Part shown: piece after piece, positions 1 to 64,000 of the stretch
Position numbering within the stretch: the first letter of the stretch is position 1
Layout: every line of letters starts with the position of its first letter
Assembly (NCBI GenBank): GCA_024639145.1
Contig: JAHEIZ010000003.1
Span: 105,333 to 169,332 of the forward strand
Source: Actinomycetes bacterium
GTDB taxonomy: Bacteria > Actinomycetota > Actinomycetes > S36-B12
Reading direction: 5' to 3'
DNA length: 64,000 nucleotides
Notes under the pieces: generated by a model
Databases searched by the model: none
Told to the model about the DNA's origin: nothing
Seen by the model: only the letters and a program-made list of their open reading frames with translations
Translations under genes and position numbers: made by a program

Positions 1-139
1 CGCCCTGACGCACGAGCACCGTCAGGACAGGCTCGGCAGTCGCGTGCGCGCTTGCCTCCGCGGCGATGAGCTGATCTGCCGTGATGAGTCCTTCGTCAAC
101 GAGAAGCTCAGCGGCACTGCGTGTTGCCTGCTCGGTCAT
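1..139 (-). CDS. pilB: Type IV pilus assembly ATPase PilB (GspE family), N-terminal fragment, cut by window start
   Basis: The first 46 codons are visible and begin MTEQATRSAAELLVDEGLIT; the rest lies left of the window. The short helical start with 'LLVDEGLITADQLIAAE' resembles the MshEN/T2SSE N-terminal domain of PilB/GspE extension ATPases, which power pilin polymerisation at the inner membrane. The start ATG overlaps the pilT stop (ATGA), so the two are translationally coupled. The catalytic domain is not visible, so the call rests on the N-terminal pattern and on the pilT-pilMNO context. It was too short for the ORF track. Confidence 0.7.
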   Translation of the reverse strand, partial: MTEQATRSAAELLVDEGLITADQLIAAEASAHATAEPVLTVLVRQG

Positions 140-1269
140 CGTGTCCTCCCGGCGGTATACCCGGCGCGCTTGAGTGCCACGTGCAGATCGGAGACCTGCC
201 CAATGACTCCCTCGGCGTCGGCAAGGCTGATCTCGCCACCGAGCACGAGCCGCACGAGGTCTTGTTCCAGGGTGCGCATCCCGTAGTACTCACCCTCGGC
301 GATGATCTCGCTGAGCATGATGGTCTTCTCGGGATCACTGATCGCATCGCGCACTCGGCCATTGCTGGCGAGGACTTCCACCACCGGCAGACGCCCCTCA
401 TGTCGTTGCGCCGCAACGAGTCTTTGGCAGACGACTCCCATGAGCGACTCAGCCAGGGCGGCTCGCGCCTGGCGCTGCTCGCCGGCCGGGAACATGTCAA
501 TCATTCGATTGACGGCATCCACGGCGCTCTTGGCATGCAGGCTGGCAAGCACGAGGTGGCCCGTCTCCGAGGCCTGCAGTGCCGTACGCAGGGTTTCGAG
601 ATCGCGAATCTCGCCCACGAGTATGACGTCAGGATCCTGCCGCATACCCGAGCGCAGAGCGGTGGCGAAATCCTCGGTGTCGGTGTGAATCTCGCGCTGG
701 CTCACTGTCGAGAGTTGATCTCGATGCAGGAACTCGATCGGATCCTCGATAGTGAGGATGTGGCACCGACGGCTGCGGTTGACCAGGTCAATGAGCGAGG
801 CAAGTGTCGTGGTCTTGCCCGAGCCGGTGGGACCGGCCACGACGACCAGCCCGGCCTGAAGGCTCGCGAATTCGGTGACAATCGAGGGAAGCCCGAGTTC
901 CTCGATCGTGGGAACGTGCTCACGCACGTGACGCAGCACCATGCTCGCAGTTCCGCGCGTGCGATAGGCATTTCCGCGGAAGCGGCCGATGCCATCGACC
1001 TGCAGGGCGAAATCGCATTCCTGGTGCTCGAGGAATTCCTCGCGGTCCCGAGGAAGAGTCAGGGCATCGAGCACGAGCGCCTCGGCGTCGTCATTGGTCA
1101 GGGCCGGATGATCGACAGGATGCAGGCGCCCCGAGATGCGCAGGAGCGGAGGTCCGCCGACCCGGATGTGCAGGTCGGATGCCCCCTGGTCGACCGCAAG
1201 TCGCAGCAGGGCAACGAGGGCCTGCGGACCGATCACCGCGGTCGCCTCCTGAAGGCCTGACTGACTCAT
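136..1269 (-). CDS. pilT: Type IV pilus retraction ATPase PilT
   Basis: A 377-aa secretion-type ATPase of the usual PilT length. The Walker A motif GPTGSGKTTT lies near residues 146-155, the Asp-box region follows ('ILTIEDPIEF'), and the Walker B region reads 'DPDVILVGEIRD'. PilT hexamers depolymerise the pilus at the cytoplasmic membrane and drive twitching motility or DNA uptake. The gene is divergent from pilM with only 57 bp between and is coupled to pilB by an ATGA overlap. No clear Shine-Dalgarno precedes the ATG, so it may be leaderless. A GspE role is less likely, because the protein lacks the long N-terminal domain and the zinc-binding CxxC pairs of PilB. Confidence 0.92.
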   Translation of the reverse strand: MSQSGLQEATAVIGPQALVALLRLAVDQGASDLHIRVGGPPLLRISGRLHPVDHPALTNDDAEALVLDALTLPRDREEFLEHQECDFALQVDGIGRFRGNAYRTRGTASMVLRHVREHVPTIEELGLPSIVTEFASLQAGLVVVAGPTGSGKTTTLASLIDLVNRSRRCHILTIEDPIEFLHRDQLSTVSQREIHTDTEDFATALRSGMRQDPDVILVGEIRDLETLRTALQASETGHLVLASLHAKSAVDAVNRMIDMFPAGEQRQARAALAESLMGVVCQRLVAAQRHEGRLPVVEVLASNGRVRDAISDPEKTIMLSEIIAEGEYYGMRTLEQDLVRLVLGGEISLADAEGVIGQVSDLHVALKRAGYTAGRTR

Positions 1270-1326
1270 ATGAGGTGTTTCGGCTCAAGGCGGCCCGCCG
1301 GGCACGGATGAGCCGATAAACCTGAT

Positions 1327-2454
1327 GTGAAGAACACCGCCGCCCCGCGACTGGTGGGCCTGGACCTGGGCTCCTCCGGGCTACGTGCGGTCGAGGCCCG
1401 TCATGGTCGTGACGGCTGGCGCATCGTGAAGGTCGCCGAGACCGAGCTTCCGGTCGGTGCCATCCACGCCGGACTCATCGTGGATCAGCCAGCAGTAAGC
1501 AAGGCCCTGAAGCGCCTGTGGCGCGCGGGCAGGTTCAGTACCCGCAAGGTGGCCGCTGCCATGAGTGATGCGGGAGTGATCACGCGCCAGGTGGACCTTC
1601 CCTGGATGCCGGCCGAGGACTTCCGGTCAGCATTGAAGTACCAGGTGGTCGATGCCCTGCCGGTGGATCTCGCGACAGTGGAGCTCGACTACCAGCCACT
1701 TTCCGAGTTCTCGGTCCCCGACGGACACGGGCACTCCACCGACATGCTCCAGGTGCTGCTCGTAGCGACGCCTACGGAAGCCGTGACCGACCTATGCGCG
1801 GCCCTCATCGCCGCACGTCTTGAACCCGTCCAGGCCGACACCTCGGCATTCGCCCTGATCCGGTCAGCGTGCGGCGGACGCTTGCAGGATTCGGATGAGT
1901 GCACGGCACTCATCGACATCGGGGCCGATGTGGTCACCGTTATCGTGCAGCAGGCCGGTCGCCCTCTCTTCATCCGTTCCATTCCCGGGCAAGGCGGCGA
2001 GATGGCTACGCTGACCGTCGCCTCAGCCATGGGGATGGATCTGGATCAGGCCCGCGACCTGGTGATCGCGACAGGGCTCAATGGCCCACCGCCCGTGATC
2101 ACTCCCGTCGCGGAGTCCAATGTCTTCGGCCTGCTCGCCAGCGCTGGGGAGACTCCTATCGACGTAACCACCTCCCGCGCGATGGCACTCATCAACCCGT
2201 GGGCCACAACTCTCGTCGGAGCAATTCGCGATTCGCTCGACTACTTCCACGCCGCGGGCGGAGCACGCGTATCCCGGCTCGTCCTGACCGGTCGCACCGC
2301 CGAGCTCAACGGCCTGTCCGAGCGCATCACCACCGAACTGCGCATACCGGTCTCACTGCTCGATCCCTTTGACGGCCTTGTGCGCGCTCGCCGTGTCACG
2401 GATGTCAACTCGCGGCCCTACGCCGTCGCCACCGGCCTGGCCATGGGGGCCTGA
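1327..2454 (+). CDS. pilM: Type IV pilus assembly protein PilM
   Basis: A 375-aa actin-like ATPase. The N-terminal phosphate-1 motif reads 'VGLDLGSSGLRAVEA' and the second actin-fold segment 'ECTALIDIGADVVTVIV'. PilM is the cytoplasmic platform that binds the N-terminal peptide of PilN and links the PilN/PilO alignment complex to the motor. The start is GTG. The gene is followed directly by pilN (1 bp apart) and pilO, the conserved MNO order. Divergence from pilT over 57 bp implies a compact shared promoter region. Confidence 0.9.
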   Translation: MKNTAAPRLVGLDLGSSGLRAVEARHGRDGWRIVKVAETELPVGAIHAGLIVDQPAVSKALKRLWRAGRFSTRKVAAAMSDAGVITRQVDLPWMPAEDFRSALKYQVVDALPVDLATVELDYQPLSEFSVPDGHGHSTDMLQVLLVATPTEAVTDLCAALIAARLEPVQADTSAFALIRSACGGRLQDSDECTALIDIGADVVTVIVQQAGRPLFIRSIPGQGGEMATLTVASAMGMDLDQARDLVIATGLNGPPPVITPVAESNVFGLLASAGETPIDVTTSRAMALINPWATTLVGAIRDSLDYFHAAGGARVSRLVLTGRTAELNGLSERITTELRIPVSLLDPFDGLVRARRVTDVNSRPYAVATGLAMGA

Positions 2455-2455
2455 C

Positions 2456-3292
2456 ATGGCGAAGAGCAAAAGGTCAGAGTCGACGCCGTTCTGGAAGATG
2501 GAACTCGGGAAGAAGAAGGCCGCCTCCATCGAGGTCGAGCATCCGGAGTTCGAACGAGCACTGCCTCGTGTGAACCTCATTCCGGTCAGCGTGCGCGAGT
2601 CGATTTCCGTGCGCAAGATCAGGCGCGGCTACGTCTTCGGTTTCCTCGGAATCCTGGTGGCAGTCACGCTCATCTGGCTCATGCAAAATGGCTCGATTCT
2701 CGAGCAGGAAGCACGTCTGACCTCGGCGCAGAACGAGAGCAATGCGATCAGCAATCAGGTCAAGGCGCTGGCGCCTGTCGAGCAGCTCTATCAGCAGATC
2801 ACCACGCAGGAAGCCTTCATCACCGACGCCGTGGCCTCGGAGGCACTCACCTCGAGCCTGCTCGAGCAGTTGCGCGCAGTCGCCGGCCCCAGCGTCGACT
2901 ACTCAAGCATCTCGGTGAGCTTCACCGGAATTCCGAAGCCGGAGCTCAGTGCACACCCCGAAACCGCCCTCAACGAATGCCCCAATGCCGACCCCTTCGG
3001 CAAGGACATCACGGTCGGATGTCTCACCTTCAGCGCGCAGGCTCCGACACGGGCCGACGTGTCCAAGTTCTTGGTTCGTGCCGAGAGGAATACCTTCCTC
3101 GTCGGGCCATATGTCACGGCGAGCACGATCACCCAGGATGCCGATGGGAACAACAAGCTGAACTTCAGCGGATCGGCGGGAATTTCGCTCGATGCCCTGC
3201 GCACCTCCTTAACCACCGAGCAGATCGCCGCCCTGCGCGAAGCCGCGCTGGCAAAGACGGGCGAAGCGGTCGCGGATCCGACGGCGAAGTGA
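2456..3292 (+). CDS. pilN: Type IV pilus assembly protein PilN
   Basis: I place the start at ATG 2456, just after the pilM stop, rather than at the ORF-track start inside pilM. This gives 278 aa. A cytoplasmic N-terminus carries the PilM-binding motif 'RVNLIP' (residues 38-43), followed by one membrane segment at about 59-77 and a coiled-coil periplasmic-side region rich in Q and E. The N-terminal cytoplasmic extension is longer than in proteobacterial PilN. It forms the alignment complex with PilM and PilO. Confidence 0.85.
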   Translation: MAKSKRSESTPFWKMELGKKKAASIEVEHPEFERALPRVNLIPVSVRESISVRKIRRGYVFGFLGILVAVTLIWLMQNGSILEQEARLTSAQNESNAISNQVKALAPVEQLYQQITTQEAFITDAVASEALTSSLLEQLRAVAGPSVDYSSISVSFTGIPKPELSAHPETALNECPNADPFGKDITVGCLTFSAQAPTRADVSKFLVRAERNTFLVGPYVTASTITQDADGNNKLNFSGSAGISLDALRTSLTTEQIAALREAALAKTGEAVADPTAK

Positions 3293-3296
3293 CGAC

Positions 3297-3998
3297 ATGA
3301 GCGAACATCGCAAGCGGAACAATCTCCTCGCCGGCGGAGCGATCCTGGCCGTTGCCACCGGGGCAACGTGGTTATTCGTGCTGTCGCCGAGACTCTCGAC
3401 AACTTCGGATCTCGAGGCGCAGACGTCCACCGTCGAGGCATCGATCATCGCCCAGCAGCATCACCTTCGCGAGCTCAACACCATGGTCAAGGATGCGCCG
3501 GAGGCTGCCCGCCGAGTGCAGAGCCTGCTCTCGCGCATGCCTCAGCAGGCCGACCTGCCCTCGCTGTTCACGCAGATCACGTCCGTCGCGAAGAAGGCGG
3601 GAATCTCGGCCCAGGATGTCTCGGCGATCACCCCATCAGTGCCGGTGCCGATCGACGCCGCGAAACAGGGCCAAGGGCTCGTCTCGGATGCGCAGCAGTC
3701 CCCCGAGCGCACTCGAGTCCAGGTTGCGAAGCTCGACCTCAGCATGACCGTCGTCGCGAATGCCGATCAGCTACAGCGCTTCCTGCGCGGCCTGGAACAG
3801 CTCGACCGTGATTTCCTGGTGACCGGGGTAAATGTCGCCGCTGATCCATCCGACCCGCAGGGCCAGAAGCAGTCAGCCACGGTCACTGCCACGACTTTTG
3901 TCTTGCAGTCGCAACTGCCAAACCTTGAGAAGAACGTGAATGACCTGCTCGCGCAGGTGAAGGCAGACTCGACTGCCGCAGTCACCTCTACGCCGTAG
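3297..3998 (+). CDS. pilO: Type IV pilus assembly protein PilO
   Basis: A 233-aa protein with one N-terminal membrane segment (about residues 12-29), a coiled-coil stretch ('LEAQTSTVEASIIAQQHHLRE') and a C-terminal ferredoxin-like region, the PilO architecture. It pairs with PilN to form the membrane alignment complex. It starts 4 bp after pilN. Its last 11 bp overlap the 3' end of the convergent minus-strand gene at 3988, so the two transcripts share antisense ends. Confidence 0.85.
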   Translation: MSEHRKRNNLLAGGAILAVATGATWLFVLSPRLSTTSDLEAQTSTVEASIIAQQHHLRELNTMVKDAPEAARRVQSLLSRMPQQADLPSLFTQITSVAKKAGISAQDVSAITPSVPVPIDAAKQGQGLVSDAQQSPERTRVQVAKLDLSMTVVANADQLQRFLRGLEQLDRDFLVTGVNVAADPSDPQGQKQSATVTATTFVLQSQLPNLEKNVNDLLAQVKADSTAAVTSTP

Positions 3999-4791
3999 GT
4001 ATCCACGTGCGAGCAAGCCGCGCGCCATCACCTGAGCCCACGCTTGCCACGAGCGTCTGACGCACGAGTGAGACAGCCTGGCCGAAGTCATCGGGTACGC
4101 CGGCGAGTCGTGTCAACGCCGCAACGGCGAGATCCCAGCGCACCTGAACCGTGAGAAGTGCGGTGTCGCCGATGGCCAGGGCTGACTCGACCAAATAGGC
4201 CTCCAGGGTGAGCATGTCGGCCTCGTAGGCGGCGGAGATCGCGCCGTTGATATCGCCGCGCACGCGATCTGCCAGTGCATCGCGCATGCGTTCCTCGGCG
4301 TCTGCCCGTCGCTGGGCGATGAAAATCCCCGCGCGCAATCCGCCGAGTCGAGCCTGACAGGCCTCGCGTAGCCGATCGGGAGTCGGTGCCTCGAACGATG
4401 CCAGGTGATCGAGGCTGCTGAATCTCGCACCGATGTCGTCGGCGAGATCCTCGTCGACCGCCTCGAGCATGCGTGAGCGCATGCTCTCGATGAGATCGCG
4501 CGCCGAGGCGAATGCACCTGCACCGCGCTCCAGGCTCTCACGCAATGCTCGGGCTAGTCGATCACCGAGTGCAAAGAAGGGGGTCTGCGGCGAGTGGGTG
4601 ACGACAACGATTCGTTCCCACGCCACGGCCTGGACAGTGGCAACATCCCCGGCCCAGGTGCAGAGGACCGCGTTCGAGATATCCCCCTGTTCCGCATAGG
4701 TCACGGACATCGGAGTGAGAACGTGCACTCGTTGGAGGAGATCGGCGTAGATCTCCTCGGCCGAGATGTCGTCGTCATGCACACCGTTCAC
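3988..4791 (-). CDS. Uncharacterised protein linked to the pilus locus
   Basis: 267 aa, soluble, acidic and helical, with no signal peptide or membrane segment. I do not recognise a family. The GTG start is supported by an upstream GGAGG. It follows the PilX-like gene on the same strand after a 51-bp gap and could be the fourth gene of the minor-pilin operon. A cytoplasmic role in pilus assembly or regulation would fit, but this is inferred from position only. Confidence 0.7.
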   Translation of the reverse strand: MNGVHDDDISAEEIYADLLQRVHVLTPMSVTYAEQGDISNAVLCTWAGDVATVQAVAWERIVVVTHSPQTPFFALGDRLARALRESLERGAGAFASARDLIESMRSRMLEAVDEDLADDIGARFSSLDHLASFEAPTPDRLREACQARLGGLRAGIFIAQRRADAEERMRDALADRVRGDINGAISAAYEADMLTLEAYLVESALAIGDTALLTVQVRWDLAVAALTRLAGVPDDFGQAVSLVRQTLVASVGSGDGARLARTWIPTA

Positions 4792-4842
4792 CCTTGCCTC
4801 CGGCGCACAGTCTACGAAGGGGCTGAATGCCGCTAGCCCGCA

Positions 4843-7059
4843 TCAGGTGATCGTGATCGTGAGGTTCTGCGCCGCACGACTACCGTCGGGCTTGGTGACG
4901 ATGTATTCGATGACTGTCTGCCCGACCGTCGAGGGCGCGAGGAATGAGATCTGGTTACCCACCACGGACGCCGTACCGACACCTGCCTTGATTGCGGCAC
5001 CCGTCAACTTGTTTCCGGCGATGTCATTAGCGAGCACGTTGTAGGTGCGCGTAGTCGAGCGCGCCTGCGTTCCCGAGTCAGCGACGAGCCCTGCGAGGGC
5101 AACCGGATCACGACGAATGCTCGTCTCGGAATACGCCTTCACCTTCCAAGGCTCATTGGAGAGCTCGAGCATGTACGGAGGAGGATCCTCCACCATGTAT
5201 CGCTGGTCGTACTGATAGAACTTCTGGTACGCCGCTCCTCCGCCGCTGACGCCGACGGGGCACCGATACTTCTGCCCGAGTGAGCCTCGCAGGTAAATGC
5301 CGCCCATATTCGACCCGTGCGTGGCGTCCTGCGAACCGAAGCACTGCGTGAGCACCACCGCCGCGAAGTTGTAGATCACGTTCTTGTTCTTCTGCCAGTT
5401 CCAGTCGGCGGTCTCGTTCGCAGAAGTGGTGTTCGCGTCAAGCGGGCGATACGCATACAGGAAGCGGTAGGGCACGAGACCAAGCATGTTGTTCGAGGTG
5501 AGCGGCGGCACCCCGTAATCCGCCGCTGCGGTGTTCGTCTTATTCGTATCGCTGGAGTCGATGACCGGACCGGTAAGGGCGATGTCGTGCTCGGTCGCGA
5601 TCGTGACTGCACCAGTGAACTCGCCCTGGACGAACACGTCACCCGCATCGCAGTCGTACCACCCCGGATCGCTGCCGAACTTTTCTGAGGGGAATCCCTT
5701 CTTGCCCGTATACGAGGAGTTGAAGAGTTCCGTCTGCTCGGCGGCGGCCGGAATGATGAATGGGTAGCTATTCACGTTGGTCGCGTTCTTCTTCAGGCAC
5801 GCCGCCGAGGTGCCGGCGACCCAACGGTTGGCGTCACCCACGGGCGGACTGAGGGTGCCCTGCACGTAGACGACTCCGTTGAAGCCAGCCGCCTTCATCG
5901 CACCGAGATCCAAGGTGATAGTCGGCTGCACGGCAGGTGTCGCGGGATTCGCATACAAGGACGTACCGCCGCACATGCTCGTGGTGGCGCGAGTCGACGG
6001 ACTCGTCACGGCCATCGTGCCGTCAGCACGGAATCGAATTCGGGTGGGCCCGGTGAAGACGCAGCCCTTATCCATCGCGAGTTCGCGCATGCGGCTGTTC
6101 GATGCGGGAATCTCGAGCACGGTGTCATAGGTCGGATTCCAGAGCTTGCCGGTCTGGCTTCCGCTGAGTTCGGTGGCCTTGTAGGTGGTTCCGGACCCCC
6201 AGGCACCGCTCGTGTTCGAGCTCACGTCACTCGTATTGATCCATCGCATGCCCTCCGGGCAGCCGGCCACGCCTGTCGTCACCGGTGGGCACGATGTCGT
6301 GATGGCACCGTCGAATACGGCCGTGGAGTTTCCGCCGGTCGACAGCGGATCAATATTCGGGATTGCGCTCGACAGGTACCAGACGTCATTGGTGTGAATT
6401 CGACCCTTGATGCGCTCGGTGTTGTAGATGCCCGCCCACCGGCAGAAGTTTGAGTTTCGGTGAATGCCATTGAGCGGGCTGGTGCCGGTCTTGCTCACCT
6501 GCCCGGCGGCAGCCCACCGTCGATTCGTGCACAGTTCGGCCGCGACTGTCGGATCGGCATAGGCACCCGGAAGGCTGGGAGCCATCGACTCGATGTCGCT
6601 GATATAGACGTAGTCGAGGGTCGAGCGCTTGGTCAGCACGGCCTCGACCGTGCGCGTGACACCGTCAACTTTGCCGGTCGAGGAGATCCGAAGCTCACCC
6701 GCGACAAGGGCGCGACTCGTGTCGATCGAGTACGTGAACTGCCCCTGACCTGCTCCGCCCGGAACATCAGCCCAGCCGGTCAATGCGGGATTCGACGAGT
6801 CAGGCGCGCGCAGGAAGTAGCGATTGTCGACGAGCAGCCGGGCGCGATAGTCATCAACGCCCGCCTCTGCGGCGGCCTGCGCGGCAAAGGATTTCTCGCT
6901 CCTGTCGGACGGACGCACAGCATTGATCGTGGCCTGCGCCAGAACCAGCGAGAGTGCCACGAGAGCCATGCACCCGATGATCACGATGATCAGGGCCGAG
7001 CCATCATCCGGACTCGCAGCGGTGCGGTGGCGCATTCGCCCGAGGACACGACTCATCAT
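4843..7059 (-). CDS. Large PilX-like minor pilin with C-terminal adhesin-type region
   Basis: The start is set at ATG 7059, where ATGA overlaps the stop of the upstream PilW-like gene. The track start at 7305 lies inside that gene. This gives 738 aa. The N-terminus has a short basic leader, then a membrane helix 'ALIIVIIGCMALVALSLVLAQ' and 'AAAEAGVDDYRARL', typical of PilX N-terminal proteins. A long cysteine-containing extracellular region follows. The end resembles an Ig/cadherin-like bacterial domain ('VLANDIAGNKLTGAAI...IEYIVTKPDGSRAAQNLTITIT'). PilX proteins are usually near 200 aa, so this one is probably a pilus-tip adhesin or a PilX-adhesin fusion. No PilY1-like propeller was recognised. 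Confidence 0.8.
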   Translation of the reverse strand: MMSRVLGRMRHRTAASPDDGSALIIVIIGCMALVALSLVLAQATINAVRPSDRSEKSFAAQAAAEAGVDDYRARLLVDNRYFLRAPDSSNPALTGWADVPGGAGQGQFTYSIDTSRALVAGELRISSTGKVDGVTRTVEAVLTKRSTLDYVYISDIESMAPSLPGAYADPTVAAELCTNRRWAAAGQVSKTGTSPLNGIHRNSNFCRWAGIYNTERIKGRIHTNDVWYLSSAIPNIDPLSTGGNSTAVFDGAITTSCPPVTTGVAGCPEGMRWINTSDVSSNTSGAWGSGTTYKATELSGSQTGKLWNPTYDTVLEIPASNSRMRELAMDKGCVFTGPTRIRFRADGTMAVTSPSTRATTSMCGGTSLYANPATPAVQPTITLDLGAMKAAGFNGVVYVQGTLSPPVGDANRWVAGTSAACLKKNATNVNSYPFIIPAAAEQTELFNSSYTGKKGFPSEKFGSDPGWYDCDAGDVFVQGEFTGAVTIATEHDIALTGPVIDSSDTNKTNTAAADYGVPPLTSNNMLGLVPYRFLYAYRPLDANTTSANETADWNWQKNKNVIYNFAAVVLTQCFGSQDATHGSNMGGIYLRGSLGQKYRCPVGVSGGGAAYQKFYQYDQRYMVEDPPPYMLELSNEPWKVKAYSETSIRRDPVALAGLVADSGTQARSTTRTYNVLANDIAGNKLTGAAIKAGVGTASVVGNQISFLAPSTVGQTVIEYIVTKPDGSRAAQNLTITIT

Positions 7060-7766
7060 GACTGTCCGTTCGCGAGGATGACCTTCTGCGCCACGGACTG
7101 TGTCGCGGAAGTACCCCCGATGGTGAACTGCACGGCACGAAGCGTGGCAATCTGCGCTGCCGTGAGGGTGCCGTTGACGGGGGGGACGAGCTCGACCATC
7201 GGCGGGGAAGGAATACCTGCCGTGGGCGTTCCGGCCTTGAAGTACCTCACGCTCAGAGTCGGCGTATTGGTCGTGCTCACCGGCACGAGCAGTCGCGTCG
7301 TGCACGTGGTATCCGCCGGCAGAGCGCGGCAGCCGTTGTTCACCGCCGCCGTGTAGATCGGGCGTCCGGTCGTCATGTCAGGTGCCCACGTCGACGTGAC
7401 GATGCCCTTCGCCGTCTTGGTCAGGGTGACCTTGTACGGAACTCGATCGGCCTTGCCGGCACCCGCGAAGGTGTAGAAGGTCACCACGGGCTGACCAGCC
7501 ACGGTGCCTGCGTAGTCGAATGAGGGCACGATCGGCGAGTTCGCATAGGGGTTGTCGGCATACCGAATGAGGCGGGATATCCATTCGGATGCGTTCTGCT
7601 GCTCCTGCTGCACGGAATTGCGGCCAGTGGTGTCACGAATACTGCGCACGCCACTGATCATGAAGATCGACGTGAGGATCATCAGCAGGCTGAAAATGCC
7701 CATCGCCACGATCAATTCGATCAGCGTGATTCCGTCGTCCTTGCCGTTCATGACGTCATGGCTCAT
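7056..7766 (-). CDS. PilW/PulJ-like type IV prepilin (minor pilin)
   Basis: 236 aa with a class-III prepilin leader: a short leader ending in Gly ('KDDG') then 'ITLIELIVAMGIFSLLMIL', with the conserved Glu at mature position 5. The PilD-type prepilin peptidase should cleave after Gly and methylate the new N-terminus. The C-terminal half has two Cys in 'CRALPADTTC'. It is coupled by ATGA overlaps to the PilV-like gene upstream and the PilX-like gene downstream, the common pilV-pilW-pilX order of minor-pilin priming operons. Confidence 0.85.
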   Translation of the reverse strand: MSHDVMNGKDDGITLIELIVAMGIFSLLMILTSIFMISGVRSIRDTTGRNSVQQEQQNASEWISRLIRYADNPYANSPIVPSFDYAGTVAGQPVVTFYTFAGAGKADRVPYKVTLTKTAKGIVTSTWAPDMTTGRPIYTAAVNNGCRALPADTTCTTRLLVPVSTTNTPTLSVRYFKAGTPTAGIPSPPMVELVPPVNGTLTAAQIATLRAVQFTIGGTSATQSVAQKVILANGQS

Positions 7767-9169
7767 GGCGTGCCACTTCCCGAGGGCGTAGCGGTCGGCG
7801 TCGGCGAGGGAGTCGGGATATCAAGGTTTGCAATCGGGAAACTCACCGTCACGCGAGCGCCCTTGGGATCAGTCGGAATTCCCGTAGGAGTCGGAGTAGG
7901 AGTGGGAGTCGGTGATGCCGACGGGCTCGCCGAAGCGACAGGGGCGGGTTCAAGCGTGACGACCTGGTTGGCCCCGGGCGCGGCAGCGGAAGTCAGAGTC
8001 CACTTGCCGTAGGGAAGCTCGACCCGAAGGACGCCCGTGGAATCCGTCGAGCCAAGGTCATACGTCGGTGGCGTCTTGCAGGGGCCCGTGGCTTCGGCGG
8101 CCGGCGTGGCGCGCACGAGTGCGTTCGCCGGCAACCCGCGCACGCGCACCGTCACTGCGTTCACAGGCGCAACGGTCTTGGCTCCCGGCGTCACCGCGTA
8201 CCAGGTGCGATTGATCGCCGTGGTTCGCGGAGCCGCGAAGCTCGCTGGGTCAGCGGCGATGCACGTACCGAGCCACGCCTGGTAGCCGCCGACCGATGGC
8301 CACAGGCTGCTGACGGTCTTGGGATATGCCGTGACCGCGACCGGGGAAATTGCCAGGGGGTCGAGTCCCATCGAGAGTGGAATCCCGGCCGGAATCGGGA
8401 AGTCGGTCGTGGAAGACGTGAATTCCATCGATGACGCGGCGGCGTACTCGAATGACATGCGCGTTGTCTGCGCGGCCACGACGGCGCTCGTGATGGTGGT
8501 GCCGTTCACGATTCGCGGAACGTATCCGCCGCGATTGACCGTGACCTGCCAGGACGCACTCGGAGCGAGCTTCGGAACGAAGACGCAGCCATCAGGGCCG
8601 GTGATGAATGTCGACGTGGCACCGGCCGCCGCCACATCACGCACCTGCAGTGTCACGCCGCTGACGGGGTTCGCGCGCTCATCTGCGACCTTGATCGCGA
8701 GCTGTCCGGTGTCGATGAGCGAGGAGTCATCACCCGGCGCAATGATCGTGTCGCTCACCTGCGGGTCGGAGATCGTCGCGCCGGAGACTTCCACGTGCAC
8801 GCGCATGTAAGCCTGGCCTGGTGCGGCAGCCTCGCACGCGTCGGTTGCCTGATTCAGTCCGACCCAATTGCTCGTGGTCGAGATCGTGAACACACCCTCG
8901 GGTGTCGTAGTCGTGCTCGTCGTGTTTCCGATGGTGATGAAGTCCGTCCCGAGCTCTCGCTGCCGCTCGATCTCCGAGCGGGCCAGGTTCGAGGCGTAGA
9001 CCCGATCGGAGTTCTCGCGCACGGTGCGAATCGCGGTGATGAGGATGCCGACTGTCGCCGTGGCCGTGAGGGCAAAGACCAAGGTCGCGACAAGGATCTC
9101 GACGAGTGTGAATCCCTCGTCACCTGACGGCGCGCCCTGCCGCTCGAGGTCGGCCCTGCTCCCGTTCAC
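7763..9169 (-). CDS. PilV-like type IV prepilin with long C-terminal extension
   Basis: The start is set at GTG 9169, preceded by GGAGGGAG, not at the track start 9430. This gives 468 aa. The prepilin leader 'APSGDEG' is followed by 'FTLVEILVATLVFALTATA' with Glu5. The extracellular part carries a carboxypeptidase-regulatory-like beta module ('LAIKVADERANPVSGVTLQV...GPDGCVF'), a second similar module near the C-terminus, then Pro/Thr-rich linkers (TPTPTPTP and PSPTPTAT). Usual PilV is 150-200 aa, so this looks like a modular surface-exposed minor pilin. It heads the operon with the PilW- and PilX-like genes. Confidence 0.82.
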   Translation of the reverse strand: MNGSRADLERQGAPSGDEGFTLVEILVATLVFALTATATVGILITAIRTVRENSDRVYASNLARSEIERQRELGTDFITIGNTTSTTTTPEGVFTISTTSNWVGLNQATDACEAAAPGQAYMRVHVEVSGATISDPQVSDTIIAPGDDSSLIDTGQLAIKVADERANPVSGVTLQVRDVAAAGATSTFITGPDGCVFVPKLAPSASWQVTVNRGGYVPRIVNGTTITSAVVAAQTTRMSFEYAAASSMEFTSSTTDFPIPAGIPLSMGLDPLAISPVAVTAYPKTVSSLWPSVGGYQAWLGTCIAADPASFAAPRTTAINRTWYAVTPGAKTVAPVNAVTVRVRGLPANALVRATPAAEATGPCKTPPTYDLGSTDSTGVLRVELPYGKWTLTSAAAPGANQVVTLEPAPVASASPSASPTPTPTPTPTGIPTDPKGARVTVSFPIANLDIPTPSPTPTATPSGSGTP

Positions 9170-9346
9170 CGAACTCCCTCCGCGCACGCAGATATCGGGG
9201 AATCTCCCCAGAGGGGTATCGGCTGAGGCCCGCGTGGAAGGTCGGCTGCCGGGCTGCAATTCCGACCCATATGTCGCATTTATCCGACACGGGTGTGGCG
9301 GGTGGGGTGATGGCCAGGGACAGCACAGGCGAGGTACCGTCAGTCC
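9170..9346. promoter_or_regulatory. Divergent intergenic region between minor-pilin operon and GGDEF/EAL gene
   Basis: A 177-bp region between two divergent genes, so promoters for both must lie here or just inside the coding ends. No convincing -10/-35 pair or repeat was found by eye. Confidence 0.4.
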
Positions 9347-11953
9347 ATGGCTTCCCCTGCCGGCCCGCTTCGGGCTGCCGGTCGCTGGCTCGCGCCCGCC
9401 ACCAGCGGCTCCGACCAGGCCACCTGTCACCTGCGCATCGGCGTGGTCGGCGTGGTCTTCGCCGGACTCTGGGCAGCCGCGATCATCGCCGCCTTTGGCT
9501 TCATGTACTCCGATATCGGCAACGAGATTCCCGGTCCGGATGTCCTGCTCGCCGGCATCGTCCTCGTGGCGATCAGCGTGTTCACCCCGCAGGCTCTGTT
9601 CCGCACCGGCACTGAGTCATCGACCAAGCGCATCCTGGCTTCGCCCACGCGTCCCATCGCACCGTGGAGTACGAGCACGATCTCGTTCAACGCGATCCTG
9701 GTCGGCGCCATGCTGGCGGGACTGTATGCGGAGCCTGTCATCGCCTTCCTGCTATTCAGCCTCGCCTACGTGATCCGCATGGCCGTGCTCACTCGACGCG
9801 ACGCGGTGCGGGATCCCAATTCGCGTTTCCACCAGCTCACCTCGGCATTCAGCGCGATGCTCATCGCTTCCATCGCGTACTCGATCGTGCGCCCCCTCGC
9901 TTCCGCGGTCACGCTGAACTTCTCCGTCATTCCCTTGCTACTCGCCGGGATCGTGGCCTTGTATCTCGGTCTCATCCTCAACGCGGTGGATCGCTGGGCG
10001 CGGTGCGAACGACACGGATGGGCCGCAGCACGCGACCTCATTGACGTACGACGGCTGCTCGTCGCCGCGGTCAGTGCCGCAATCGCCTGGATCGTCGCAA
10101 TGACAGGGGAAATCCTGCCTCGCATCGACGGCGACCCCACCGGCACGGCGCTTCCTGCTCTCGCTGCTCTCGGCGTATTTCTCGCGTGCTGGCTGCTCCT
10201 CTGGGCTCTCTCGATCAGCATCTGGCGCACTGAGGCCAAGCGCACTCTCTCACTCTGGCGCAGCCAGCAATCCGTGATTCTCACTCGACTCTCCGAAGGC
10301 TCGCTCGATCCTGATCTCGCCGCGAAGGCGGCACTGAACATCACGAGTCGGATGGCTGCAGTTGTCTTCGGCGCGACTCGAGTGCTGACCATTCACGACG
10401 ACGGAGATGGCTCGATCAGTCAAAGCCTGGTGCGCACTGATATCTACCCGGGCTCCCCCGAGACCCTCCCTGTCACCCCCGCCGGACGTTCAGGAATGCG
10501 CATCCCACTGAGCGTGGACAATCGCACGACAAGCAGCGTGACGATCAGCGACTGCCTGCTGCCCGGACGCTTCCTCATGCGCTCGCGGTCACTGGTCGAT
10601 GAGTTCAGCGAACTTGCGACCATTGGCCTGCTGTCACCGGAGCTGAGCCGGGGCGCGGACCGAAATGCGATTGCCTTTGCTTCCATGTTCGAGGGCAGCT
10701 GGCCGAACATGAACGCGCTGGATCAGGCCATGCTGAGCATGCGCGAGCGATTCGATCGCGCCCCGCACCTTTCCTCTCTCATTGTCGGCGTCTACGCGAT
10801 CAATGAGATCGCCGCACTGGCCGGCGGGCGACATGAGCATGCGGCCGTGTCGCACGTCATGCGCTCGACCCTCTCTTCCCCCCTGTTCAACGGAACCGAC
10901 GTCTTCGTGGCGTACGAGAGCCCCGGTCGCGTCTGGGTGGCGGTGAGCGGCGGTCCGATCATCCGCAACACGATTCAGCTGCTTCGCGACCTGCAGGATT
11001 CCCTCAACTCCTTCGGCCGCGCAGCTTCGAGCGCAACCGATCTCGAGGTGTTCGTGAGCGTCTCATTTGGCTACGCGGCACACCAGGTCGACGACCTGTC
11101 GCCCGAAGGCTTGATCCAGACCGCTCGAGATCGCCTCGCCGCCGACCAGTCCGCGCGCAATCCGCTCTCCGACCCCGACTTCAGCACCCTGGAGCTCACA
11201 CCGGAACTCTTCACTCGTACCGAGCCGACTCCCGTGACCGTCGACAGCCTGCTGGATGGCATGACGCGGGATCGGGGCACCGATGCCTTCATCACTGAGT
11301 CGCTACCTCTGCTCTCCACGGCCACTGGCGCGCACGAGGGGACACTGATCAGCGTCGGATGGGTGCGGGAATTTCGCTACTTCGACATGCGTGCGCCCGA
11401 GAACCTGCTGAAAGCAGTAAACCGCCAGCCGCATCTCGCTGCGCTGGCCGCCGAGATCTCGCTCGATGCCCTCGTATCCGAGCTTGACACGTCACCCATG
11501 TGCATGATTCGCATGCCCTCGGTGCTGCTGCACCCTGAAGCCGGCGAGCTGGCCCTGCCCAACCTGATCGTGCCCAAGCTCGATCGCATCCAGTGCCAGC
11601 GAACGGTGCTGCTCTTTGACGAAATCCCGGCCGGCGGCGGACAGACCCTGCGCATGCTCGCAGACAGAGGACTCAATATCGCCGTCACTGCGGCGGCTGC
11701 TGCATCCGCGAACTCCGGCGACCTGGCCGGTTGGTCGCGGTGGGCAATCGTGTTCCCGAGTCACGTCATGCAAGGCTCGCACGGCGTCGATGCGCTCACG
11801 ATCTCGCAGACCGCGAGTGCAGGCGCGTCGGCCGGCACACGCCTCATCGGAATGGTGATTGGCTCGATTGATGTACGAGCAGCGCAGGCCCAAGGCATCT
11901 CAGCCGTGATTGCCACACACGCCCACTCCGCAGAACGAGTAGAGCACTCCTGA
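9347..11953 (+). CDS. Membrane protein with degenerate GGDEF and EAL-like domains
   Basis: 868 aa. The first roughly 300 residues form about seven to eight membrane helices. A linker region follows, then a GGDEF-fold segment around residues 480-580 in which the signature is replaced ('GTDVFVAYESPGRVWVAVSGG'). The C-terminal part has EAL-fold hallmarks without the catalytic residues: no EAL or DDFG motif, with 'VLLFDEIPAGGGQTLRMLADRG' and 'IGMVIGSIDVRAAQAQGI' where active enzymes have catalytic segments. It is therefore probably a c-di-GMP receptor or a purely structural regulator rather than a cyclase or phosphodiesterase. Its position beside the pilus genes recalls FimX-type control of type IV pili. 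The start is ATG with a weak ribosome-binding site. Confidence 0.72.
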   Translation: MASPAGPLRAAGRWLAPATSGSDQATCHLRIGVVGVVFAGLWAAAIIAAFGFMYSDIGNEIPGPDVLLAGIVLVAISVFTPQALFRTGTESSTKRILASPTRPIAPWSTSTISFNAILVGAMLAGLYAEPVIAFLLFSLAYVIRMAVLTRRDAVRDPNSRFHQLTSAFSAMLIASIAYSIVRPLASAVTLNFSVIPLLLAGIVALYLGLILNAVDRWARCERHGWAAARDLIDVRRLLVAAVSAAIAWIVAMTGEILPRIDGDPTGTALPALAALGVFLACWLLLWALSISIWRTEAKRTLSLWRSQQSVILTRLSEGSLDPDLAAKAALNITSRMAAVVFGATRVLTIHDDGDGSISQSLVRTDIYPGSPETLPVTPAGRSGMRIPLSVDNRTTSSVTISDCLLPGRFLMRSRSLVDEFSELATIGLLSPELSRGADRNAIAFASMFEGSWPNMNALDQAMLSMRERFDRAPHLSSLIVGVYAINEIAALAGGRHEHAAVSHVMRSTLSSPLFNGTDVFVAYESPGRVWVAVSGGPIIRNTIQLLRDLQDSLNSFGRAASSATDLEVFVSVSFGYAAHQVDDLSPEGLIQTARDRLAADQSARNPLSDPDFSTLELTPELFTRTEPTPVTVDSLLDGMTRDRGTDAFITESLPLLSTATGAHEGTLISVGWVREFRYFDMRAPENLLKAVNRQPHLAALAAEISLDALVSELDTSPMCMIRMPSVLLHPEAGELALPNLIVPKLDRIQCQRTVLLFDEIPAGGGQTLRMLADRGLNIAVTAAAAASANSGDLAGWSRWAIVFPSHVMQGSHGVDALTISQTASAGASAGTRLIGMVIGSIDVRAAQAQGISAVIATHAHSAERVEHS

Positions 11954-11965
11954 GACACGAAAAGA

Positions 11966-11990
11966 CCCTGATACGCATGGCGTATCAGGG
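11966..11990. terminator. Bidirectional hairpin terminator
   Basis: A perfect 11-bp inverted repeat CCCTGATACGC/GCGTATCAGGG with a 3-nt loop, flanked by A-rich bases on the left and CTTT on the right. It sits between the convergent GGDEF/EAL-like gene and the repeat-protein gene and can serve both. Confidence 0.8.
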
Positions 11991-12007
11991 CCTTTCCACG
12001 TTCAGTG

Positions 12008-12493
12008 CTAGATACCTACGGCCTCGCGTACGAGCGTGACGGCACTGGCAGCCTTGCCGCGCACATCGTGCGCAACCTTGCTCATCTCTGCCTTTACCTC
12101 GTTCACCGACGAGAAGCTCGGCATCTCGACCTTCGGCAGGCTGACCTTGGGAAGATCGAACTTCGGGATGTCGAACTTGGGCATGTCGACCTTCGGCATC
12201 GAGAACTTGGGCATCTCGACCTTGGGGAGTTCGAGATTGAGCAGGTCGATCTTCGACACCTTGGTCTTGGCCGAGTCGGCGATCATCGTCGCGCCATCGG
12301 TCACGGCCTGCGTGGTCTCCTTGGCCTTCACGACCGACTTGCGCGCGTGATGCTTGACGGTCTCGGTGGTGCCGACGGGCAGCTTCTTCTTCGCCACCGT
12401 GACTGCCTCGGGTGCGTCGCTGAACTCGGTCACGACATCGTCGATGACGATCTCCTCGTTGACCGGCATGTCGAATTCGCTATTCGGTTCCAT
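12008..12493 (-). CDS. HbhA-position protein with eight xPK(V/F) pentapeptide repeats
   Basis: 161 aa with no signal peptide or membrane helix. The acidic N-terminus is followed by a Lys/Thr-rich helical segment (residues 40-80), eight tandem pentapeptides of the form [DES][LMI]PK[VF] (residues 88-127, e.g. 'MPKFDIPKFDLPKVSLPK') and an amphipathic helical C-terminus. It starts inside the 3' end of the XRE regulator gene (14-bp overlap), the arrangement of mycobacterial Rv0474-hbhA (Rv0475). HbhA itself is a helical adhesin/lipid-body protein with a Lys/Ala/Pro tail. This protein shares position and basic repeat character, not clear sequence identity. Function is unknown. Confidence 0.75.
   Translation of the reverse strand: MEPNSEFDMPVNEEIVIDDVVTEFSDAPEAVTVAKKKLPVGTTETVKHHARKSVVKAKETTQAVTDGATMIADSAKTKVSKIDLLNLELPKVEMPKFSMPKVDMPKFDIPKFDLPKVSLPKVEMPSFSSVNEVKAEMSKVAHDVRGKAASAVTLVREAVGI
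12113..12232 (-). repeat. 15-bp-period tandem coding repeat (eight pentapeptides)
   Basis: Eight successive 15-nt units, visible on the plus strand as alternating 'cttgggcat' and 'cttcggcat' style units, encode the PK(V/F) pentads. Units differ at several positions, so they are diverged rather than newly expanded. Confidence 0.8.
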
Positions 12494-12905
12494 GAGTGTC
12501 CTCCGTTGTGATTTCTGGATTCAATGTCTCGTCATCCGAGGGGTCGGATGCGGCGGTCGCGGCTGCGGCCTGGTTCTCGGCTTGGAATGCTGCGTAGATC
12601 TGCAACAGCGTGGTGCGCTGGCGCTCGGTGATCGTGCGATCAGAGGCGATCGCTGTCGTGACGGTGTCATCGCCCGCACGCTGCGCGAGGATGCCGGCCT
12701 GCACGTAGAGCGTCTCGGCGGAAATGCGCAGGCCCTGGGCGATCCGGCCGAGAATTTCGGCACTGGGCTTACGCAGGCCACGCTCCACCTGGCTCAGATA
12801 TGGGTTGGAGACATCGGCAGCCTTGGCGAGCTGGCGCAGTGACATCTGCGCCTGGTCGCGTTGGTCGCGGATGAAGTCTCCGAGCCCGCTTACGTCGATT
12901 CCCAT
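12480..12905 (-). CDS. XRE-family transcriptional regulator (Rv0474-like)
   Basis: 141 aa from ATG 12905; an alternative in-frame ATG at 12923 would add six residues. An N-terminal helix-turn-helix occupies about residues 8-65 ('LRQLAKAADVSNPYLSQVERGLRKPS'), followed by a C-terminal helical segment ('TERQRTTLLQIYAAF') and an acidic tail. Proteins of this form lie directly upstream of hbhA in mycobacteria. The coupled repeat protein is probably its co-transcribed partner. The GGAGG before ATG 12905 is only one base away, which keeps the 12923 start open. Confidence 0.85.
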   Translation of the reverse strand: MGIDVSGLGDFIRDQRDQAQMSLRQLAKAADVSNPYLSQVERGLRKPSAEILGRIAQGLRISAETLYVQAGILAQRAGDDTVTTAIASDRTITERQRTTLLQIYAAFQAENQAAAATAASDPSDDETLNPEITTEDTHGTE

Positions 12906-12925
12906 GCCTCCAGTATTACCCATGT

Positions 12926-12947
12926 GCTTGCATTTGCAAACACAAGC
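12926..12947. promoter_or_regulatory. Nested inverted repeat upstream of XRE gene, candidate operator
   Basis: Outer arms GCTTG/CAAGC flank inner arms TTGCA-TT-TGCAA, just upstream of the XRE start. Self-regulating HTH proteins often bind such dyads, but the link to this regulator is inference. Confidence 0.4.
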
Positions 12948-13010
12948 GCTTACTCCCGCTAGCAGACAGGGTGATTCCCTCATGGAATTTCGGTGTGGGA
13001 GCCTTCGGGC

Positions 13011-13499
13011 ATGCGGATTGTCATCCAGCGAGCTTCCGGCGCCCAGGTCATCGTCGACGGTCAGGTCACCGGGGCCTTCACCGGCCCGGGCCTGGTGATC
13101 CTCGTCGGGGTCACCCATGCCGACACCCCCGAGACCGCCGCCAAGCTGGCCGACAAGGCATACGACATGCGCCTGTTCGATGCCACCCATGCCGAGGCGG
13201 CGCAGGCCTGCCTGCCTCCTGGCACCGGAAAGGAACTCTCCGCGGCCGACCTCGGGCTCCCGGTTCTCGTCATCAGTCAGTTCACCCTGTACGCGAACAC
13301 CCGCAAGGGTCGGCGTCCCACCTGGGACACGGCTGCTTCAGGTGATGTCGCGTCACCGATCATCGATGCGTTCGCCGAGCGGTTGATAGCTCGCGGCGTG
13401 GATGTTCAGCGTGGAGTATTCGGCGCCGATATGCAGGTGTCGCTCACCAATGACGGGCCGATGACGATCATCGTTGATTCCTCCGACGGCGCGAGCTAG
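13011..13499 (+). CDS. dtd: D-aminoacyl-tRNA deacylase
   Basis: The start is set at ATG 13011 (162 aa) with GGGAG upstream; the track start adds six unlikely residues. DTD hydrolyses D-aminoacyl-tRNAs (and Gly-tRNA-Ala), protecting translation. The signature strand 'SQFTLYANTRKGRRPTW' carries the Gln/Thr catalytic region, and the 'NDGPMT' motif near the C-terminus takes the place of the cross-subunit Gly-cisPro segment. The 'RASGAQVIVDG' N-terminus is typical. It converges with ygfZ, and the stop codons overlap. Confidence 0.93.
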   Translation: MRIVIQRASGAQVIVDGQVTGAFTGPGLVILVGVTHADTPETAAKLADKAYDMRLFDATHAEAAQACLPPGTGKELSAADLGLPVLVISQFTLYANTRKGRRPTWDTAASGDVASPIIDAFAERLIARGVDVQRGVFGADMQVSLTNDGPMTIIVDSSDGAS

Positions 13500-14476
13500 T
13501 CAGCCGAGACCACAACTTCCTGCGATGCGCTCACATCGCCTTCCGCCGTGCGAATGATGAGTTCAGCATCGACGGGAACGTTGCGCTTGAGGATCGCCGT
13601 AGCGACTGGGCCCAGTTCAAAGTGACGGGCACCGGTGCCCACCCAGCCGATCTCCTTGTCGTTCCAGTAGACGCGATCACAGTGCTGGGGCGCGATCTCC
13701 GCACTTCCGTCGACATGCAGGATCACCAGACGTCGCGGGGGCTTGCCGAGATTCTGCACGCGCGCCACGGTCTCCTGGCCGCGATAGCACCCCTTCTGCA
13801 GGTGCACAGCCGGACCGATCCATCCGACCTCATGCGGGATCGTGCGGTGATCGGTCTCGAAGCGGAGTCGAGGGACGCCCGCCGAGGCGCGAATTGCCTC
13901 GAGTGCCCACGTGCCCGACAGGGTCTCGGCGGCATCAAGCCACGGATCGAGCTCAGTGCGAGGGATGATGACCTCACGGCCTGAAAACCCCCGTGCAGCA
14001 AAAACTTCAGGGATCACATAGGTCGGGTGATCGGGGTCCGTGTCTCTGCAGGGCTCCCACACGACCGCGAAATCGTCGGTCACATCTGCAACCTCAACAC
14101 GAAGCATGAACTGCATTCTGCGCAAGTACTCGACGAGTTCGTCTTGGGTACCGGGCTCGACGATCAGCCAGGCCGTCACTCCATCATCAACGATGTGCAA
14201 CTCGTGCTCGACGTGGCCATTGGGGCTGAGGATCAGCGCGAGTGCACTCTCACCCTGCCGGAGATTCTCGAGATGCTGCGAGGTCAGGGTGTGAAGCCAG
14301 CTGATGCGGTCTGCACCGGTGACCGTCACCACGCCGCGATTCGAGATGTCAACCGAGGTGCGGCCCTCCATGAGGGTACGTTGCTCGCGATGCGGGTCGC
14401 CGTAATGCCAGGCAACACCCTGGTCAGGGATGCCCTCAGGCGGGCGGATCGCATCACTGCGATCGAGCGAGCTCAC
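13496..14476 (-). CDS. ygfZ: Folate-binding YgfZ/GcvT-like protein
   Basis: 326 aa with the family signature 'KGCYRGQETVAR' (K-G-C-Y-x-G-Q-E) near residue 225. YgfZ proteins bind tetrahydrofolate and support maturation or repair of Fe-S enzymes. The start ATG overlaps the stop of the Fur-family gene upstream (ATGA), and the 3' end overlaps dtd by 4 bp. The neighbouring Fur-family regulator and the nitrobindin suggest an iron/redox-related housekeeping cluster. Confidence 0.9.
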   Translation of the reverse strand: MSSLDRSDAIRPPEGIPDQGVAWHYGDPHREQRTLMEGRTSVDISNRGVVTVTGADRISWLHTLTSQHLENLRQGESALALILSPNGHVEHELHIVDDGVTAWLIVEPGTQDELVEYLRRMQFMLRVEVADVTDDFAVVWEPCRDTDPDHPTYVIPEVFAARGFSGREVIIPRTELDPWLDAAETLSGTWALEAIRASAGVPRLRFETDHRTIPHEVGWIGPAVHLQKGCYRGQETVARVQNLGKPPRRLVILHVDGSAEIAPQHCDRVYWNDKEIGWVGTGARHFELGPVATAILKRNVPVDAELIIRTAEGDVSASQEVVVSAD

Positions 14477-14922
14477 AGCTCGTCGTCTCCTTCGAGGTAA
14501 TCCTTGGGCTTACCGGCGCAGTCTGCGCAAAGCCCGTGAATCGACACGTGCGCGATATCGGTCTCGAAACCGTGATCAGAGTGCAGACGCGCGACGAAGG
14601 GCTCGGCAATCTCGGAGTCGACGCTGCTGACCTTCGCGCAACGATCGCAGACAAGGTGAATGTGCACGTGCTCATCAACCGCATGGTAGGTCGGCGCTCC
14701 GTGTCCGATGTGCGCGTGGGTAACAAGCCCGACATCCTCGAGTACTTCGAGAGTGCGGTAGACGGTTGACAGATTGACGCCGGTGGCAGTGCGCTGCACC
14801 TCGATCAGGATCGCCTCGGGGGTACCGTGACGAAGGGTCTCCACCGCTTCGAGCACCAGCTGACGCTGCGGCGTGATGCGGTAGCCGTGATCGCGAAGTC
14901 GGCGATCCCAGTCGTCAGTCAT
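14473..14922 (-). CDS. Fur-family metal-responsive repressor
   Basis: 149 aa. A winged-helix DNA-binding domain (about residues 1-80, 'YRITPQRQLVLEAV', 'NLSTVYRTLEVLEDVGLV') is followed by the His-rich metal/dimerisation domain ('DEHVHIHLVCDRC') and two CxxC pairs (CDRC, CADC) for structural zinc. Fur, Zur and Nur cannot be told apart from this alone; related genes in a similar actinobacterial neighbourhood include nickel-responsive Nur. It is coupled to ygfZ downstream and overlaps the nitrobindin gene upstream by 8 bp. Confidence 0.9.
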   Translation of the reverse strand: MTDDWDRRLRDHGYRITPQRQLVLEAVETLRHGTPEAILIEVQRTATGVNLSTVYRTLEVLEDVGLVTHAHIGHGAPTYHAVDEHVHIHLVCDRCAKVSSVDSEIAEPFVARLHSDHGFETDIAHVSIHGLCADCAGKPKDYLEGDDEL

Positions 14923-15472
14923 CTGCGGCTCCCGTTGATAGCTCCATGACCTTCTGCAGGCTGGCCGCGAGGTGATTACCCATCGGCTTGCCCATAGCCA
15001 TCATGTCGAAGGTCCAGAGAAGTTTCTCGCCGACGAGGCCGTAGAGGCGTTCGCCCTCCGAGTACTCCTTCGCACTCGAGGTTGCCCCGACGCTGGTGGT
15101 CTTGAGCACTGCCTTGGCTCCGGTGATGCGCGCATTCTCCAGGCCGGTGATGGTGACCTCGCCCTCCCAGACCTCGGCGTAGCCGGTCGGATGAGCCAAG
15201 GTGAGTTCGATCCTGTTCTCCGGACGCGGACGCCAGAATCCGGTCTCAGTGGCCAGGGGCTTCACGCGCTCGCCGTCATCATCGAGCAGCCAGCTGCGGG
15301 AGATGTAGGCCATGAAGGGGCGACCATCGGTCGCGAATGAGATCTCCTGACCAAAGCGGAAGTCCTCGATACCCGGGTACTGGCCGGTGCCCACGCCGAC
15401 CCAAGTGCCCAGCAGCCATGACAACGGAAGCAACTCCTCCGGAAGCTCGCTGGGAAGAGGTGCGGTGCTCAT
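14915..15472 (-). CDS. Nitrobindin / FABP-like beta-barrel haem protein
   Basis: 185 aa. The N-terminal nitrobindin motif 'LLGTWVGVGTGQYPGI' (GxWxGxGxGxYP type) marks the ten-stranded beta barrel, formerly DUF1794. Nitrobindins bind ferric haem and NO and isomerise peroxynitrite. A conserved His that could be the proximal ligand lies near the C-terminus ('GNHLAASL'). It overlaps the Fur-family gene, and its start overlaps the preceding micro-ORF (ATGA), so all four minus-strand genes form one tight operon. Confidence 0.85.
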   Translation of the reverse strand: MSTAPLPSELPEELLPLSWLLGTWVGVGTGQYPGIEDFRFGQEISFATDGRPFMAYISRSWLLDDDGERVKPLATETGFWRPRPENRIELTLAHPTGYAEVWEGEVTITGLENARITGAKAVLKTTSVGATSSAKEYSEGERLYGLVGEKLLWTFDMMAMGKPMGNHLAASLQKVMELSTGAADD

Positions 15473-15573
15473 GAGTTGCTCCCCCGAAAGAGTCGGATGA
15501 CGATCACGATCGACACGACTGAGATTGCCGCGACCGCGACCACGAGCAGGCCCGTGTAGACGTTGTCGACCAT
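15469..15573 (-). CDS. 34-aa single-pass membrane micro-protein
   Basis: The track reports 68 aa from 15675, but that would run across the divergent DsrE start. ATG 15573 gives 34 aa: MVDNVYT, one hydrophobic helix (about residues 8-27) and a short basic tail ending FRGSNS. It overlaps the nitrobindin start by ATGA, supporting real translation. Function is unknown; it may only couple translation or anchor a partner. Confidence 0.6.
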   Translation of the reverse strand: MVDNVYTGLLVVAVAAISVVSIVIVIRLFRGSNS

Positions 15574-15592
15574 GTACGGCAGCCTACCGTTC

Positions 15593-15967
15593 ATGACGTC
15601 CGCGCCTCGAAGCCAACTGCTCATCAAGGTAACCGCAGGAAGCGACGCTCCCGAGCGCTGCTCGCAGGCCTTCACGGTGGCCGCGACCGCGGCGGCGAGC
15701 GGTGTTCAGGTGTCGCTGTGGCTCACAGGTGACGCGGCATGGTTTGCCCTGCCCGGTAAGGCCGCCGAATTCGAGCTCGAGCACTCGGCATCTCTCAGCG
15801 AGCTCCTCGATCAAGTACTGGAGTTCGGCACGGTCACCTTGTGCACCCAGTGCGCAATGCGCCGCTCGATCAATGTCGACGACGTGCTCAACGGCGTGCG
15901 TATTGCCGGTGCAGCGGTCTTCGTGGAGGAAGCCATCGCGCCCAATACGCAGGCGCTCGTGTACTGA
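15593..15967 (+). CDS. DsrE-family protein
   Basis: 124 aa from ATG 15593, chosen over the track start because it leaves room for the divergent micro-ORF. The DsrE/TusD-like alpha/beta fold begins 'LLIKVTAGSDAPERCSQAF'. A 'TLCTQCAMRR' segment carries two cysteines where DsrE/TusD proteins place their sulfur-carrying Cys. The role is likely sulfur or thiol transfer, not further assignable. It is transcribed away from the Fur/nitrobindin operon over a 19-bp gap. Confidence 0.75.
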   Translation: MTSAPRSQLLIKVTAGSDAPERCSQAFTVAATAAASGVQVSLWLTGDAAWFALPGKAAEFELEHSASLSELLDQVLEFGTVTLCTQCAMRRSINVDDVLNGVRIAGAAVFVEEAIAPNTQALVY

Positions 15968-15973
15968 GAGCCG

Positions 15974-16636
15974 TTACGACCCAGCGGGCGAGGGCGTCAT
16001 CGACGGCACGGGTGCGGGCAGCGATTCTGCCGGTGAGGCGACCGCAGGCTGACTCGGGCAGCCGGGACCGGAGAGCGACGGTGAAGGTGACGCCATCGCT
16101 GCAGCGATCTGCGCCTCGCCTGCGATCTCGGTGAATGCGTTGCCCAGTGCGATGTCGACGACCTTCTTCGGGCGATCGTCTTGCACGAGAATCGCACCCG
16201 GGAAGTAGAACGCCAGCAGTTCGGCATTCGCGCGGCCGTTCACTCCATAGCGAATCTGGCCGACGCCCTCGAGCACCTTGCCCTGCGGATCGTTATCGAC
16301 CTGCTTGATGGTGAAGCTGCGCGCCTTGAGAACCTTTGCGACATCACTGGCCAGACCGACGCGATCAGTCGCATTCCAGACGTTGAGCTTGACCTTCCCG
16401 CTGCGCGGGAGTACCTCGGCAGCGGTGACCATCGTGGTCTCGCAGGGAAGCGGTGCCGCCGATGCCGATGCGAGGGATTCGGCCTCGGGAGCCGACGAGC
16501 CATTGAGCAGGCGCGAGAGCCCGAAGCCGACGGCGAAGAGCACGGCGATACCGGCGAGAACGATGAGGATCGGAACCCAGATAGGGCGGCGGCGACGTGA
16601 GCGACCGCCGGTGGGGCGTCGGAACTCCGCGCTCAT
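15974..16636 (-). CDS. LytR C-terminal-domain membrane protein
   Basis: 220 aa. A basic cytoplasmic N-terminus (Arg-rich), one membrane helix (about residues 19-42, 'PILIVLAGIAVLFAVGFGL') and an extracellular LytR_C domain ('KVKLNVWNATDRVGLASDVAKVL') are followed by a Ser/Pro-rich tail. LytR_C domains occur beside LCP ligases and bind cell-wall components; no LCP domain is present here. Its start overlaps the tadA stop. Confidence 0.82.
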   Translation of the reverse strand: MSAEFRRPTGGRSRRRRPIWVPILIVLAGIAVLFAVGFGLSRLLNGSSAPEAESLASASAAPLPCETTMVTAAEVLPRSGKVKLNVWNATDRVGLASDVAKVLKARSFTIKQVDNDPQGKVLEGVGQIRYGVNGRANAELLAFYFPGAILVQDDRPKKVVDIALGNAFTEIAGEAQIAAAMASPSPSLSGPGCPSQPAVASPAESLPAPVPSMTPSPAGS

Positions 16637-17115
16637 GCTCTCTCCTCCCGTCGCTCAGCCATGAAATCGAGGACCAGCCTGCCACATTCATTCTCGAGCA
16701 CTCCCGCGACCACTTCCGGCCGATGGGCCATCCGGCGGTCGCGAAGGAGATCCCAGTGAGAGCCCGCGGCGCCGTACTCCTCATTCCAGGCGCCGAACAC
16801 GACTCGGTCGACCCGAGCCATGGCAGCCGCACCGGCGCACATCGGGCATGGCTCGAGGGTCACGATGAGGGTGCAGCCCGTCAGACGCCATTCACCTGTG
16901 GCCTGGGCTGCCTGTCGAAGTGCGAGCACCTCGGCATGGGCAGTCGGGTCACCGGTCGCCTCGCGCTGGTTTCGAGCCCGGCCGATCACCTCACCGGTCG
17001 GGCTCAGCACGATGGCACCGATCGGGAGATCAGGAGTCACGCCCGCGGGTGTCGGGCACATGGCCTCGTCGAGTGCGATGCGCATCGCGGCGACATCGGC
17101 GGGTGAGTGCTGCAC
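16633..17115 (-). CDS. tadA: tRNA-specific adenosine deaminase (A34 to inosine)
   Basis: 160 aa with both zinc-deaminase motifs: 'HAEVLALRQA' (His ligand and catalytic Glu) and 'PCPMCAGA' (two Cys ligands). TadA converts A34 of tRNA-Arg(ACG) to inosine so that it can read CGU, CGC and CGA. The only expected substrate is encoded in this window at 33033. It sits just after its usual actinobacterial partner gene (3-bp gap) and overlaps the LytR_C gene. Confidence 0.93.
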   Translation of the reverse strand: MQHSPADVAAMRIALDEAMCPTPAGVTPDLPIGAIVLSPTGEVIGRARNQREATGDPTAHAEVLALRQAAQATGEWRLTGCTLIVTLEPCPMCAGAAAMARVDRVVFGAWNEEYGAAGSHWDLLRDRRMAHRPEVVAGVLENECGRLVLDFMAERREERA

Positions 17116-17117
17116 GA

Positions 17118-17609
17118 CTAGCGCGCCCGAAGGGCCTTATCGAACTGCTCGCCAAGGCCGAGGCGCTTGGCGATGGCCTTGACCTGGTCGTCGGGGTACA
17201 TATCGGACTCGTCGACGAGCAAGGAGATCTCATCGGCATCGATGCCGAGGTCGGTGAGTATGGCGATGTCGCCGATCGGGATGAACTCCTCGAGATCGTC
17301 TTCTTCCCATTCAAGACCGATGAGATCGGCGGCCTCCTCGGCCAGTGACCAGTCGAGGACGGCCACTCCATCGCTGATGAAGACACGGGTGCCGATGGCA
17401 TCGACACGGAAGATCAGGAAGAACTCGTCACCGACACCTACGAAGCCGAAGACGCCGTTCTCACCGGGCAGCTGACGAAGGGCCGAGACCAGGGAATCGA
17501 CGGTGGTGGCGATGCGCGCCGGCATCGCAGAGGACACCCAGCGGCCTTCTTCGCGCCACGCTGCGGCAGCGAAGTCAATCGCCTTGAGGTCGACCTCCTG
17601 GACAGTCAC
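17118..17609 (-). CDS. tRNA adenosine deaminase-associated protein
   Basis: 163 aa from GTG 17609. The longer track ORF (192 aa from 17696) would overlap the divergent upp start, and ATG 17657 is a possible alternative. The acidic alpha/beta protein has 'DFAAAAWREEGRWVSSAMP' at the start and 'VLDWSLAEEAADLIGLEWEEDDLEEF' in the middle, the pattern of the actinobacterial family found next to tadA. Its biochemical role is not established; gene order suggests a TadA partner. Confidence 0.8.
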   Translation of the reverse strand: MTVQEVDLKAIDFAAAAWREEGRWVSSAMPARIATTVDSLVSALRQLPGENGVFGFVGVGDEFFLIFRVDAIGTRVFISDGVAVLDWSLAEEAADLIGLEWEEDDLEEFIPIGDIAILTDLGIDADEISLLVDESDMYPDDQVKAIAKRLGLGEQFDKALRAR

Positions 17610-17686
17610 GAGCCCATCGTGGCACGCGCCGGGCCGATCCGTCACCACGAGGTACATGAGTGAGGCCGAACGGTTACCCTCGCCCC

Positions 17687-18328
17687 ATGCGCACACTCGT
17701 GATCGATCATCCCCTCGTTGCCCACAAGCTCGGCAAGCTCCGCAAGACCGACACCTCGTCGGCGACCTTCCGGTTGCTCGCCGAGGAGCTCGTGACGCTG
17801 CTTGCCTACGAGGCCACCGATGATCTCGAGGTGCAACCGGTCAGGATCTCGACTCCTGTCGCCGACTGCACTGTCGTCGAGCTCATCGACCCCAAGCCGC
17901 TGATCGTCCCGATCCTGCGGGCAGGCCTGGGGATGCTCAACGGCATGGTCAAGCTGATGCCCACCGCCGAGGTCGGCTTCCTGGGCATGGTGCGCGATCA
18001 CGATTCGCTTCTCGCGACCACCTATGCCGACCGTCTCCCGCACGACCTTTCCGATCGCACGGTCTTCGTGCTCGATCCGATGCTGGCTACCGGCGGAACG
18101 CTCGTCGCGGCAATCGATCTCATGCTCGAGCGCGGTGCCCGCAACATCACGGCGATCTGCCTTCTCGCTGCACCGGAGGGCGTGAAGATGGTGGAGGATG
18201 CCTACGGCGACCGCGATGTGAATGTCACTGTCGTGACTGCCGCCATCGACGATCACCTGAACGAGAAGGGCTACATCGTCCCCGGCCTCGGTGACGCGGG
18301 CGATCGCCTCTTCGGCCTGGCCGAATAG
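17687..18328 (+). CDS. upp: Uracil phosphoribosyltransferase
   Basis: 213 aa from ATG 17687 ('[19 protein letters not shown]'). The PRPP-binding loop reads '[16 protein letters not shown]' and the uracil-binding C-terminal region '[16 protein letters not shown]'. The enzyme salvages uracil to UMP. It is divergent from the tadA-partner gene, with the UPF0303 gene starting 2 bp after its stop, so the two are co-transcribed. Confidence 0.95.
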
Positions 18329-18330
18329 TC

Positions 18331-18804
18331 GTGTCGACGTTGACGGCGGCCCAGGTCGCAGAGCAGGAAGCCTCTCTTGTCCTGAGCTCCTTCACCCTTG
18401 CCGACGCAGTCGGCTTGGGCGCGATCGCGCAGTCGCGTGCCGAGAGCGAGGATCTCCCACTCATCATCCAGGTGCGTCACGGTCGTCGTATTGCCTTCAT
18501 GGTGTCCTTGCCAGGCTCTCAGTACGACTCTGAGAACTGGATCAACCGCAAGGCCGCAGTGGTCGAGAAGTTCGATACCTCCACGCTCTATCAGAAGCTT
18601 CGCTACACCGAGCGCGGCACGAACTTCGCCGATGCCACGGGTCTGAGCACCACTGAATTCGCGGCCTACGGCGGAGGCATGCCGATCGCAGTAGGCAACG
18701 TCGGAATCGTCGGCAGCATTTACGCCTCCGGGCTTCCTGACGTCGAGGATCACGCGTTTCTCGTCGAGTGCCTTCGCGAGCTTCAAGCAGCGCAATCCCT
18801 GTAG
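18331..18804 (+). CDS. UPF0303 / GlcG-like (haem-degrading-domain fold) protein
   Basis: 157 aa, GTG start. It fits the UPF0303 family: 'WINRKAAVVEKFDTSTLYQKL' and 'AAYGGGMPIAVGNVGIVGSIYASGLP'. The fold belongs to the GlcG/HbpS group, some members of which bind haem, but no activity can be assigned here. It is immediately downstream of upp. Confidence 0.8.
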   Translation: MSTLTAAQVAEQEASLVLSSFTLADAVGLGAIAQSRAESEDLPLIIQVRHGRRIAFMVSLPGSQYDSENWINRKAAVVEKFDTSTLYQKLRYTERGTNFADATGLSTTEFAAYGGGMPIAVGNVGIVGSIYASGLPDVEDHAFLVECLRELQAAQSL

Positions 18805-18852
18805 TCGCGTCACCTGCACGCATCGGCGCCCATCTCGCACTAGCGTGTGCCT

Positions 18853-19002
18853 GTGCTCTGGATATTTCTGCTGTGGATCATCGTGTTCGTCGGCATCTTC
18901 TGGCGTCAGCGCTGGACCCTGCCCCTGGGCCTTGTCGGCCTCATCGCCACCGTCGTGTTCTTGAAGATGAACATGGACTCGACCATTCCGCTGAACTTCT
19001 GA
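18853..19002 (+). CDS. Small membrane protein (DUF5993-like), upstream of dsbB
   Basis: 49 aa from GTG 18853, absent from the ORF track. Two hydrophobic segments (MLWIFLLWIIVFVGIFW and LPLGLVGLIATVVFL) are followed by 'DSTIPLNF' at the end. Small proteins of this shape ending in L-[NS]-F lie next to dsbB-type genes in actinobacteria (annotated DUF5993). It ends 4 bp before the dsbB-like start. A helper or subunit role for the disulfide oxidase is plausible. Confidence 0.65.
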   Translation: MLWIFLLWIIVFVGIFWRQRWTLPLGLVGLIATVVFLKMNMDSTIPLNF

Positions 19003-19006
19003 GGCC

Positions 19007-19663
19007 GTGATGACGACACAGGTGAAACTCGCGCGCGTTCTCAATCTGCTTGCCCTGCTGGCATTGCTCGGGGTGCTCAGCGGCTCCCTGCACCTTCAGT
19101 TCGGCCAGGGCGAGCCGCCATGCCCGCTCTGCCTGGTGCAGCGCTCCGGCATGATCGCACTCGCCGTGGGCCCGCTGCTGAACCTGTTCACCGGCATCAA
19201 GGTGCGTAACTACGCCTTCGCGATCCTGGCCGCCTGCGTCGGCGGCGCCGGAAGCGTGCGGCAGATCCTGTTGCACATCGCCACTCCGGGTGACCCCGGC
19301 TACGGCCCCAAGGTCCTCGGCTTTCACCTCTACACCTGGGCTGACATCACCTTCCTGATCGCGATCATCGGCATCGCGATCCTGCTGATGTGGCCCGGCC
19401 AGTTCGCCGCGAATGACCGCGGGATCCTGGGCTCCCCCGGCGTGATGCGGGTACTCACCATCACCGTCGCCGCCTGGTACTCGATCTACCTGATTGCCAT
19501 GACGATATTCATCATCCCGATGTGCGGCATCGGCATGTGCCCGGCGGATCCGCCGGAGACCACCTATCTGCCGAGCAATGGCGCCTGGCTGGCCATCGGC
19601 GGTGCTGGAATCCTCTCCTTGCTCATTGGCATCATCAGTAACTCGCGTATGCGTCGTCGCTGA
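19007..19663 (+). CDS. Disulfide bond formation protein B (DsbB family)
   Basis: 218 aa, GTG start with an ATG directly after. There are four core membrane helices plus an extra C-terminal pair, and the first periplasmic-side loop has the redox motif 'PPCPLCLVQR' (CxxC). DsbB reoxidises a thiol oxidase using quinone. A second cysteine pair ('MCGIGMC') lies in a later loop, as expected for electron relay, though shifted toward the C-terminus. No dsbA is adjacent. Confidence 0.85.
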   Translation: MMTTQVKLARVLNLLALLALLGVLSGSLHLQFGQGEPPCPLCLVQRSGMIALAVGPLLNLFTGIKVRNYAFAILAACVGGAGSVRQILLHIATPGDPGYGPKVLGFHLYTWADITFLIAIIGIAILLMWPGQFAANDRGILGSPGVMRVLTITVAAWYSIYLIAMTIFIIPMCGIGMCPADPPETTYLPSNGAWLAIGGAGILSLLIGIISNSRMRRR

Positions 19664-19737
19664 CTATCACCCCTCTTCGGATCCCCAGCAGGGGGATCGA
19701 GGGTGACCTGGCCGTCGTACATGGGCAGAATGCTCCC

Positions 19738-20526
19738 GTGAAGACAATCGCAGTGATGGCCAATAAGGGCGGCGTAGGCAAGACCGGAATCACCCTCGGG
19801 CTGGCCGGTGCGGCCGCCCATCGGGGCTTGGCGGTGCTGGTGATCGATCTTGATCCCCAGGGCAATGCCACCAGCCACTTGAAGACCCGCAAGGGCCGCA
19901 TGTCCCTCGCTGACGTCCTCGCCTCTCCGATCCCCGAGACCTTCGTCGATGCGATCAGCATCTGCGACTGGGACGCCAGCATTGGCGAGGTCGACGTCCT
20001 GCCCTCGCACCCCGACATCATCCGCTTCGACGCCTGGAGCCCCGGTCGCAGCACGACCAAGCTTCGCCGTGCCATGAAGGATGTCGAGGGCTACGACCTC
20101 GTGCTGATCGACTGCCCGCCGTCCCTCGGTGCGCTCACCCGTGAGGCACTCACGGCAGCCAATAAGGCCCTCATCGTCACCACGCCGTCGTACTTCGGTG
20201 CCCAGGGCGTCGAGAAGTCCCTTGCCGAGATCACCGAGATCCAGAAGACCACCAACCCCGATCTCGAATTCGCCGGCGTGGTCATGAACCGCTTCCGTCC
20301 GACCGCCGAGGAGCACAACTACCGCCTCAGCGAACTCAACGACATCGTCGGTGCTCGCACCATCCTCAAGCCACTTCTTCCCGAGCGCATGGTGTTCCAG
20401 CAGGCGGAGGGCTCCGGTGCACCCGTGCAGGCCATTCCTGGCGTTGCCGCACGCGAGGTCGGAGAGATTCTCAACTCGTACTTGACCAAGTTGTTGCGCG
20501 AACCGCGCAGCACGGAAGGCGTCTGA
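19738..20526 (+). CDS. ParA-family ATPase (orphan)
   Basis: 262 aa, GTG start. The deviant Walker A is 'KGGVGKTGIT' (residues 10-19), Walker A' 'VLVIDLDPQGNATSHL' and Walker B 'YDLVLIDCPPSLGALT'. ParA ATPases position DNA or protein cargo by dynamic membrane- or nucleoid-bound gradients. There is no ParB gene or parS site nearby, so chromosome partition is not indicated. It precedes the ATP-grasp gene by 74 bp, but the repeats between them suggest the downstream operon has its own promoter. Confidence 0.88.
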   Translation: MKTIAVMANKGGVGKTGITLGLAGAAAHRGLAVLVIDLDPQGNATSHLKTRKGRMSLADVLASPIPETFVDAISICDWDASIGEVDVLPSHPDIIRFDAWSPGRSTTKLRRAMKDVEGYDLVLIDCPPSLGALTREALTAANKALIVTTPSYFGAQGVEKSLAEITEIQKTTNPDLEFAGVVMNRFRPTAEEHNYRLSELNDIVGARTILKPLLPERMVFQQAEGSGAPVQAIPGVAAREVGEILNSYLTKLLREPRSTEGV

Positions 20527-20550
20527 CCTAGCCCGAAAGCGATACACGGG

Positions 20551-20582
20551 CGAAACACTGCGCCGCCTGCTCGAAACACTGC
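20551..20582 (+). promoter_or_regulatory. Two direct repeats CGAAACACTGC ahead of the ATP-grasp operon
   Basis: CGAAACACTGC occurs twice with a 21-bp period (20551 and 20572), two helical turns apart and ending 18 bp before the ATG at 20601. Each holds GAAAC; the first is preceded by GATAC at 6-nt spacing, which loosely resembles a GlnR half-site pair. The repeat is seen directly, the regulator is inferred. Confidence 0.45.
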
Positions 20583-20600
20583 ATTCGTAACGTCGGCCTC

Positions 20601-22202
20601 ATGACGGGGGCCAAGCAGACCGCGGTGATCACGCCGTTCGACGAGATGTCGGGCGAAGGCGGACCACGCGCAACCCATGCAGCCTTGCACCGTGCCCTTG
20701 AATTCGTTGGCCCGCTCAGCCTTGCCGAACGTGCCCGTCAACGCGATGCCTACCTCGATCGTCACGGCATCACCTTCACTCTCGGGGAGCGCGAGCGGCC
20801 GTTGCCAATGGATCTCGTTCCGCGTCTGATCACCGGAGAGGAATGGACCCGCATCGAGCAAGGAGTCGTGCAACGACTTCGTGCGCTTGAGCACTTCCTC
20901 GCAGATGTTTACGGGTCTGGCCAAGTGCTCAAGGAGCAGATCATCCCGCGCTCCCTTGTCACTAGCTCCACCCACTTCCACCGCCAGGCGTGGGGAATCG
21001 AGCCGCCGAACGGCGTGCGCATTCACGTATCCGGCATTGACCTCATTCGCGACGAGCAAGGCGAATTCCGCGTGCTCGAGGACAATCTGCGCAATCCATC
21101 CGGCGTTTCCTATGTTCTCGAGAACCGTCGGACCCTCGCACACGTCCTGCCCGAAGTCTTCACGAACTACCAGGTGCGCTCGGTGAACGAGTATCCCGAG
21201 AAACTCCTGGAAGCACTAAGAGCCGCGGCTCCCGTCGATGTCGACGACCCGACAGTCGTCATTTTGACTCCCGGCGTCCATAACTCCGCTCACTATGAGC
21301 ATGCTTTCCTCGCCCGTCACATGGGCGTCGAACTGGTGGAGGGTCGCGATCTCTACTGTCGCGATTCGACTGTCTACATGCGCACGACTTCCGGGCCGCG
21401 CCCGGTTCACGTGATCTACCGACGCATCGATGATGACTTCCTTGACCCGGTTCACCTTCGCCCGGACAGCGTCCTGGGAGTGCCCGGCCTGATCAATGCA
21501 GCACGTGCGGGCAAGGTGTCGATCGCGAATGCAATCGGCAATGGAGTTGCTGACGACAAGGCCGTCTACTCCTATGTCCCCGACCTCATTCGCTACTACC
21601 TCGGCGAGGAGCCTGTGCTCCCGAATGTCGATACGTACGATCTGACGAATATCGAGCAGCGGGAACATGTCTTCGCGAATATCGAGCGGATGGTCATCAA
21701 GCCCAGTGATGGCTCCGGCGGCTACGGCCTCGTCATGGGTCCGTCTGCGACGGAGAGGGAGATCGTTGACGTCATTGCGGCAGTGAACGCCGACCCGCGT
21801 GGCTGGATCGCACAGCCGGTGGTCACCTTCTCCACGTGCCCCACCGTTCTCGAGGACGGGAGCATCGAACCGCGCCACGTCGATCTTCGCCCATTCGCGG
21901 TGAACGACGGCAAGAACGTTTTCGTGCTGCCCGGTGGTCTGAGCCGTGTGGCATTACCCAAAGGCAGCCTGGTCGTGAATTCCAGCCAGGGTGGCGGATC
22001 GAAGGACACTTGGGTGCTCGATGACACCGCGCCGCGCAGCGCAGCGCCCTCGATCAACGTGCCTCGCCTGACAGTCGTCGACACCGACATCCCCGAACGT
22101 GCCGATGCACCGATCAGCCATGACGATCGGATCGTTCAGCAGGAGCGTCAGCAACAGCAGTCACTTCTCTGCGTGAATCAAGAGGGCCGAGCATCATGCT
22201 GA
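20601..22202 (+). CDS. Circularly permuted ATP-grasp protein (DUF404/DUF407)
   Basis: 533 aa. Characteristic segments include 'LPMDLVPRLITGEEW', 'GVRIHVSGIDLIRDEQGEFRVLEDNLRNPSGVSY' and 'IERMVIKPSDGSGGYGLVMG', the ATP-grasp core in permuted order. The family is proposed to form peptide or amide bonds on an unknown product. It overlaps the alpha-E gene by 7 bp, and the transglutaminase gene follows, the classic three-gene unit. Confidence 0.9.
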   Translation: MTGAKQTAVITPFDEMSGEGGPRATHAALHRALEFVGPLSLAERARQRDAYLDRHGITFTLGERERPLPMDLVPRLITGEEWTRIEQGVVQRLRALEHFLADVYGSGQVLKEQIIPRSLVTSSTHFHRQAWGIEPPNGVRIHVSGIDLIRDEQGEFRVLEDNLRNPSGVSYVLENRRTLAHVLPEVFTNYQVRSVNEYPEKLLEALRAAAPVDVDDPTVVILTPGVHNSAHYEHAFLARHMGVELVEGRDLYCRDSTVYMRTTSGPRPVHVIYRRIDDDFLDPVHLRPDSVLGVPGLINAARAGKVSIANAIGNGVADDKAVYSYVPDLIRYYLGEEPVLPNVDTYDLTNIEQREHVFANIERMVIKPSDGSGGYGLVMGPSATEREIVDVIAAVNADPRGWIAQPVVTFSTCPTVLEDGSIEPRHVDLRPFAVNDGKNVFVLPGGLSRVALPKGSLVVNSSQGGGSKDTWVLDDTAPRSAAPSINVPRLTVVDTDIPERADAPISHDDRIVQQERQQQQSLLCVNQEGRASC

Positions 22203-23101
22203 GTCGCATTGCCGAATCATTCTTCTGGCTGGGCCGCTATCTCGAGCGGGCTGAGGCCACCGCGCGCATGCTGGCCGAGCATCACCAGCTCCTGGTCGAG
22301 GACCAGTCAGTTTCCGACGACGTCGCGTGCGCGGTACTACTCGATGCCCTCAGCCTTCCTCATGAATCGATTGCGACCGGTCACGATCTCGTGCGAACCG
22401 TCGTGGGCACTGAACTACTTCCCTCAACTGTGGTGGGCGCAGTGTCGGCCGCTCGCGACAACGCACGCGCGATTCGTGATTCACTCTCTGGAGACATTTT
22501 CGAAGCCCTCAACTCCGCGCACCTCGACCTCTCGCGCGGGCTGGCCCTGAGCGGCAGCCCAGGTGTGGCGCTCTACAAGGTGCTGGAACGACTCCTGGTC
22601 GTCAATGGAGTGATCGATTGGACGATGCCACGCGACGAGGCCTACCGATTCATGGGAATTGGCAAGGAGCTCGAGCGCATAGACATGATCGGTCGCCTGC
22701 TCGCGGTGCGCCACGATCAGCTGTGGCCCACGGCAGGCCCGCTCGCTACCCTTCGCGCGGCCGGTGCACTTTCCGCATTCCTGCGCACGGGAGCACCCAT
22801 CAATGGAGAAGAGGTGCGCAACTTCCTCGTGCTCGATGCGACGTTCCCCCGGTCCATGCGTAGCTGCGCCGCCGACGCTGAAGATGCGGTGCGCTATCTC
22901 GACCGCCTCGGGGTGGGCGATGGTGGGGCACTTCTGCGCGAGGTCGGCATGTTGCGTTCGTCGTTGGAGTACGCCACTCACCCCACGGCTGCAAATGTCG
23001 ATCGACTCGCGAGCGAGGCGCGACTGGCTGCGGTACGCGCATCCGATGAGGTCAATCGGGCCTTCTTCCGACAGCACGGCACGATCATCTGGAGCCATTG
23101 A
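22196..23101 (+). CDS. Alpha-E domain protein (DUF403)
   Basis: 301 aa, all helical, opening with the family signature 'MLSRIAESFFWLGRYLERAEATARML'. Alpha-E proteins always accompany permuted ATP-grasp enzymes and probably act as a scaffold or second catalytic part in making a modified peptide. Acidic and histidine residues are spread along the helices. The stop overlaps the next start. Confidence 0.9.
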   Translation: MLSRIAESFFWLGRYLERAEATARMLAEHHQLLVEDQSVSDDVACAVLLDALSLPHESIATGHDLVRTVVGTELLPSTVVGAVSAARDNARAIRDSLSGDIFEALNSAHLDLSRGLALSGSPGVALYKVLERLLVVNGVIDWTMPRDEAYRFMGIGKELERIDMIGRLLAVRHDQLWPTAGPLATLRAAGALSAFLRTGAPINGEEVRNFLVLDATFPRSMRSCAADAEDAVRYLDRLGVGDGGALLREVGMLRSSLEYATHPTAANVDRLASEARLAAVRASDEVNRAFFRQHGTIIWSH

Positions 23102-23952
23102 TGTCACGAGGACGCAGACTTCAGATCACGCATAAGACCGGCTACCGCTACGCCGATGTGGTGGATGCCTCCTTTAACGAGGTGCGCATGACTCCGCTCG
23201 ACAGTGGCGGTCAGGTGCTTCTGAGCCATCACCTTTACGTCACGCCGGGTACCTCACCCACTGTCTACACCGACTATTGGGGTGCATTCGTGGAGTCATT
23301 CGACGTTCACGTGCCGCACCGTCAGCTCGAGATCATCGCGACAAGCACTGTCGACACCCCGCCAATGCGCTTCTACGGACCAGGTACCACCTGGGAGAAA
23401 CTGCATTGCGATGAGGTGCGCAACGAGCTCTCGGAATTCCTCGTGGGTTCGGCATACGTCGACGATGCCCGGACTGATGACTCCCGCGCCCTCATCGTCG
23501 AGCAGATGCTTGCAAGCGAATCCCCCGATACTGCCGTGAGGGTAGGCATCGATGCCGTGAGGGCACGGATCGCCTACACGCCCGGCGCCACCACTGTGAG
23601 CACGACAGCGAGGCAGGCGTGGGAATCGGGCAATGGCGTCTGCCAGGACTTCAGCCACGCCTTGCTCTCACTGCTGCGCGCAAGCGGTATCCCCGCCCGA
23701 TATGTCAGTGGCTACCTCCATACGGAGGAGGAAGCTCCCGGGCAGACGGTGATTGGCGAGTCGCACGCGTGGGTCGAGTACTGGGATACCGACTGGCGTG
23801 CGGTCGATCCGACAAACGACAGAGCAGTGGGCTCTGCGCATGTCGTCGTGGCACGGGGTCGTGACTACGCGGATGTCCCTCCGCTGATGGGGATCTACGC
23901 CGGTGGGGCGAGTGAAGGGCTCGGCGTGAGCGTGGAGATCACGCAGATCTAG
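23101..23952 (+). CDS. Transglutaminase-like cysteine protease/amidase
   Basis: 283 aa from ATG 23101, which overlaps the alpha-E stop; the track start one codon earlier is a TTG. An N-terminal beta domain (bacterial transglutaminase N) precedes a core with Cys in 'GVCQDFSHALLSLLRASGIPARY', His in 'GESHAWVEYWD' and Asp in 'AVDPTNDR'. It is the third member of the ATP-grasp/alpha-E unit and is presumed to hydrolyse or transfer the amide product. It has no signal peptide, so it acts in the cytoplasm. Confidence 0.9.
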   Translation: MSRGRRLQITHKTGYRYADVVDASFNEVRMTPLDSGGQVLLSHHLYVTPGTSPTVYTDYWGAFVESFDVHVPHRQLEIIATSTVDTPPMRFYGPGTTWEKLHCDEVRNELSEFLVGSAYVDDARTDDSRALIVEQMLASESPDTAVRVGIDAVRARIAYTPGATTVSTTARQAWESGNGVCQDFSHALLSLLRASGIPARYVSGYLHTEEEAPGQTVIGESHAWVEYWDTDWRAVDPTNDRAVGSAHVVVARGRDYADVPPLMGIYAGGASEGLGVSVEITQI

Positions 23953-23970
23953 GTCGGTTATGGTGGACGA

Positions 23971-24795
23971 ATGCGTCTACGTATTACTGCACTCGCACTC
24001 ATCGGCGTCGTAGCGTCGACCCTCGCGACCGCACCCGCGTCGCAAGCCGCTACCGCCATTGGCGACTGCTACTACTACCCGGGCAGCACGAAGATCTCGA
24101 GTGACGCACAAGCGGTCGCATGTGATGCCCCACATACGGCACAGACCTACTGGGTGAGCTCGCTCCCCGACTCCTTCGGTATCCCAGCGAAGGCCAGCGC
24201 CGCCGCTCGGCGTTCAGCAACGGTGGCCTGCACACCGGCAGCGATCAATGCGTTCACCGGCATGCCGGACCGCACGCTGCCCAGCCGCTTCGACACCTTC
24301 GCGATCTTCCCATCGGATGCGCAGTGGGCCGCGGGCGATCGCACGGTGCGCTGCGATGTCGTGCTGCGCAACGGCGCCAAACTCGTGACCTTGACGCAGC
24401 CCGCGGCCGCAGTCGTGGCATCCACGCCGGCCGACCAGCTCAACTACTGCACGCCGGCCGAGCCGAACGCGAACGCGCCGTACGCCGGAATCTGCAACAA
24501 CCCGAAGAAGAACTTCATCAAGTTACTCGCGAAGGATCTCGGCAAGCCCGGCTCGAAGTTCCCTGGTTACTCAGTGGTCGAACGCAAGGTGACGAAGATG
24601 TGCCAGGGACTGGGGCGAAAGTACAAGGGCAACGTGCCGTATCCCGGCTATTGGGGCATCTGGCCGACTGGCAGCGGCTGGGCTAATGGCGATCGCGCCG
24701 CTCAGTGCTTCGTACCGCTGAAGCAGTACCTCGATACGCTCGCCAACCAAGCTGCTAAATCTCCCGCGGCAGCGGCTTCTCCTGCTGCTAGTTAG
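23971..24795 (+). CDS. Secreted Septum_form-domain protein
   Basis: 274 aa with a Sec signal peptide (cleavage near APASQA-A). Two tandem Septum_form-like units each hold Cys, His and a 'WxxGDRxxxC' motif ('QWAAGDRTVRCDVVL' and 'GWANGDRAAQCFVPL'), with further Cys for disulfides. The C-terminus is Ala/Ser/Pro low complexity. The domain is named for a role in septation in actinobacteria; the biochemical function is unknown. It converges with ndh, a 4-bp overlap. The upstream DsbB-like oxidase could supply its disulfides. Confidence 0.78.
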   Translation: MRLRITALALIGVVASTLATAPASQAATAIGDCYYYPGSTKISSDAQAVACDAPHTAQTYWVSSLPDSFGIPAKASAAARRSATVACTPAAINAFTGMPDRTLPSRFDTFAIFPSDAQWAAGDRTVRCDVVLRNGAKLVTLTQPAAAVVASTPADQLNYCTPAEPNANAPYAGICNNPKKNFIKLLAKDLGKPGSKFPGYSVVERKVTKMCQGLGRKYKGNVPYPGYWGIWPTGSGWANGDRAAQCFVPLKQYLDTLANQAAKSPAAAASPAAS

Positions 24796-26009
24796 TCGAT
24801 CACGGTACGGCGCGGGCCGATGCCCCACGCGATGTAGTTCCACATCCAGTCGGCGACAACACTGACACGGTTGCGGCCACCCGCGAGGTAGAACACGTGC
24901 AAGGCGAGCCAGGTCAGCCACGCACTCGTGCCGTGCAGCTTGATGCCATTAGGCATCTCCACCACTGCGCGTCGACGACCGATGGTGGCCATCTGACCCT
25001 TGTCCTTGTAGGCGAACGCAGTGAGCGGCTTGCCCACTTCGAGTGCCTTGATCTGCTTGGCCACATGTCGGCCCATCTGCATCGCGACCGGTGCGATCAT
25101 CGGCAACGGTCGACCGTCAGGGCCGGCCAGGCTCGCAGTGTCGCCCACGACCCACACGCCCTCGCACAGCTGCAGGTTCTCGTTCACCGTGAGTCGGTTC
25201 GCTCGATCGGCAACGCCTAGTGACGCCCACTGCTCAGGTGCGGCAACACCTGCGGCCCACACGATGGTTCCGGCAGGCAGAACCTCGCCGCTCTTGAGGT
25301 GAACATCAGTGGGATACATGCGGTCGACGGCGGCACTGACGAGAACAGTGACTCCGAGCTCCTCGAGCTCGCTCTTGGCATGCGCGCTGGACTTCTCCGT
25401 GAACGACGGCAGCAAGCGCGGGCCGGCCTCGACGAGGGTGACCGCTGCGTGCTTCGCGAGATCGGGAAACTCGGCACTCATGCGCTTCTGAAGTTCGGCT
25501 ACTGCCCCGGAGACCTCGACGCCCGTGGGGCCGCCGCCGACCACGACAACACGCAGCGCCTCCTTAGGCAGATGCCCGACCTCGACCTCCTCGTAAGTCT
25601 GCAGGAGTCGACTGCGGATGACGCGAGCCTGGGGAATCGACTTCATCTGCAAGGCGTTCTCGGCCACACCCGGAACGCCGAAGGTGGTGCCGACGCTGCC
25701 GGTGGCAAGAACGAGATCGTCGAAGTGCAGGGTGTTGCCGTCACCCATGCGCAGAGTCTTCGCCTCGGTATCGATGCGCACGACCTCAGCGCGCTTGAAG
25801 GCAACGCCGGGGATGGCTGCGCGGACGGGGTAGGCGATGTCATCCTCGGGCAGGCCAGCGGTTGCCACCTGGTAGAGCAGGGGTGCGAAAAGCTGGTACG
25901 GATTGCGATCGATGACCGTGATCTCGATGCCCTCGGTGCCGGCCAGCTCGCGCGCACAGCGCAGGCCGCCGAATCCGGCGCCGACGATGACCACGTGACG
26001 ATTACTCAT
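24792..26009 (-). CDS. ndh: Type II NADH dehydrogenase (NDH-2)
   Basis: 405 aa. An N-terminal FAD dinucleotide fold ('VIVGAGFGGLRCAREL'), an NADH fold ('VVVGGGPTGVEVSGAVAEL'), the FAD-contact motif 'VWVVGDTASLAGPDG', and a C-terminal amphipathic membrane-binding segment ('FYLAGGRNRVSVVADWMWNYI') typical of single-subunit NADH:quinone oxidoreductases. It donates electrons to menaquinone without proton pumping. The next upstream gene on the same strand encodes a Rieske lipoprotein. Confidence 0.9.
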   Translation of the reverse strand: MSNRHVVIVGAGFGGLRCARELAGTEGIEITVIDRNPYQLFAPLLYQVATAGLPEDDIAYPVRAAIPGVAFKRAEVVRIDTEAKTLRMGDGNTLHFDDLVLATGSVGTTFGVPGVAENALQMKSIPQARVIRSRLLQTYEEVEVGHLPKEALRVVVVGGGPTGVEVSGAVAELQKRMSAEFPDLAKHAAVTLVEAGPRLLPSFTEKSSAHAKSELEELGVTVLVSAAVDRMYPTDVHLKSGEVLPAGTIVWAAGVAAPEQWASLGVADRANRLTVNENLQLCEGVWVVGDTASLAGPDGRPLPMIAPVAMQMGRHVAKQIKALEVGKPLTAFAYKDKGQMATIGRRRAVVEMPNGIKLHGTSAWLTWLALHVFYLAGGRNRVSVVADWMWNYIAWGIGPRRTVID

Positions 26010-26108
26010 GCAGATCAGCCCTTGTTCGACGCCTCGGATAAGGCCTTCGCCTCAGGACAAGCCTAGGCCATGGGACTGAAATCGCTTACACGCGTGATTC
26101 CCGGAGGA

Positions 26109-26576
26109 TCAGGCGTAACTGATGACTCCGCCGGCTTCGACCACCGCGATCTTCGCCAACGGCTGCTGTGCCGGGCCCTGCACAGGCTCGCCCGTGGCGA
26201 CCTCGAATCGGGCGCCATGGCAGGGGCAGGCAAACTCTGCTGCCGACTCGTCATAGCCGACCGTGCAGCCGTTGTGGGTGCAGATGCCGCTGTAGGCCAA
26301 GAAGGTGCCGGCGGCGGGCTGCAGCAGGAAGGCCGGGCCACCCTGAGGATCCTGGAAAGCAAACACTGAGCCGACCGGCAGGTCAGCCGTCGTAGCGATC
26401 TGGGTGCCCGAGGACGCGGTTCCCGAGGATGAGGCTGGCGCACTTCCCGCGGGGGACGCCGCACTCGCTGCCGCGCCGGTCGAGCCGGAGTTATCACCGC
26501 AGGCGGCGAGGGTGACGGCGGCGATGCCGACACCAGCGATGACTGCTCCGGACGTAAGGACTGCTCTGCGCTCCAT
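26109..26576 (-). CDS. Rieske [2Fe-2S] lipoprotein
   Basis: 155 aa. The N-terminus 'MERRAVLTSGAVIAGVG' has twin arginines, followed by the lipobox 'TLAAC' (Cys about residue 26) and a Ser/Ala linker. The Rieske ligands are in 'CTHNGCTVGY' and 'CPCHGARFE' (two Cys, two His, plus the disulfide Cys pair). It is probably Tat-exported with its cluster and membrane-anchored outside. It is small and free-standing, unlike QcrA of the bc complex, so its electron partner is unknown. Confidence 0.9.
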   Translation of the reverse strand: MERRAVLTSGAVIAGVGIAAVTLAACGDNSGSTGAAASAASPAGSAPASSSGTASSGTQIATTADLPVGSVFAFQDPQGGPAFLLQPAAGTFLAYSGICTHNGCTVGYDESAAEFACPCHGARFEVATGEPVQGPAQQPLAKIAVVEAGGVISYA

Positions 26577-26615
26577 GCCGCGACTGTAGTCGGCTAGGGG
26601 CAGGGCCGACGGGAT

Positions 26616-28282
<1,667 letters not shown>

Positions 28283-28363
28283 GTGTACTCCAAGTGAGGG
28301 ATAGCCAGGCAGCAGCGAAGTATGGCGGTCCGCACCCGTTCTCAGGAAACCAACACGAATGCG

Positions 28364-28379
28364 TTAACTTGCCTGAAAC
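28364..28379. promoter_or_regulatory. GlnR-like site TTAAC-N6-GAAAC upstream of amtB
   Basis: TTAAC and GAAAC are separated by exactly six bases, matching the actinobacterial GlnR consensus gTnAC-n6-GAAAC at all but one strong position. It lies between amtB-glnK and the divergent FkbM gene. GlnR control of amtB operons is established in streptomycetes and mycobacteria; its action here is inferred. Confidence 0.5.
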
Positions 28380-28407
28380 ACGGCGTGCGTACCAGTACGG
28401 TTCCCGA

Positions 28408-29472
28408 ATGCTGTCCTCAATGAGACGGCGGACGAGAGCGGGGGACTCGCCGTCCGAGCTGGAGCCGCACCTGCGGTATCCGATGTACGGGAATGGGCTT
28501 CATCTGCCCGTTCTCCCGTCGGCCGTGCCCGAGATCCTGGAGTCGGTGCGCTGCGCTGAACAGCCGGCCAATGATGGAGTCTTCCTCGTCGACTGGGCAG
28601 GGATCCGTACCCGAATCGGGATGCTTCCGTGGGCTCCTCAGCATCTTGCCGGCACGACGTCCACCGACCTTCCTATTCCCACCGATGGCTATCGCTCCGA
28701 AGCCGAGGAATACGCCGGCCTGACACTCTCCCTCACCAACGAGCGCGATGACTACTTCGTGATCGAGGCTGGCTCCGGCTGGGCTCCTTGGACAGTAGGC
28801 GGTATCTCCCTGGCTCGGCGCGCAGGAAAGCGTGCTCGTGGCATTGCGATCGAGGCGGATCCGATTCGTGCCGCATGGGCCATGCAGCATGCAGCGGATA
28901 ACGGCGTCAGTGCCGAACTGATCACCGGGACACCCGCTCAGATCGCGACGGCAATCGCCGAGCGTCGAGACCACGTCGAGATGCTCGTCGTTCTCGCGGC
29001 CTGCTGGTCGACGGAGACCACGTTGCGCTTCCCGACGCTCTCGGATGACGACATGGGCGGCGCCGTGCTCACCGATCACGAACGCACCATGGACTACCGC
29101 GGTGCCCACTTCGATCATGTCGATGTTCCCACGGTCACCTTGGAAACCCTCGTCGGTGCTGCGCCGGCAGTCGACCTCATGCACGTGGACCTTCAGGGCC
29201 AGGAACTCGAGGTCGTTCTTCCCGCGAACGACCTCATCGAGCAGCACGTGCGCTTCCTCGCAGTCGGCACTCACAATCGCTACGTCGAAGGAATGCTCCA
29301 GGAGCACTTCCTGCGCCGCGAATGGGCACTGCTCATGGAGTCGCCCTCAACCGCGGTCTTCGATGGCGTCAAGCCATCGCTCACGGGCTTCACCGTGCAG
29401 GACGGCAACCAGCTGTGGGCAAACTCGCGTTTCCGTGACGCAGCCGACATCGTCATTCGCCATCGTCCATAG
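28408..29472 (+). CDS. FkbM-family methyltransferase
   Basis: 354 aa from ATG 28408; the longer track start at 28294 would run into the amtB promoter region. The SAM-binding segment reads 'FVIEAGSGWAPWTVGGISLA' and 'AIEADPIRAAWAMQHAADNGV', and the FkbM C-terminal motif 'VDLMHVDLQGQELEVV'. The substrate is unknown; such enzymes often O-methylate sugars or small molecules. The N-terminal 80 residues are outside the usual domain. The NRAMP-like gene starts 7 bp after the stop. Confidence 0.8.
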   Translation: MLSSMRRRTRAGDSPSELEPHLRYPMYGNGLHLPVLPSAVPEILESVRCAEQPANDGVFLVDWAGIRTRIGMLPWAPQHLAGTTSTDLPIPTDGYRSEAEEYAGLTLSLTNERDDYFVIEAGSGWAPWTVGGISLARRAGKRARGIAIEADPIRAAWAMQHAADNGVSAELITGTPAQIATAIAERRDHVEMLVVLAACWSTETTLRFPTLSDDDMGGAVLTDHERTMDYRGAHFDHVDVPTVTLETLVGAAPAVDLMHVDLQGQELEVVLPANDLIEQHVRFLAVGTHNRYVEGMLQEHFLRREWALLMESPSTAVFDGVKPSLTGFTVQDGNQLWANSRFRDAADIVIRHRP

Positions 29473-29479
29473 TGAGGGG

Positions 29480-30745
29480 ATGGAGCGCAGGAGTGAGCAT
29501 CACCCCCACCGCCTAGCGCTGCGCGGACGCGGATACTTCCGCAGGCTGGGCCCAGGGATCGTCACCGGTGCTGCCGACGATGACCCGTCAGGCATCGGCA
29601 CCTACTCACAGGTGGGTGCCACGAGCGGCTTTCAACTTTTGTGGGCTGCGCCCGTCATGCTTCCCCTCGCGTTCGCCGTGCAGGAGACATGCGCACGGCT
29701 GGCCCTTGTCAGCGGGATGGGCCTTGCTCGACTCATTCGCACTCGCCTGCCCCGCGGAATTCTCATCGTCTGCATCGCCCTCGTGGCCATCGCGAATACC
29801 GTCAACATCGCCGCTGATCTCGCGTCGATGGCCGCGGCTACTCGGCTCTTGCTGCCGATCCCGCAGTTCATCGGTGTCGTGCTGTTCGCAGTACTCATCG
29901 CTGCAGCAGAGGTGTTCGTGCCGTATCACCGCTATGCGCGGATCCTGCGCTGGCTGTGCCTATCGCTCCTCGCCTACGTCGCCGTGCTCTTCGTCGCTCA
30001 CGTCGACTGGACAGAGGTCCTGCATTCGACTTTCGTGCCCACGCTGACGTGGAGCAAGGTCACCTTTGCCGCGCTCATCGCACTGGCCGGCACGACAATC
30101 TCTCCGTACCTGTTCTTCTGGCAGGCAGCAGAGGAGATCGAGGATGAGGACGATGCCCATCCCGATGTGAGCGAGGAACACGTGCGAGCGATGCGCGGTG
30201 ACGTGTTCGCGGGGATGCTCTCCGGTGTCTTCATCATGTTCGCGATCATGACCACGGCAGGGGCAACCTTGCACGTGCAGGGAATCACCGACATCAGCAC
30301 CGCCGAGCAGGCAGCACAGGCACTGGTACCCATCGCCGGCGATTTTGCAGGCACGTTATTCCTTCTGGGCATCCTCGGCACCGGGCTGCTGGCCATTCCG
30401 GTGCTCGCTGGCTCGACGGCCTATGCGATGAGCGAGAGCTTCGACTGGACCGAGAGCCTGGAGCGCAAACCCAGTCAGGCCAAAGCCTTCTACGGGGTGA
30501 TCGTGGCGTCGATCGTGGTGGGCCTGCTCCTCGGCTACACCGGGGTCAATCCCCTCCACTTCCTCTTCATCGCCGCGCTCGTGAACGGGTTGGTCGCGCC
30601 CTTCCTGCTGTTCGTCATCTGGTGGCTTGCCCGCGATAGCGAGAAACTGGGACGGTGGCGCAGCCCACGCTGGTCACAGGCGCTCGTTCTTTTCACGGCA
30701 CTCGCCATGATCGTGCTCCCGGCGATGTGGCTACTCGCCCCGTGA
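29480..30745 (+). CDS. NRAMP-superfamily transporter with altered metal-site motifs
   Basis: 421 aa from ATG 29480 with GAGGGG upstream; the track start at 29045 lies within the FkbM gene. Eleven membrane helices. Helix 1 reads 'GPGIVTGAADDDPSGIGTYS' in place of the DPGN motif, and the helix-6 segment reads 'GTTISPYLFFWQAAEEIED' without the MPH motif. Canonical Mn/Fe selectivity by the helix-6 Met is therefore not expected; this divergent subgroup may move Mg or another solute. It is probably co-transcribed with the FkbM gene. Confidence 0.85.
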   Translation: MERRSEHHPHRLALRGRGYFRRLGPGIVTGAADDDPSGIGTYSQVGATSGFQLLWAAPVMLPLAFAVQETCARLALVSGMGLARLIRTRLPRGILIVCIALVAIANTVNIAADLASMAAATRLLLPIPQFIGVVLFAVLIAAAEVFVPYHRYARILRWLCLSLLAYVAVLFVAHVDWTEVLHSTFVPTLTWSKVTFAALIALAGTTISPYLFFWQAAEEIEDEDDAHPDVSEEHVRAMRGDVFAGMLSGVFIMFAIMTTAGATLHVQGITDISTAEQAAQALVPIAGDFAGTLFLLGILGTGLLAIPVLAGSTAYAMSESFDWTESLERKPSQAKAFYGVIVASIVVGLLLGYTGVNPLHFLFIAALVNGLVAPFLLFVIWWLARDSEKLGRWRSPRWSQALVLFTALAMIVLPAMWLLAP

Positions 30746-30831
30746 CCACCCTGCGCGAGTTCATCGTCTGACTCCCCAAGGCAGATCACCCCCGACTCAG
30801 GGAGAATGCACGTCGCGCCGGCTGGCGCTGA

Positions 30832-32607
30832 TCACTCAGCGAGCGCTAGCCAGGCCTCCTCGGCCTCTTCCTTGGACTTCTGCACTTCGCGAAGTTCGTC
30901 GTTGAGCGCTGCCACCTTCTCGAAGTCGGTTGCGTACGTGGCCAGGTCAGCATGCAACTTCGTCTCGCGCTCGTCGAACTTCTTGATCTGGCGCTCGAGC
31001 TTCGACATCTCCTTCTGGTTCAGGCGATCCTGAGCTGCATTCGTACCCGCAGGCACTCCGGCACTGTTCGAGACGCCCTTGGCAGCAGGAGCCGCCTTCT
31101 GCGCGCGAAGGCGATCCAGGTAGTCATCGACTCCCCCGGTGAGATCACGTAATTGCAGATCGCCGACGAGACCGAAGAAGTCATCGCATACCCGTTCGAG
31201 GAAGAAGCGGTCATGCGAGATCACGATCAGCGTGCCAGCGAAACCGTCGAGGAGATCCTCGAGTGCGCCGAGCGTCTCGATGTCGAAGTCATTGGTGGGC
31301 TCATCGAGGACGAGAACGTTCGGGCCACCCATGAGCAAGCGGGTGAGCTGCAGGCGACGACGCTCGCCGCCCGAGAGATCACCGACAGGAGTCCACTGCG
31401 AATCGGCATTGAAGCCCAGCCGCTCGCAGAGCTGCGAGGCCGAGAGCTCTCGGCCCTTGCCGAGGTCTACGCGATTGGCCACATGCTCGACGGCTTCAAG
31501 CACACGCCACTTCGGATTGAGCTCCTCGAGATGCTGCGAGAGATAAGCCGGCTTCACCGTCACGCCGGTGACCAACTTGCCCTGAGCAAGCTTGACCTCG
31601 CCCTGCAGCATCCGAATGAGGGTGGTCTTGCCTGCGCCATTTGATCCGAGCACGCCGAGGCGCTGACCGGGACCGATATTCCAGTTGAAGCGCTCGATGA
31701 GCAACTTGTCGCCGGCCTTCAGTTGACCGTCATGCACTTCATAGACAGTCTTGCCCAGCCGCGCGTCGGCGAAGGAGAGCAATTCGACCTTGTCGCGAGG
31801 CGGCGGCTCCGCGGTGATGAGCTCATTCGCCGCGTCGATGCGGAACTTCGGCTTCGAGGTTCGTGCCGGTGCACCACGACGCAGCCAGGCGAGCTCCTTG
31901 CGAATGAGCATGTTGCGGCGCTGCTCACTCACCGATGCCTGCCGCATGCGCTCGGCCTTGGCGAGCACATAGGCGCTGTAGCCGCCGTCGTACTCCTCGA
32001 CTCCGCCGCCCACGACCTCCCACATGTTCTCGCAGACCTCGTCGAGAAACCAGCGATCATGCGTGACGACGAGAAGGCCGAGACGCGGCCGAGTCTTCAG
32101 GTATGCGGCAAGCCAGGCGATGACCTCGACATCGAGATGGTTCGTGGGCTCGTCGAGAAGCAGGACATCAAGATCGGTAATGAGTAGCCGGGCCAGATCG
32201 ACGCGTCGGCGCTCGCCGCCCGACATGGTGCCGAGGGTGCGTGCGAGGAGTTCTTCGTCGAATCCACCGAGCAGCCCTTCGAGCACCTCGCGCACATTCG
32301 GGTCGACGGCCCATTCGTGGGTCGGTCGATCCCCGACCACGGCCTCGAGCACGGTGAGTTCGGGCGGGAAGTCATCGCGCTGGCGCAAGAAGCCCAGTCG
32401 CACGTCATTGCCCATGCTCACTCGACCGTCGTCAGGCTTCTCGATCTGGGCGAGCACCCGCAGCAGCGTGCTCTTGCCGGCGCCATTGCGACCGACGATG
32501 CCGATGCGGTCGGCCTCACCGACACCCAGCGAGACCTTGTCGAGCAGCGGTCGGTGGCCATAGGCCTTGGTCACTGATTCGACATTGATGAGATTGCGAC
32601 CGGCCAC
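30832..32607 (-). CDS. ABC-F family ATPase (Uup/EttA type)
   Basis: 591 aa from GTG 32607 with GGAGG upstream; the track start at 32736 falls inside the glutaredoxin gene. Two ABC domains have Walker A 'GRNGAGKST' and 'GSNGAGKTT', and signatures 'SGGERRRVDLARLL' and 'LSGGERRRLQLTRLL'. Between them lies a charged linker, and at the C-terminus a long coiled coil like the Uup C-terminal domain. There is no membrane part: ABC-F proteins act on ribosomes, and Uup types also affect DNA repair phenotypes. Antibiotic-resistance function is not indicated. Confidence 0.9.
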   Translation of the reverse strand: MAGRNLINVESVTKAYGHRPLLDKVSLGVGEADRIGIVGRNGAGKSTLLRVLAQIEKPDDGRVSMGNDVRLGFLRQRDDFPPELTVLEAVVGDRPTHEWAVDPNVREVLEGLLGGFDEELLARTLGTMSGGERRRVDLARLLITDLDVLLLDEPTNHLDVEVIAWLAAYLKTRPRLGLLVVTHDRWFLDEVCENMWEVVGGGVEEYDGGYSAYVLAKAERMRQASVSEQRRNMLIRKELAWLRRGAPARTSKPKFRIDAANELITAEPPPRDKVELLSFADARLGKTVYEVHDGQLKAGDKLLIERFNWNIGPGQRLGVLGSNGAGKTTLIRMLQGEVKLAQGKLVTGVTVKPAYLSQHLEELNPKWRVLEAVEHVANRVDLGKGRELSASQLCERLGFNADSQWTPVGDLSGGERRRLQLTRLLMGGPNVLVLDEPTNDFDIETLGALEDLLDGFAGTLIVISHDRFFLERVCDDFFGLVGDLQLRDLTGGVDDYLDRLRAQKAAPAAKGVSNSAGVPAGTNAAQDRLNQKEMSKLERQIKKFDERETKLHADLATYATDFEKVAALNDELREVQKSKEEAEEAWLALAE

Positions 32608-32665
32608 GTCCCCATCCTCCCGCATCCGCGAGATCGCCATTACCGCCGGGGAGCCCGGGATTGAC

Positions 32666-32920
32666 CTACACCAAGCCGAGGGCCTCGATCTTCGTGCGCA
32701 GGTCGATATCTGACGGCTCAACCACGTAGGTGCCATCGCTGAAGGTGATCACCGGAATCGACTGCTTACCGCTGATCTCGATCGCGGCGTCCTTGCCCGC
32801 GTCGTCATTGGCGACATCGATGTAGGCGTACGCCACTCCCAGGGAATCCAGCAGGCGCTTGGACCGGCGGCAATCGCCGCACCACTCTGCGCCGTACATC
32901 GTGATCGCTGCCTCAGCCAT
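32666..32920 (-). CDS. Glutaredoxin/mycoredoxin-like protein
   Basis: 84 aa, thioredoxin fold with active site 'WCGDC' (Cys14, Cys17), cis-Pro segment 'SIPVITF' and a C-terminal 'DLRTKIEALGLV' helix. The size and 'ITMYGAEWCGDCRRSK' opening match mycoredoxin-1-like proteins, which reduce mycothiol-mixed disulfides in actinobacteria. The CGDC dipeptide differs from the CGYC of Mrx1 and the CVQC of NrdH. Confidence 0.88.
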   Translation of the reverse strand: MAEAAITMYGAEWCGDCRRSKRLLDSLGVAYAYIDVANDDAGKDAAIEISGKQSIPVITFSDGTYVVEPSDIDLRTKIEALGLV

Positions 32921-33032
32921 CGCTGCTCCTCTACGTCGAGCGTTCCTGCCTTATCCAACGGCGGCGGACGATGGCCTATTCCGGAAAGACGAAATCCCCC
33001 ACACATCGGCGAGAAGTGCGAGGGATAACGAG

Positions 33033-33105
33033 TGCGCCCGACAAGATTCGAACTTGTAACCTCTTGATCCGTAGTCAAGTGCTCTATCCGTTGAGCTACG
33101 GGCGC
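33033..33105 (-). tRNA. tRNA-Arg (anticodon ACG)
   Basis: A 73-nt cloverleaf on the minus strand: acceptor GCGCCCG/CGGGCGC, D-arm GCTC..GAGC, anticodon stem CTTGA/TCAAG with loop CTACGGA, T-loop TTCGAAT, discriminator A. No CCA is encoded. A34 is the substrate of the TadA encoded at 16633. Confidence 0.97.
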
Positions 33106-33194
33106 CCAGTCGCGAACGACCGTCGGAGAGTCTACAGGTTCCCGGGGGATCCACTAAACCGCCCTCAGTGAGGGGCCTCCCTCTCAGCACAGCA

Positions 33195-33223
33195 TCAGGG
33201 GCGCCCCGATGGGACGCCCCTGA
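33195..33223 (-). terminator. Hairpin after tRNA-Ser
   Basis: Arms TCAGGGGCG and CGCCCCTGA with an inner CCC/GGG pairing, 7 nt downstream of the tRNA-Ser 3' end. No T-run follows, so it may be a processing or weak termination signal. Confidence 0.55.
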
Positions 33224-33230
33224 CAGGTGG

Positions 33231-33320
33231 CGGAGGCGGCGAGATTTGAACTCGCGATGGGCGTTAAACCCAAACCGCATTAGCAGTGCGGCGCCATAGA
33301 CCGGACTAGGCGACGCCTCC
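33231..33320 (-). tRNA. tRNA-Ser (anticodon GCT)
   Basis: A 90-nt class II tRNA: acceptor GGAGGCG/CGCCTCC, anticodon stem CCGCA/TGCGG with loop CTGCTAA, a long variable arm, T-loop TTCAAAT, discriminator G. It reads AGC/AGU. Confidence 0.97.
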
Positions 33321-33403
33321 ATGCAACCGCCCCAATTCTGCCTTATGGCCGGATCGGGGAACCACCGTGCTGCCCGCATAGGTTATCGGGCAGACTTTCG
33401 GCC

Positions 33404-34159
33404 ATGACAACGACGTTGGCCATCGACTGCGGAGGCGGCGGGATCAAGGCCTCCGTGCTCGATGAGGCAGGGACGATGCGGGCCCATCCGATTCGGGTTC
33501 CCACCCCGTATCCCCTCTCGACCGAGCTTTTCGTCCAGACCCTGGTTGATCTGGCTGCCGAGCTTCCCAAGGCCGATCGGGCCACGGTGGGTATGCCGGG
33601 CATGATCCGTCACGGCGTCGTGATCACCACCCCGCACTACGTCACCAAGTCGGGCCCGCGCACCCGCGTACTGCCCGAGCTGGTCGAACAGTGGGAGGGG
33701 TTCGACGTCAAGGCGGCCCTGGAGGCTGCCTTCGGGATCCCGACTCGAGTGCTCAACGATGCGGAGGTCCACGCCGCAGGCGTCATCGCCGGCCAAGGAC
33801 TCGAGCTGGTGCTCACGCTCGGCACCGGTCTCGGCTGCGCGATCTATGACGGCGGGCATCTCGCACCCCATCTGGAGATGTCTCAGGCACCCGTGCGCTG
33901 GGGCCTGTCGTATGACACCTATATCGGCGAGCACGAGCGTCGACGTCTCGGTGACGCACTGTGGTCGCGCCGTATTGCGCGCGTGGTCGACGGCCTGCGC
34001 CCTGTGTTCATGTGGGACCGTCTCTACATCGGCGGTGGAAACTCTCGTCACATCACGCCCATCGTGTTGAGCAAGCTCGGTGACGATGTTGTGATCGTGC
34101 CGAATACCGCGGCGATGGTGGGCGGAGCCCGCGCATGGCTGCTTCACACTGACGGCTGA
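33404..34159 (+). CDS. ROK-family kinase, polyphosphate-glucokinase-like
   Basis: 251 aa. The phosphate-1 loop is 'LAIDCGGGGIKASVLDE' and the ATP/polyP region 'VLTLGTGLGCAIYDGGHLAPHLEM'. The length and the GTGLG..H.HLE-type pattern match actinobacterial PPGKs, which phosphorylate glucose with polyphosphate or ATP. The glucose-contact Asp is probably in 'VLNDAEVHA'. The canonical ELG of PPGK is altered to 'LEMSQA', so substrate identity is less certain. Confidence 0.75.
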   Translation: MTTTLAIDCGGGGIKASVLDEAGTMRAHPIRVPTPYPLSTELFVQTLVDLAAELPKADRATVGMPGMIRHGVVITTPHYVTKSGPRTRVLPELVEQWEGFDVKAALEAAFGIPTRVLNDAEVHAAGVIAGQGLELVLTLGTGLGCAIYDGGHLAPHLEMSQAPVRWGLSYDTYIGEHERRRLGDALWSRRIARVVDGLRPVFMWDRLYIGGGNSRHITPIVLSKLGDDVVIVPNTAAMVGGARAWLLHTDG

Positions 34160-34192
34160 ACCGCCGGAGTTAACTCGCGAGATTCGGGGGCG

Positions 34193-34396
34193 TCAGCTCT
34201 TGGGCATGCGCGAGATACGAATGCCTGCGTAGATCGCGCCGATGATCATGCCCAGGGCCGGCCACAGCGGCCAGAAGTAGCCCTGTCCGGTCAGCGCCCA
34301 CACGATCACGCAGATGATCCAGACGATGACGAAGCCCAGCACCATGCGCCAGAAGCCCTTGATCGAGGCGGCGCGCTTTGCGGCTGCGTTGCTCAT
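34193..34396 (-). CDS. Small two-helix membrane protein (2TM domain)
   Basis: 67 aa from ATG 34396 (MSNAAAKRAASIKGFWRM); the longer track start adds a segment without support. Two membrane helices (residues about 18-36 and 42-60), with a basic N-terminus and a basic C-terminus 'RISRMPKS'. It resembles 2TM-domain proteins of unknown function. It stands alone between the kinase and the MFS gene. Confidence 0.6.
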   Translation of the reverse strand: MSNAAAKRAASIKGFWRMVLGFVIVWIICVIVWALTGQGYFWPLWPALGMIIGAIYAGIRISRMPKS

Positions 34397-34505
34397 GATG
34401 GTGATTCCTCTCGTTAGCCATTCGACGACTCGGCGGTGACGCAGTGTCAGCGGGAGTTCATGCGCCACACACTAAGTCCCTAATCGGGCTGCGACACCGA
34501 TTGAG

Positions 34506-35687
34506 TCAGTGCGCGCCGTCTGAGGCGCCCGGCAGCGGCTTCGTTGCCCCCACCACGAGGAAACCGATCACCAGGAGCACAGCCGTGACGCTCAGTGAGC
34601 GTTGCACGCCCGTGTGCTCGGCGATGATTCCCACGACCGCAGGACCACTCAGGAATGCCAGGTAGCCGATCGAGGCGACGGCACTGACTCGCCCGGCGGC
34701 CTTTGCGGGGTCATCGGCGGCGGAGCTCATTCCTACCGGGAAGCCGAGTCCGGTGCCCAGTGCCCAGAAGACGCATCCGACCATGACTACCCAGAGTGCA
34801 GGAGCGAAGACCACGAGCAGCACTCCGACAATGGACACGAGGATCGAGACCCGCATGGTGCGCACCCGGCCGAACCTGTCGAGGATGCCGGCACCGAACC
34901 AGCGCACGGTCGTCATGGCCACAACGAAAACGAAATAGGTGGCGGAGGCCAACGCTGCCGTTGCGGCGAAGGAATCGACGGAGGCTACGCCCACCCATTC
35001 GTTGCCGGTGCCCTCGGAGAATGCCAAGGCAAAGAGAAAGACGCCGATGAGAAGAGTGCGCGGTTCCTTCCATGCAGCCATCGGATGGCCGCGCTCCCCT
35101 TCGTCATGCTCCTCTGAACCCGCGGGCAGGTAACTGCGAATCGCGACCAGCGAGATGACGAGGATGATCGCGGCCATGAGGGTGAGGTGAACAGCCACGG
35201 AGAGCTCGAGGATGTTCGCAATGATCCCGAGAAGCGCACCGACGACAGTGCCGATGCTGAATCCCGCGTGGAATCGCGGCATGACTGATCGACCGAGTGA
35301 CTGCTCGACCGCCGCGCCCTCCACGTTCATCGCGACGTCACCGGCGCCCGTGCCGATGCCCATCAGTACGAGGCCGATGACCACGACGAGGACACCGATA
35401 TTCGTGCCGATGGCGGCGAGAGTGATGCCGCCCGCGAACAGCGTGACAGTGACCGCAGTCGTCCGGGCCGCACCGAAGCGATGCACGACAATGCCTGCCG
35501 TGGGCAGGGCCAGCAGGCAGCCGACGGCGATCGAGAGCAGGACGAAACCGAGCTGGGCGGGGCTCAGATCGAGCTGCTCCTGCACCTGCGGAATGCGCGA
35601 TGCCCAGCTGGCGAAGCCGAGCCCTTGAAGGATGAAGACAACGGAGACTGCCCGCTTGGCCACCTCGACCCGCTGCAGTCCGCTCAT
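34506..35687 (-). CDS. Major facilitator superfamily transporter (YbjJ-like)
   Basis: 393 aa from ATG 35687. Twelve membrane helices, beginning 'SVVFILQGLGFASWASRIPQVQEQLDLSPAQLG', typical of the YbjJ/FucP-like branch annotated as sugar or drug MFS. The loop 2-3 region reads 'HRFGAARTTAV' and loop 8-9 'DRFGRVRTMRV'. The substrate is unknown. It begins after the iolA terminator, so it is a separate transcription unit even though the inositol genes adjoin. Confidence 0.82.
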   Translation of the reverse strand: MSGLQRVEVAKRAVSVVFILQGLGFASWASRIPQVQEQLDLSPAQLGFVLLSIAVGCLLALPTAGIVVHRFGAARTTAVTVTLFAGGITLAAIGTNIGVLVVVIGLVLMGIGTGAGDVAMNVEGAAVEQSLGRSVMPRFHAGFSIGTVVGALLGIIANILELSVAVHLTLMAAIILVISLVAIRSYLPAGSEEHDEGERGHPMAAWKEPRTLLIGVFLFALAFSEGTGNEWVGVASVDSFAATAALASATYFVFVVAMTTVRWFGAGILDRFGRVRTMRVSILVSIVGVLLVVFAPALWVVMVGCVFWALGTGLGFPVGMSSAADDPAKAAGRVSAVASIGYLAFLSGPAVVGIIAEHTGVQRSLSVTAVLLVIGFLVVGATKPLPGASDGAH

Positions 35688-35718
35688 CGCCCTAGCCTCT
35701 CGCACTTTCCGTGACACG

Positions 35719-35753
35719 CACGAAGGGCACTCCCTGCGGGAGTGCCCTTCGTG
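35719..35753 (-). terminator. Strong terminator of the iolE-iolD-iolA operon
   Basis: A perfect 16-bp inverted repeat CACGAAGGGCACTCCC/GGGAGTGCCCTTCGTG with a TGC loop, 10 bp downstream of the iolA stop and upstream of the MFS gene. Confidence 0.85.
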
Positions 35754-35762
35754 ACCACCTGC

Positions 35763-37256
35763 TTAGCCGTGGGTGGGGAAGCCCAGGTTGATACCGCCGT
35801 GGCTCGGGTCGAGCCAGCGGCTCGTGACGACCTTGCCGCGCGTGAAGAAGTGCACGCCCTCGGTGCCATGGGCGTGGGAGTCACCGAACAGCGAGGCCTT
35901 CCAGCCACCAAAGGAGTAGTAGGCCATCGGCACGGGCACGGGCACGTTGATGCCCACCATGCCCACCTCGATCTCGTTCTGGAAGCGACGTGCCGCGCCG
36001 CCATCGTTGGTGAAGATCGCGGTGCCGTTGCCGTAGGGGTGATCGTTGATGAGCTGCACACCCGCCTCGTAGCTGGGTACGCGCACGACGCTGAGCACCG
36101 GACCGAAGATCTCCTCCTGGTAGATCGTCATGTCGGTGGTGACGTTGTCGAACAGTGTGGGGCCAAGCCAGTAGCCGTTGGCATCACCGTCGACGGTGAT
36201 GCCGCGTCCGTCCTCGACGAGAGTGGCACCGGCAGCCTCGCCTGCATCGACATAGGAGGCGACCTTGTCTCGGTGCACCTTCGTGACGAGCGGACCCATG
36301 TCGCAGTTGCGGCGGCCGTCGCCGGTCTTCAGGCTGCCCATGCGCTGCTGGATCTTCGCGACGAGCTCGTCGCCGATGGGATCGACCGCGAGCACGACCG
36401 AGATCGCCATGCAGCGCTCACCCGCCGAGCCGAAGCCAGCGTTGATCGCCTGGTCGGCTGCGAGATCGAGATCAGCATCCGGCAGAACCAGCATGTGGTT
36501 CTTCGCGCCGCCGAGTGCCTGCACGCGCTTGCCGTTGGCCGTTCCGCGCTCGTAGACGTACTTCGCGATCGGGGTTGAGCCGACGAACGAGACGCTCTTG
36601 ACGTCCTTGTTGTCGAGCAGTGCGTCGACGGACTCCTTGTCACCGTGCACGACGTTGAACACGCCGTCGGGCAGGCCCGCGTCCTTCCACATCTGAGCGA
36701 TGAGGTTGGTGGCGGATGGATCCTTCTCTGACGGCTTCACTACGACGGTGTTGCCCGAGGCGATGGCGATGGGGAAGAACCACATCGGGACCATGGCCGG
36801 GAAGTTGAAGGGCGAGATGATGCCGACGACGCCCAGGGGCTGGCGGATCGAGTAGACATCGATGCCGGTGGAGACACCCTCGGAGAAGCCGCCCTTGAGC
36901 AGGTGCGGGATGCCGCAGGCGAACTCGACGACCTCGAGGCCACGGGTGACCTCGCCGAGTGCATCGGAGAGCACCTTCCCGTGCTCCTCGGTGATGATCG
37001 CCGCCACCTCTTCCTTGCGGGCGTTGAGGATCTCGCGGAAGGCGAAGAGGATCGAAGCGCGCTTGGTCAGCGAGGTATCGCGCCAGCCCGGGAATGCGGC
37101 CTTGGCGGCGGCCACGGCGTCGTCGAGCACCGTGGCGCTGGCGAGGTCGACGGTCTTGGTGATCTCGCCGGTGGCGGGGTCGTAGACGTCGCCGGAGCGC
37201 TCAGGAGTGCCTTCCCAGAGCTTGCCGTTGATCCAGTGCGTGACGCGCGTGGCCAT
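35763..37256 (-). CDS. iolA: Methylmalonate-semialdehyde dehydrogenase (acylating)
   Basis: 497 aa from ATG 37256; the track start at 37319 overlaps iolD. ALDH fold: 'ISPFNFPAMVPMWFFPIAIASGNTVVVKPSEKDPS', the catalytic Glu region replaced as usual for MMSDH ('VQALGGAKNHMLVLPDAD'), and the catalytic Cys in 'FGSAGERCMAISVVLA'. It converts malonate semialdehyde to acetyl-CoA at the end of inositol breakdown and also serves valine degradation. Last gene of the iolE-iolD-iolA operon, ending at a strong terminator. Confidence 0.92.
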   Translation of the reverse strand: MATRVTHWINGKLWEGTPERSGDVYDPATGEITKTVDLASATVLDDAVAAAKAAFPGWRDTSLTKRASILFAFREILNARKEEVAAIITEEHGKVLSDALGEVTRGLEVVEFACGIPHLLKGGFSEGVSTGIDVYSIRQPLGVVGIISPFNFPAMVPMWFFPIAIASGNTVVVKPSEKDPSATNLIAQMWKDAGLPDGVFNVVHGDKESVDALLDNKDVKSVSFVGSTPIAKYVYERGTANGKRVQALGGAKNHMLVLPDADLDLAADQAINAGFGSAGERCMAISVVLAVDPIGDELVAKIQQRMGSLKTGDGRRNCDMGPLVTKVHRDKVASYVDAGEAAGATLVEDGRGITVDGDANGYWLGPTLFDNVTTDMTIYQEEIFGPVLSVVRVPSYEAGVQLINDHPYGNGTAIFTNDGGAARRFQNEIEVGMVGINVPVPVPMAYYSFGGWKASLFGDSHAHGTEGVHFFTRGKVVTSRWLDPSHGGINLGFPTHG

Positions 37257-37315
37257 GATTCCTGCTTCCGTGATTGTGAGGTGGTGCTGATCAAGGTCAA
37301 ATCTAATCGAGAATG

Positions 37316-39181
37316 TCAACGCTGTTGACTCTTGCCCTCCAGCAGGGCCTTTCGTGCCTCATTGACGGCGGGGCGGTGGCTTACCTCAGGCACTCCGACC
37401 TCCCAGAACGAGTCACCCTCGCTCCACTTGTGCTTCGCAACAGGTGCAACGATCACGTGCACCCCTGGTATTCCCTTGACGGCGTGAAGGGCAGCATCGA
37501 ACTCGGCGAGCGTGCCCGCCGAGATGACCTCGGCACCCATGCCCTCGGCGATCTTCACGAAGTCAATGACTGCCGGGTTCGGACGATCCTCGTCAGCCAG
37601 CATCGTGCGGAAGCTCGCTGCGCCGTGACCTATCTGCAGGCGCTCGATGACGTTGTAGCCCTGGTTGTCGCAGATGATGAGAACGAGGCTGGTGCTGTGA
37701 AGCACGGCACTGTAGACATCCATCGGAAGCATCATGAACGAGCCGTCACCGGTCATGCCGTACACAGTCGAGCCGGGACGCGATGCCGCACGCTCGAGGG
37801 CGGCGCCCCACGTGCCGCTGACCTCGTAGCCCATGCACGAGAAGCCGTACTCGCAGTCGAATGTCGCGATGCCCTTGCTCGGCCAGTTCATGACGAGCTC
37901 GCCCGGAAGACCGCCCGCGGCGGTCAGCACGTAGTCGTCGTCTCCTGCAATCGCATGAACGCGACCGATGAGCTGGGCGTAGGTCGGATCACTTGTCTCG
38001 GTGACGGCCGTGCGCTGCTCGATGAGGGCCACCTGCTTCGCGCGCGCACTGCGACCGGTGGCGAACCACTCGGCAGGCGCAGCCCAGCCCTCGAGGCCCA
38101 AGGTGAGTTCGGCGAGCGTCTCGCGCGCATCACCAACGACTGCCGTGCCCTGGCGCTTGAGCGCGTCGTACCTCGCGACGTTCACGCCGATTACCTTCAC
38201 GTTCGGATTGCGGAAGACCGTCCCCGACTCGGTGGTGAAATCCTGAAGTCGAGTGCCGAGGGCGATGACGAGATCAGCCTCGTGCGAGATCTCCTGGCCG
38301 GCAGTCTCACCGAAGACACCGATCGAGCCCGCGAATGCCGGATCACTTCCGAGCAGCGAGGACTTACCGGCGACAGTCTCCATCACCGGAATGCCGAAGG
38401 TGTTGGCGAATGCGGAGAGTTCGGCTTCGGCGAGTGCGTAGTGCACGCCGCCGCCGGCGACGATCATCGGCTTCTCCGCAGCACGAATGAGCGCGATTGC
38501 CTCGGCTACCTGATCACGTGAGGGGCGAGGGCGGGCGATGCGGTGCACGACGGTGTCGAAGAGGTCGGCCGGGAAGTCGTAGGCCATGGCCTGGACGTCC
38601 TGCGGGAGCGCGAGGGTGACCGGTCCGCAGTCAGCCGGGTCGAGCAGCGTGGCGATCGCCTGACGCAGTGTGGTCTTGAGCTGGGAGGGTGCGGTGATGC
38701 GATCCCAGTAACGACTGACGGCCTTCAGGGAGTCGTTCGCCGTGATGGTCGGATCACCGAAGTGCTCCAGCTGCTGCAGCACCGGATCAGGCTCGCGTGA
38801 GGTGAAGGTGTCGCCGAGCAGGAGAAGCAGCGGAAGACGGTTGGCGAGCGCGACGCCTGCGGCCGTGACGGTGTTGAGCGCACCGGGCCCGACAGACGTG
38901 GACACGGCCATGATCTGTCGACGCTGCGCTGCCTTGGCGTAGGCCACCGCAGCAAGGGCCATGCCCTGCTCGTTCTGTCCACGAAGCGTGGCGATTTCGT
39001 CCTTGTGCAACTCAAGCGACTCGCCGAGGCTCAGGGCATTTCCGTGGCCGAAGATCGCGAAGACTCCGGGCACCAGCGGGATGATCGCGCCGCTTCGATC
39101 GTCTTCCACCTTCTGCGCGATGAGGAATCGCACGATGGCGTCGGCGACAGTGGTGCGCACCGTGGCGCGGCCGGTGCTCAT
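37316..39181 (-). CDS. iolD: 3D-(3,5/4)-trihydroxycyclohexane-1,2-dione hydrolase
   Basis: 621 aa ThDP-dependent enzyme. The N-terminal pyrimidine domain has the catalytic-Glu region, the middle domain 'VIALGTRLQDFTTESGTVF', and the ThDP motif 'MTGDGSFMMLPMDVYSAVL...DNQGYN'. IolD opens the ring of trihydroxycyclohexanedione to 5-deoxy-glucuronate. The start overlaps the iolE stop (ATGA), and it ends 59 bp before iolA. Confidence 0.93.
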   Translation of the reverse strand: MSTGRATVRTTVADAIVRFLIAQKVEDDRSGAIIPLVPGVFAIFGHGNALSLGESLELHKDEIATLRGQNEQGMALAAVAYAKAAQRRQIMAVSTSVGPGALNTVTAAGVALANRLPLLLLLGDTFTSREPDPVLQQLEHFGDPTITANDSLKAVSRYWDRITAPSQLKTTLRQAIATLLDPADCGPVTLALPQDVQAMAYDFPADLFDTVVHRIARPRPSRDQVAEAIALIRAAEKPMIVAGGGVHYALAEAELSAFANTFGIPVMETVAGKSSLLGSDPAFAGSIGVFGETAGQEISHEADLVIALGTRLQDFTTESGTVFRNPNVKVIGVNVARYDALKRQGTAVVGDARETLAELTLGLEGWAAPAEWFATGRSARAKQVALIEQRTAVTETSDPTYAQLIGRVHAIAGDDDYVLTAAGGLPGELVMNWPSKGIATFDCEYGFSCMGYEVSGTWGAALERAASRPGSTVYGMTGDGSFMMLPMDVYSAVLHSTSLVLIICDNQGYNVIERLQIGHGAASFRTMLADEDRPNPAVIDFVKIAEGMGAEVISAGTLAEFDAALHAVKGIPGVHVIVAPVAKHKWSEGDSFWEVGVPEVSHRPAVNEARKALLEGKSQQR

Positions 39182-40083
39182 GCGCTGACCTTGATGAAGG
39201 GCACGACTTCGGTGAGCAGCCAGTCGACCGAGGTGCGCAGGTCGGCGACCGGGCCCTCATTCTCTGCGGGCTCAGAGGTGAGCGCGGCATCCTGCTCGTG
39301 CACGTACCAGCCGCGGTAGCCCTGATCCTCGAGCGAGAGCACGACCTCCTTGAGCGGCACGTCACCCTGGCCGAGCGGCGGGAACAGCCCGGCATCGACC
39401 GCCTGTCGAGTGGTGAGCTCACGTGCCATGACGCGAGCGGCGACGTCAAGACGGACGTCCTTGAGATGGCACAGCCCGATGCGATCGAAGTTCTGCTGGA
39501 CGAACTGAAGGGGGTCAGTGCCGCCGATCGCGAGGTGACCGGTGTCGATGCACCATTGCACGCTGGTGGTCTCGAGTGCGAGCTCGACATCGCGCTTGGT
39601 CTCGACCATCGTGTTCATGTGCGGGTGCAGCACCTGTGTCAGGCCGTGGCGTGCGCAGATGTCGTCGACCAGCAGCAGTGACTCATTGAGCACCTCGAAC
39701 CCGGCGCGATCGAGCGGGGTGGGCGTGCGCCAGTCGTAGTCCATGACCGCTGCTGTCACGAAGTACGTCGCACCGGTGCCCGCAAGGCGGGCCGCGGCTT
39801 TCTCGGCGATGGCCAGCATCTCGTCGCGTCGCGAGGCATCGTGCAATTGCAGTGAGACGAATCCTCCGAGCATGCGCGAGTCGTACTCTGCGAGCAGCGC
39901 GCGAGTCTGGCCATCATCAGCCGGGAAGAACCCGTCGTCGCCGAGCTCGATGGCATGCAGGCCGACGCTCGTCAGCTCTGCAAGGACCCGCCGGACGTCG
40001 AGCATGATGCCCCAGGAGGGCTGCTCGCAGACGCCCCAGGAGACAGGTGCGCCGGCTAGGCGATCGAGGAATGCAGTCGACAT
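39178..40083 (-). CDS. iolE: Inosose dehydratase (IolE-type TIM barrel)
   Basis: 301 aa from ATG 40083 with GGAGG five bases upstream; the track start at 40257 overlaps the divergent repressor gene. It is a xylose-isomerase-like TIM barrel: 'APVSWGVCEQPSWG', 'IELGDDGFFPADDGQTRALL' (EL-G..G..P), 'HPHMNTMVET', 'CIDTGHLAIGGTDP' and 'CHLKDVRLDVA' give the metal-binding Glu/Asp/His set. It dehydrates scyllo-inosose. First gene of the operon, with a LacI-type palindrome 20 bp before its start. Confidence 0.9.
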   Translation of the reverse strand: MSTAFLDRLAGAPVSWGVCEQPSWGIMLDVRRVLAELTSVGLHAIELGDDGFFPADDGQTRALLAEYDSRMLGGFVSLQLHDASRRDEMLAIAEKAAARLAGTGATYFVTAAVMDYDWRTPTPLDRAGFEVLNESLLLVDDICARHGLTQVLHPHMNTMVETKRDVELALETTSVQWCIDTGHLAIGGTDPLQFVQQNFDRIGLCHLKDVRLDVAARVMARELTTRQAVDAGLFPPLGQGDVPLKEVVLSLEDQGYRGWYVHEQDAALTSEPAENEGPVADLRTSVDWLLTEVVPFIKVSA

Positions 40084-40103
40084 GTGAACCTCCGTGCGAA
40101 TGA

Positions 40104-40119
40104 ATTGGAGCGCTCCAAT
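40104..40119. promoter_or_regulatory. LacI-type operator, copy 1 (iolE promoter)
   Basis: A perfect 16-bp palindrome ATTGGAGCGCTCCAAT with central CG, typical for LacI-family operators and close to the CelR-type box TGGGAGCGCTCCCA. It lies between iolE and the divergent lacI gene; a possible -10 for iolE (TATAGG on the minus strand) is just upstream. Confidence 0.88.
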
Positions 40120-40193
40120 AGCATGCCCTATATGGCGATCGATGACAAGTGCCCCGACCCCGAAGTCGCCTGCCGCTGGCATAGGCTCCCCGC

Positions 40194-41192
40194 ATGACCA
40201 GGCCCACCATGGAGGACGTCGCGGCTGCTGCCGGTGTCTCGCGTTCCCTGGTCTCACTCGTCTTCCAGGACAGCCCCAAGGTCAGCGAGGCCAGTCGCTC
40301 GCGCGTTCTGGCCGAAGCCGAACGCCTGGGCTATCGGCCCAACGTGCTGGCCCGCCAGCTCGCCTCGAACCGCACGCGCACGATCGGGATCCTTCTCGAC
40401 GATCTGCACAACCCCTATTTCGCTGACGTCCTCGATGCCTTCGAGGCCGAAGCAGAGTCAGCCGGTTACCGAGCTCTCCTCGCCAACGGCCGCCGCGAGG
40501 GCGAGCGCGAGAGCGAGGCTCTTCGCACCTTCATCGATCATCGCGTTGACGGAGTGATCCTCGCCTCGCCGCGCATCTCCGATTCCGTGCTCACGTCGAT
40601 GTCGAAGATCGCACCGCTGGTCTGCGTCGAGCGTCGTGTCGATCTCCCCCGCGTCGACGTCGTCATGCATGACGAGCGCATCGGTGCACAGCTGGTGGTC
40701 GATCACCTGGTCAGTCTCGGCCACCGAGACATCGTCCATATCGACGGCGGCACCGGTGCAGGCGCTGCCGCCCGCCGCGATTGGTTCATGCAATCCATGC
40801 GCGATGCGGGGCTGGCGGCGTCGATGCGCGTGATTGGCGGAGAGTTCACTGAGCAAGCAGGTCGTGAGGCTGCTGAGCAACTGGTGCGCGGTGCGCTGCC
40901 CACCGCGATCTACTGCGCCAACGATGCTGTTGCCGCCGGCGTCGCGGCCGTGCTTCAGCGCGAGGGAATCTCGATTCCCAGCGATGTCTCTCTCATCGGA
41001 TACGACGACACCATGCTCGCGAAGCTCGACCTGCTCTCGCTCACCAGCGTGCGACAGCCGCTGGCAGAGATGGCGAAGGTGAGTGTCGATCTCATCAACC
41101 GCCGCATCGATAAGCCCCGCAGGGGCGCGGATATCGTTGAAATCGCACCGGCTTTGGTCACTCGACGCTCGACCGCGGCACCCCGCACCTAG
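40194..41192 (+). CDS. LacI-family repressor, likely regulator of the inositol genes
   Basis: 332 aa. The LacI HTH is 'MEDVAAAAGVSRSLVSLVFQ' and the hinge 'YRPNVLARQLASNRTRTIGILL', followed by a periplasmic-binding-protein-like effector domain ('YFADVLDAFEAEAESAGYRALLA' and 'AIYCANDAVAAGVAAVL'). It is divergent from iolE and shares the intergenic palindrome. It is the best candidate to bind all three TTGGAGCGCTCCAA-type sites. The effector is presumably inositol or a pathway intermediate. It converges with the second lacI gene, a 4-bp overlap. Confidence 0.92.
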   Translation: MTRPTMEDVAAAAGVSRSLVSLVFQDSPKVSEASRSRVLAEAERLGYRPNVLARQLASNRTRTIGILLDDLHNPYFADVLDAFEAEAESAGYRALLANGRREGERESEALRTFIDHRVDGVILASPRISDSVLTSMSKIAPLVCVERRVDLPRVDVVMHDERIGAQLVVDHLVSLGHRDIVHIDGGTGAGAAARRDWFMQSMRDAGLAASMRVIGGEFTEQAGREAAEQLVRGALPTAIYCANDAVAAGVAAVLQREGISIPSDVSLIGYDDTMLAKLDLLSLTSVRQPLAEMAKVSVDLINRRIDKPRRGADIVEIAPALVTRRSTAAPRT

Positions 41193-42259
41193 TTCGACGC
41201 GGGCGTGATCTCGCCTGATCCTCGAGGGATAAGCACTGAGGTCACTACGTGCACTCCGACCGGCGCACTGGCACTCGCGAGCCTCTCGTTGACGAGGGTC
41301 GCGGCAAGCCGACCGATGGCGCGTGGATCCTGCGCGACCACGGTCACCGCAGGATCGAGCAGATTGGCCATCGCGAAGTCATCGAATCCGACGAGGGCGA
41401 CCTGATGCTGCGCACCGGCATCGCGCAAGGCCTCGACCGCGCCCATCGTGATGAGATTCTGCGCCGTGAAGATCGCGGAGGGCGGATTCGACTGCGCAAG
41501 AAGTGCGCGCACTGATGCGACCGCTTGAGCGGCATCATGCACGTCGCGCATGACCAGTTCGGGATGCACCTGGACCCCGGCAATAGCCATCGCATCGACA
41601 TAGCCTTGGTAGCGCTCATTGGCCGTGACGATGCTCGCGAAGTCTCCGACGAAGGCGATTCGGCGATGGCCGTGATCGATCAGGTGGCGAGTCGCCGCTA
41701 CTGCCCCCTCTCGGTTATCGGTCACGACGCAGTCGGCGTCGATGCCGAAGGGCGGGCGATCGACGAAGACCACCGCGATTCCGTTGCGGACCTCGTTGGC
41801 TAGGTAGGCGTGCTCGGTTGCCGTGGGAGCGATGATCAAGGCATCGACCCGGCGGGAGGAGAAGGTGGAGACGAGCTCGCGCTCGCGTTCTGGATCCTCG
41901 TCCATGCTCGCTGCGAAGACCGCAACTCCTAGCTCACGGGCGACTTCCTCTACGCCTCGGTGCACCGCAGAGGAATAAGGATTGGCGACATCCTCGAGGA
42001 GCAGACCCCAGGTGGCGGTCTTGCGGTCGGATCGCCGCAGATTGCTCGCCGTCAGGTTGGGCCGGTAGTCGAGCTGGGCCGCAGCGCGCTCGACCTTCGC
42101 GACCAGGTCATCGGAGACGCCATCCTCCCGATTGACGACTCGAGACACCGTCTTCAAGGACACGCCTGCCAGCGCCGCGACATCACGCATCGTGGGTCGT
42201 GAACGAGCACCGTCGGCAGCTGCCGAGGAGGCCGTCGAGGGCATCGATAACGTTGTCAT
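41189..42259 (-). CDS. Second LacI-family repressor
   Basis: 356 aa from ATG 42259; the 400-aa track start would place its promoter palindrome inside the coding sequence. HTH 'MRDVAALAGVSLKTVSRVVN' after a 22-residue Ala/Ser-rich leader, hinge 'YRPNLTASNLRRSDRKTATWGLLL', then the effector domain. It is divergent from the inositol-type ABC transporter genes. Two copies of the core AACGTTGTC lie at its 5' end, suggesting autoregulation. It may adjust the transporter separately from the catabolic operons. Confidence 0.9.
   Translation of the reverse strand: MTTLSMPSTASSAAADGARSRPTMRDVAALAGVSLKTVSRVVNREDGVSDDLVAKVERAAAQLDYRPNLTASNLRRSDRKTATWGLLLEDVANPYSSAVHRGVEEVARELGVAVFAASMDEDPERERELVSTFSSRRVDALIIAPTATEHAYLANEVRNGIAVVFVDRPPFGIDADCVVTDNREGAVAATRHLIDHGHRRIAFVGDFASIVTANERYQGYVDAMAIAGVQVHPELVMRDVHDAAQAVASVRALLAQSNPPSAIFTAQNLITMGAVEALRDAGAQHQVALVGFDDFAMANLLDPAVTVVAQDPRAIGRLAATLVNERLASASAPVGVHVVTSVLIPRGSGEITPASN
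42246..42257. promoter_or_regulatory. Imperfect operator GATAACGTTGTC at the start of the second lacI gene
   Basis: It differs from the perfect dyad at 42323 by one base and overlaps codons 1-5 of the repressor gene. Paired sites 77 bp apart would suit DNA looping or roadblock autorepression. Confidence 0.5.
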
Positions 42260-42322
42260 CTCGATTTCGAGTATTCCAGAAGTTACCTCTTGACAAGCCC
42301 GTTTCCTGGCCCTAGAAATGCC

Positions 42323-42336
42323 TGACAACGTTGTCA
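42323..42336. promoter_or_regulatory. LacI-type operator TGACAACGTTGTCA
   Basis: A perfect 14-bp palindrome with central CG in the lacI/binding-protein intergenic region, 64 bp upstream of the repressor start. It is a different sequence class from the TTGGAGCGCTCCAA sites, so it is assigned to the second repressor. Confidence 0.8.
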
Positions 42337-42439
42337 CACATTCGACGGCGAAGTGAACGAAATGAACTTCTGTGGCTCCTGTGAGGCCCAAGGCGGCGAC
42401 CCCGTAACGGTCTCATAACAAGTGCCTTTCCAATGTGGT

Positions 42440-42464
42440 GTTGGAGCGCTCCATCCCCTATACA
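42440..42464 (+). promoter_or_regulatory. LacI-type operator, copy 2, with -10 box of the ABC transporter operon
   Basis: The core TGGAGCGCTCCA (12-bp perfect dyad; the outer bases differ from the other copies) is followed at once by TATACA (42459-42464), a good -10. The dyad would sit in the -35/-10 spacer, so repressor binding should block RNA polymerase. Confidence 0.75.
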
Positions 42465-42514
42465 AGGGATGTGGCTCCACGCCACGTCAACCCAAACCCT
42501 TCGAAGGGAAATCC

Positions 42515-43660
42515 ATGAAGAACCGCGTGACCCGCGGACGCGCCTTCGCAGCTGTTGCAGCTGTCGGCGTGCTCTCCGTCACCCTGGCGGCTTGCAGCTC
42601 CGGCTCCTCGTCGTCCTCCACCGAAGCATCCGCTGCCCCGGCAGCCAGCTCCTCCGCAGCCGCTGGCGGCGAGGTTGCTGTGTCGCTCATCACGAAGAAC
42701 CAGACCAACCCGTTCTTCGTCGCCATGGCAGCAGGCGCCAAGAAGGCCGCTGAGGCCAATGGCGTTACCCTCACCCTCGCCTCGGGCAAGGACGACACCG
42801 ACGTTGCCGGTCAGGTCACGGCAATCGAGAACGCCGTCGCTCAGGGCCAGAAGGGCATCCTCATCACCCCGGCAGGCCCGGGCGTGAATGACGCCATCAC
42901 CGCAGCCCGTGCAGCTGGCCTCCTGGTCATCGCACTCGACACCCCGACCGATCCGGCCGACATCGTCGACATCACCTTCGCCACCGACAACTTCGTCGCA
43001 GGCCAGGCCATCGGCCAGTGGACTGCCGGCAAGCTCGCAGGCGGCAAGGCGATCATCGCCCGTCTCGTGATCACCGACAAGGAGTCGCTGACCGTCGATT
43101 ACCTGCGCGACAACGGCTTCCTTGACGGCATGGGCATCGACATCGCCGACAAGACCGTCATGGGCGACGAGGCAACCACCGGCAAGTACACCACCGGCAA
43201 GGGTGGCGACTACGAGATCGCATGTCTCGTGGCCACCGGCGCCAACGAAGAGGGTGGCCAGAAGGGCATGGAAGACTGCCTGGCAAAGAACCCCGACATC
43301 AACGTCGTGTACACCATCAATGAGCCCGCAGGCCTCGGCGCAGCCGTTGCTCTCAAGGCAGCCGGTAAGACCATCGGCAAGGACGTCCAGATCATTTCGG
43401 TCGACGGCGGTCTCTCCGGTGTTCAGGCAGTCAAGGACGGCATCATCGGTGCCACCTCGCAGCAGTACCCGCTGAAGATGGCGGAGTTCGGCGTCAAGGC
43501 GATCTACGACCTGGCCACCACCGGCACCAAGCCGACCGTGACCGAGGGCAAGGACTTCTTCGACACCGGCGTCGTGCTCTGCACCAACGAGCCGCAGGAC
43601 ACCGTCACCATCACCGAGCAGAAGGATGCGCAGTACTGCATCGACAACGCTTGGGGATAA
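42515..43660 (+). CDS. Sugar/inositol ABC transporter substrate-binding lipoprotein
   Basis: 381 aa from ATG 42515 with GAAGGGAA upstream. Lipoprotein signal 'GVLSVTLAAC' with the lipidated Cys, a Ser-rich linker, then a class I periplasmic-binding fold of the ribose/inositol type ('VSLITKNQTNPFFVAMAAGAKKAAE', 'ITPAGPGVNDAITAARAAG', 'NEPAGLGAAVALKAAGK'). It captures the substrate outside the membrane for the permease and ATPase encoded next. Inositol specificity is inferred from the shared operator and surroundings. Confidence 0.88.
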   Translation: MKNRVTRGRAFAAVAAVGVLSVTLAACSSGSSSSSTEASAAPAASSSAAAGGEVAVSLITKNQTNPFFVAMAAGAKKAAEANGVTLTLASGKDDTDVAGQVTAIENAVAQGQKGILITPAGPGVNDAITAARAAGLLVIALDTPTDPADIVDITFATDNFVAGQAIGQWTAGKLAGGKAIIARLVITDKESLTVDYLRDNGFLDGMGIDIADKTVMGDEATTGKYTTGKGGDYEIACLVATGANEEGGQKGMEDCLAKNPDINVVYTINEPAGLGAAVALKAAGKTIGKDVQIISVDGGLSGVQAVKDGIIGATSQQYPLKMAEFGVKAIYDLATTGTKPTVTEGKDFFDTGVVLCTNEPQDTVTITEQKDAQYCIDNAWG

Positions 43661-43700
43661 GTCCTCAGCTAGTCGGGCCTAGTGCCTGACACAGCGTGTG

Positions 43701-43734
43701 AGAGGGGCCGTGGGATCAACCCCACGGCCCCTCT
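43701..43734 (+). terminator. Intra-operon hairpin between binding protein and permease
   Basis: A perfect 14-bp stem AGAGGGGCCGTGGG/CCCACGGCCCCTCT with loop ATCAAC, followed by TCAT. It probably gives partial termination so that more binding protein than membrane subunits is made. Confidence 0.8.
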
Positions 43735-43856
43735 TCATCGCAAGGCCAGCACATCGCGTCACAAGTTTCTGCAACACAAATGCGGTTTCGCAGGACACGC
43801 CTTCCTAGATGGTGTGAACTTCGGGGCAGATCAACCACTAATGAGGAGGCAGGCGG

Positions 43857-44894
43857 GTGAGTACCCCCACCACGACAGATGCCGAGGCACTGATCGAGAA
43901 TCTCGATCGCAAGGGCCCCATGCATCATTTCCACCATGCTTTGCACAAGTACCCCTGGATCAGCCCGGGTCTCGTGCTCTTGGTCGCAGTCATCATCTTC
44001 GGACTCATCAACCACCGCTTCTGGGCGATCTCGAATCTCTCGCTGATCACCCAGCAGGTGTCGATCGTCGGCGCCATTGCCGTCGCTCAGACCCTCGTCA
44101 TCCTCACCGCAGGCATTGACCTCTCTGTCGGCGCAGTCGCCGTCCTGGCTTCCATGGTCATGGCGAAGACCGCGGCCGAGCAGGGCGTACCCGGTCCGCT
44201 GGCGCTCCTCCTCGGCTTCGCCGTCGGCGCCGCTGCCGGTGCCCTCAATGGCTTCTTGATCACCCGGCTGAAACTGCCACCCTTCATCGTCACGCTGGGC
44301 ACGCTCAGCATCTTCATGGCCCTCACCCTGATCTACGCCACGGGCCGCACGATCAACTCCGACAAGATGGGCGACGCCGCAGGCATCCTGCTGTGGCTGG
44401 GTCACCCGATTCAGGTCGGTGGATTCAAGATCACCTACGGCGTGGTCGCGATGATCCTCCTGTACGTGCTCTTCAGCTGGGTCCTCAAGAACACCGCCTG
44501 GGGCAAGCATGTCTACGCCGTCGGCGACGACCCGGCAGCAGCCTCCCTCGCCGGTATCCGCGTCAACCGCGTGCTGTTCAGCGTCTACCTGGTCGGCGGC
44601 ATCGTGCTCGCCATCGCCGGCTGGATCGCCATCGGCCGTGTCGGCTCGGCAAGCCCGACGATCCTCCCCGATGCAAACCTCGAGTCGATCACCGCAGTCG
44701 TGATCGGCGGCACCTCGCTGTTCGGCGGTCGCGGCACCATGTTCGGCACCCTCATCGGTGCCATCCTGGTCGGCGTCGTCTCCAACGGCCTCGTGCTCGC
44801 CGGTCTCGACCAGGCCTACAAGGTCCTGGCCATCGGCATCCTGGTCATCGTCTCGGTCGCGCTCGACCAGTGGATTCGAAAGGTTCGATCATGA
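43857..44894 (+). CDS. Sugar/inositol ABC transporter permease
   Basis: 345 aa, GTG start with AGGAGG upstream. About ten membrane helices of the RbsC type: 'QTLVILTAGIDLSVGAVAVLASMV', 'GALNGFLITRLKLPPFIVTLGTL' (coupling helix) and 'ITAVVIGGTSLFGGRGTMFGTLIGAI'. It forms a homodimeric channel with the ATPase, whose start overlaps its stop (ATGA). Confidence 0.9.
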   Translation: MSTPTTTDAEALIENLDRKGPMHHFHHALHKYPWISPGLVLLVAVIIFGLINHRFWAISNLSLITQQVSIVGAIAVAQTLVILTAGIDLSVGAVAVLASMVMAKTAAEQGVPGPLALLLGFAVGAAAGALNGFLITRLKLPPFIVTLGTLSIFMALTLIYATGRTINSDKMGDAAGILLWLGHPIQVGGFKITYGVVAMILLYVLFSWVLKNTAWGKHVYAVGDDPAAASLAGIRVNRVLFSVYLVGGIVLAIAGWIAIGRVGSASPTILPDANLESITAVVIGGTSLFGGRGTMFGTLIGAILVGVVSNGLVLAGLDQAYKVLAIGILVIVSVALDQWIRKVRS

Positions 44895-45712
44895 GTGATC
44901 TCTCATCCATCCAGCCGGTAGTCCAGGCCAAGGGCCTCATCAAGACCTTCGGTCGCGTCGTGGGCCTGAACTCCGCGAACCTCGAGCTCTACCCGGGCGA
45001 GGTTCTCGCAGTGATCGGCGACAACGGCGCCGGCAAGTCGACCCTGATCAAGTGCATTTCCGGAGCAGAGACTCCTGATTCGGGCCAGATCCTGATCGAC
45101 AACGAGGAGGTCTCCTTCAAGTCCTCCCTCGACGCGCGTGCCTACGGCATTGAGACGGTGTACCAGACCCTCGCGGTCGCACCGGCTCTCGACATCGCGA
45201 GCAACCTGTACCTGGGTCGCGAGAAGCGCAAGAGCGGCATCCTCGGCTCGGTGTTCCGCAAGCTCGATCACTCGGGCATGCGCAACACCGCCAAGGAGCA
45301 GATGACCAAGCTGGGCATCGGCACGCTTCAGGACATGTCGCAGGCAGTCGAGACCCTCTCGGGTGGCCAGCGCCAGGCGGTCTCAGTTGCTCGCGCCGAG
45401 GCATTCGGCAGCAAGGTCGTCATCCTTGACGAGCCGACCGCTGCTCTCGGCGTTCGCGAGTCGAATCAGGTTCTGAAGATGATCGAGCTCATGCGCGATC
45501 GCGGTCTTCCGATCATCCTGATCTCGCACAACATGCCGCAGGTGTTCGAGGTCGCTGACCGCATTCACGTGCAGCGCCTCGGCAGCCGCGCGGCGGTCGT
45601 CACCCCGAAGACTCACACCATGAACGACGCGGTCGCCATCATGACCGGTGCACTCAAGGTCGACGAGAAGGATCAGGCCCTCGGCCCGGTCCGGGTGCCT
45701 GCCACCGCCTAG
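44891..45712 (+). CDS. Sugar/inositol ABC transporter ATP-binding protein
   Basis: 273 aa from ATG 44891. A single ABC domain with Walker A 'GDNGAGKSTLIKC', signature 'LSGGQRQAVSVARA', Walker B 'VVILDEPTAALG' and switch His 'ISHN'. Ribose-type systems usually have a duplicated ATPase (RbsA); this one has one domain, as in the Frc type, and presumably works as a homodimer. Third and last gene of the transporter operon. Confidence 0.9.
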   Translation: MSDLSSIQPVVQAKGLIKTFGRVVGLNSANLELYPGEVLAVIGDNGAGKSTLIKCISGAETPDSGQILIDNEEVSFKSSLDARAYGIETVYQTLAVAPALDIASNLYLGREKRKSGILGSVFRKLDHSGMRNTAKEQMTKLGIGTLQDMSQAVETLSGGQRQAVSVARAEAFGSKVVILDEPTAALGVRESNQVLKMIELMRDRGLPIILISHNMPQVFEVADRIHVQRLGSRAAVVTPKTHTMNDAVAIMTGALKVDEKDQALGPVRVPATA

Positions 45713-45720
45713 TCAGTCAG

Positions 45721-45758
45721 CACGAAGGCCCGATCGCTACGGCGGTCGGGCCTTCGTG
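45721..45758 (+). terminator. Terminator of the ABC transporter operon
   Basis: Arms CACGAAGGCCCGA/TCGGGCCTTCGTG with additional CGC/GCG pairing inside, followed by CTTTCT, 8 bp after the ATPase stop. Confidence 0.82.
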
Positions 45759-45799
45759 CTTTCTACGGTCAACTTCTCAAGCCTGTTAGATTCGCTCGC

Positions 45800-46378
45800 A
45801 TGCGCAGACTTACTCGAATGTCCCTGGCCATCGCAGCAATTGGTGCGTTAGCGGTGTGCTCACCGCTTGCCTCCACGGCATCAGCCCACGCGATCATCGA
45901 ACTCAAGGGAGTGAGCGCTGTGGCCGGCACCACCAGTGCCATGACTCTGGAAATACAGCACGGCTGCCTGCCGTCGCAGCCCACCGTGCAAGTCGAGGCA
46001 TTCGTCGGCACGCCGTGGCGCGCAGTTAAGCCACAGACCGTGGCCGGCTGGACCTCGCGCGTGACGAAGCAGCCGAAGGGTGGCTGGCACATCACCTGGA
46101 TCAATCAGGGCACGCCAATCCCCTTCGGCACCGCCACTTACTTCCCGATCACGGTCGCGTGGCCACAGATTCCCGGCACCTACGGCATGAGTGTCTTCCA
46201 AGTCTGCTCCGACGGCTCCACGTACTACTGGAACGACAAGTACACGCCAGCCACGGCAACTGCCGATTCCCCGCCTCTGACTCCGAAGCCTGAGGTAATG
46301 GTCCTGGCGAAGAAGGATGCATCGCAAGGCACATCGTCGAAGACGACGAGCTCTTCTTCAGCCACGCATATGCACTGA
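45800..46378 (+). CDS. Secreted YcnI-like (DUF1775) protein, probable copper binder
   Basis: 192 aa. Sec signal ending 'STASA' so that the mature protein starts HAIIEL; an N-terminal His and nearby Glu form the copper brace of YcnI. The fold continues 'TSAMTLEIQHGCLPSQPTVQVEAFVG' and 'GGWHITWINQGTPI', a Trp- and His-bearing segment. The C-terminus is Ser-rich with a final His-Met-His. The usual neighbours (CopC/CopD) are absent, and the C-terminal membrane anchor of many YcnI proteins is missing. Confidence 0.75.
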   Translation: MRRLTRMSLAIAAIGALAVCSPLASTASAHAIIELKGVSAVAGTTSAMTLEIQHGCLPSQPTVQVEAFVGTPWRAVKPQTVAGWTSRVTKQPKGGWHITWINQGTPIPFGTATYFPITVAWPQIPGTYGMSVFQVCSDGSTYYWNDKYTPATATADSPPLTPKPEVMVLAKKDASQGTSSKTTSSSSATHMH

Positions 46379-46389
46379 ACGCAAGACAC

Positions 46390-46424
46390 AACGAAGCCCC
46401 TGACCAATGGTCGGGGGCTTCGTT
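46390..46424. terminator. Bidirectional terminator between YcnI-like gene and idh
   Basis: A 16-bp stem AACGAAGCCCCTGACC/GGTCGGGGGCTTCGTT (one wobble pair) with loop AAT, placed between two convergent genes. Confidence 0.85.
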
Positions 46425-46434
46425 GATGCAAGTC

Positions 46435-47466
46435 TCAGGCCTTCGCGAGACGCTGCTCCATTTCGGCGATGGTGACCGGGCGGTTCTCTGCCATGCTCAG
46501 GTTCGCTGCCGCGGCAATGACCAGCGGCAGGCGTGCTTCGTCACCGGGCACCGGTGACGGTCCGTCGCCGCGCACGTAATTCGCGAAAGCAGCCCACTCG
46601 ACACGGTAGGCCTCCTGGTAGCGGCCGATGAACCAGTTCTCCAGTGGCTGGGCGACAGTTCCATGTGCGCCGGTGATCGTGCTGGTGTTCAGGCGCACGT
46701 TGTCGCTCTGCACCATGCCCAGGCTGCCGAAGGCTTCCACACGCTGGTCGTAGCCGTACACCGCGCGACGGCTGTTGTCGATCGTGCTGAGGGTGCCGTC
46801 AGCGTGGGTCATCATCACTACAGCGGTATCGATGTCACCGTGCTCGGCGAAACCCGGATCGACGCGCACGGCGCCTTGGGCGTACACGGAGACAACCGGG
46901 CTCCCGACAACGAACGGTGCCATGTCGAAGTCGTGCACCATCATGTCGAGGAAGAGTCCACCGGAACCCGCAACGTAAGACATGGGCGGCGGCTCGGGAT
47001 CACGTGAGGTCACGCGCACGATCTCAACCTGACCGATGTCACCGTTCATGACTGCCTTCTGGACGGCAGCATGCGAGGGATCGAAGCGGCGGTTGAAGCC
47101 GACCATGAACTTCACGCCATTGGCCTTCACGGCCGCGAGCGCGCGGTCAACGTCGGCGATGTCATTGGAGATCGGCTTCTCGCACATGATCGCCTTGCCG
47201 GCCTCGGCCGCGGCGATGATGGTGTCAACGTGCGTCGCAGTGGTGGTGCATACGCCCACTGCCTCGACCTCGGGCAGAGCCAGCACTTCAGCAACGGTGA
47301 GCGCCGGAACGCCGAGCTCTGCACCAACGTCTGTGGCGGTGGCGGCAAAGGCATCAGCTACCGCAACAAGACGTGTCTCGGGCACTGAGCGAGCGACGAG
47401 AGTCGCATGCATCTTGCCGATTCGGCCGACGCCGAGCATGGCGACGGCAACAGGTGTGGTGTTCAC
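46435..47466 (-). CDS. iolG: Myo-inositol 2-dehydrogenase
   Basis: 343 aa from GTG 47466 with GAGGAG upstream; the track start overlaps iolB. GFO/IDH/MocA family: Rossmann motif 'AMLGVGRIGKMHA', 'CEKPISND' with the catalytic Lys, and 'FLDMMVHDFDMAPFVVGS' with the catalytic Asp and His. It oxidises myo-inositol to scyllo-inosose with NAD, the first catabolic step. It is the last gene of the iolC operon. Confidence 0.9.
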   Translation of the reverse strand: MNTTPVAVAMLGVGRIGKMHATLVARSVPETRLVAVADAFAATATDVGAELGVPALTVAEVLALPEVEAVGVCTTTATHVDTIIAAAEAGKAIMCEKPISNDIADVDRALAAVKANGVKFMVGFNRRFDPSHAAVQKAVMNGDIGQVEIVRVTSRDPEPPPMSYVAGSGGLFLDMMVHDFDMAPFVVGSPVVSVYAQGAVRVDPGFAEHGDIDTAVVMMTHADGTLSTIDNSRRAVYGYDQRVEAFGSLGMVQSDNVRLNTSTITGAHGTVAQPLENWFIGRYQEAYRVEWAAFANYVRGDGPSPVPGDEARLPLVIAAAANLSMAENRPVTIAEMEQRLAKA

Positions 47467-47488
47467 GTGCTCCTCTTTCGATTGATTA

Positions 47489-48418
47489 CTAGGGAACCGG
47501 GGTAATGGGAACTCGGGGATCAGTGGCAACGCCATTCCAGGACTCGCGAATCCAGGCATGTGTCGGGTCATCGCAGAAATTCAGGGTGCGGTCATTCGGG
47601 CCGGCCAGAACGTTTAGGTAATACATCGGGTAGCCCGGCGCCGCGATGCTCGGACCGTGGTAACCGCGCGGCACCAGGAAGACATCGCCGTCTCGCACTT
47701 CGACAGTGGCATCGACAGGCATGCCTTGATCCTCGGGTGCGGTGTACGTGCGGTGAATGCCGAAGCCCTCCGCACTTCCATGCGGGCTGACCACGCCCTG
47801 CAGATCTTCTTTGCCAATGCGGAAGTAGTAGATCTCCTCGTTCTCCCACGGGCAGTCACCGATGCCATCGTGGCGATGCGGCGGGTAGCTCGACCAATTG
47901 CCGCCCGGCGTGAGCACCTCGCACCACACCAGGCGCTGGGCACCCGCGAAGGAATCGGGGTGACCCTGAAGGTTTACCTGTCGGGTCGATGTTCCAGCCC
48001 CGCGCACGGTGACCGGGTAACTGTCGGCTGCAAGATAGGCGGGCGGGAAGGCCTCCTCGGCCTTGGCCGTCGCGAGCGCAACTTCTCCGTCGGTGGACGC
48101 AGTGATGGTCACAATGGATCCGGTGGGTGCATAGACCCAATCCGTGACGCCCGCGAAGACGCCGGCGCGGCCCTGGAGCGTGAAGCTCACCGCTGCAGCA
48201 TCGCCAACAGCGACATCGACCGTGAGGCCCGTGGAGCTCAGCGGGATCACCGCTGCCTCGATGCCGTCGAGCACGATGCTGCGGGTCTCGCCCGCCACGA
48301 ATGAGAAAACCTGCAAGCCCGAGTAGCGCCAGCCCGCGTCAGCCGGCGTCAAGGTGATGAGCGAGCCGGCCTTGGCCAGGGAGCCTGCAGGCAGATGCCA
48401 CGGAACCTCCATCGTCAT
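47489..48418 (-). CDS. iolB: 5-deoxy-glucuronate isomerase
   Basis: 309 aa bicupin. 'WSSYPPHRHDG' holds the metal-binding histidines, followed by 'EEIYYFRIGKEDLQGVVSPHG' and 'GDVFLVPRGYHGPSIAAPGYPMYYLNVLAGP'. IolB isomerises 5-deoxy-glucuronate to 5-dehydro-2-deoxy-gluconate, the substrate of IolC. The start overlaps the stop of the aldolase-type gene. Confidence 0.93.
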   Translation of the reverse strand: MTMEVPWHLPAGSLAKAGSLITLTPADAGWRYSGLQVFSFVAGETRSIVLDGIEAAVIPLSSTGLTVDVAVGDAAAVSFTLQGRAGVFAGVTDWVYAPTGSIVTITASTDGEVALATAKAEEAFPPAYLAADSYPVTVRGAGTSTRQVNLQGHPDSFAGAQRLVWCEVLTPGGNWSSYPPHRHDGIGDCPWENEEIYYFRIGKEDLQGVVSPHGSAEGFGIHRTYTAPEDQGMPVDATVEVRDGDVFLVPRGYHGPSIAAPGYPMYYLNVLAGPNDRTLNFCDDPTHAWIRESWNGVATDPRVPITPVP

Positions 48419-49320
48419 GACGCGCCACCCGGGCGGACGAGCGCTGCGGCCCGCTGCACGGCCGAGGCAACATCACCGTCGGGCGGGAATAGCAGCGCAC
48501 GACCGATGACGAGACCGCGCACGGTGGGCTGCTCGAGGGCACGGGTCCAATCCGCGAATGCGGCATCCCAATTCGCACCGGGATCGCCGCCAAGGATCAG
48601 CACGGGCAGGGTCGAGACTGCGGCCGCCGCGGCGATATCGCTCCAGGCCGGCAGCTTGAGCCACGTGTATGCGCTCGTGGCGCCCATGCCTGCCGCGATT
48701 GCCGTAGCCCGCAGCAACTTCGCGTCGTCCTTGATCAGCTTCGCCTTGCCATCTGCGGTGATCTCATAAGGCAGCGGCTCGAGCATCGCGATGAGATCGC
48801 GATCTGCGAGTTCGGTGACTGCCTGTGCACAGGATTCGATGGTGCGCGCGACGCCCGGGTCGGTGTCTTCGATGCGAAGCAGCATCTTCGCACCGTCAAG
48901 ATTCATCGACGCTGTATGCGCGGCGTCGTAGGCCGTCATGCGATCGTCGAGTTCCCAGTTGGCGCCGACGATGCCGCCACGATTCATGGTGCCGAAGACG
49001 AGCTTGCCGTCGAGTGCGCCAAGCACGGCGAGATCTTCAAGGATGTCGGGCTGACCGAGAATTCCATCGACACCCGGTTGAGCCAATGCGATGACAATGC
49101 GGCCGAGCAGGGATGCGCGGTCGGCCATAGCCGAGGGATCGCTGCCCACACTCATCGCGCCGCGTGCCGGGTGATCGGCAGCGATGAGCATCATCTTGCC
49201 GTCAGCGGGAATCCCCCCGGCACGCACGCGATCTCGCAGGGCTGCGCGCACGGCAGCGGGATTCGTCACGCGGAGATTCGTGATGCGCTCGATGTCTGGT
49301 GCAGAGATAACGTTGCTCAT
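48415..49320 (-). CDS. Cgl0158-type TIM-barrel aldolase, probable DKP aldolase of the inositol pathway
   Basis: 301 aa from ATG 49320. TIM-barrel pattern 'MMLIAADHPARGAMSVGSDPSAMADRASLLGRI', 'DTDPGVARTIESCAQAV' and 'LPVLILGGDPGAN', resembling the Cgl0158 family found in actinobacterial inositol clusters. No iolJ-like class II aldolase is present, so this enzyme is the likely one to split 2-deoxy-5-keto-gluconate-6-phosphate into DHAP and malonate semialdehyde. It is coupled to iolC and iolB by ATGA overlaps. Confidence 0.78.
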   Translation of the reverse strand: MSNVISAPDIERITNLRVTNPAAVRAALRDRVRAGGIPADGKMMLIAADHPARGAMSVGSDPSAMADRASLLGRIVIALAQPGVDGILGQPDILEDLAVLGALDGKLVFGTMNRGGIVGANWELDDRMTAYDAAHTASMNLDGAKMLLRIEDTDPGVARTIESCAQAVTELADRDLIAMLEPLPYEITADGKAKLIKDDAKLLRATAIAAGMGATSAYTWLKLPAWSDIAAAAAVSTLPVLILGGDPGANWDAAFADWTRALEQPTVRGLVIGRALLFPPDGDVASAVQRAAALVRPGGAS

Positions 49321-50294
49321 GCGGGCACCTTTCGCCCTGCAGCAGCAAGGAGTTCTCGTACTTCGGCATCGGTGGGCATCGCATGACTGCAGAGCAGTCG
49401 CGAGGCGACGATCGCGCCTGCGGCATTGGCGTAGGTCACGGCATCGGCAGGCGACCATCCGCTGAGGATTCCGTGCACGAAGGATCCACCGAAGGCGTCA
49501 CCGGCGCCGAGCCCGCAGACGACGTCAATGGGAATGCCGGGTACCACCACTCGCTCATCCGCCGTCACGACAAGAACTCCATCGGCGCCCTGCTTCACGA
49601 TCGCGACCTTGACTCCGCGATCGAGGAAGCCGGCGGCGAAGTCGTCGGGCTTCGAATCAATCGGCAGGCCGAGAGCGACAGAGCATTCCTCGCGATTGCC
49701 GATGGTGATGGTCGCGTAATCGATGGCCGCACCGATTGCTGCGGTGGCCTCATCGCGCGAATTCCAGAACGACGGGCGGTAGTCGAGGTCATAGATCACG
49801 TGCTCGCGACGCTCGCGCACCTGCAGCGCGTGCAGCACTGTCGAAGTTGAAGGCTCACGCGAGAGCGCCGAGCCCGTGTACCAGAGGACATCGACTCCGC
49901 GGGCTACCTCATCGGAGAGATCAGCCGAAGTGAGCTGGAGATCAGGCGTATTGCCATCGCGATAGAACACGAGCTCAGGGTCACCGGGATTATCGAGGCC
50001 CGTGAGCACAACAGCGGTGCGCCCGCCGAGCATGCGGCTGATCCAGCGGGTGTCGACGCCGAGGGCCTCGCAGTCACGGATGGCGTAGGTGCCCAGGGAG
50101 TCATCGCCCACCTTGGTGAGAACGGCGGCACGATTGCCGAGTCGAGCCGCCGCGACGGCGACGTTGGTGGCCGAGCCGCCGACAGCCTTGGCGAAGGTCT
50201 GCTGGTCCTCGAGACCCTGGCCGAGTTCCTGGCCATAGATATCGACGCCAATGCGCCCGATCGTGAGGAGCTCGGGGAGCTGATCGCCTGCCAT
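49317..50294 (-). CDS. iolC: 5-dehydro-2-deoxygluconokinase
   Basis: 325 aa from ATG 50294 with GGAAGG upstream. PfkB fold: 'GGSATNVAVAAARLGNRAAVLTKVG' and the anion-hole motif 'GLGAGDAFGGSFVHGIL'. It phosphorylates 5-dehydro-2-deoxy-gluconate with ATP. It heads the iolC-aldolase-iolB-iolG operon and has the inositol-type palindrome 22 bp before its start. Confidence 0.93.
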   Translation of the reverse strand: MAGDQLPELLTIGRIGVDIYGQELGQGLEDQQTFAKAVGGSATNVAVAAARLGNRAAVLTKVGDDSLGTYAIRDCEALGVDTRWISRMLGGRTAVVLTGLDNPGDPELVFYRDGNTPDLQLTSADLSDEVARGVDVLWYTGSALSREPSTSTVLHALQVRERREHVIYDLDYRPSFWNSRDEATAAIGAAIDYATITIGNREECSVALGLPIDSKPDDFAAGFLDRGVKVAIVKQGADGVLVVTADERVVVPGIPIDVVCGLGAGDAFGGSFVHGILSGWSPADAVTYANAAGAIVASRLLCSHAMPTDAEVRELLAAAGRKVPA

Positions 50295-50315
50295 GGTGGC
50301 CTTCCGATGGAATCT

Positions 50316-50331
50316 ATTGGAGCGCTCCAAT
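50316..50331. promoter_or_regulatory. LacI-type operator, copy 3 (iolC promoter)
   Basis: A perfect palindrome ATTGGAGCGCTCCAAT, identical over 16 bp to the copy before iolE. On the minus strand it overlaps TAAATT, a possible -10 for iolC. Confidence 0.88.
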
Positions 50332-50395
50332 TTAGCACGCCAGTGTGCCGAGGGGAACCCCCATTCGGCCGAACCGACTCCGCTCCCGGCTGCTG

Positions 50396-51232
50396 TCAGG
50401 CCACGACCAGTGCGGTTCCGACCAGAACGACGATTAGTGCCAGCACTTCGGGTCTCGACATTCGCTCCTTGAGGAAGGCCCATGCCATCAATGCGGTCAC
50501 GATTGGGCTCAGCGAGGCCAGGACGGAGACCACGCCGACATCGCCCGAGTCAGCTGCCGAGTAGAAGGCCACGCTGCCCAAGCCGAGGGCCACGCCCGAG
50601 GCCGCCAAGGGGACGACAGTTCGAGAGCTCAGGCCTCCGAGGGATCGGGTGGCAAACACCATCGCCAGGCAGACAGCCACCTGCGGCACCTCGGACATCG
50701 TCATGGTCCCGTACAGATTCGTGCGCGAGCCGATGTCGAGCACCACCACGGCAGAGCCGTAGAACACGGCGGATCCGATGGCCAGCCAGACCGTCATCAG
50801 CCCACCGCTCAGCGGGCCCTTGGATCGAGCTCCGGGAAGCACGAACATGACGAGACCGATGAAGATCACGATGATTCCGATGCCCGCGATCACCGGTAGC
50901 GCTTCGCCGATGAGAAGCGAATAGGTCAGCGGGATCAGGACATTCGCCGGGCTGATGCCGGCGGCGACACCTAGCTTGCCCTTCGAGTAGGCCTGCAAGA
51001 TCAGCACATTGCCGCCCAGATTCAGCAGGCCGCCCAGCAGACCCGCGACCACGTCAGCGCGGTCGAAGACTAAGTCGCCTGTCAGGAGCCCGGTGAGCAC
51101 GTAGACGACACCGGCGACCCCGCCGCTGATGAGGATGACGGTCCAGTGCGAGATCTGGCGCCCGTATCGTCCAGTGCCGAAACTCCAGGCTCCCCACAGG
51201 AGAGCCGCCGAGAGAGCCAGGGCGGTATTCAC
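50396..51232 (-). CDS. EamA/DMT-superfamily transporter
   Basis: 278 aa, GTG start. Ten membrane helices in two EamA repeats: 'LSAALLWGAWSFGTGRYGRQISHWTVI' at the start and 'SPIVTALMAWAFLKERMSRPEVLALIVVLVGTALVVA' at the end. Substrate unknown. It ends 64 bp before the iolC operator region and is divergent from the AroE-family gene over 24 bp. Confidence 0.85.
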   Translation of the reverse strand: MNTALALSAALLWGAWSFGTGRYGRQISHWTVILISGGVAGVVYVLTGLLTGDLVFDRADVVAGLLGGLLNLGGNVLILQAYSKGKLGVAAGISPANVLIPLTYSLLIGEALPVIAGIGIIVIFIGLVMFVLPGARSKGPLSGGLMTVWLAIGSAVFYGSAVVVLDIGSRTNLYGTMTMSEVPQVAVCLAMVFATRSLGGLSSRTVVPLAASGVALGLGSVAFYSAADSGDVGVVSVLASLSPIVTALMAWAFLKERMSRPEVLALIVVLVGTALVVA

Positions 51233-51256
51233 GGGACCAAACTAGACTCAGCCATC

Positions 51257-52111
51257 ATGTCCGCACCTGATTTCCTGCCCGGCCTCACGGGCTCTTTCGC
51301 CCAGAAGGCCGCGGAGAATCCCACGGTCGACATCGTCGAGGCTGCTTACCAGGCCGCCGGCGCTCATGTGCGATACATCAATTGCGAGGTATCGCCAGAG
51401 CATCTCAAGGGCGCCATCGATGGCGCGGTCGCGATGGGCTGGCTGGGCTTCAATTGCTCCTTGCCTCACAAGGTCGCCGTGATCGAGTACCTCGACGAGC
51501 TGGCTGCCTCGGCCCGCATCATCGGCGCAGTGAATACCGTCGTCATCGACGGCGATCGCCTGATCGGCGAGAACACCGATGGCAAGGGCTTCCTGCAGTC
51601 CCTCCTTCCGATCGTCGATCCCACCGGAAAGCGGGTGGTCATGTTCGGCGCAGGCGGGGCAGCACGGGCCATCGGCGTCGAGACTGCACTCGCCGGTGCC
51701 TCGCACATCACCGTCGTGAACACCACCGCTTCGCGCGGCCAGGAGCTCTCCGATCACCTTGCCGCCAGCACGCCCGCCGGCAGTGACTTCGTGCCGTGGG
51801 ATTCCGAGTACAAGGTGCCTGCGGCCACCGACATCGTCATCAACGCCACCTCTATCGGCTTCGGCGATGCGAGCGCGAAGCTGCAGCTCGACACCTCGAC
51901 CCTGCTTCCGCACATGATCGTCGCCGACGTCATCACGAATCCCCCGCGCACTGCTCTGCTGACGGCAGCCGCCGCGAATGGATGCACCATCCTCGACGGC
52001 CTGGGCATGCTCGTGAATCAGGCACTCGTCGCCACCAGGCTCTGGACAGGAATCGAGCTCGATGGTCGCGTCATGCGCGACCGGCTCGAGGCATTGTTCG
52101 GTACCGCTTAA
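51257..52111 (+). CDS. Shikimate/quinate dehydrogenase family (AroE-like)
   Basis: 284 aa from ATG 51257. The N-terminal substrate domain has 'GFNCSLPHKVAVIEYLDEL' with the catalytic Lys and 'GENTDGKGFLQSL' with the catalytic Asp; the NAD(P) loop is 'VVMFGAGGAARAIGVETAL'. The usual 'NVTxPxK' reads NCSLPHK, and the N-terminus lacks the normal SxSPxxHN motif (here GLTGSFAQKAAEN). This departs from housekeeping AroE, so a different polyol or quinate-like substrate is possible. An alcohol dehydrogenase gene follows by 31 bp. Confidence 0.8.
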   Translation: MSAPDFLPGLTGSFAQKAAENPTVDIVEAAYQAAGAHVRYINCEVSPEHLKGAIDGAVAMGWLGFNCSLPHKVAVIEYLDELAASARIIGAVNTVVIDGDRLIGENTDGKGFLQSLLPIVDPTGKRVVMFGAGGAARAIGVETALAGASHITVVNTTASRGQELSDHLAASTPAGSDFVPWDSEYKVPAATDIVINATSIGFGDASAKLQLDTSTLLPHMIVADVITNPPRTALLTAAAANGCTILDGLGMLVNQALVATRLWTGIELDGRVMRDRLEALFGTA

Positions 52112-52142
52112 CCACACACCCACCCTACGAAGAAGGACACAC

Positions 52143-53192
52143 ATGGAAACCCGCGCTTACGCCGTTCCGACTCCCGGCGCACCGCTCGTCCCGCACACCA
52201 TCAACCGGCGCGAGGTCGGTCCCTTCGACGTGGCCATCGACATCAAGTTCGCCGGCATCTGCCATTCCGACATCCATCAGGGTCTCGAGGAGTGGGGCAC
52301 AGCGATCTTCCCGATGGTTCCCGGTCATGAGATCGCCGGCGTGATCGTTGCCGTGGGTAGCGAGGTCACCAAGTTCAAGGTCGGCGATCACGCCGGCATC
52401 GGTTGCTTCGTCGATTCCTGCGGAGACTGCGACCACTGCAATATCGGCGAGGAGCAGTACTGCCTCAACGGCGGAAACACACCGACCTACAACGGTCTTG
52501 AGCGCGACGGCGTCACCCCCACCTACGGCGGTTACTCCACGTACATCGTGTGCAAGGAGCGTTACGTGCTGCACATCCCGAAGAACCTGCCTCTCGATGC
52601 TGCCGCACCGCTGCTCTGCGCCGGCATCACCCTCTACAACCCGCTGCGCAAGTGGAAGGTCGGCCCCGGCATGCGCGTCGGCGTCATGGGTCTCGGTGGC
52701 CTCGGCCACATGGGCGTCAAGCTTGCAGTCGCCATGGGCGCTGATGTCACCATGATCAGTCACTCGAAGAACAAGGAAGAAGACGCTCTCAGCCTGGGTG
52801 CTCATCACTTCCTGTACTCGGGTGACGATGCCCAGATGAAGGCCGCCCGTAACTCTTTCGACGTCGTCGTCAACGCGGTCTCGGCTGACATCGATGTCGT
52901 GCCGTACTTGAACCTTCTCGGTCTTGATGGCGTTATGGCACTTGTCGGTGCACCGCCGAAGCCGCTGCAGATCCCGGCATTCGCCCTCTTCGATCAGCGT
53001 CGCACCCTCAGCGGCTCGATGATCGGCGGCATTCCCGAGACCCAGGAGATGCTCGACTTCTGCGGCACGCACGACATCGTCAGCGAAATCGAGACGATCG
53101 CTGTCGATCAGGTGAATGAGGCCTGGAAGCGCGTTGTCGCATCTGATGTGCGCTACCGGTTTGTCATAGACACGGACTCCCTGAACGTCTAA
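52143..53192 (+). CDS. Zinc-dependent NAD(P) alcohol dehydrogenase (YahK/CAD type)
   Basis: 349 aa from ATG 52143. Catalytic zinc: 'GICHSDIHQG' Cys, 'PGHEIAG' His-Glu and a later Cys; structural zinc 'CGDCDHCNIGEEQYC'; cofactor loop 'GVMGLGGLGHMGVKLA'. It fits the cinnamyl-alcohol-dehydrogenase/YahK aldehyde-reductase group. It is probably co-transcribed with the AroE-like gene and ends convergently with the next gene. Confidence 0.9.
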   Translation: METRAYAVPTPGAPLVPHTINRREVGPFDVAIDIKFAGICHSDIHQGLEEWGTAIFPMVPGHEIAGVIVAVGSEVTKFKVGDHAGIGCFVDSCGDCDHCNIGEEQYCLNGGNTPTYNGLERDGVTPTYGGYSTYIVCKERYVLHIPKNLPLDAAAPLLCAGITLYNPLRKWKVGPGMRVGVMGLGGLGHMGVKLAVAMGADVTMISHSKNKEEDALSLGAHHFLYSGDDAQMKAARNSFDVVVNAVSADIDVVPYLNLLGLDGVMALVGAPPKPLQIPAFALFDQRRTLSGSMIGGIPETQEMLDFCGTHDIVSEIETIAVDQVNEAWKRVVASDVRYRFVIDTDSLNV

Positions 53193-53665
53193 GCGCTGCC
53201 ACGACCGGCAATGCGCAACACGCGCATCCGGTTGTAGCGCACGATCAGGATGAACGGCGCATTGCCGATGATCACCGCGATCGCGAAGGCCAACGTCAGC
53301 CACCACGGGTTGAAGTAGGCCAGCGGGATCCAGGTGAGCATCGAGAGCCAATGCACCCATTCGGCGCGACGAAGTTCACGCGCATAAAGGGCCAGTTGCT
53401 CCGCTTCCGAGCCGGGCAGCTGGCCCTTGCTCTGCCCGCCGAAGATCGAGCCAAGCTCGGGCAGCCTGTCCTTGATCGCGGGGATGCGCAGGAATCGGTA
53501 GGCGTGAGGGGTATCGAGTCTCGTCAGTCGCAGCGGCCAGCGATCGCGACCCAACCAGACGTTTGACCACCGCGGAGCCATGGCACCGACCAGTACGGAG
53601 AGCGTCACGACAATGAAAATGTCGATGACGATGCGCAGCACAAGCCCATACATCGTCATCGACAC
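53189..53665 (-). CDS. Membrane protein resembling CrtO-type glycosyl-carotenoid acyltransferase
   Basis: 158 aa. One N-terminal helix (about 7-30), a central 'FLRIPAIKDRLPELGSIFGG' and C-terminal 'VHWLSMLTWIPLAYFNPWW...RYNRMRVLRI'. This order matches the glycosyl-4,4'-diaponeurosporenoate acyltransferase (CrtO) family seen in actinobacteria and staphylococci. No carotenoid genes are in the window. The start lies 7 bp after the tRNA-Ser 3' end, with GTGGAG as ribosome-binding site. Confidence 0.6.
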   Translation of the reverse strand: MSMTMYGLVLRIVIDIFIVVTLSVLVGAMAPRWSNVWLGRDRWPLRLTRLDTPHAYRFLRIPAIKDRLPELGSIFGGQSKGQLPGSEAEQLALYARELRRAEWVHWLSMLTWIPLAYFNPWWLTLAFAIAVIIGNAPFILIVRYNRMRVLRIAGRGSA

Positions 53666-53671
53666 TCCACG

Positions 53672-53756
53672 CGGCGAGGGAGGGATTTGAACCCCCGGTG
53701 AGTTTCCCCACGGGCGCTTTCAAGGCGCCTGCAATCGGCCGCTCTGCCACCTCGCC
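53672..53756 (-). tRNA. tRNA-Ser (anticodon TGA)
   Basis: An 85-nt class II tRNA: acceptor GGCGAGG/CCTCGCC, anticodon stem GGCGC/GCGCC with loop CTTGAAA, variable arm, T-loop TTCAAAT, discriminator G. It reads UCA/UCG/UCU. Confidence 0.96.
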
Positions 53757-53777
53757 TAACGGCGACAACCTTACCGA

Positions 53778-55016
53778 TCAGCCGATCGTGCCCTGCCGCG
53801 CCATGGGCATCGGGCCATCATTGGGAGCGACCTGGGTGAAGGCCACGTACGCATCGTCAACAGCGAGCATCGACCACTGGTGGCCGTCCTTGTCGGAGAT
53901 GAGGTACGCCGGCAGGAGCAGGATCGTGCCATCGGGCTGCCAGTACTGGGCCAAGCCAAGCTCTGACTTCGTGATGGTCGCGACCGTGATGGTCACGCCC
54001 AGCGCGGGTCGACCCTGGTACGTCGGGTTCGGCGGCAGGGTCGGCTCGGTGGCCGGCTGATTGTCTACCGCAACCGTGACGTCACCGTTCGAGATCATCG
54101 CGGGCTGCAGTGCGCTCCAGCCGGGCTGGTTCAGGCGTGCGATGGCGTCCTTGACGCCGATGATCGCGTAGCCGGGGATCTCGACGAGACCAGCCGCGAA
54201 GCCATAGGCATTCGAGATCTCTCCGTCGCCGAAGAAGGTCATCGACCACTGCAACTGCGTGCGCTCGCCATCGATGGTTAGCCATGCGGTTGCTGTCGTG
54301 AACGGGTCGTAGCTATCGATCTGCCAGTCGATGCTGGTGAGCGGCACTCCGAGTCGCGTGAGCACATCAGTTGCCCAGGCCTGGGCATCCTTCTTCGACG
54401 GAGCCGGGCTCACGCTCGGATTCGGGCCAGCAACGCCGTCGGAACCATCGGCCGACCCACTGCTCACGCTCGCATCAGCGGGCATCGGGGTGGGCACGCC
54501 ATAGGCGGCCGGGTTGTTATACGACCAGGAAGCGGAGGAATCGTCATTGACATAGATCACCGGGCCGGAACCATCAGTCGGGCCGACGCTCCACCCGTAG
54601 TCGTTCTTGACCGGCTGACCGGCAACACCGAAGACGGTCGCGAGTTCGGCCGCGAGCGCCTCGCGGTCGATGCCGGTGTCATCGACGGTGTAGCCCGATG
54701 CCGTACCCGACTTATTGGGCAGGCCCTTGCCTGGGGTGAAGACGGTGTTGAAACCCGGCCAGATCATCGAGCTCGCGGCGACCTTGGTGTCGGACGCCTG
54801 CGGTGCCGAACCATTCGACATGCCCATCGGCACGGTGCCGGGCTCATTCGCCGGCTCGGATACGGACGGCGCAGTTTGCGCCTGAGGTGTTGTCGTGCGT
54901 CCGACGATCGCGCCACCGACTGCAACTGCGCCGAGTGCGACCACGCAACCGCCCACGATCAACGCCCGGCGTCCGCCGCGCTTGCGTGGTTCCTGCACTT
55001 CGTTGATGTTGCTCAC
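53778..55016 (-). CDS. Membrane-anchored extracytoplasmic protein of unknown function
   Basis: 412 aa from GTG 55016, supported by AAGGAG five bases upstream. A short cytoplasmic basic N-terminus, one helix ('ALIVGGCVVALGAVAVGGAIVG'), a Ser/Pro linker, then a large soluble domain with two similar modules: 'LAAELATVFGVAGQPVKNDYGWSVG' and 'WATDVLTRLGVPLTSIDWQIDSY'. I do not recognise the family. It resembles actinobacterial surface proteins that may monitor the cell envelope or a nearby regulator. No sigma factor is adjacent. Confidence 0.7.
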   Translation of the reverse strand: MSNINEVQEPRKRGGRRALIVGGCVVALGAVAVGGAIVGRTTTPQAQTAPSVSEPANEPGTVPMGMSNGSAPQASDTKVAASSMIWPGFNTVFTPGKGLPNKSGTASGYTVDDTGIDREALAAELATVFGVAGQPVKNDYGWSVGPTDGSGPVIYVNDDSSASWSYNNPAAYGVPTPMPADASVSSGSADGSDGVAGPNPSVSPAPSKKDAQAWATDVLTRLGVPLTSIDWQIDSYDPFTTATAWLTIDGERTQLQWSMTFFGDGEISNAYGFAAGLVEIPGYAIIGVKDAIARLNQPGWSALQPAMISNGDVTVAVDNQPATEPTLPPNPTYQGRPALGVTITVATITKSELGLAQYWQPDGTILLLPAYLISDKDGHQWSMLAVDDAYVAFTQVAPNDGPMPMARQGTIG

Positions 55017-55120
55017 GTCTACTCCTTCGGCTTGAGACTGTGACGGCATGCTGCGGTCGCAGGTTCCAGGCCAGTGATCACGATTGAATCACACCGCGCT
55101 CGGATGGGAAGCCGGCCCGT

Positions 55121-55648
55121 TTATTCCCACGGACTGCCGCCAAAAGGCAGAGGTTGATCGCAGCTCAGCGCCCGTGCAGTAGCACTCGCTACCACATCCG
55201 CGGGCCACAGGAGTGGTTCGTCCGAGGCCCGGAGGTGATTGAGTCGGATGCCTTCAATCGACCTGAAGCCAAGTATCGCTTCCGCTAATTCCCGATCCCG
55301 TAGATCGGCCCTCCGGCCTCGACTTTCTAGGGTCCAGAGTTCACGCGAATGTTCCTGCAAGGCGCGAGTGAGAAGTTTGCGCCGAGTGCGTTCCTGCATT
55401 TTGGGTGAGGAGCTGTTCGCCCACACTCGGAATCCCCATGGTCCCTTCGCAATGTGATCAATGAGAGCAATCCGACCGCGAGCATTGACATCGTGGAAGT
55501 GAAATCGCGCGGTGCTGCTCTGCGAGATCCCTCGCGCATAGTCTCTCGCCGCCTCGCATTCCTCACGCTGAATCCAGATAAGGCCCAGGACGTAGATCCC
55601 GTTTCCGTCGCGTTCGACGTAGGACTCATCGCCAAAGGCACGGATCAT
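55121..55648 (-). CDS. DUF3800-like protein, possible acquired gene
   Basis: 175 aa, beginning 'MIRAFGDESYVERDGNGIYVLGLIW' with the N-terminal acidic F-x-DES motif of DUF3800 and ending 'LLWPADVVASATARAL' with a conserved Asp. DUF3800 proteins resemble RNase-H-like nucleases but are not characterised. Codon use and base composition look less GC-rich than the neighbours by eye, and it sits alone between unrelated genes. Function unknown. Confidence 0.62.
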   Translation of the reverse strand: MIRAFGDESYVERDGNGIYVLGLIWIQREECEAARDYARGISQSSTARFHFHDVNARGRIALIDHIAKGPWGFRVWANSSSPKMQERTRRKLLTRALQEHSRELWTLESRGRRADLRDRELAEAILGFRSIEGIRLNHLRASDEPLLWPADVVASATARALSCDQPLPFGGSPWE

Positions 55649-55781
55649 CAGGAGAATTTGGCCCGTAATTCAAGCGAAAGCAATCTCGATTCGCGGACTG
55701 TGGACACAGCCATACCTTGATTGCTGATGCGTCTCGATCCTAGAATCCGATCATGCCCTCTCCTTCTGGGGGAAGGGAAGT

Positions 55782-55822
55782 GAGGCCAGGTGCGTCCCGG
55801 GGTATACCGGGCCCCTGGCCTC
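55782..55822 (-). terminator. Hairpin terminator of the flippase gene
   Basis: Outer arms GAGGCCAGG/CCTGGCCTC with an inner CCCGG/CCGGG, placed 7 bp beyond the flippase stop. A long stem with an internal asymmetric bulge. Confidence 0.7.
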
Positions 55823-55828
55823 GCGGCT

Positions 55829-57067
55829 TTATTCCGCCATCTCGATCGGCTCGACTTCGCTAACCTCACGCCCACCACGCCAGTCGAGGACAAGACCGAT
55901 GAGGGTGAGCACCAGCGAGACTCCGACCACGGTCGTGACGATCTGCACGACATCAGCATGACGCCACAGGGCGATGATCGCTACGAGTACCACCAGTGCG
56001 ATCCACACGGACGCAGCTGCACGCTTGTCCTCTGCCGCCAGGCGCGCGTAAAGAAGTACCTGCACGAGCGCGAAGGCCGAGCCCTCGAGAGCGAAGAGCC
56101 AGGCATCCGTGCCCAGGCCGAGGTCGACGTACTGCACGCCGCCGAGCACGCGAATGACGAGATCACCGAAGAGCAGGCTGAAGCCGGTGATGGCAAGGCC
56201 CACGACGGCGGTGAGGCCGGTCGCGATGTAGACCGTGCGACGCGAGTTGCCGGTGGTCATCTTCGGGAAGAGCACGATGATGATGGCATTCGGAAGGAAG
56301 AAGGCGATCTTCGCAAGCAGCACGCCGACGCTGTACTCGCCGGAGGCATCCTCCGAAAGGAAGATACGCGCCATCAGGATGTCGATGTTGGTCAGCGTGA
56401 ACAGCACGATCAGCGCATGGGCCACGTGCGCGAACTCAGCAGCACCACCCGCGCCGATCGTGTGCGACCAGGCACCGGGGCAGCAGATGCGGTACGCAAT
56501 GAAGGCGCCGACCGCGCAACCGACCAGGATGCCGAGGGTCGCACCGACCACACTGTGGAGGGCTATGACGCCGATGATTCCGAAAATCGCGCGAGCAGCA
56601 CCGTTGACGATGAATCCGGCGGAGAGACGCTTGTGCTCCTCACGGCCCTGCGAAACACCCATTGCGGCGGAGCCGATGACGACGAAGCCGAGTGAGGCAA
56701 TGCCGAAAATGACGGCGAGGATCGGGATGGAGAACAGAACCGAGAGCGGCCATGCGGCGAGGATGCCTCCGAGGATGATGACGATGCCCAGATAGAGCGA
56801 GAGCCGAAGTGCCTGGCCCTCGACCTCGGCACGATTGCTCGTGGCCACGGCCACGCGGCGGGCCGCGAGGGCCTGCATCGCGATACCGATGGTCGAGATG
56901 ATGACGAGGATGGCCAGCAGTGCGCCGAAGGCACCGAACTCGGCGGGCACCAGAACCCGAGCGGCCACCATGCTGAGCGCATAGGCAGCACCATTGCCGA
57001 TCAAGGTGGCTGCACCGACGAAGATCAGGCCCAACGCCAGGGCGCGGCGGGGCGCTGTTTCGCTCAT
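55829..57067 (-). CDS. Polysaccharide/oligosaccharide flippase (MOP superfamily)
   Basis: 412 aa with about twelve membrane helices. It opens 'ALGLIFVGAATLIGNGAAYALSMVAARVLVPAEFGAFGALLAIL', the Wzx-like start of the polysaccharide-transporter branch. It would flip lipid-linked glycan across the membrane. No glycosyltransferase cluster adjoins, although a GT4 gene lies 3 kb away at 60201. Confidence 0.83.
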   Translation of the reverse strand: MSETAPRRALALGLIFVGAATLIGNGAAYALSMVAARVLVPAEFGAFGALLAILVIISTIGIAMQALAARRVAVATSNRAEVEGQALRLSLYLGIVIILGGILAAWPLSVLFSIPILAVIFGIASLGFVVIGSAAMGVSQGREEHKRLSAGFIVNGAARAIFGIIGVIALHSVVGATLGILVGCAVGAFIAYRICCPGAWSHTIGAGGAAEFAHVAHALIVLFTLTNIDILMARIFLSEDASGEYSVGVLLAKIAFFLPNAIIIVLFPKMTTGNSRRTVYIATGLTAVVGLAITGFSLLFGDLVIRVLGGVQYVDLGLGTDAWLFALEGSAFALVQVLLYARLAAEDKRAAASVWIALVVLVAIIALWRHADVVQIVTTVVGVSLVLTLIGLVLDWRGGREVSEVEPIEMAE

Positions 57068-57090
57068 GGAATGACCCTAATGGCTGGCGA

Positions 57091-57666
57091 CTAGAGCAGG
57101 TGCGCGTGAACCCACGCGCCGAGTGACGCTGAGCACTCGTCGAGCGTCTCTACCCAGGATTTCGCTGCCTGCTCCCCCGCCTGGTCGCTGACCTGCTTCA
57201 CCAGCGTGACCGGGATTCCCGCTGCTCGGGCTGCTCGTGCAACGGCGTATCCCTCCATGTCGACCAGATGGGCTTCCTTGGCCAGGCGCTCGCGCACCTC
57301 AGGCTTGGAGATGAAGCGGTCTCCCGTGGCCAGGACGCTGCCTGATGCTGAGTCGAAACTGATGGGTTCGCCGAAGTGGATGCCGACCAGATCGAAGATC
57401 GCCGCGTCATTGAGATCGTGCTGGATGACCGAGCTGATCACGTGCGTGCCGGTCACTCCGTCACGGAGGGCGCCAGCCGTGCCGAGGTTCACGATGCTCG
57501 ACGGGCGGTGCGTGCCGAGGATCGTCGAGACCGCGATCGCGGCATTCACCTTGCCGACACCGGTGACGAGGATTGGAAGTTCATGCACGTGCAGGTGCAC
57601 CGCCTCCTCCTCCAGGGCAACGACGAGGAGCGGGCGGTCGGGATGAATCGCGCGGTGCAGGATCAC
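57091..57666 (-). CDS. MTA/SAH nucleosidase-like phosphorylase-fold enzyme
   Basis: 191 aa, GTG start. Nucleoside phosphorylase fold: 'LLVVALEEEAVHLH', 'ILVTGVGKVNAAIAVS', the nucleotide-binding 'VNLGTAGALRDGV', 'HLVDMEGYAVARAARAAG' and the catalytic-Asp motif 'VKQVSDQAGE'. It probably hydrolyses 5'-methylthioadenosine, S-adenosylhomocysteine or a related nucleoside. It is shorter than E. coli MTAN (about 230 aa), so substrate is uncertain. Confidence 0.82.
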   Translation of the reverse strand: MILHRAIHPDRPLLVVALEEEAVHLHVHELPILVTGVGKVNAAIAVSTILGTHRPSSIVNLGTAGALRDGVTGTHVISSVIQHDLNDAAIFDLVGIHFGEPISFDSASGSVLATGDRFISKPEVRERLAKEAHLVDMEGYAVARAARAAGIPVTLVKQVSDQAGEQAAKSWVETLDECSASLGAWVHAHLL

Positions 57667-57688
57667 GCGTAGAGCCTAGAGCGTGCGC

Positions 57689-58411
57689 TCAGGCGCCGAG
57701 AACGGTGGCGAGATGCGGGTGCGGAATCGTGATCTCGACATCATCGACCCAGATATGCAGCACGGCATTGACCACCGTCGCACGATGACAGTGCCCGCCG
57801 GAGAGGCGATCGAGTGAGAGTGCATGCAGGTGCAATCCGGGAATCACCTCGCCGTCGTTGACATCCGGGAAGCGGAAACCGACGAGGGTTCCTGTCCAGG
57901 CGGTGAACTCGAATTGCACTTCATGCTCGAGTACCTCGGTCAGCGGCTTGTACGGCGGAGTCTGCCCTGGCTCGCTGCGAAGCAGCACATCGCTGAACAC
58001 TCCATCAATGCGCACCGCAGCAACGAGATGATCGTGATGCTTGTCGAGCAGTGACAGCACGTGGTCGATATGCGCGGTGACGCCCTCGAAGGTGAGGCCT
58101 GCGGGCAACTCCTCGATGATCTCTTCACCGCCCTCGGCGACAACCGCGAAGGGAAGACCAAGGGATCCCGCTGCGCGGACAGGGATGCCGTCGACAGGGA
58201 TACACCACACCTCGCCGTCGAAGGCGACGATTTCGCCGTCAACAGCTTCGGCCACGCCCAGTCCGAGGAGTGAGCCAGCGAATGCCTCCTCCACCGTGGT
58301 CACTGCTTCATAGTGACCTTCGAAAAGATCAGTGACGATCTCGATCTGGCGAATGTGACCGTGGTGATCCTCCGCGCGGTGCACGGCGGAAGCGAGGGCT
58401 GCATCGAACAT
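57689..58411 (-). CDS. Alpha-acetolactate decarboxylase
   Basis: 240 aa. Family hallmarks are present: 'LFEGHYEAVTTVEEAFAGSLLGLGVAEAVDGEIVAFDGEVW' (N-terminal substrate barrel), and 'GLHLHALSLDRLSGGHCHRA', giving the zinc-binding His-x-His and the following His of GGH. It converts 2-acetolactate to acetoin. No acetolactate synthase or butanediol dehydrogenase gene is next to it. The reading frame is complete, and three hairpins lie upstream. Confidence 0.85.
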   Translation of the reverse strand: MFDAALASAVHRAEDHHGHIRQIEIVTDLFEGHYEAVTTVEEAFAGSLLGLGVAEAVDGEIVAFDGEVWCIPVDGIPVRAAGSLGLPFAVVAEGGEEIIEELPAGLTFEGVTAHIDHVLSLLDKHHDHLVAAVRIDGVFSDVLLRSEPGQTPPYKPLTEVLEHEVQFEFTAWTGTLVGFRFPDVNDGEVIPGLHLHALSLDRLSGGHCHRATVVNAVLHIWVDDVEITIPHPHLATVLGA

Positions 58412-58434
58412 GGGCTCAACCTAGCCAGCGCTCA

Positions 58435-58452
58435 GCATCCCGTCAGGGATGC
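58435..58452. repeat. Small inverted repeat upstream of acetolactate decarboxylase
   Basis: GCATCCC-GTCA-GGGATGC, 7-bp arms, 24 bp before the decarboxylase start; close enough to affect translation initiation or serve as an operator. Confidence 0.55.
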
Positions 58453-58474
58453 CGTGCGAGTCTTGATGTGTTGT

Positions 58475-58513
58475 CACCTGGGCCGGTTCCTCCCCCGAGT
58501 ACCGGCCCAGGTG
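58475..58513. repeat. Second inverted repeat in the trpB2/decarboxylase intergenic region
   Basis: Perfect 12-bp arms CACCTGGGCCGG/CCGGCCCAGGTG with a 15-nt loop. The loop is longer than in a normal terminator. Confidence 0.65.
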
Positions 58514-58541
58514 CGGCACACGTTTCCTCCTCCATGGGAAC

Positions 58542-58581
58542 GAGTAAGCCCCCGCTGTTCGAAGGCAGCGGGGGCTTACTC
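58542..58581 (-). terminator. Terminator of the TrpB2 gene
   Basis: A perfect 16-bp stem GAGTAAGCCCCCGCTG/CAGCGGGGGCTTACTC with an 8-nt loop, 10 bp past the TrpB2 stop. Confidence 0.8.
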
Positions 58582-58591
58582 ACGTGCAGGG

Positions 58592-59971
58592 CTACCCCGC
58601 GAAGTTCACCTCGGGGATCGTCGACAGCGCCTCAGCGAAGCGCGCATCGCTGACCTCTTCGTCGACCATGGAGCCGCTGAGGTAGGCGTCGTAGGCCGCA
58701 AGATCGAAGTGACCGTGGCCGCAGAGTGCGGTGAGGATAACGGTCTCCTCGCCGGTCTCCTTTGCCTTGAGTGCCTCGCGCACGGCAAGGGCCAGTGCGT
58801 GAGTCGGCTCCGGTGCCGGAACGATGCCCTCGGTGCGGGCGAACTGCACTGCAGCCGCGAAGCACTCGGTCTGCGGAACGGCAACGGCTTCCATCATTCC
58901 CAGCTCGTAGATGTGCGAGATGAGAGGCGCCATGCCGTGGTAGCGCAGGCCACCGGCGTGGATCGGGTCAGGAATGAAGTCGTGACCCAGGGTGTGCATC
59001 TTCATCAGCGGGGTCATGCCTGCGGTGTCGCCGAAGTCGTAGCGGTATTCGCCTCGAGTAAGTGACGGGCACGAAGCCGGCTCGGCCGCGATGATGCGCG
59101 GGTTGATCTTGCCGGCCATCTTCTCGCGCATGAACGGGAAGGACAGACCGCCGAAGTTCGAGCCGCCGCCGGTGCAGCCAACGATGTGAGTCGGCGTATC
59201 GCCGGCCATCTCGAGCTGGAGAAGTGCCTCCTCGCCGATGATCGTCTGGTGAAGGAGCACGTGGTTGAGCACGGAACCGAGGGCGTAGCGCACGTTCTCA
59301 TTGGTTGCCGCAACCTCGACTGCTTCGGAGATTGCGATGCCGAGTGAGCCGCTCCAGTTCTTCGGATCCTTCGCGAGCTCACGACCTATGGCGGTGAGGT
59401 CAGATGGCGAACGATGCACCTTGCCGCCAAAGGCCTCGATCATCAGGCGGCGGTAGGGCTTGGCATCGAAGGATGCGCCAACCTGCCACACCTCGCACTC
59501 GAGGTCGTAGAGCGCACAGGCGAAGGAGAGCGCGGTGCCCCACTGGCCGGCACCAGTCTCGGTGGTCAGCTTCTTGGTGCCGTCCTTCTTGTTGTAGTAC
59601 GCCTGCGGCACCGACGTGTTGGTCTTGTGCGAACCGGCCGGCGAGACACCCTCGTACTTGTAATAAATACGCGCGGGGGTGCCGAGCGCCTGCTCGAGAC
59701 GGTGCGCACGGAAGAGGGGGGACGGCCGCCACTGGCGGTATACGTCGAGGACTCCGCCCGGGATATCGATGTAGCGATCTTGCGAGACCTCTTGCATGAT
59801 CAGGTCGATCGGGAACAGGGGCAGCAAGTCATCGGGGCCGACGGGATCCATCCGACCGGGGTGCAGGGGCGGGGGCGGGGGCGCCGGCAGATCGGGAACG
59901 ATGTTGTACCACTGCGTGGGCATCTGATCCTCGGTCAGCAGGTACTTGTGCTGGCGCACTGCGTCGTCCAT
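58592..59971 (-). CDS. TrpB2-type tryptophan synthase beta-like protein
   Basis: 459 aa from ATG 59971, with GAAGGGGA upstream. PLP-fold type II: the lysine motif 'SPAGSHKTNTS' and the phosphate loop 'GCTGGGSNFGG'. The proline-rich N-terminus ('PAPPPPPLHPGR') and 'YNIVPDL' opening mark the TrpB2 group, which forms tryptophan from indole and serine or phosphoserine without strict need for TrpA. It is solitary; no other trp gene is near. Confidence 0.9.
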   Translation of the reverse strand: MDDAVRQHKYLLTEDQMPTQWYNIVPDLPAPPPPPLHPGRMDPVGPDDLLPLFPIDLIMQEVSQDRYIDIPGGVLDVYRQWRPSPLFRAHRLEQALGTPARIYYKYEGVSPAGSHKTNTSVPQAYYNKKDGTKKLTTETGAGQWGTALSFACALYDLECEVWQVGASFDAKPYRRLMIEAFGGKVHRSPSDLTAIGRELAKDPKNWSGSLGIAISEAVEVAATNENVRYALGSVLNHVLLHQTIIGEEALLQLEMAGDTPTHIVGCTGGGSNFGGLSFPFMREKMAGKINPRIIAAEPASCPSLTRGEYRYDFGDTAGMTPLMKMHTLGHDFIPDPIHAGGLRYHGMAPLISHIYELGMMEAVAVPQTECFAAAVQFARTEGIVPAPEPTHALALAVREALKAKETGEETVILTALCGHGHFDLAAYDAYLSGSMVDEEVSDARFAEALSTIPEVNFAG

Positions 59972-60200
59972 CGCGATCCCCTTCTCGGGTCTTCCCATGC
60001 GGCCGTGATCCACGCTGCATGACCGAGGGAATCTCGCCTCGGGCGAGCGACGCTACCTGAGCACATGCCGGGTCGGGGCGAAATTGCGCGAGCTGGATCG
60101 GGCCTCGAGACCTGCCCGGCGAGCTCCCGTCCTACGATCGCCATAGAGAGGACGCGGCGGGCTCCGCCGGTACCTCCCAGATATTCGAGGAGATACCCGC

Positions 60201-61241
60201 ATGACCATCGAGGCTGTCGGCCACGACTGCGTCTATGCGACCGCGGGCTGGGGCATTCACGATGAGCGCTGGGTCGCCGCTCTGCTCGAGCTCGGATTCC
60301 ATCCCTTCGTGATCTCCCTTGGCCGAGATGCCGCCGATGCCCTCGAGCTGCGGGAGGCTGTCCTCGCCGCCGCCACGATCGATGCAGTCGCGCGACCCGT
60401 TCTGGCCGGGCCTCTTCACTGCGTCACCATGGCCCTCGCCGATCTGCCCATTCCCGTTGTCGGGCTCTCCTGGGGCTACGACCTGAGCGACCTCGATCGC
60501 GATGGCGCGGATCTCGGCTGGCTCACCGGGCTACATGGACTCATCGTCGACAGTGAGGCCAATCGCGCGATCGCCCTGGCTGCAGGGGTCGATGCCGCGC
60601 GCATCACCTTCATGCCGTGGGGCGTCGATCTCGATGCCTTCCCCTTCCACGCTCCGTGGATCGATGCCTTCGAGCTCGGAGTACCCCCGCATGCACCGCT
60701 CGTGCTCAGCCTTCGCGCGCACGAGCCGATCTATCGGGTTGCCGACATCATCCGGGCCTTTGCGCGCGTACCCCGGCGTCCTGACATTCACGAGGATTTC
60801 CCGGATCCGCACCTGATCATCGGGCACCAGGGCTCGCTCACGTCGGAGCTGAAGGCACTGGTGCGCGAGCTCGAGATCGACAAGCGCACTCGCTTCATCG
60901 GCACCGTCCCCGAGTCCGAGCTCGTGCCGCTCCTCGGCCGCGCCAGTTGCTACGTCACTGCCTCGGAGGTTGATGGCACGTCGGTCACCCTGCTCCAGGC
61001 GATGGCGTGCGGAACTCCGGTGATCGCCAGCGATACCCCGGGCAACCGCGGGTGGGTGCGAGAGGGAGTAACGGGCTCGCTCTTCCCCGTCGGGGACATC
61101 GCCTCACTGACCGAGCACCTGATCACGGCCACCGCGGTATATCCGCAGGACATCGTCGACCAGGCACGGCAGCTCGTCGAACGCGAGGCCGATTGGCAGG
61201 CCAATCTGGGCCGGCTCGCCCGAGCTCTGCGCCCCTCCTGA
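60201..61241 (+). CDS. GT4-family glycosyltransferase
   Basis: 346 aa, GAGGAG nine bases upstream. The C-terminal Rossmann domain shows 'RTRFIGTVPESELVPLLGRASCYVTASEVDGTSVTLLQAMACGTPVIASD', the GT4 nucleotide-sugar site with the E(x7)E-like acidic pair. The N-terminal acceptor domain is short. It may act with the flippase at 55829 in surface glycan synthesis, but there is no contiguous cluster. Confidence 0.82.
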   Translation: MTIEAVGHDCVYATAGWGIHDERWVAALLELGFHPFVISLGRDAADALELREAVLAAATIDAVARPVLAGPLHCVTMALADLPIPVVGLSWGYDLSDLDRDGADLGWLTGLHGLIVDSEANRAIALAAGVDAARITFMPWGVDLDAFPFHAPWIDAFELGVPPHAPLVLSLRAHEPIYRVADIIRAFARVPRRPDIHEDFPDPHLIIGHQGSLTSELKALVRELEIDKRTRFIGTVPESELVPLLGRASCYVTASEVDGTSVTLLQAMACGTPVIASDTPGNRGWVREGVTGSLFPVGDIASLTEHLITATAVYPQDIVDQARQLVEREADWQANLGRLARALRPS

Positions 61242-61465
61242 CCTGCCTTCCCCCGCCAGGCCGAATGTCCGATTCCTCCCTTAATGTTGTTACTGGGGCG
61301 TAAGTGACGATGTGGCCCATCCCACATGACCCCCGAAAGCACGTCCGTTATTCGGATGGTTAGGTCGCAGGACGTAAGTCCCTTACGTAACGTCAACACC
61401 GTTGTCGGCCACAGGACCGCATTCGCGGACCACCGTCAGCACGCTGAATCACCAGATCTGCCAAG
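61242..61465 (+). promoter_or_regulatory. Leader/promoter region with three CGTAAG boxes
   Basis: CGTAAG or CGTAAC occurs at 61299, 61373 and 61386; the last two lie within ACGTAAG-TCC-CTTACGT and its flank. No gene is supported here. Such GTAA-type repeats resemble MtrA or similar response-regulator sites ahead of cell-wall hydrolase genes; this link is inference. Confidence 0.35.
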
Positions 61466-61634
61466 GCTTTTTCGAAAGCGGCGACGGAAACGGTGTACCG
61501 GGGAACCATCCGGGTCGGAGCACCACGCCGACCCATGGGGCGAATCGGCGGCAGAACCCAGAAATGGGGATGTCGTCGTAGGGCAACCTTCAAGGCCCGA
61601 GTCCGTCAGCTCACCTGGGAAGCGGATCTCGAAG
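61466..61634 (+). ncRNA. Cyclic di-AMP riboswitch (ydaO-yuaA leader)
   Basis: Conserved core blocks occur in the right order: 'ACCGGGGAACC', 'GGGGCGAATC', 'GTAGGGCAACCTT', then 'CCCGAGTCCGTCAGCTCACC' and 'GGGAAGCGGA'. These match the ydaO aptamer blocks (GGAGGAACC, GGGGnnAAUC, GUAGGGnnACCU, CCCGnnnCCGnCAGCUnACC). The aptamer ends about 9 bp before the hydrolase start, so the expression platform probably controls translation or overlaps the ribosome-binding site. c-di-AMP binding switches such genes off. Confidence 0.88.
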
Positions 61635-61642
61635 GGAACCGC

Positions 61643-62230
61643 GTGCGTACGGTTTTGCGCTCCACCGGCGTCCAATGGACAGCCATCGTTATCGCCCTCG
61701 TGGCATTGATCGTGACGATCATGCTGCCGTCGAGCACCTCGCGTGCTGAGGCTGCGACCCCCACCCAGGTGCACTCCACCGTGATGATCGCCCGCCTCGG
61801 CACAGTGCCAACGGCAAAGACCAGCTCGGCCGCTGCCCGCAAGGCGCAGATCAAGAACCTGCGCATGAAGCTGGTCAAGGTCGCCAAGGCCCAGGTTGGC
61901 GATCGATACTCCGCCGGCTCGGCCGGCCCCAACGCCTTCGACTGCTCGGGCCTGACCCGCTACGTCTACAAGACCGCAATGGGCAAGACCCTCCCGCATC
62001 AGTCGCACTCGCAGTTCGGCATCGTCAAGAAGATTCGCCTGAAGGACGCCCAGCCGGGTGACCTGGTGTTCTTCTTCCGTCACGGAGCCCATCACGTCGG
62101 CCTCTACATCGGCGGCGGCAAGATGGTCGACGCTGCCGGTTACGGCAAGGGCGTTCGCGTCAGCCCGATCCACGGCTCGTGGTGGGGACGCACATTCAGC
62201 GGCGTGGGAAGAATCGTTCCGGCTGCTTAG
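61643..62230 (+). CDS. NlpC/P60 cell-wall hydrolase
   Basis: 195 aa from GTG 61643 with GAAGGGA upstream. The track start at 61493 lies inside the riboswitch. Signal/anchor helix 'TAIVIALVALIVTIML', a basic linker helix ('KAQIKNLRMKLVKVAKAQVG'), then NlpC/P60: catalytic Cys in 'NAFDCSGLTRYVYK', His in 'HGAHHVGLYIGGGKMVDA' and a third polar residue. It cleaves peptidoglycan stem peptides. Control by the c-di-AMP riboswitch fits other actinobacterial muralytic genes. Ends convergently with the kinase gene. Confidence 0.9.
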   Translation: MRTVLRSTGVQWTAIVIALVALIVTIMLPSSTSRAEAATPTQVHSTVMIARLGTVPTAKTSSAAARKAQIKNLRMKLVKVAKAQVGDRYSAGSAGPNAFDCSGLTRYVYKTAMGKTLPHQSHSQFGIVKKIRLKDAQPGDLVFFFRHGAHHVGLYIGGGKMVDAAGYGKGVRVSPIHGSWWGRTFSGVGRIVPAA

Positions 62231-63573
62231 TCCGCGGTCGGGAAGTTCACTCGCACCGCAAGCCCGCCGAGTGGCGAAGTTTCCGCTGTCGCGTCACCGC
62301 CTGCGGCTCGTGCGGATTCCTGCACGAGCGCCAGGCCAAGACCTGAACCGCCCGGCACGGCCTTGCTACCGCGGCTGAATCGCTGGAATACGGCTACCTG
62401 CTCATCGACAGGAAGCCCCGGGCCGTCGTCAGCAACGACAAGCACGACGTTGCGGCCTTCCCTCCGTAGCGTCACGTGAATGCGACTGCGTGCGTAGGAC
62501 ATCGCGTTGCTGAGCAATTCATCGGTGATCTTCGCGACAGTGCCCTCGCTCGACATGATCCACAGATCGGGAGTGATATCACTTGTCAAAGTGATCTCGT
62601 TTTCGTTCGCGATGAGCTCAGCTTCTGCGATGCGCCCTGCCACCTTTGTCGACGCATTCATGCGCCGGACAGAGGTGCTGCCGGAATCCGATCGAGCCAG
62701 CGAGAGAACCTGATCAATGCGGTGAGTGAGTCGATCGACCTCGGCTGTCGCAGCAATCGCCTCGGTACGCACGGCATCTTCTGTGGTGATGTCCTCGATT
62801 GCCTCAAGTCGAAGTCGGACGCCGAACAGCGGGGTACGCAGGTGGTGTGAGGCATCGGCGGCAACGCGCTCTGTGCGCGCGAGAATTCCGTCGAGCTTGC
62901 CCGCTGTCGAGTTCAGTGCAGATGCGACCGAACGCACTTCAGCCGGACCTTCGGTCTCCGAGGCGCGCAAGGCGAGGTCATCGGGCAGTGCGCGGGCTAC
63001 GCCTGCAAGGCGACGAAGCGGAGACGCAATCGACCGAGCCAGCAGCCACGCGACGACAGCCGCCACGGCCATGACGGCTACCACGAAGAGCAGCAGCCAC
63101 TTCTGGGTCGAGCGCACCACATTGGTGACCTCGTTCTCCGGAATCGACAGCCGCACCGCACCGCTCACCTGCTGGTTCTGCACGACGGGCGCCGCGACAT
63201 ACCGAAGGTCGGCGCCCAGGGTCGACGACGTGCGCACGTCAGTCGTGAGAAAGCCCTCCAGCGCCTTGGTGATCTCAGGTCGATCGAAGGCACGATCGAG
63301 AGTGGAGTCACTGCTATCGGCGATCAACTTCGCATTCGTGTCGACGACGACGACTCGAGCACCGGTGGACTCATGAATGTCCTGAGTCTCCTTCGCCCAC
63401 AGTTCTCGCGGTTGAGATGAGAGCACCGATGCTGCACTAAGTGTCGCCACTTCGAGGCGCGAGATGAATTGGTCGCGTTGGTCATTCGCCACGATGATCG
63501 CGAGGGGAACGGCGAGCGCAATCGCGACGAGCGCGACGAGCGCCGTCATGGCGATCACGAGCCTCTTGGTCAC
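62227..63573 (-). CDS. Sensor histidine kinase
   Basis: 448 aa, GTG start. Two membrane helices (about 5-27 and 162-184) enclose a sensor domain of about 135 residues, followed by HAMP ('ARSIASPLRRLAGVARALPDD'), the phospho-acceptor 'ADASHHLRTPLFGVRLRLE' and HATPase boxes 'DELLSNAMSYA', 'VADDGPGLP' and 'GGSGLGLALV'. It phosphorylates the response regulator whose gene overlaps at its 5' end. The ligand is unknown. Confidence 0.92.
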   Translation of the reverse strand: MTKRLVIAMTALVALVAIALAVPLAIIVANDQRDQFISRLEVATLSAASVLSSQPRELWAKETQDIHESTGARVVVVDTNAKLIADSSDSTLDRAFDRPEITKALEGFLTTDVRTSSTLGADLRYVAAPVVQNQQVSGAVRLSIPENEVTNVVRSTQKWLLLFVVAVMAVAAVVAWLLARSIASPLRRLAGVARALPDDLALRASETEGPAEVRSVASALNSTAGKLDGILARTERVAADASHHLRTPLFGVRLRLEAIEDITTEDAVRTEAIAATAEVDRLTHRIDQVLSLARSDSGSTSVRRMNASTKVAGRIAEAELIANENEITLTSDITPDLWIMSSEGTVAKITDELLSNAMSYARSRIHVTLRREGRNVVLVVADDGPGLPVDEQVAVFQRFSRGSKAVPGGSGLGLALVQESARAAGGDATAETSPLGGLAVRVNFPTAD

Positions 63574-64000
63574 GCAGCGCCCTCGCCAAGTCGATAGCCG
63601 ACGCCACGCACGGTCTCGACAAGTGACGGATCACCGAGCTTCTTGCGAAGCGTCGCGATGTGGACGTCAAGAGTCTTGCCGGTGCCGATCCAGACCGGAT
63701 CCCACACGCGAGAGAAGAGCTCCTGGCGAGATACCGCGCGACCCGGCTCCTCGGCGAGCACGGCAAGCAGGTCGAACTCCTTCGCGGTGAGCTCTATCTC
63801 CTCGCCGTCGACAGTCACGACATGTCGCGTGCGATCGACTAACACACGACCACCGCCCACAGTGGGCTCATTGCGGCGGCGGCGCGCGATCGCGCGCACC
63901 CGGGCGGCGAGCTCGCGGACACTGAATGGCTTGACCACGTAGTCATCGGAACCGAGCTCGAGGCCCACGATGCGATCGGTCTCCTCGCCGCGGGCGGTCG
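63570..64000 (-). CDS. OmpR-family response regulator, 3' part only (5' end beyond the window)
   Basis: Coding continues through the right edge. The visible residues start in the receiver domain ('[29 protein letters not shown]', containing the conserved Lys of 'VKPF') and run through the winged-helix DNA-binding domain ('[23 protein letters not shown]' and '[28 protein letters not shown]'). The phospho-acceptor Asp is off the window. The track ORF of 132 aa is only the in-window piece from an internal GTG. Cognate of the histidine kinase, which starts at its stop. Confidence 0.92.

Follow-up and report, generated by a model that had tools for sequence, protein, structure and literature searches.

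The window, a stretch of 64,000 nucleotides that forms the end part of contig G000:C87, belongs to a genome of 2.5 Mb that is 95% complete. Its named relatives are MAGs, many of them under the label Candidatus Nanopelagicales or Actinomycetota. The open reading frame for an 868-aa membrane protein is found here at the end of a type IVa pilus locus, next to a minor pilin gene that is read in the opposite direction (Table 1). Since the pilin motif GFTLVE is only reached at residue 106 of a minor pilin ORF that opens at 9430, the true start of this pilin probably lies near 9169. A promoter scan of the gap between the two divergent genes returned nothing. The pilus genes continue upstream of the window (L123) with PilC, another PilT, PilB and a pilin.

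Table 1. Genes and predicted protein domains at the pilus locus, with positions in the window.
Feature	Position	Strand	Evidence
PilT/PilU-family ATPase, second copy	136-1269	-	TIGR01420, E 7.4e-126, over cut-off
PilM	1327-2454	+	PF11104, 1.1e-41; TIGR01175 over cut-off
Putative PilN, by position	2369-3292	+	No family match; kept between PilM and PilO in other loci
PilO	3297-3998	+	PF04350, 1.3e-10
Conserved 267-aa pilus-locus protein	3988-4791	-	No Pfam or NCBIfam match
Large conserved 820-aa pilus-locus protein	4843-7305	-	Weak C-terminal Ig-like (Big_9) match
Minor pilin	7056-7766	-	N_methyl motif over cut-off
Minor pilin, divergent from the pseudo-GGDEF-EAL gene	7763-9169	-	Pilin motif GFTLVE
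Degenerate sensor-GAF-GGDEF-EAL protein, 868 aa	9347-11953	+	ORF; homologs at 36-48% identity in related genomes; purifying selection
Predicted membrane region, residues about 24-317, seven to eight helices	9416-10297	+	Hydropathy, AF2 secondary structure
Predicted GAF-like domain, residues about 322-447	10310-10687	+	AF2 of residues 296-452 and weak PDB fold matches
Predicted pseudo-GGDEF domain, residues about 455-605, motif E524-S-P-G-R528	10709-11161	+	Profile alignment, AF2, PDB fold matches, conservation
Predicted pseudo-EAL domain, residues about 632-856	11240-11914	+	Profile alignment, AF2, PDB fold matches, homolog residues

Some other genes of this region deserve mention in their own right. 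The 267-aa protein is present in most of the related pilus loci examined and is a candidate new pilus component, and the 820-aa protein is possibly a pilus-associated adhesin. This one pilus cluster contains two PilT/PilU-family ATPases, the copy listed in Table 1 and one at 14396-15775 (-) of L123. PilB (15793-17472 of L123, -) carries an MshEN domain (PF05157) that, in this genome as in its relatives, seems to have lost its c-di-GMP signature residues. Elsewhere in the window, genes for a circularly permuted ATP-grasp protein, an Alpha-E protein and a transglutaminase-like protein follow in succession (20601-23952, +).

As a single query the 868-aa protein gave no match in Pfam, NCBIfam or the PDB, and a first scan of the contigs with it found nothing. 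The models PF00990, PF00563 and TIGR00254 were likewise absent from Pfam results up to E 1 for the window protein and 20 homologs, and an NCBIfam search with the window protein gave no match. The profile of the 21 homologs, by contrast, is colinear with canonical GGDEF-EAL tandems of the same order (hhalign 91%, P 9e-7), with a score of 58.7 compared to at most 25.7 over 60 column shuffles and 18-23 for reversed controls. An AF2 model built from 24 aligned sequences (mean pLDDT 80, pTM 0.51) was compared to the PDB with Foldseek, and the top fold matches were exclusively GGDEF-EAL proteins, namely DosP (2.4e-13), PA0575, MorA and LapD (3pjw, 3e-9), with FimX lower in the list. The TM-scores normalised to the target are about 0.60-0.67 against EAL domains alone, and the low whole-chain TM-scores are probably due to uncertain domain placement. 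With a GGDEF fold followed by an EAL TIM-barrel fold, the protein belongs to the superfamily by fold and not by sequence.

Hydropathy analysis showed six strongly hydrophobic segments within residues 27-295, and the AF2 model has seven to eight helices in the membrane region, the last of which extends as a long helix of the signalling type. Residues 296-452 were also modelled separately (pLDDT 78.6, pTM 0.75), and their PDB fold matches, weak as they are (best E 1.6e-3), are mostly to GAF domains. According to the models, the parts of the protein follow each other in the order membrane region, GAF-like, GGDEF-like and EAL-like domain. The first-pass annotation had described a degenerate GGDEF/EAL membrane protein at this ORF and had suggested HMM searches and structure prediction as checks. 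Its description agrees with the predicted fold and with the replaced motifs seen in all 21 homologs, but PF00990 and PF00563 remained unmatched, and its domain layout, correct for the membrane, GGDEF-fold and EAL-fold segments, had overlooked the GAF-like domain.

The catalytic and ligand-binding residues are replaced throughout the family. In 21/21 homologs the GGDEF motif has given way to another sequence (consensus E-x-P-G-R, with an invariant Gly527) and the first metal-binding Asp to A, S or E. The Arg position of the inhibitory RxxD site is occupied by A, T or N in every homolog, while its Asp is retained in 18. The same holds for the EAL half, where both the Glu (667) and the Arg (671) of ExLxR are absent in all 21 homologs, and where other residues occupy the positions aligned with the EAL Glu, DDFGTG and the catalytic Lys in 21/21 homologs; a run of small residues is found in place of DDFGTG and a hydrophobic residue in place of the Lys. 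Alignment in the global mode of hhalign lowered the scores and left the register unsteady past DDFGTG. Motifs in the C-terminal third were therefore called from model strands and manual alignment, and the register is least certain in the last third of the EAL domain. Judged by these residues, the protein would be neither an active diguanylate cyclase, which needs GG(D/E)EF and the metal-binding Asp, nor an active EAL phosphodiesterase, which needs the EAL Glu, DDFGTG and the catalytic Lys. Degenerate c-di-GMP receptors retain ExLxR in the EAL domain or RxxD in the GGDEF domain (PMC10333796). The family would fit neither the FimX type, with ExLxR in a degenerate EAL domain, nor the PopA/PelD type, with the RxxD inhibitory site in a degenerate GGDEF domain. 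As both motifs are missing in the 21 homologs, binding of c-di-GMP by either known mode is not expected.

Despite these losses the gene is not decaying but under strong purifying selection. In the closest pairs the gene as a whole has an omega of 0.05-0.10. In the pseudo-GGDEF domain omega falls to 0.01-0.03, and none of the other three parts of the gene goes below it; distant pairs were excluded owing to their high dS. Invariant columns make up 21% of the pseudo-GGDEF domain and 4-10% of the other parts, and include Y523, G527 and W530 in the replacement hairpin and G493, G494 and E497 at a helix start. Such constraint could be expected if a remodelled GGDEF pocket bound GTP, ATP or another dinucleotide and gated the pilus motors, and ATPase activity has been cited for a degenerate GGDEF domain (PMC10333796). 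We consider this unlikely, as the GGDEF motif is gone, the first metal-binding Asp is Ala, Ser or Glu, and the conservation is equally compatible with a protein interface.

A search through 166 genomes of the order turned up homologs with 36-48% sequence identity in 27, every one of them from the window's own family; two of the 27 matches are short and weak. Among the contigs of related genomes, 24 homolog loci were located. A profile search of 395 genomes sampled across the class found no homolog outside that family. The homologs are limited to one Nanopelagicales-related family of aquatic actinobacteria, and lie in or beside the type IVa pilus locus. Eight further genomes (L124-L131) have the gene, as in the window, at the minor-pilin end of this locus, adjoining the block of minor pilins or one gene off, and this adjacency stays while the outer flanks vary. 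In G061 the gene and the pilus locus are on separate short contigs. A 918-aa ORF at the expected site in G078 is spurious and has no similarity, and a weak match in G046 was not confirmed. G002 did not serve as a test for an empty site, as its contig starts just downstream of the gene.

Of the family's 85 genomes, 21 carry the gene together with PilM, 4 the gene alone, 2 PilM alone and 58 neither (Fisher P 6.5e-14, kinship uncorrected); G088 and G092 show two divergent PilM matches, which were taken as another system and not counted. In both PilM-only genomes (G032 and G078) the contig ends at the expected site of the gene. The four genomes with the gene and no PilM match (G057, G064, G070 and G077) are each only 70-88% complete, so that gaps in the assemblies can account for their lack of PilM. 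In G001 the YgfZ neighbourhood is present and holds no pilus genes. A frame-broken 3' remnant of the gene was found in G094 (L145 6660-6950) beside the same flanking gene (93% identity); this genome has no PilM match, and the scar represents a joint loss of gene and pilus locus. The linkage to pilMNO that had been anticipated on the first reading of the sequence is thus seen in many other actinobacterial genomes (21 concordant with PilM, 6 discordant), and neither the fold nor the linkage outside the window genome, the two points on which that reading was to stand or fall, is missing.

The pilus loci of sister families contain neither the pseudo-GGDEF-EAL gene nor a canonical GGDEF-EAL gene. 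The absence of the gene from those loci, its position at the edge of the cluster and its divergent transcription might also suggest an unrelated regulator that hitch-hikes on a mobile or often-lost pilus island. This is very improbable given the joint loss with a scar in G094, the near one-to-one pattern of gene and PilM across genera, and the adjacency that is conserved while the outer flanks change.

The first-pass annotation had further proposed a c-di-GMP receptor like FimX, and a dead EAL or GGDEF domain that binds c-di-GMP and signals to PilB/PilT would agree with the pilus linkage and with the fold and architecture class shared with FimX and LapD. A GGDEF protein is also present in 19/25 carrier genomes. 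A full GGDEF match and a GGDEF-EAL protein were each found once in the window genome, and c-di-GMP probably exists in this organism. Six carriers from three genera (g5, g9 and g12), however, have no match to PF00990, TIGR00254 or PF00563, namely G044 (96% complete), G061 (92%), G064 (88%), G070 (70%), G097 (99%) and G098 (97%), although these absences are not certain because the genomes appear to be MAGs. The same TIGR00254 search gave 13 matches in G091 and 2 in the window genome. Given these six carriers, c-di-GMP is not the conserved signal, barring an unknown route of synthesis. Together with the loss of the ExLxR Glu and Arg and the RxxD Arg in all 21 homologs, and with a MshEN region of PilB that, judged by eye, also seems to lack the usual Arg and Gln, this makes a receptor of the FimX or LapD kind quite improbable, and the proposal was not upheld. 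A counterpoint is that the homologs may have regained c-di-GMP binding through other residues.

Both proteins also differ from the family in other ways. FimX of Pseudomonas and Xanthomonas is a degenerate GGDEF-EAL protein acting on type IV pili, with an EAL structure that appears in the list of fold matches, but it has a REC-PAS-GGDEF-EAL architecture and retains the c-di-GMP-binding ExLxR (PMC11656802, PMC10333796). The window family is instead membrane-bound, has a GAF-like domain and no ExLxR, and occurs in genomes without detectable GGDEF enzymes. LapD is membrane-bound and degenerate as well, but it uses ExLxR to bind c-di-GMP and passes the signal to a periplasmic protease (PMC10333796, PMC3032553), whereas the membrane region of the window family has several helices and the binding motif is absent.

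The closest functional parallel we found is MshH of Vibrio cholerae, a membrane protein with degenerate GGDEF and EAL domains whose gene belongs to the operon of the MSHA pilus, a type IV pilus (PMC6123446). CsrD and MshH are membrane-bound with both domains degenerate, have ExMxR, and do not bind c-di-GMP in E. coli and V. cholerae (PMC10333796, PMC6123446). The shared fold class and position in a pilus cluster could therefore be read as a sign of a regulator that steers RNA decay as CsrD/MshH do. However, no CsrA (PF02599) was found in seven carrier genomes, that of the window included, and this makes an RNA route of that type unlikely. The family also has a GAF-like domain in place of the GAPES4-HAMP of CsrD, does not retain ExMxR and has no family match at the sequence level, and we regard such a regulator as the least probable of the readings weighed here.

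BluF acts through contact with a partner protein, and we know of no link between pili and either BluF or YdiV/RflP. These degenerate EAL proteins, which work by protein contact and not by catalysis (PMC10333796, PMC5635695), resemble the window family in this proposed respect, but have no tandem GGDEF domain.

The reading we prefer, and consider probable, is that the gene encodes a clade-specific, membrane-bound pseudo-GGDEF-EAL regulator of the type IVa pilus that acts by protein contact and independently of c-di-GMP. The membrane and GAF-like parts would sense a signal, and the pseudo-GGDEF-EAL part, chiefly the constrained pseudo-GGDEF domain, would relay it through contact with a component of the pilus that faces the cytoplasm. 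Candidate contacts are the PilB/PilT motors, PilM and the PilC platform, and control of the pilus in this way would require no c-di-GMP. We lean, somewhat less firmly, towards the broader view that the whole family has left c-di-GMP signalling and is now a dedicated control subunit of the type IVa pilus, kept even where canonical GGDEF/EAL proteins have all been lost.

Most of what is known about degenerate GGDEF-EAL proteins as pilus regulators comes from proteobacteria, and such control mostly depends on c-di-GMP. A 2019 review (PMC6916266) assigns the pili studied in actinobacteria to the Tfpc (Flp) type. The family described here, which present sequence libraries miss, is a GGDEF-EAL fold fixed to an actinobacterial type IVa pilus that persists where canonical c-di-GMP enzymes are undetected. 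It offers a clear-cut case in which to ask whether a GGDEF-EAL fold can serve purely as a protein-contact device.

What the first reader, a model, noticed from the sequence alone, without database searches (positions are those of the whole stretch)
48415..49320. Cgl0158-type aldolase as the likely missing DKP-aldolase
iolA, B, C, D, E and G are all present but no classical iolJ. This coupled TIM-barrel gene is the only candidate for the aldolase step, which would assign a function to a little-studied family.
Basis: inference. Interest (0 to 1): 0.5.

Follow-up and report, generated by a model that had tools for sequence, protein, structure and literature searches.

The report
Probable missing inositol-pathway aldolase
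A gene of a structurally solved but functionally unassigned protein family (Cgl0159) sits inside the inositol-degradation operon of this actinobacterium and of almost every actinobacterium that carries the family, and it has the fold and catalytic-type residues of an aldolase, so it is very probably the enzyme for the one pathway step that had no gene in these bacteria.

Summary
The gene is real and on the minus strand (48415-49320, 301 aa). It is Cgl0159-like (Pfam PF22649, 355 bits), not Cgl0158, which is iolC. It overlaps iolC and iolB by 4 bp each. An exact 14-bp palindrome precedes both iolC and iolE, with a one-mismatch copy before the transporter operon. iolA, B, C, D and G are present; iolE scores below its model's cutoff. 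(1) In 297 Actinomycetota genomes all 29 with full-length Cgl0159 also have IolD, against 0 of 245 without IolD; in 374 Actinomycetes, 142 of 142 (two with iolD cut by a contig end). (2) None of those 29 carries the IolC-DUF2090 fusion, the aldolase proposed in 2022. (3) In 76 of 80 loci from named genomes iolC lies close by, almost always directly upstream. (4) The model (pLDDT 93.7) matches class I Schiff-base DHAP aldolases; invariant K145, E181 and K222 lie on strands 4, 5 and 6. (5) The genome's only class II aldolase is the glycolytic type; DUF2090 is absent. A second class I aldolase lies in a separate cassette. No activity has been shown.

The parts
48415..49320 (-). Cgl0159-family gene, 301 aa, predicted class I 2-deoxy-5-keto-D-gluconate-6-phosphate (DKGP) aldolase; K145, E181, K222 invariant
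49317..50294 (-). iolC, 5-dehydro-2-deoxygluconokinase, kinase domain only (no DUF2090 fusion); ORF listed to 50483, likely ATG at 50294; stop overlaps the Cgl0159 start by 4 bp
   Evidence: (TIGR04382 330.6 bits, cutoff 300)
47489..48418 (-). iolB, 5-deoxy-glucuronate isomerase; start overlaps the Cgl0159 stop by 4 bp
   Evidence: (TIGR04378 236.6 bits, cutoff 205)
46435..47571 (-). iolG, inositol 2-dehydrogenase (ORF; true start probably near 47466)
   Evidence: TIGR04380 398.5 bits, cutoff 355
39178..40083 (-). iolE-like gene (inosose dehydratase family, below equivalog cutoff); ORF listed to 40257, likely ATG at 40083
37316..39181 (-). iolD, trihydroxycyclohexane-1,2-dione acylhydrolase
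   Evidence: TIGR04377 740 bits, cutoff 715
35763..37319 (-). iolA/mmsA, methylmalonate-semialdehyde dehydrogenase
   Evidence: TIGR01722 698 bits, cutoff 448.5
50317..50330 (.). operator-like palindrome TTGGAGCGCTCCAA, 22 bp upstream of the likely iolC start of the iolC-cgl0159-iolB-iolG operon
   Evidence: 3 sites with at most 1 mismatch in the window; 0.01 expected
40105..40118 (.). identical palindrome between iolE and the divergent LacI-type regulator gene
42441..42454 (.). same palindrome with one mismatch, upstream of the sugar-type ABC transporter operon
40194..41192 (+). LacI-family regulator, candidate for binding the palindrome (binding not tested)

Best explanation
The gene encodes the DKGP aldolase of myo-inositol catabolism in this actinobacterium and in most iol-positive Actinomycetes. 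It is a class I (Schiff-base) aldolase, with no detectable sequence relation to IolJ. IolC phosphorylates 2-deoxy-5-keto-D-gluconate; the Cgl0159 protein then cleaves the 6-phosphate between C3 and C4 to dihydroxyacetone phosphate and malonate semialdehyde, and IolA takes the latter to acetyl-CoA. Proposed mechanism: K222 on strand 6 forms the imine with the C5 ketone, E181 (strand 5) and K145 (strand 4) act in proton transfer, glycine/arginine motifs on strands 7 and 8 (G244-G245, G273-R274) hold the phosphate, and other invariant arginines hold the C1 carboxylate. Shown here: the gene, its operon, co-occurrence, exclusion of DUF2090, predicted fold, residue invariance and strand positions. 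Inferred: the reaction, the imine lysine, substrate contacts and regulation by LacI.
For: Coupled iolC-cgl0159-iolB gene order and a shared palindrome at three iol promoters, 0.01 expected. Co-occurrence with IolD: 29/29 versus 0/245; 142/142 in a larger, partly overlapping sample, two of them with a contig-cut iolD fragment. Two genomes with two family copies also have two IolD (G124, G154). Exclusion of DUF2090: no overlap between 29 and 10 IolD+ genomes. Other aldolases in the iol cluster of some genomes lacking both: LacD/YihT type in G067, G224, G236. Synteny in 80 loci from named genomes: iolC in 76, iolB in 75, iolD in 73. Fold: best hits after 3FOK are class I DHAP-type aldolases, including one solved covalently bound to DHAP and LacD with its DHAP carbanion. 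Profile alignment with the LacD-like proteins over 224 columns pairs K145/E181/K222 with K/E/K; all three are invariant in 78 sequences. The genome has no other iol-linked aldolase. Literature gap: PMC6741124, PMC9007349.
Against: No enzyme assay, mutant or ligand-bound structure was found. Genome counts are not independent, since relatives share history. The profile-profile match to LacD-like proteins is moderate (probability 71.7%, E 3.5e-5) and to DUF2090 weak (37%, C-terminal part only). The residue mapping to solved LacD/YihT is by alignment, not superposition. 13 of 52 IolD+ genomes in the first sample have neither Cgl0159 nor DUF2090; three have a LacD-type gene in the cluster and one has extra class II aldolases, so nine have no assigned aldolase in the cluster. 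One copy (Nonomuraea endophytica, L154) lies away from iol genes. The own genome has a second class I aldolase of unknown substrate.
Confidence: 0.87

Rival explanations
1. Cgl0159 is an aldolase or lyase acting on a different intermediate (another inositol isomer or a side product), and the central DKGP step is done by a general aldolase such as the glycolytic class II enzyme.
For: The glycolytic class IIA aldolase is present. One family copy lies beside a Gfo/Idh dehydrogenase without other iol genes (L154), so some members may have another substrate.
Against: The family tracks the core pathway (IolD) without a true exception and sits next to iolC, the kinase that makes the aldolase substrate. 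Genomes with DUF2090 lack it.
Confidence: 0.07
2. The DKGP aldolase of this genome is the DeoC/DhnA-type class I aldolase on contig C14, and Cgl0159 has an accessory role.
For: It is a class I aldolase with no assigned substrate in the same genome.
Against: It lies in its own LacI-PfkB kinase-Gfo/Idh-aldolase cassette, and the only near-copy of the iol palindrome in that 14-kb stretch has 2 mismatches and is no more than chance gives.
Confidence: 0.03
3. Cgl0159 is not an aldolase at all but a TIM-barrel isomerase, epimerase or lactonase accessory to inositol breakdown.
For: TIM barrels are versatile; fold similarity to the aldolases is at 12-18% identity with TM-scores of about 0.54-0.68 on the query.
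Against: All listed best hits other than 3FOK itself belong to the class I aldolase superfamily (the LsrF thiolase included), and the strand-6 lysine with strand-4 lysine and strand-5 glutamate is invariant in 78 sequences. The known isomerase and dehydratase steps of the pathway have their own genes here.
Confidence: 0.03

Closest known systems
Cgl0159 of Corynebacterium glutamicum (PDB 3FOK; Pfam PF22649)
   Same: Same family: 2.6e-77 by sequence, TM 0.94 with 46% identity over the fold; the neighbour Cgl0158 is iolC.
   Different: No function assigned in the PDB entry; its counterpart locus cg0198 is called a conserved hypothetical protein in PMC4609165 (that cg0198 equals Cgl0159 follows from the gene order cg0197/Cgl0158 iolC). 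No biochemical difference is known.
IolC-DUF2090 fusion aldolase (PF09863; NCBIfam NF047869)
   Same: Proposed to do the same step, fused to IolC, with LacD-type Lys and Glu (PMC9007349); shares the K...E...KLP residue order.
   Different: The DUF2090 model does not match; separate protein instead of a fusion; the two do not occur together in any IolD+ genome of the first sample.
Class I tagatose-1,6-bisphosphate aldolase LacD and sulfofructose-phosphate aldolase YihT (PF01791 side)
   Same: TIM-barrel class I aldolases producing DHAP-type fragments; collinear profile alignment with LacD/YihT-like relatives found in iol clusters; fold match.
   Different: PF01791 does not hit the protein; about 12-18% identity; different substrate; longer stretch between the Glu and the strand-6 Lys (41 residues against 32 in the iol-cluster LacD-like protein of G236).
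IolJ of Bacillus subtilis (class II, metal-dependent, PF01116)
   Same: Same proposed reaction.
   Different: Profile comparison with class II aldolases gives no relation (probability 0.5%); Cgl0159 is class I by fold.
Archaeal-type class I FBA and ADH synthase (DhnA type; 1W8S, 2QJG)
   Same: Closest folds after 3FOK; Schiff-base DHAP chemistry.
   Different: 12-18% identity; other substrates.

Membership tests
Pfam PF22649 Cgl0159-like | Score over the gathering cutoff across the full profile | tested here: met
   355 bits against 27, profile 1-251 of 251
Class I (Schiff-base) DHAP aldolase superfamily | (beta/alpha)8 barrel most similar to class I aldolases | tested here: met
   pLDDT 93.7; best PDB hits after 3FOK are MJ0400 ADH synthase, archaeal FBA, YihT, LacD, LsrF
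Class I (Schiff-base) DHAP aldolase superfamily | Invariant lysine on strand 6, with Lys on strand 4 and acid on strand 5 | tested here: met
   K222, K145, E181 invariant in 78 sequences; strands 219-224, 143-150, 177-187
Class I (Schiff-base) DHAP aldolase superfamily | Imine formation with a ketose phosphate or DHAP | not testable with these tools
   needs borohydride trapping or a crystal soak
LacD/DeoC family (PF01791) | Match to the Pfam model | tested here: not met
   only PF22649 reported; relation seen only profile-to-profile, probability 71.7%
DUF2090 / IolC-DUF2090 aldolase (PF09863) | DUF2090 domain, fused to IolC | tested here: not met
   no match in the whole genome; the protein hits PF22649 only
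IolJ, class II aldolase (PF01116) | Match to the class II FBA model | tested here: not met
   no Pfam hit; profile comparison probability 0.5%
DKGP aldolase (EC 4.1.2.29) by function | Genetic linkage to iolC/B/D and occurrence only with the pathway | tested here: met
DKGP aldolase (EC 4.1.2.29) by function | Cleavage of DKGP to DHAP and malonate semialdehyde | not testable with these tools
   needs enzyme assay

The most novel reading that the evidence does not exclude
Inositol-degrading bacteria have filled the DKGP aldolase step several independent times: class II IolJ, class I DUF2090 fused to IolC, class I Cgl0159 beside IolC in most Actinomycetes, LacD/YihT-type enzymes in some other actinobacteria, and at least one further unrecognised type in clusters that have none of these. 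Cgl0159 would then be the dominant form in Actinomycetes and a distinct class I aldolase family.
Probability: 0.6. Interest if true: 0.62.

Novelty: new variant of a known kind. Interest (0 to 1): 0.55.

Why it matters
The aldolase of myo-inositol catabolism is a stated gap: a genome paper on Gaiella occulta and Solirubrobacter soli found iolABCDEG but no iolJ and suggested a not yet annotated aldolase (PMC6741124), and a large fitness study left 8 of 15 inositol users with neither IolJ nor DUF2090 (PMC9007349). Here 140 of 170 IolD-positive Actinomycetes in one sample carry Cgl0159, so one assay would give a function to a solved but unassigned structure (3FOK) and to a whole Pfam family, and close the pathway in many actinobacteria including the industrial species C. 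glutamicum.

Tried and rejected
Class II/IolJ homology: rejected. DUF2090 fusion in this genome: absent. Glycolytic aldolase as a hidden IolJ: it scores over the class IIA FBA equivalog cutoff, so set aside. Weak second PF22649 hit on contig C88 (18.6 bits, one stop inside): below cutoff, set aside. Weak PF22649 hits of about 19-34 bits in other genomes were left out of the counts because scores are sharply split from the full-length ones; several of those frames are about 275 aa and may be other class I aldolases, which was not checked. Two apparent exceptions (G414, G467) were resolved: iolD runs off the contig end. A weak hit in G446 is an internally deleted remnant between iolC and iolB, lacking the part equivalent to model positions 52-272. 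A within-genus swap of Cgl0159 and DUF2090 (G185 against G175/G217) was checked, but the kinases are only about 40% identical and G185 rests on a 3.2-kb contig, so it is not used as a clean replacement case. The 2006 and 2013 C. glutamicum inositol papers are not held, so an earlier guess at this function there cannot be excluded. The text 'Cgl0159' occurs in no held paper.

Full report
What is there. The coordinates hold an intact gene of 301 residues on the minus strand. It matches Pfam PF22649 'Cgl0159-like' over the whole profile with 355 bits, no NCBIfam model, and the solved but unassigned protein Cgl0159 of C. glutamicum, PDB 3FOK, at E 2.6e-77. The gene overlaps iolC upstream and iolB downstream by ATGA, so the order is iolC-cgl0159-iolB-iolG. 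IolC here is a kinase without a DUF2090 domain. iolA and iolD, with an iolE-like gene, lie several kb away on the same strand; iolE scores below its equivalog cutoff (137 against 290).

Regulatory link. A perfect 14-bp palindrome, TTGGAGCGCTCCAA, lies upstream of iolC (50317-50330), between iolE and a divergent LacI-type regulator (40105-40118), and, with one mismatch, before a sugar-type ABC transporter (42441-42454). Three sites with at most one mismatch were found against 0.01 expected in shuffles. The pattern was chosen after seeing the iolC copy, so the expectation applies to the other two. It suggests, but does not prove, common control.

Is the aldolase step otherwise filled? The assembled genome (2.5 Mb, about 95% complete) has one class II aldolase, of the glycolytic class IIA type, no DUF2090, and one DeoC/DhnA-type class I aldolase on another contig, in a separate LacI-PfkB-Gfo/Idh-aldolase cassette. 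So the gene is the best candidate, not strictly the only one. An iolJ on the missing 5% cannot be excluded.

Co-occurrence. In 297 Actinomycetota genomes, full-length Cgl0159 (over 350 bits) is in 29, all among the 52 with IolD, and in none of the 245 without (Fisher p 2.5e-26, which ignores relatedness). In 374 Actinomycetes, a partly overlapping sample, 142 have it and 170 have IolD; the two seeming exceptions have iolD cut by the contig end behind an iolC-cgl0159-iolB run. G124 and G154 have two Cgl0159 and two IolD.

Replacement. Full-length DUF2090, which Price and colleagues proposed as the alternative aldolase (PMC9007349), occurs in 10 IolD+ genomes, none with Cgl0159 (p 7e-5, same caveat). 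DUF2090 was not searched in the second sample. Of the 13 IolD+ genomes with neither, three have a LacD/YihT-type aldolase beside iolB (G067, G224, G236) and G286 has two extra class II aldolases elsewhere. G056 has a class I FBA some 8 kb from its iol genes. The rest are unexplained; a partial look at their unannotated frames gave transporters, regulators and dehydrogenases only. In G446 the slot between iolC and iolB holds a Cgl0159 remnant with its middle deleted.

Gene order in named genomes. Of the 80 best of 557 loci in GTDB species genomes, 76 have iolC, 75 iolB and 73 iolD within 10 kb; iolC is nearly always directly upstream on the same strand. Exceptions: L106 (Cutibacterium avidum, iolB and iolD but no iolC nearby), L137 and L168 (short contigs), L154 (Nonomuraea endophytica, next to a Gfo/Idh gene only). 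The 80 are the closest relatives, so this is not an unbiased draw.

Fold and residues. AlphaFold2 with 64 sequences gives pLDDT 93.7 and a barrel with strands at 43-48, 86-89, 106-111, 143-150, 177-187, 219-224, 240-243 and 267-272. Foldseek finds 3FOK first (TM 0.94), then class I aldolases: ADH synthase, archaeal FBA, YihT, LacD, LsrF. K145, E181 and K222 sit on strands 4, 5 and 6, and are invariant in 78 sequences together with D49, H50, nine arginines including R53, R68, R114, R127, R149 and R274, and G244, G245 and G273. hhalign against the LacD-like proteins of iol clusters aligns 224 columns (probability 71.7%, E 3.5e-5) and pairs the three residues with K, E and K. PMC9007349 names K126 and E164 as the catalytic residues of LacD; that the strand-6 lysine forms the imine in this superfamily rests on established knowledge, not on a test here. 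Class II aldolases give no relation (0.5%).

Mechanism. The substrate has a ketone at C5 next to the 6-phosphate, so its C4-C6 half is released as DHAP, as in the fold neighbours. The malonate semialdehyde half carries the carboxylate; the many invariant arginines would suit a substrate with phosphate and carboxylate. These assignments are inference.

Known or new. C. glutamicum has cg0197-cg0207 as an inositol operon under IolR, and many genes of that cluster are needed for growth on inositol (PMC9603128, PMC7356990). No held paper names Cgl0159, PMC4609165 calls cg0198 a conserved hypothetical protein, and PMC6741124 states the missing-iolJ problem. The two primary C. glutamicum papers could not be read, so an earlier tentative annotation may exist. 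I file it as a new variant of a known kind: a class I family for a known reaction otherwise done by IolJ or DUF2090.

Noticed in passing
window 40105-40118, 42441-42454, 50317-50330: Three copies of the palindrome TTGGAGCGCTCCAA (one with a mismatch) at the iolE/lacI, ABC transporter and iolC promoters, a likely LacI-type operator of an inositol regulon.
   Followed up: partly
L097:6218-7036 (-), L098:3136-4023 (-), L090:12465-13388 (+): LacD/YihT-type class I aldolase genes beside iolB in iol clusters of actinobacteria that lack Cgl0159 and DUF2090; possibly a further type of DKGP aldolase.
   Followed up: partly
L186:5894-6874 (+), genome G446: Between iolC and iolB lies a Cgl0159 remnant: the N-terminal end (model 8-51) runs straight into the C-terminal end (273-295), the catalytic middle deleted, in an IolD-positive genome.
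   Followed up: partly
L154 (Nonomuraea endophytica), 9905-10765: A Cgl0159 copy away from iolB, iolC and iolD, directly after a Gfo/Idh dehydrogenase; its substrate may differ.
   Followed up: partly
L198 (own genome, contig C14), 3143-7190: Compact cassette LacI - PfkB kinase - Gfo/Idh dehydrogenase - DeoC/DhnA-type class I aldolase, an uncharacterised sugar pathway candidate.
   Followed up: partly
window 50396-51232 (-): EamA-family transporter gene directly upstream of iolC on the same strand, ending before the iolC palindrome; a possible extra transporter of the cluster.
   Followed up: no
L106 (Cutibacterium avidum), 7762-10858: Cgl0159 starts the iol operon without iolC beside it, with a divergent GntR-type regulator gene and a transaldolase-like gene next door (read from the translations only).
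   Followed up: no
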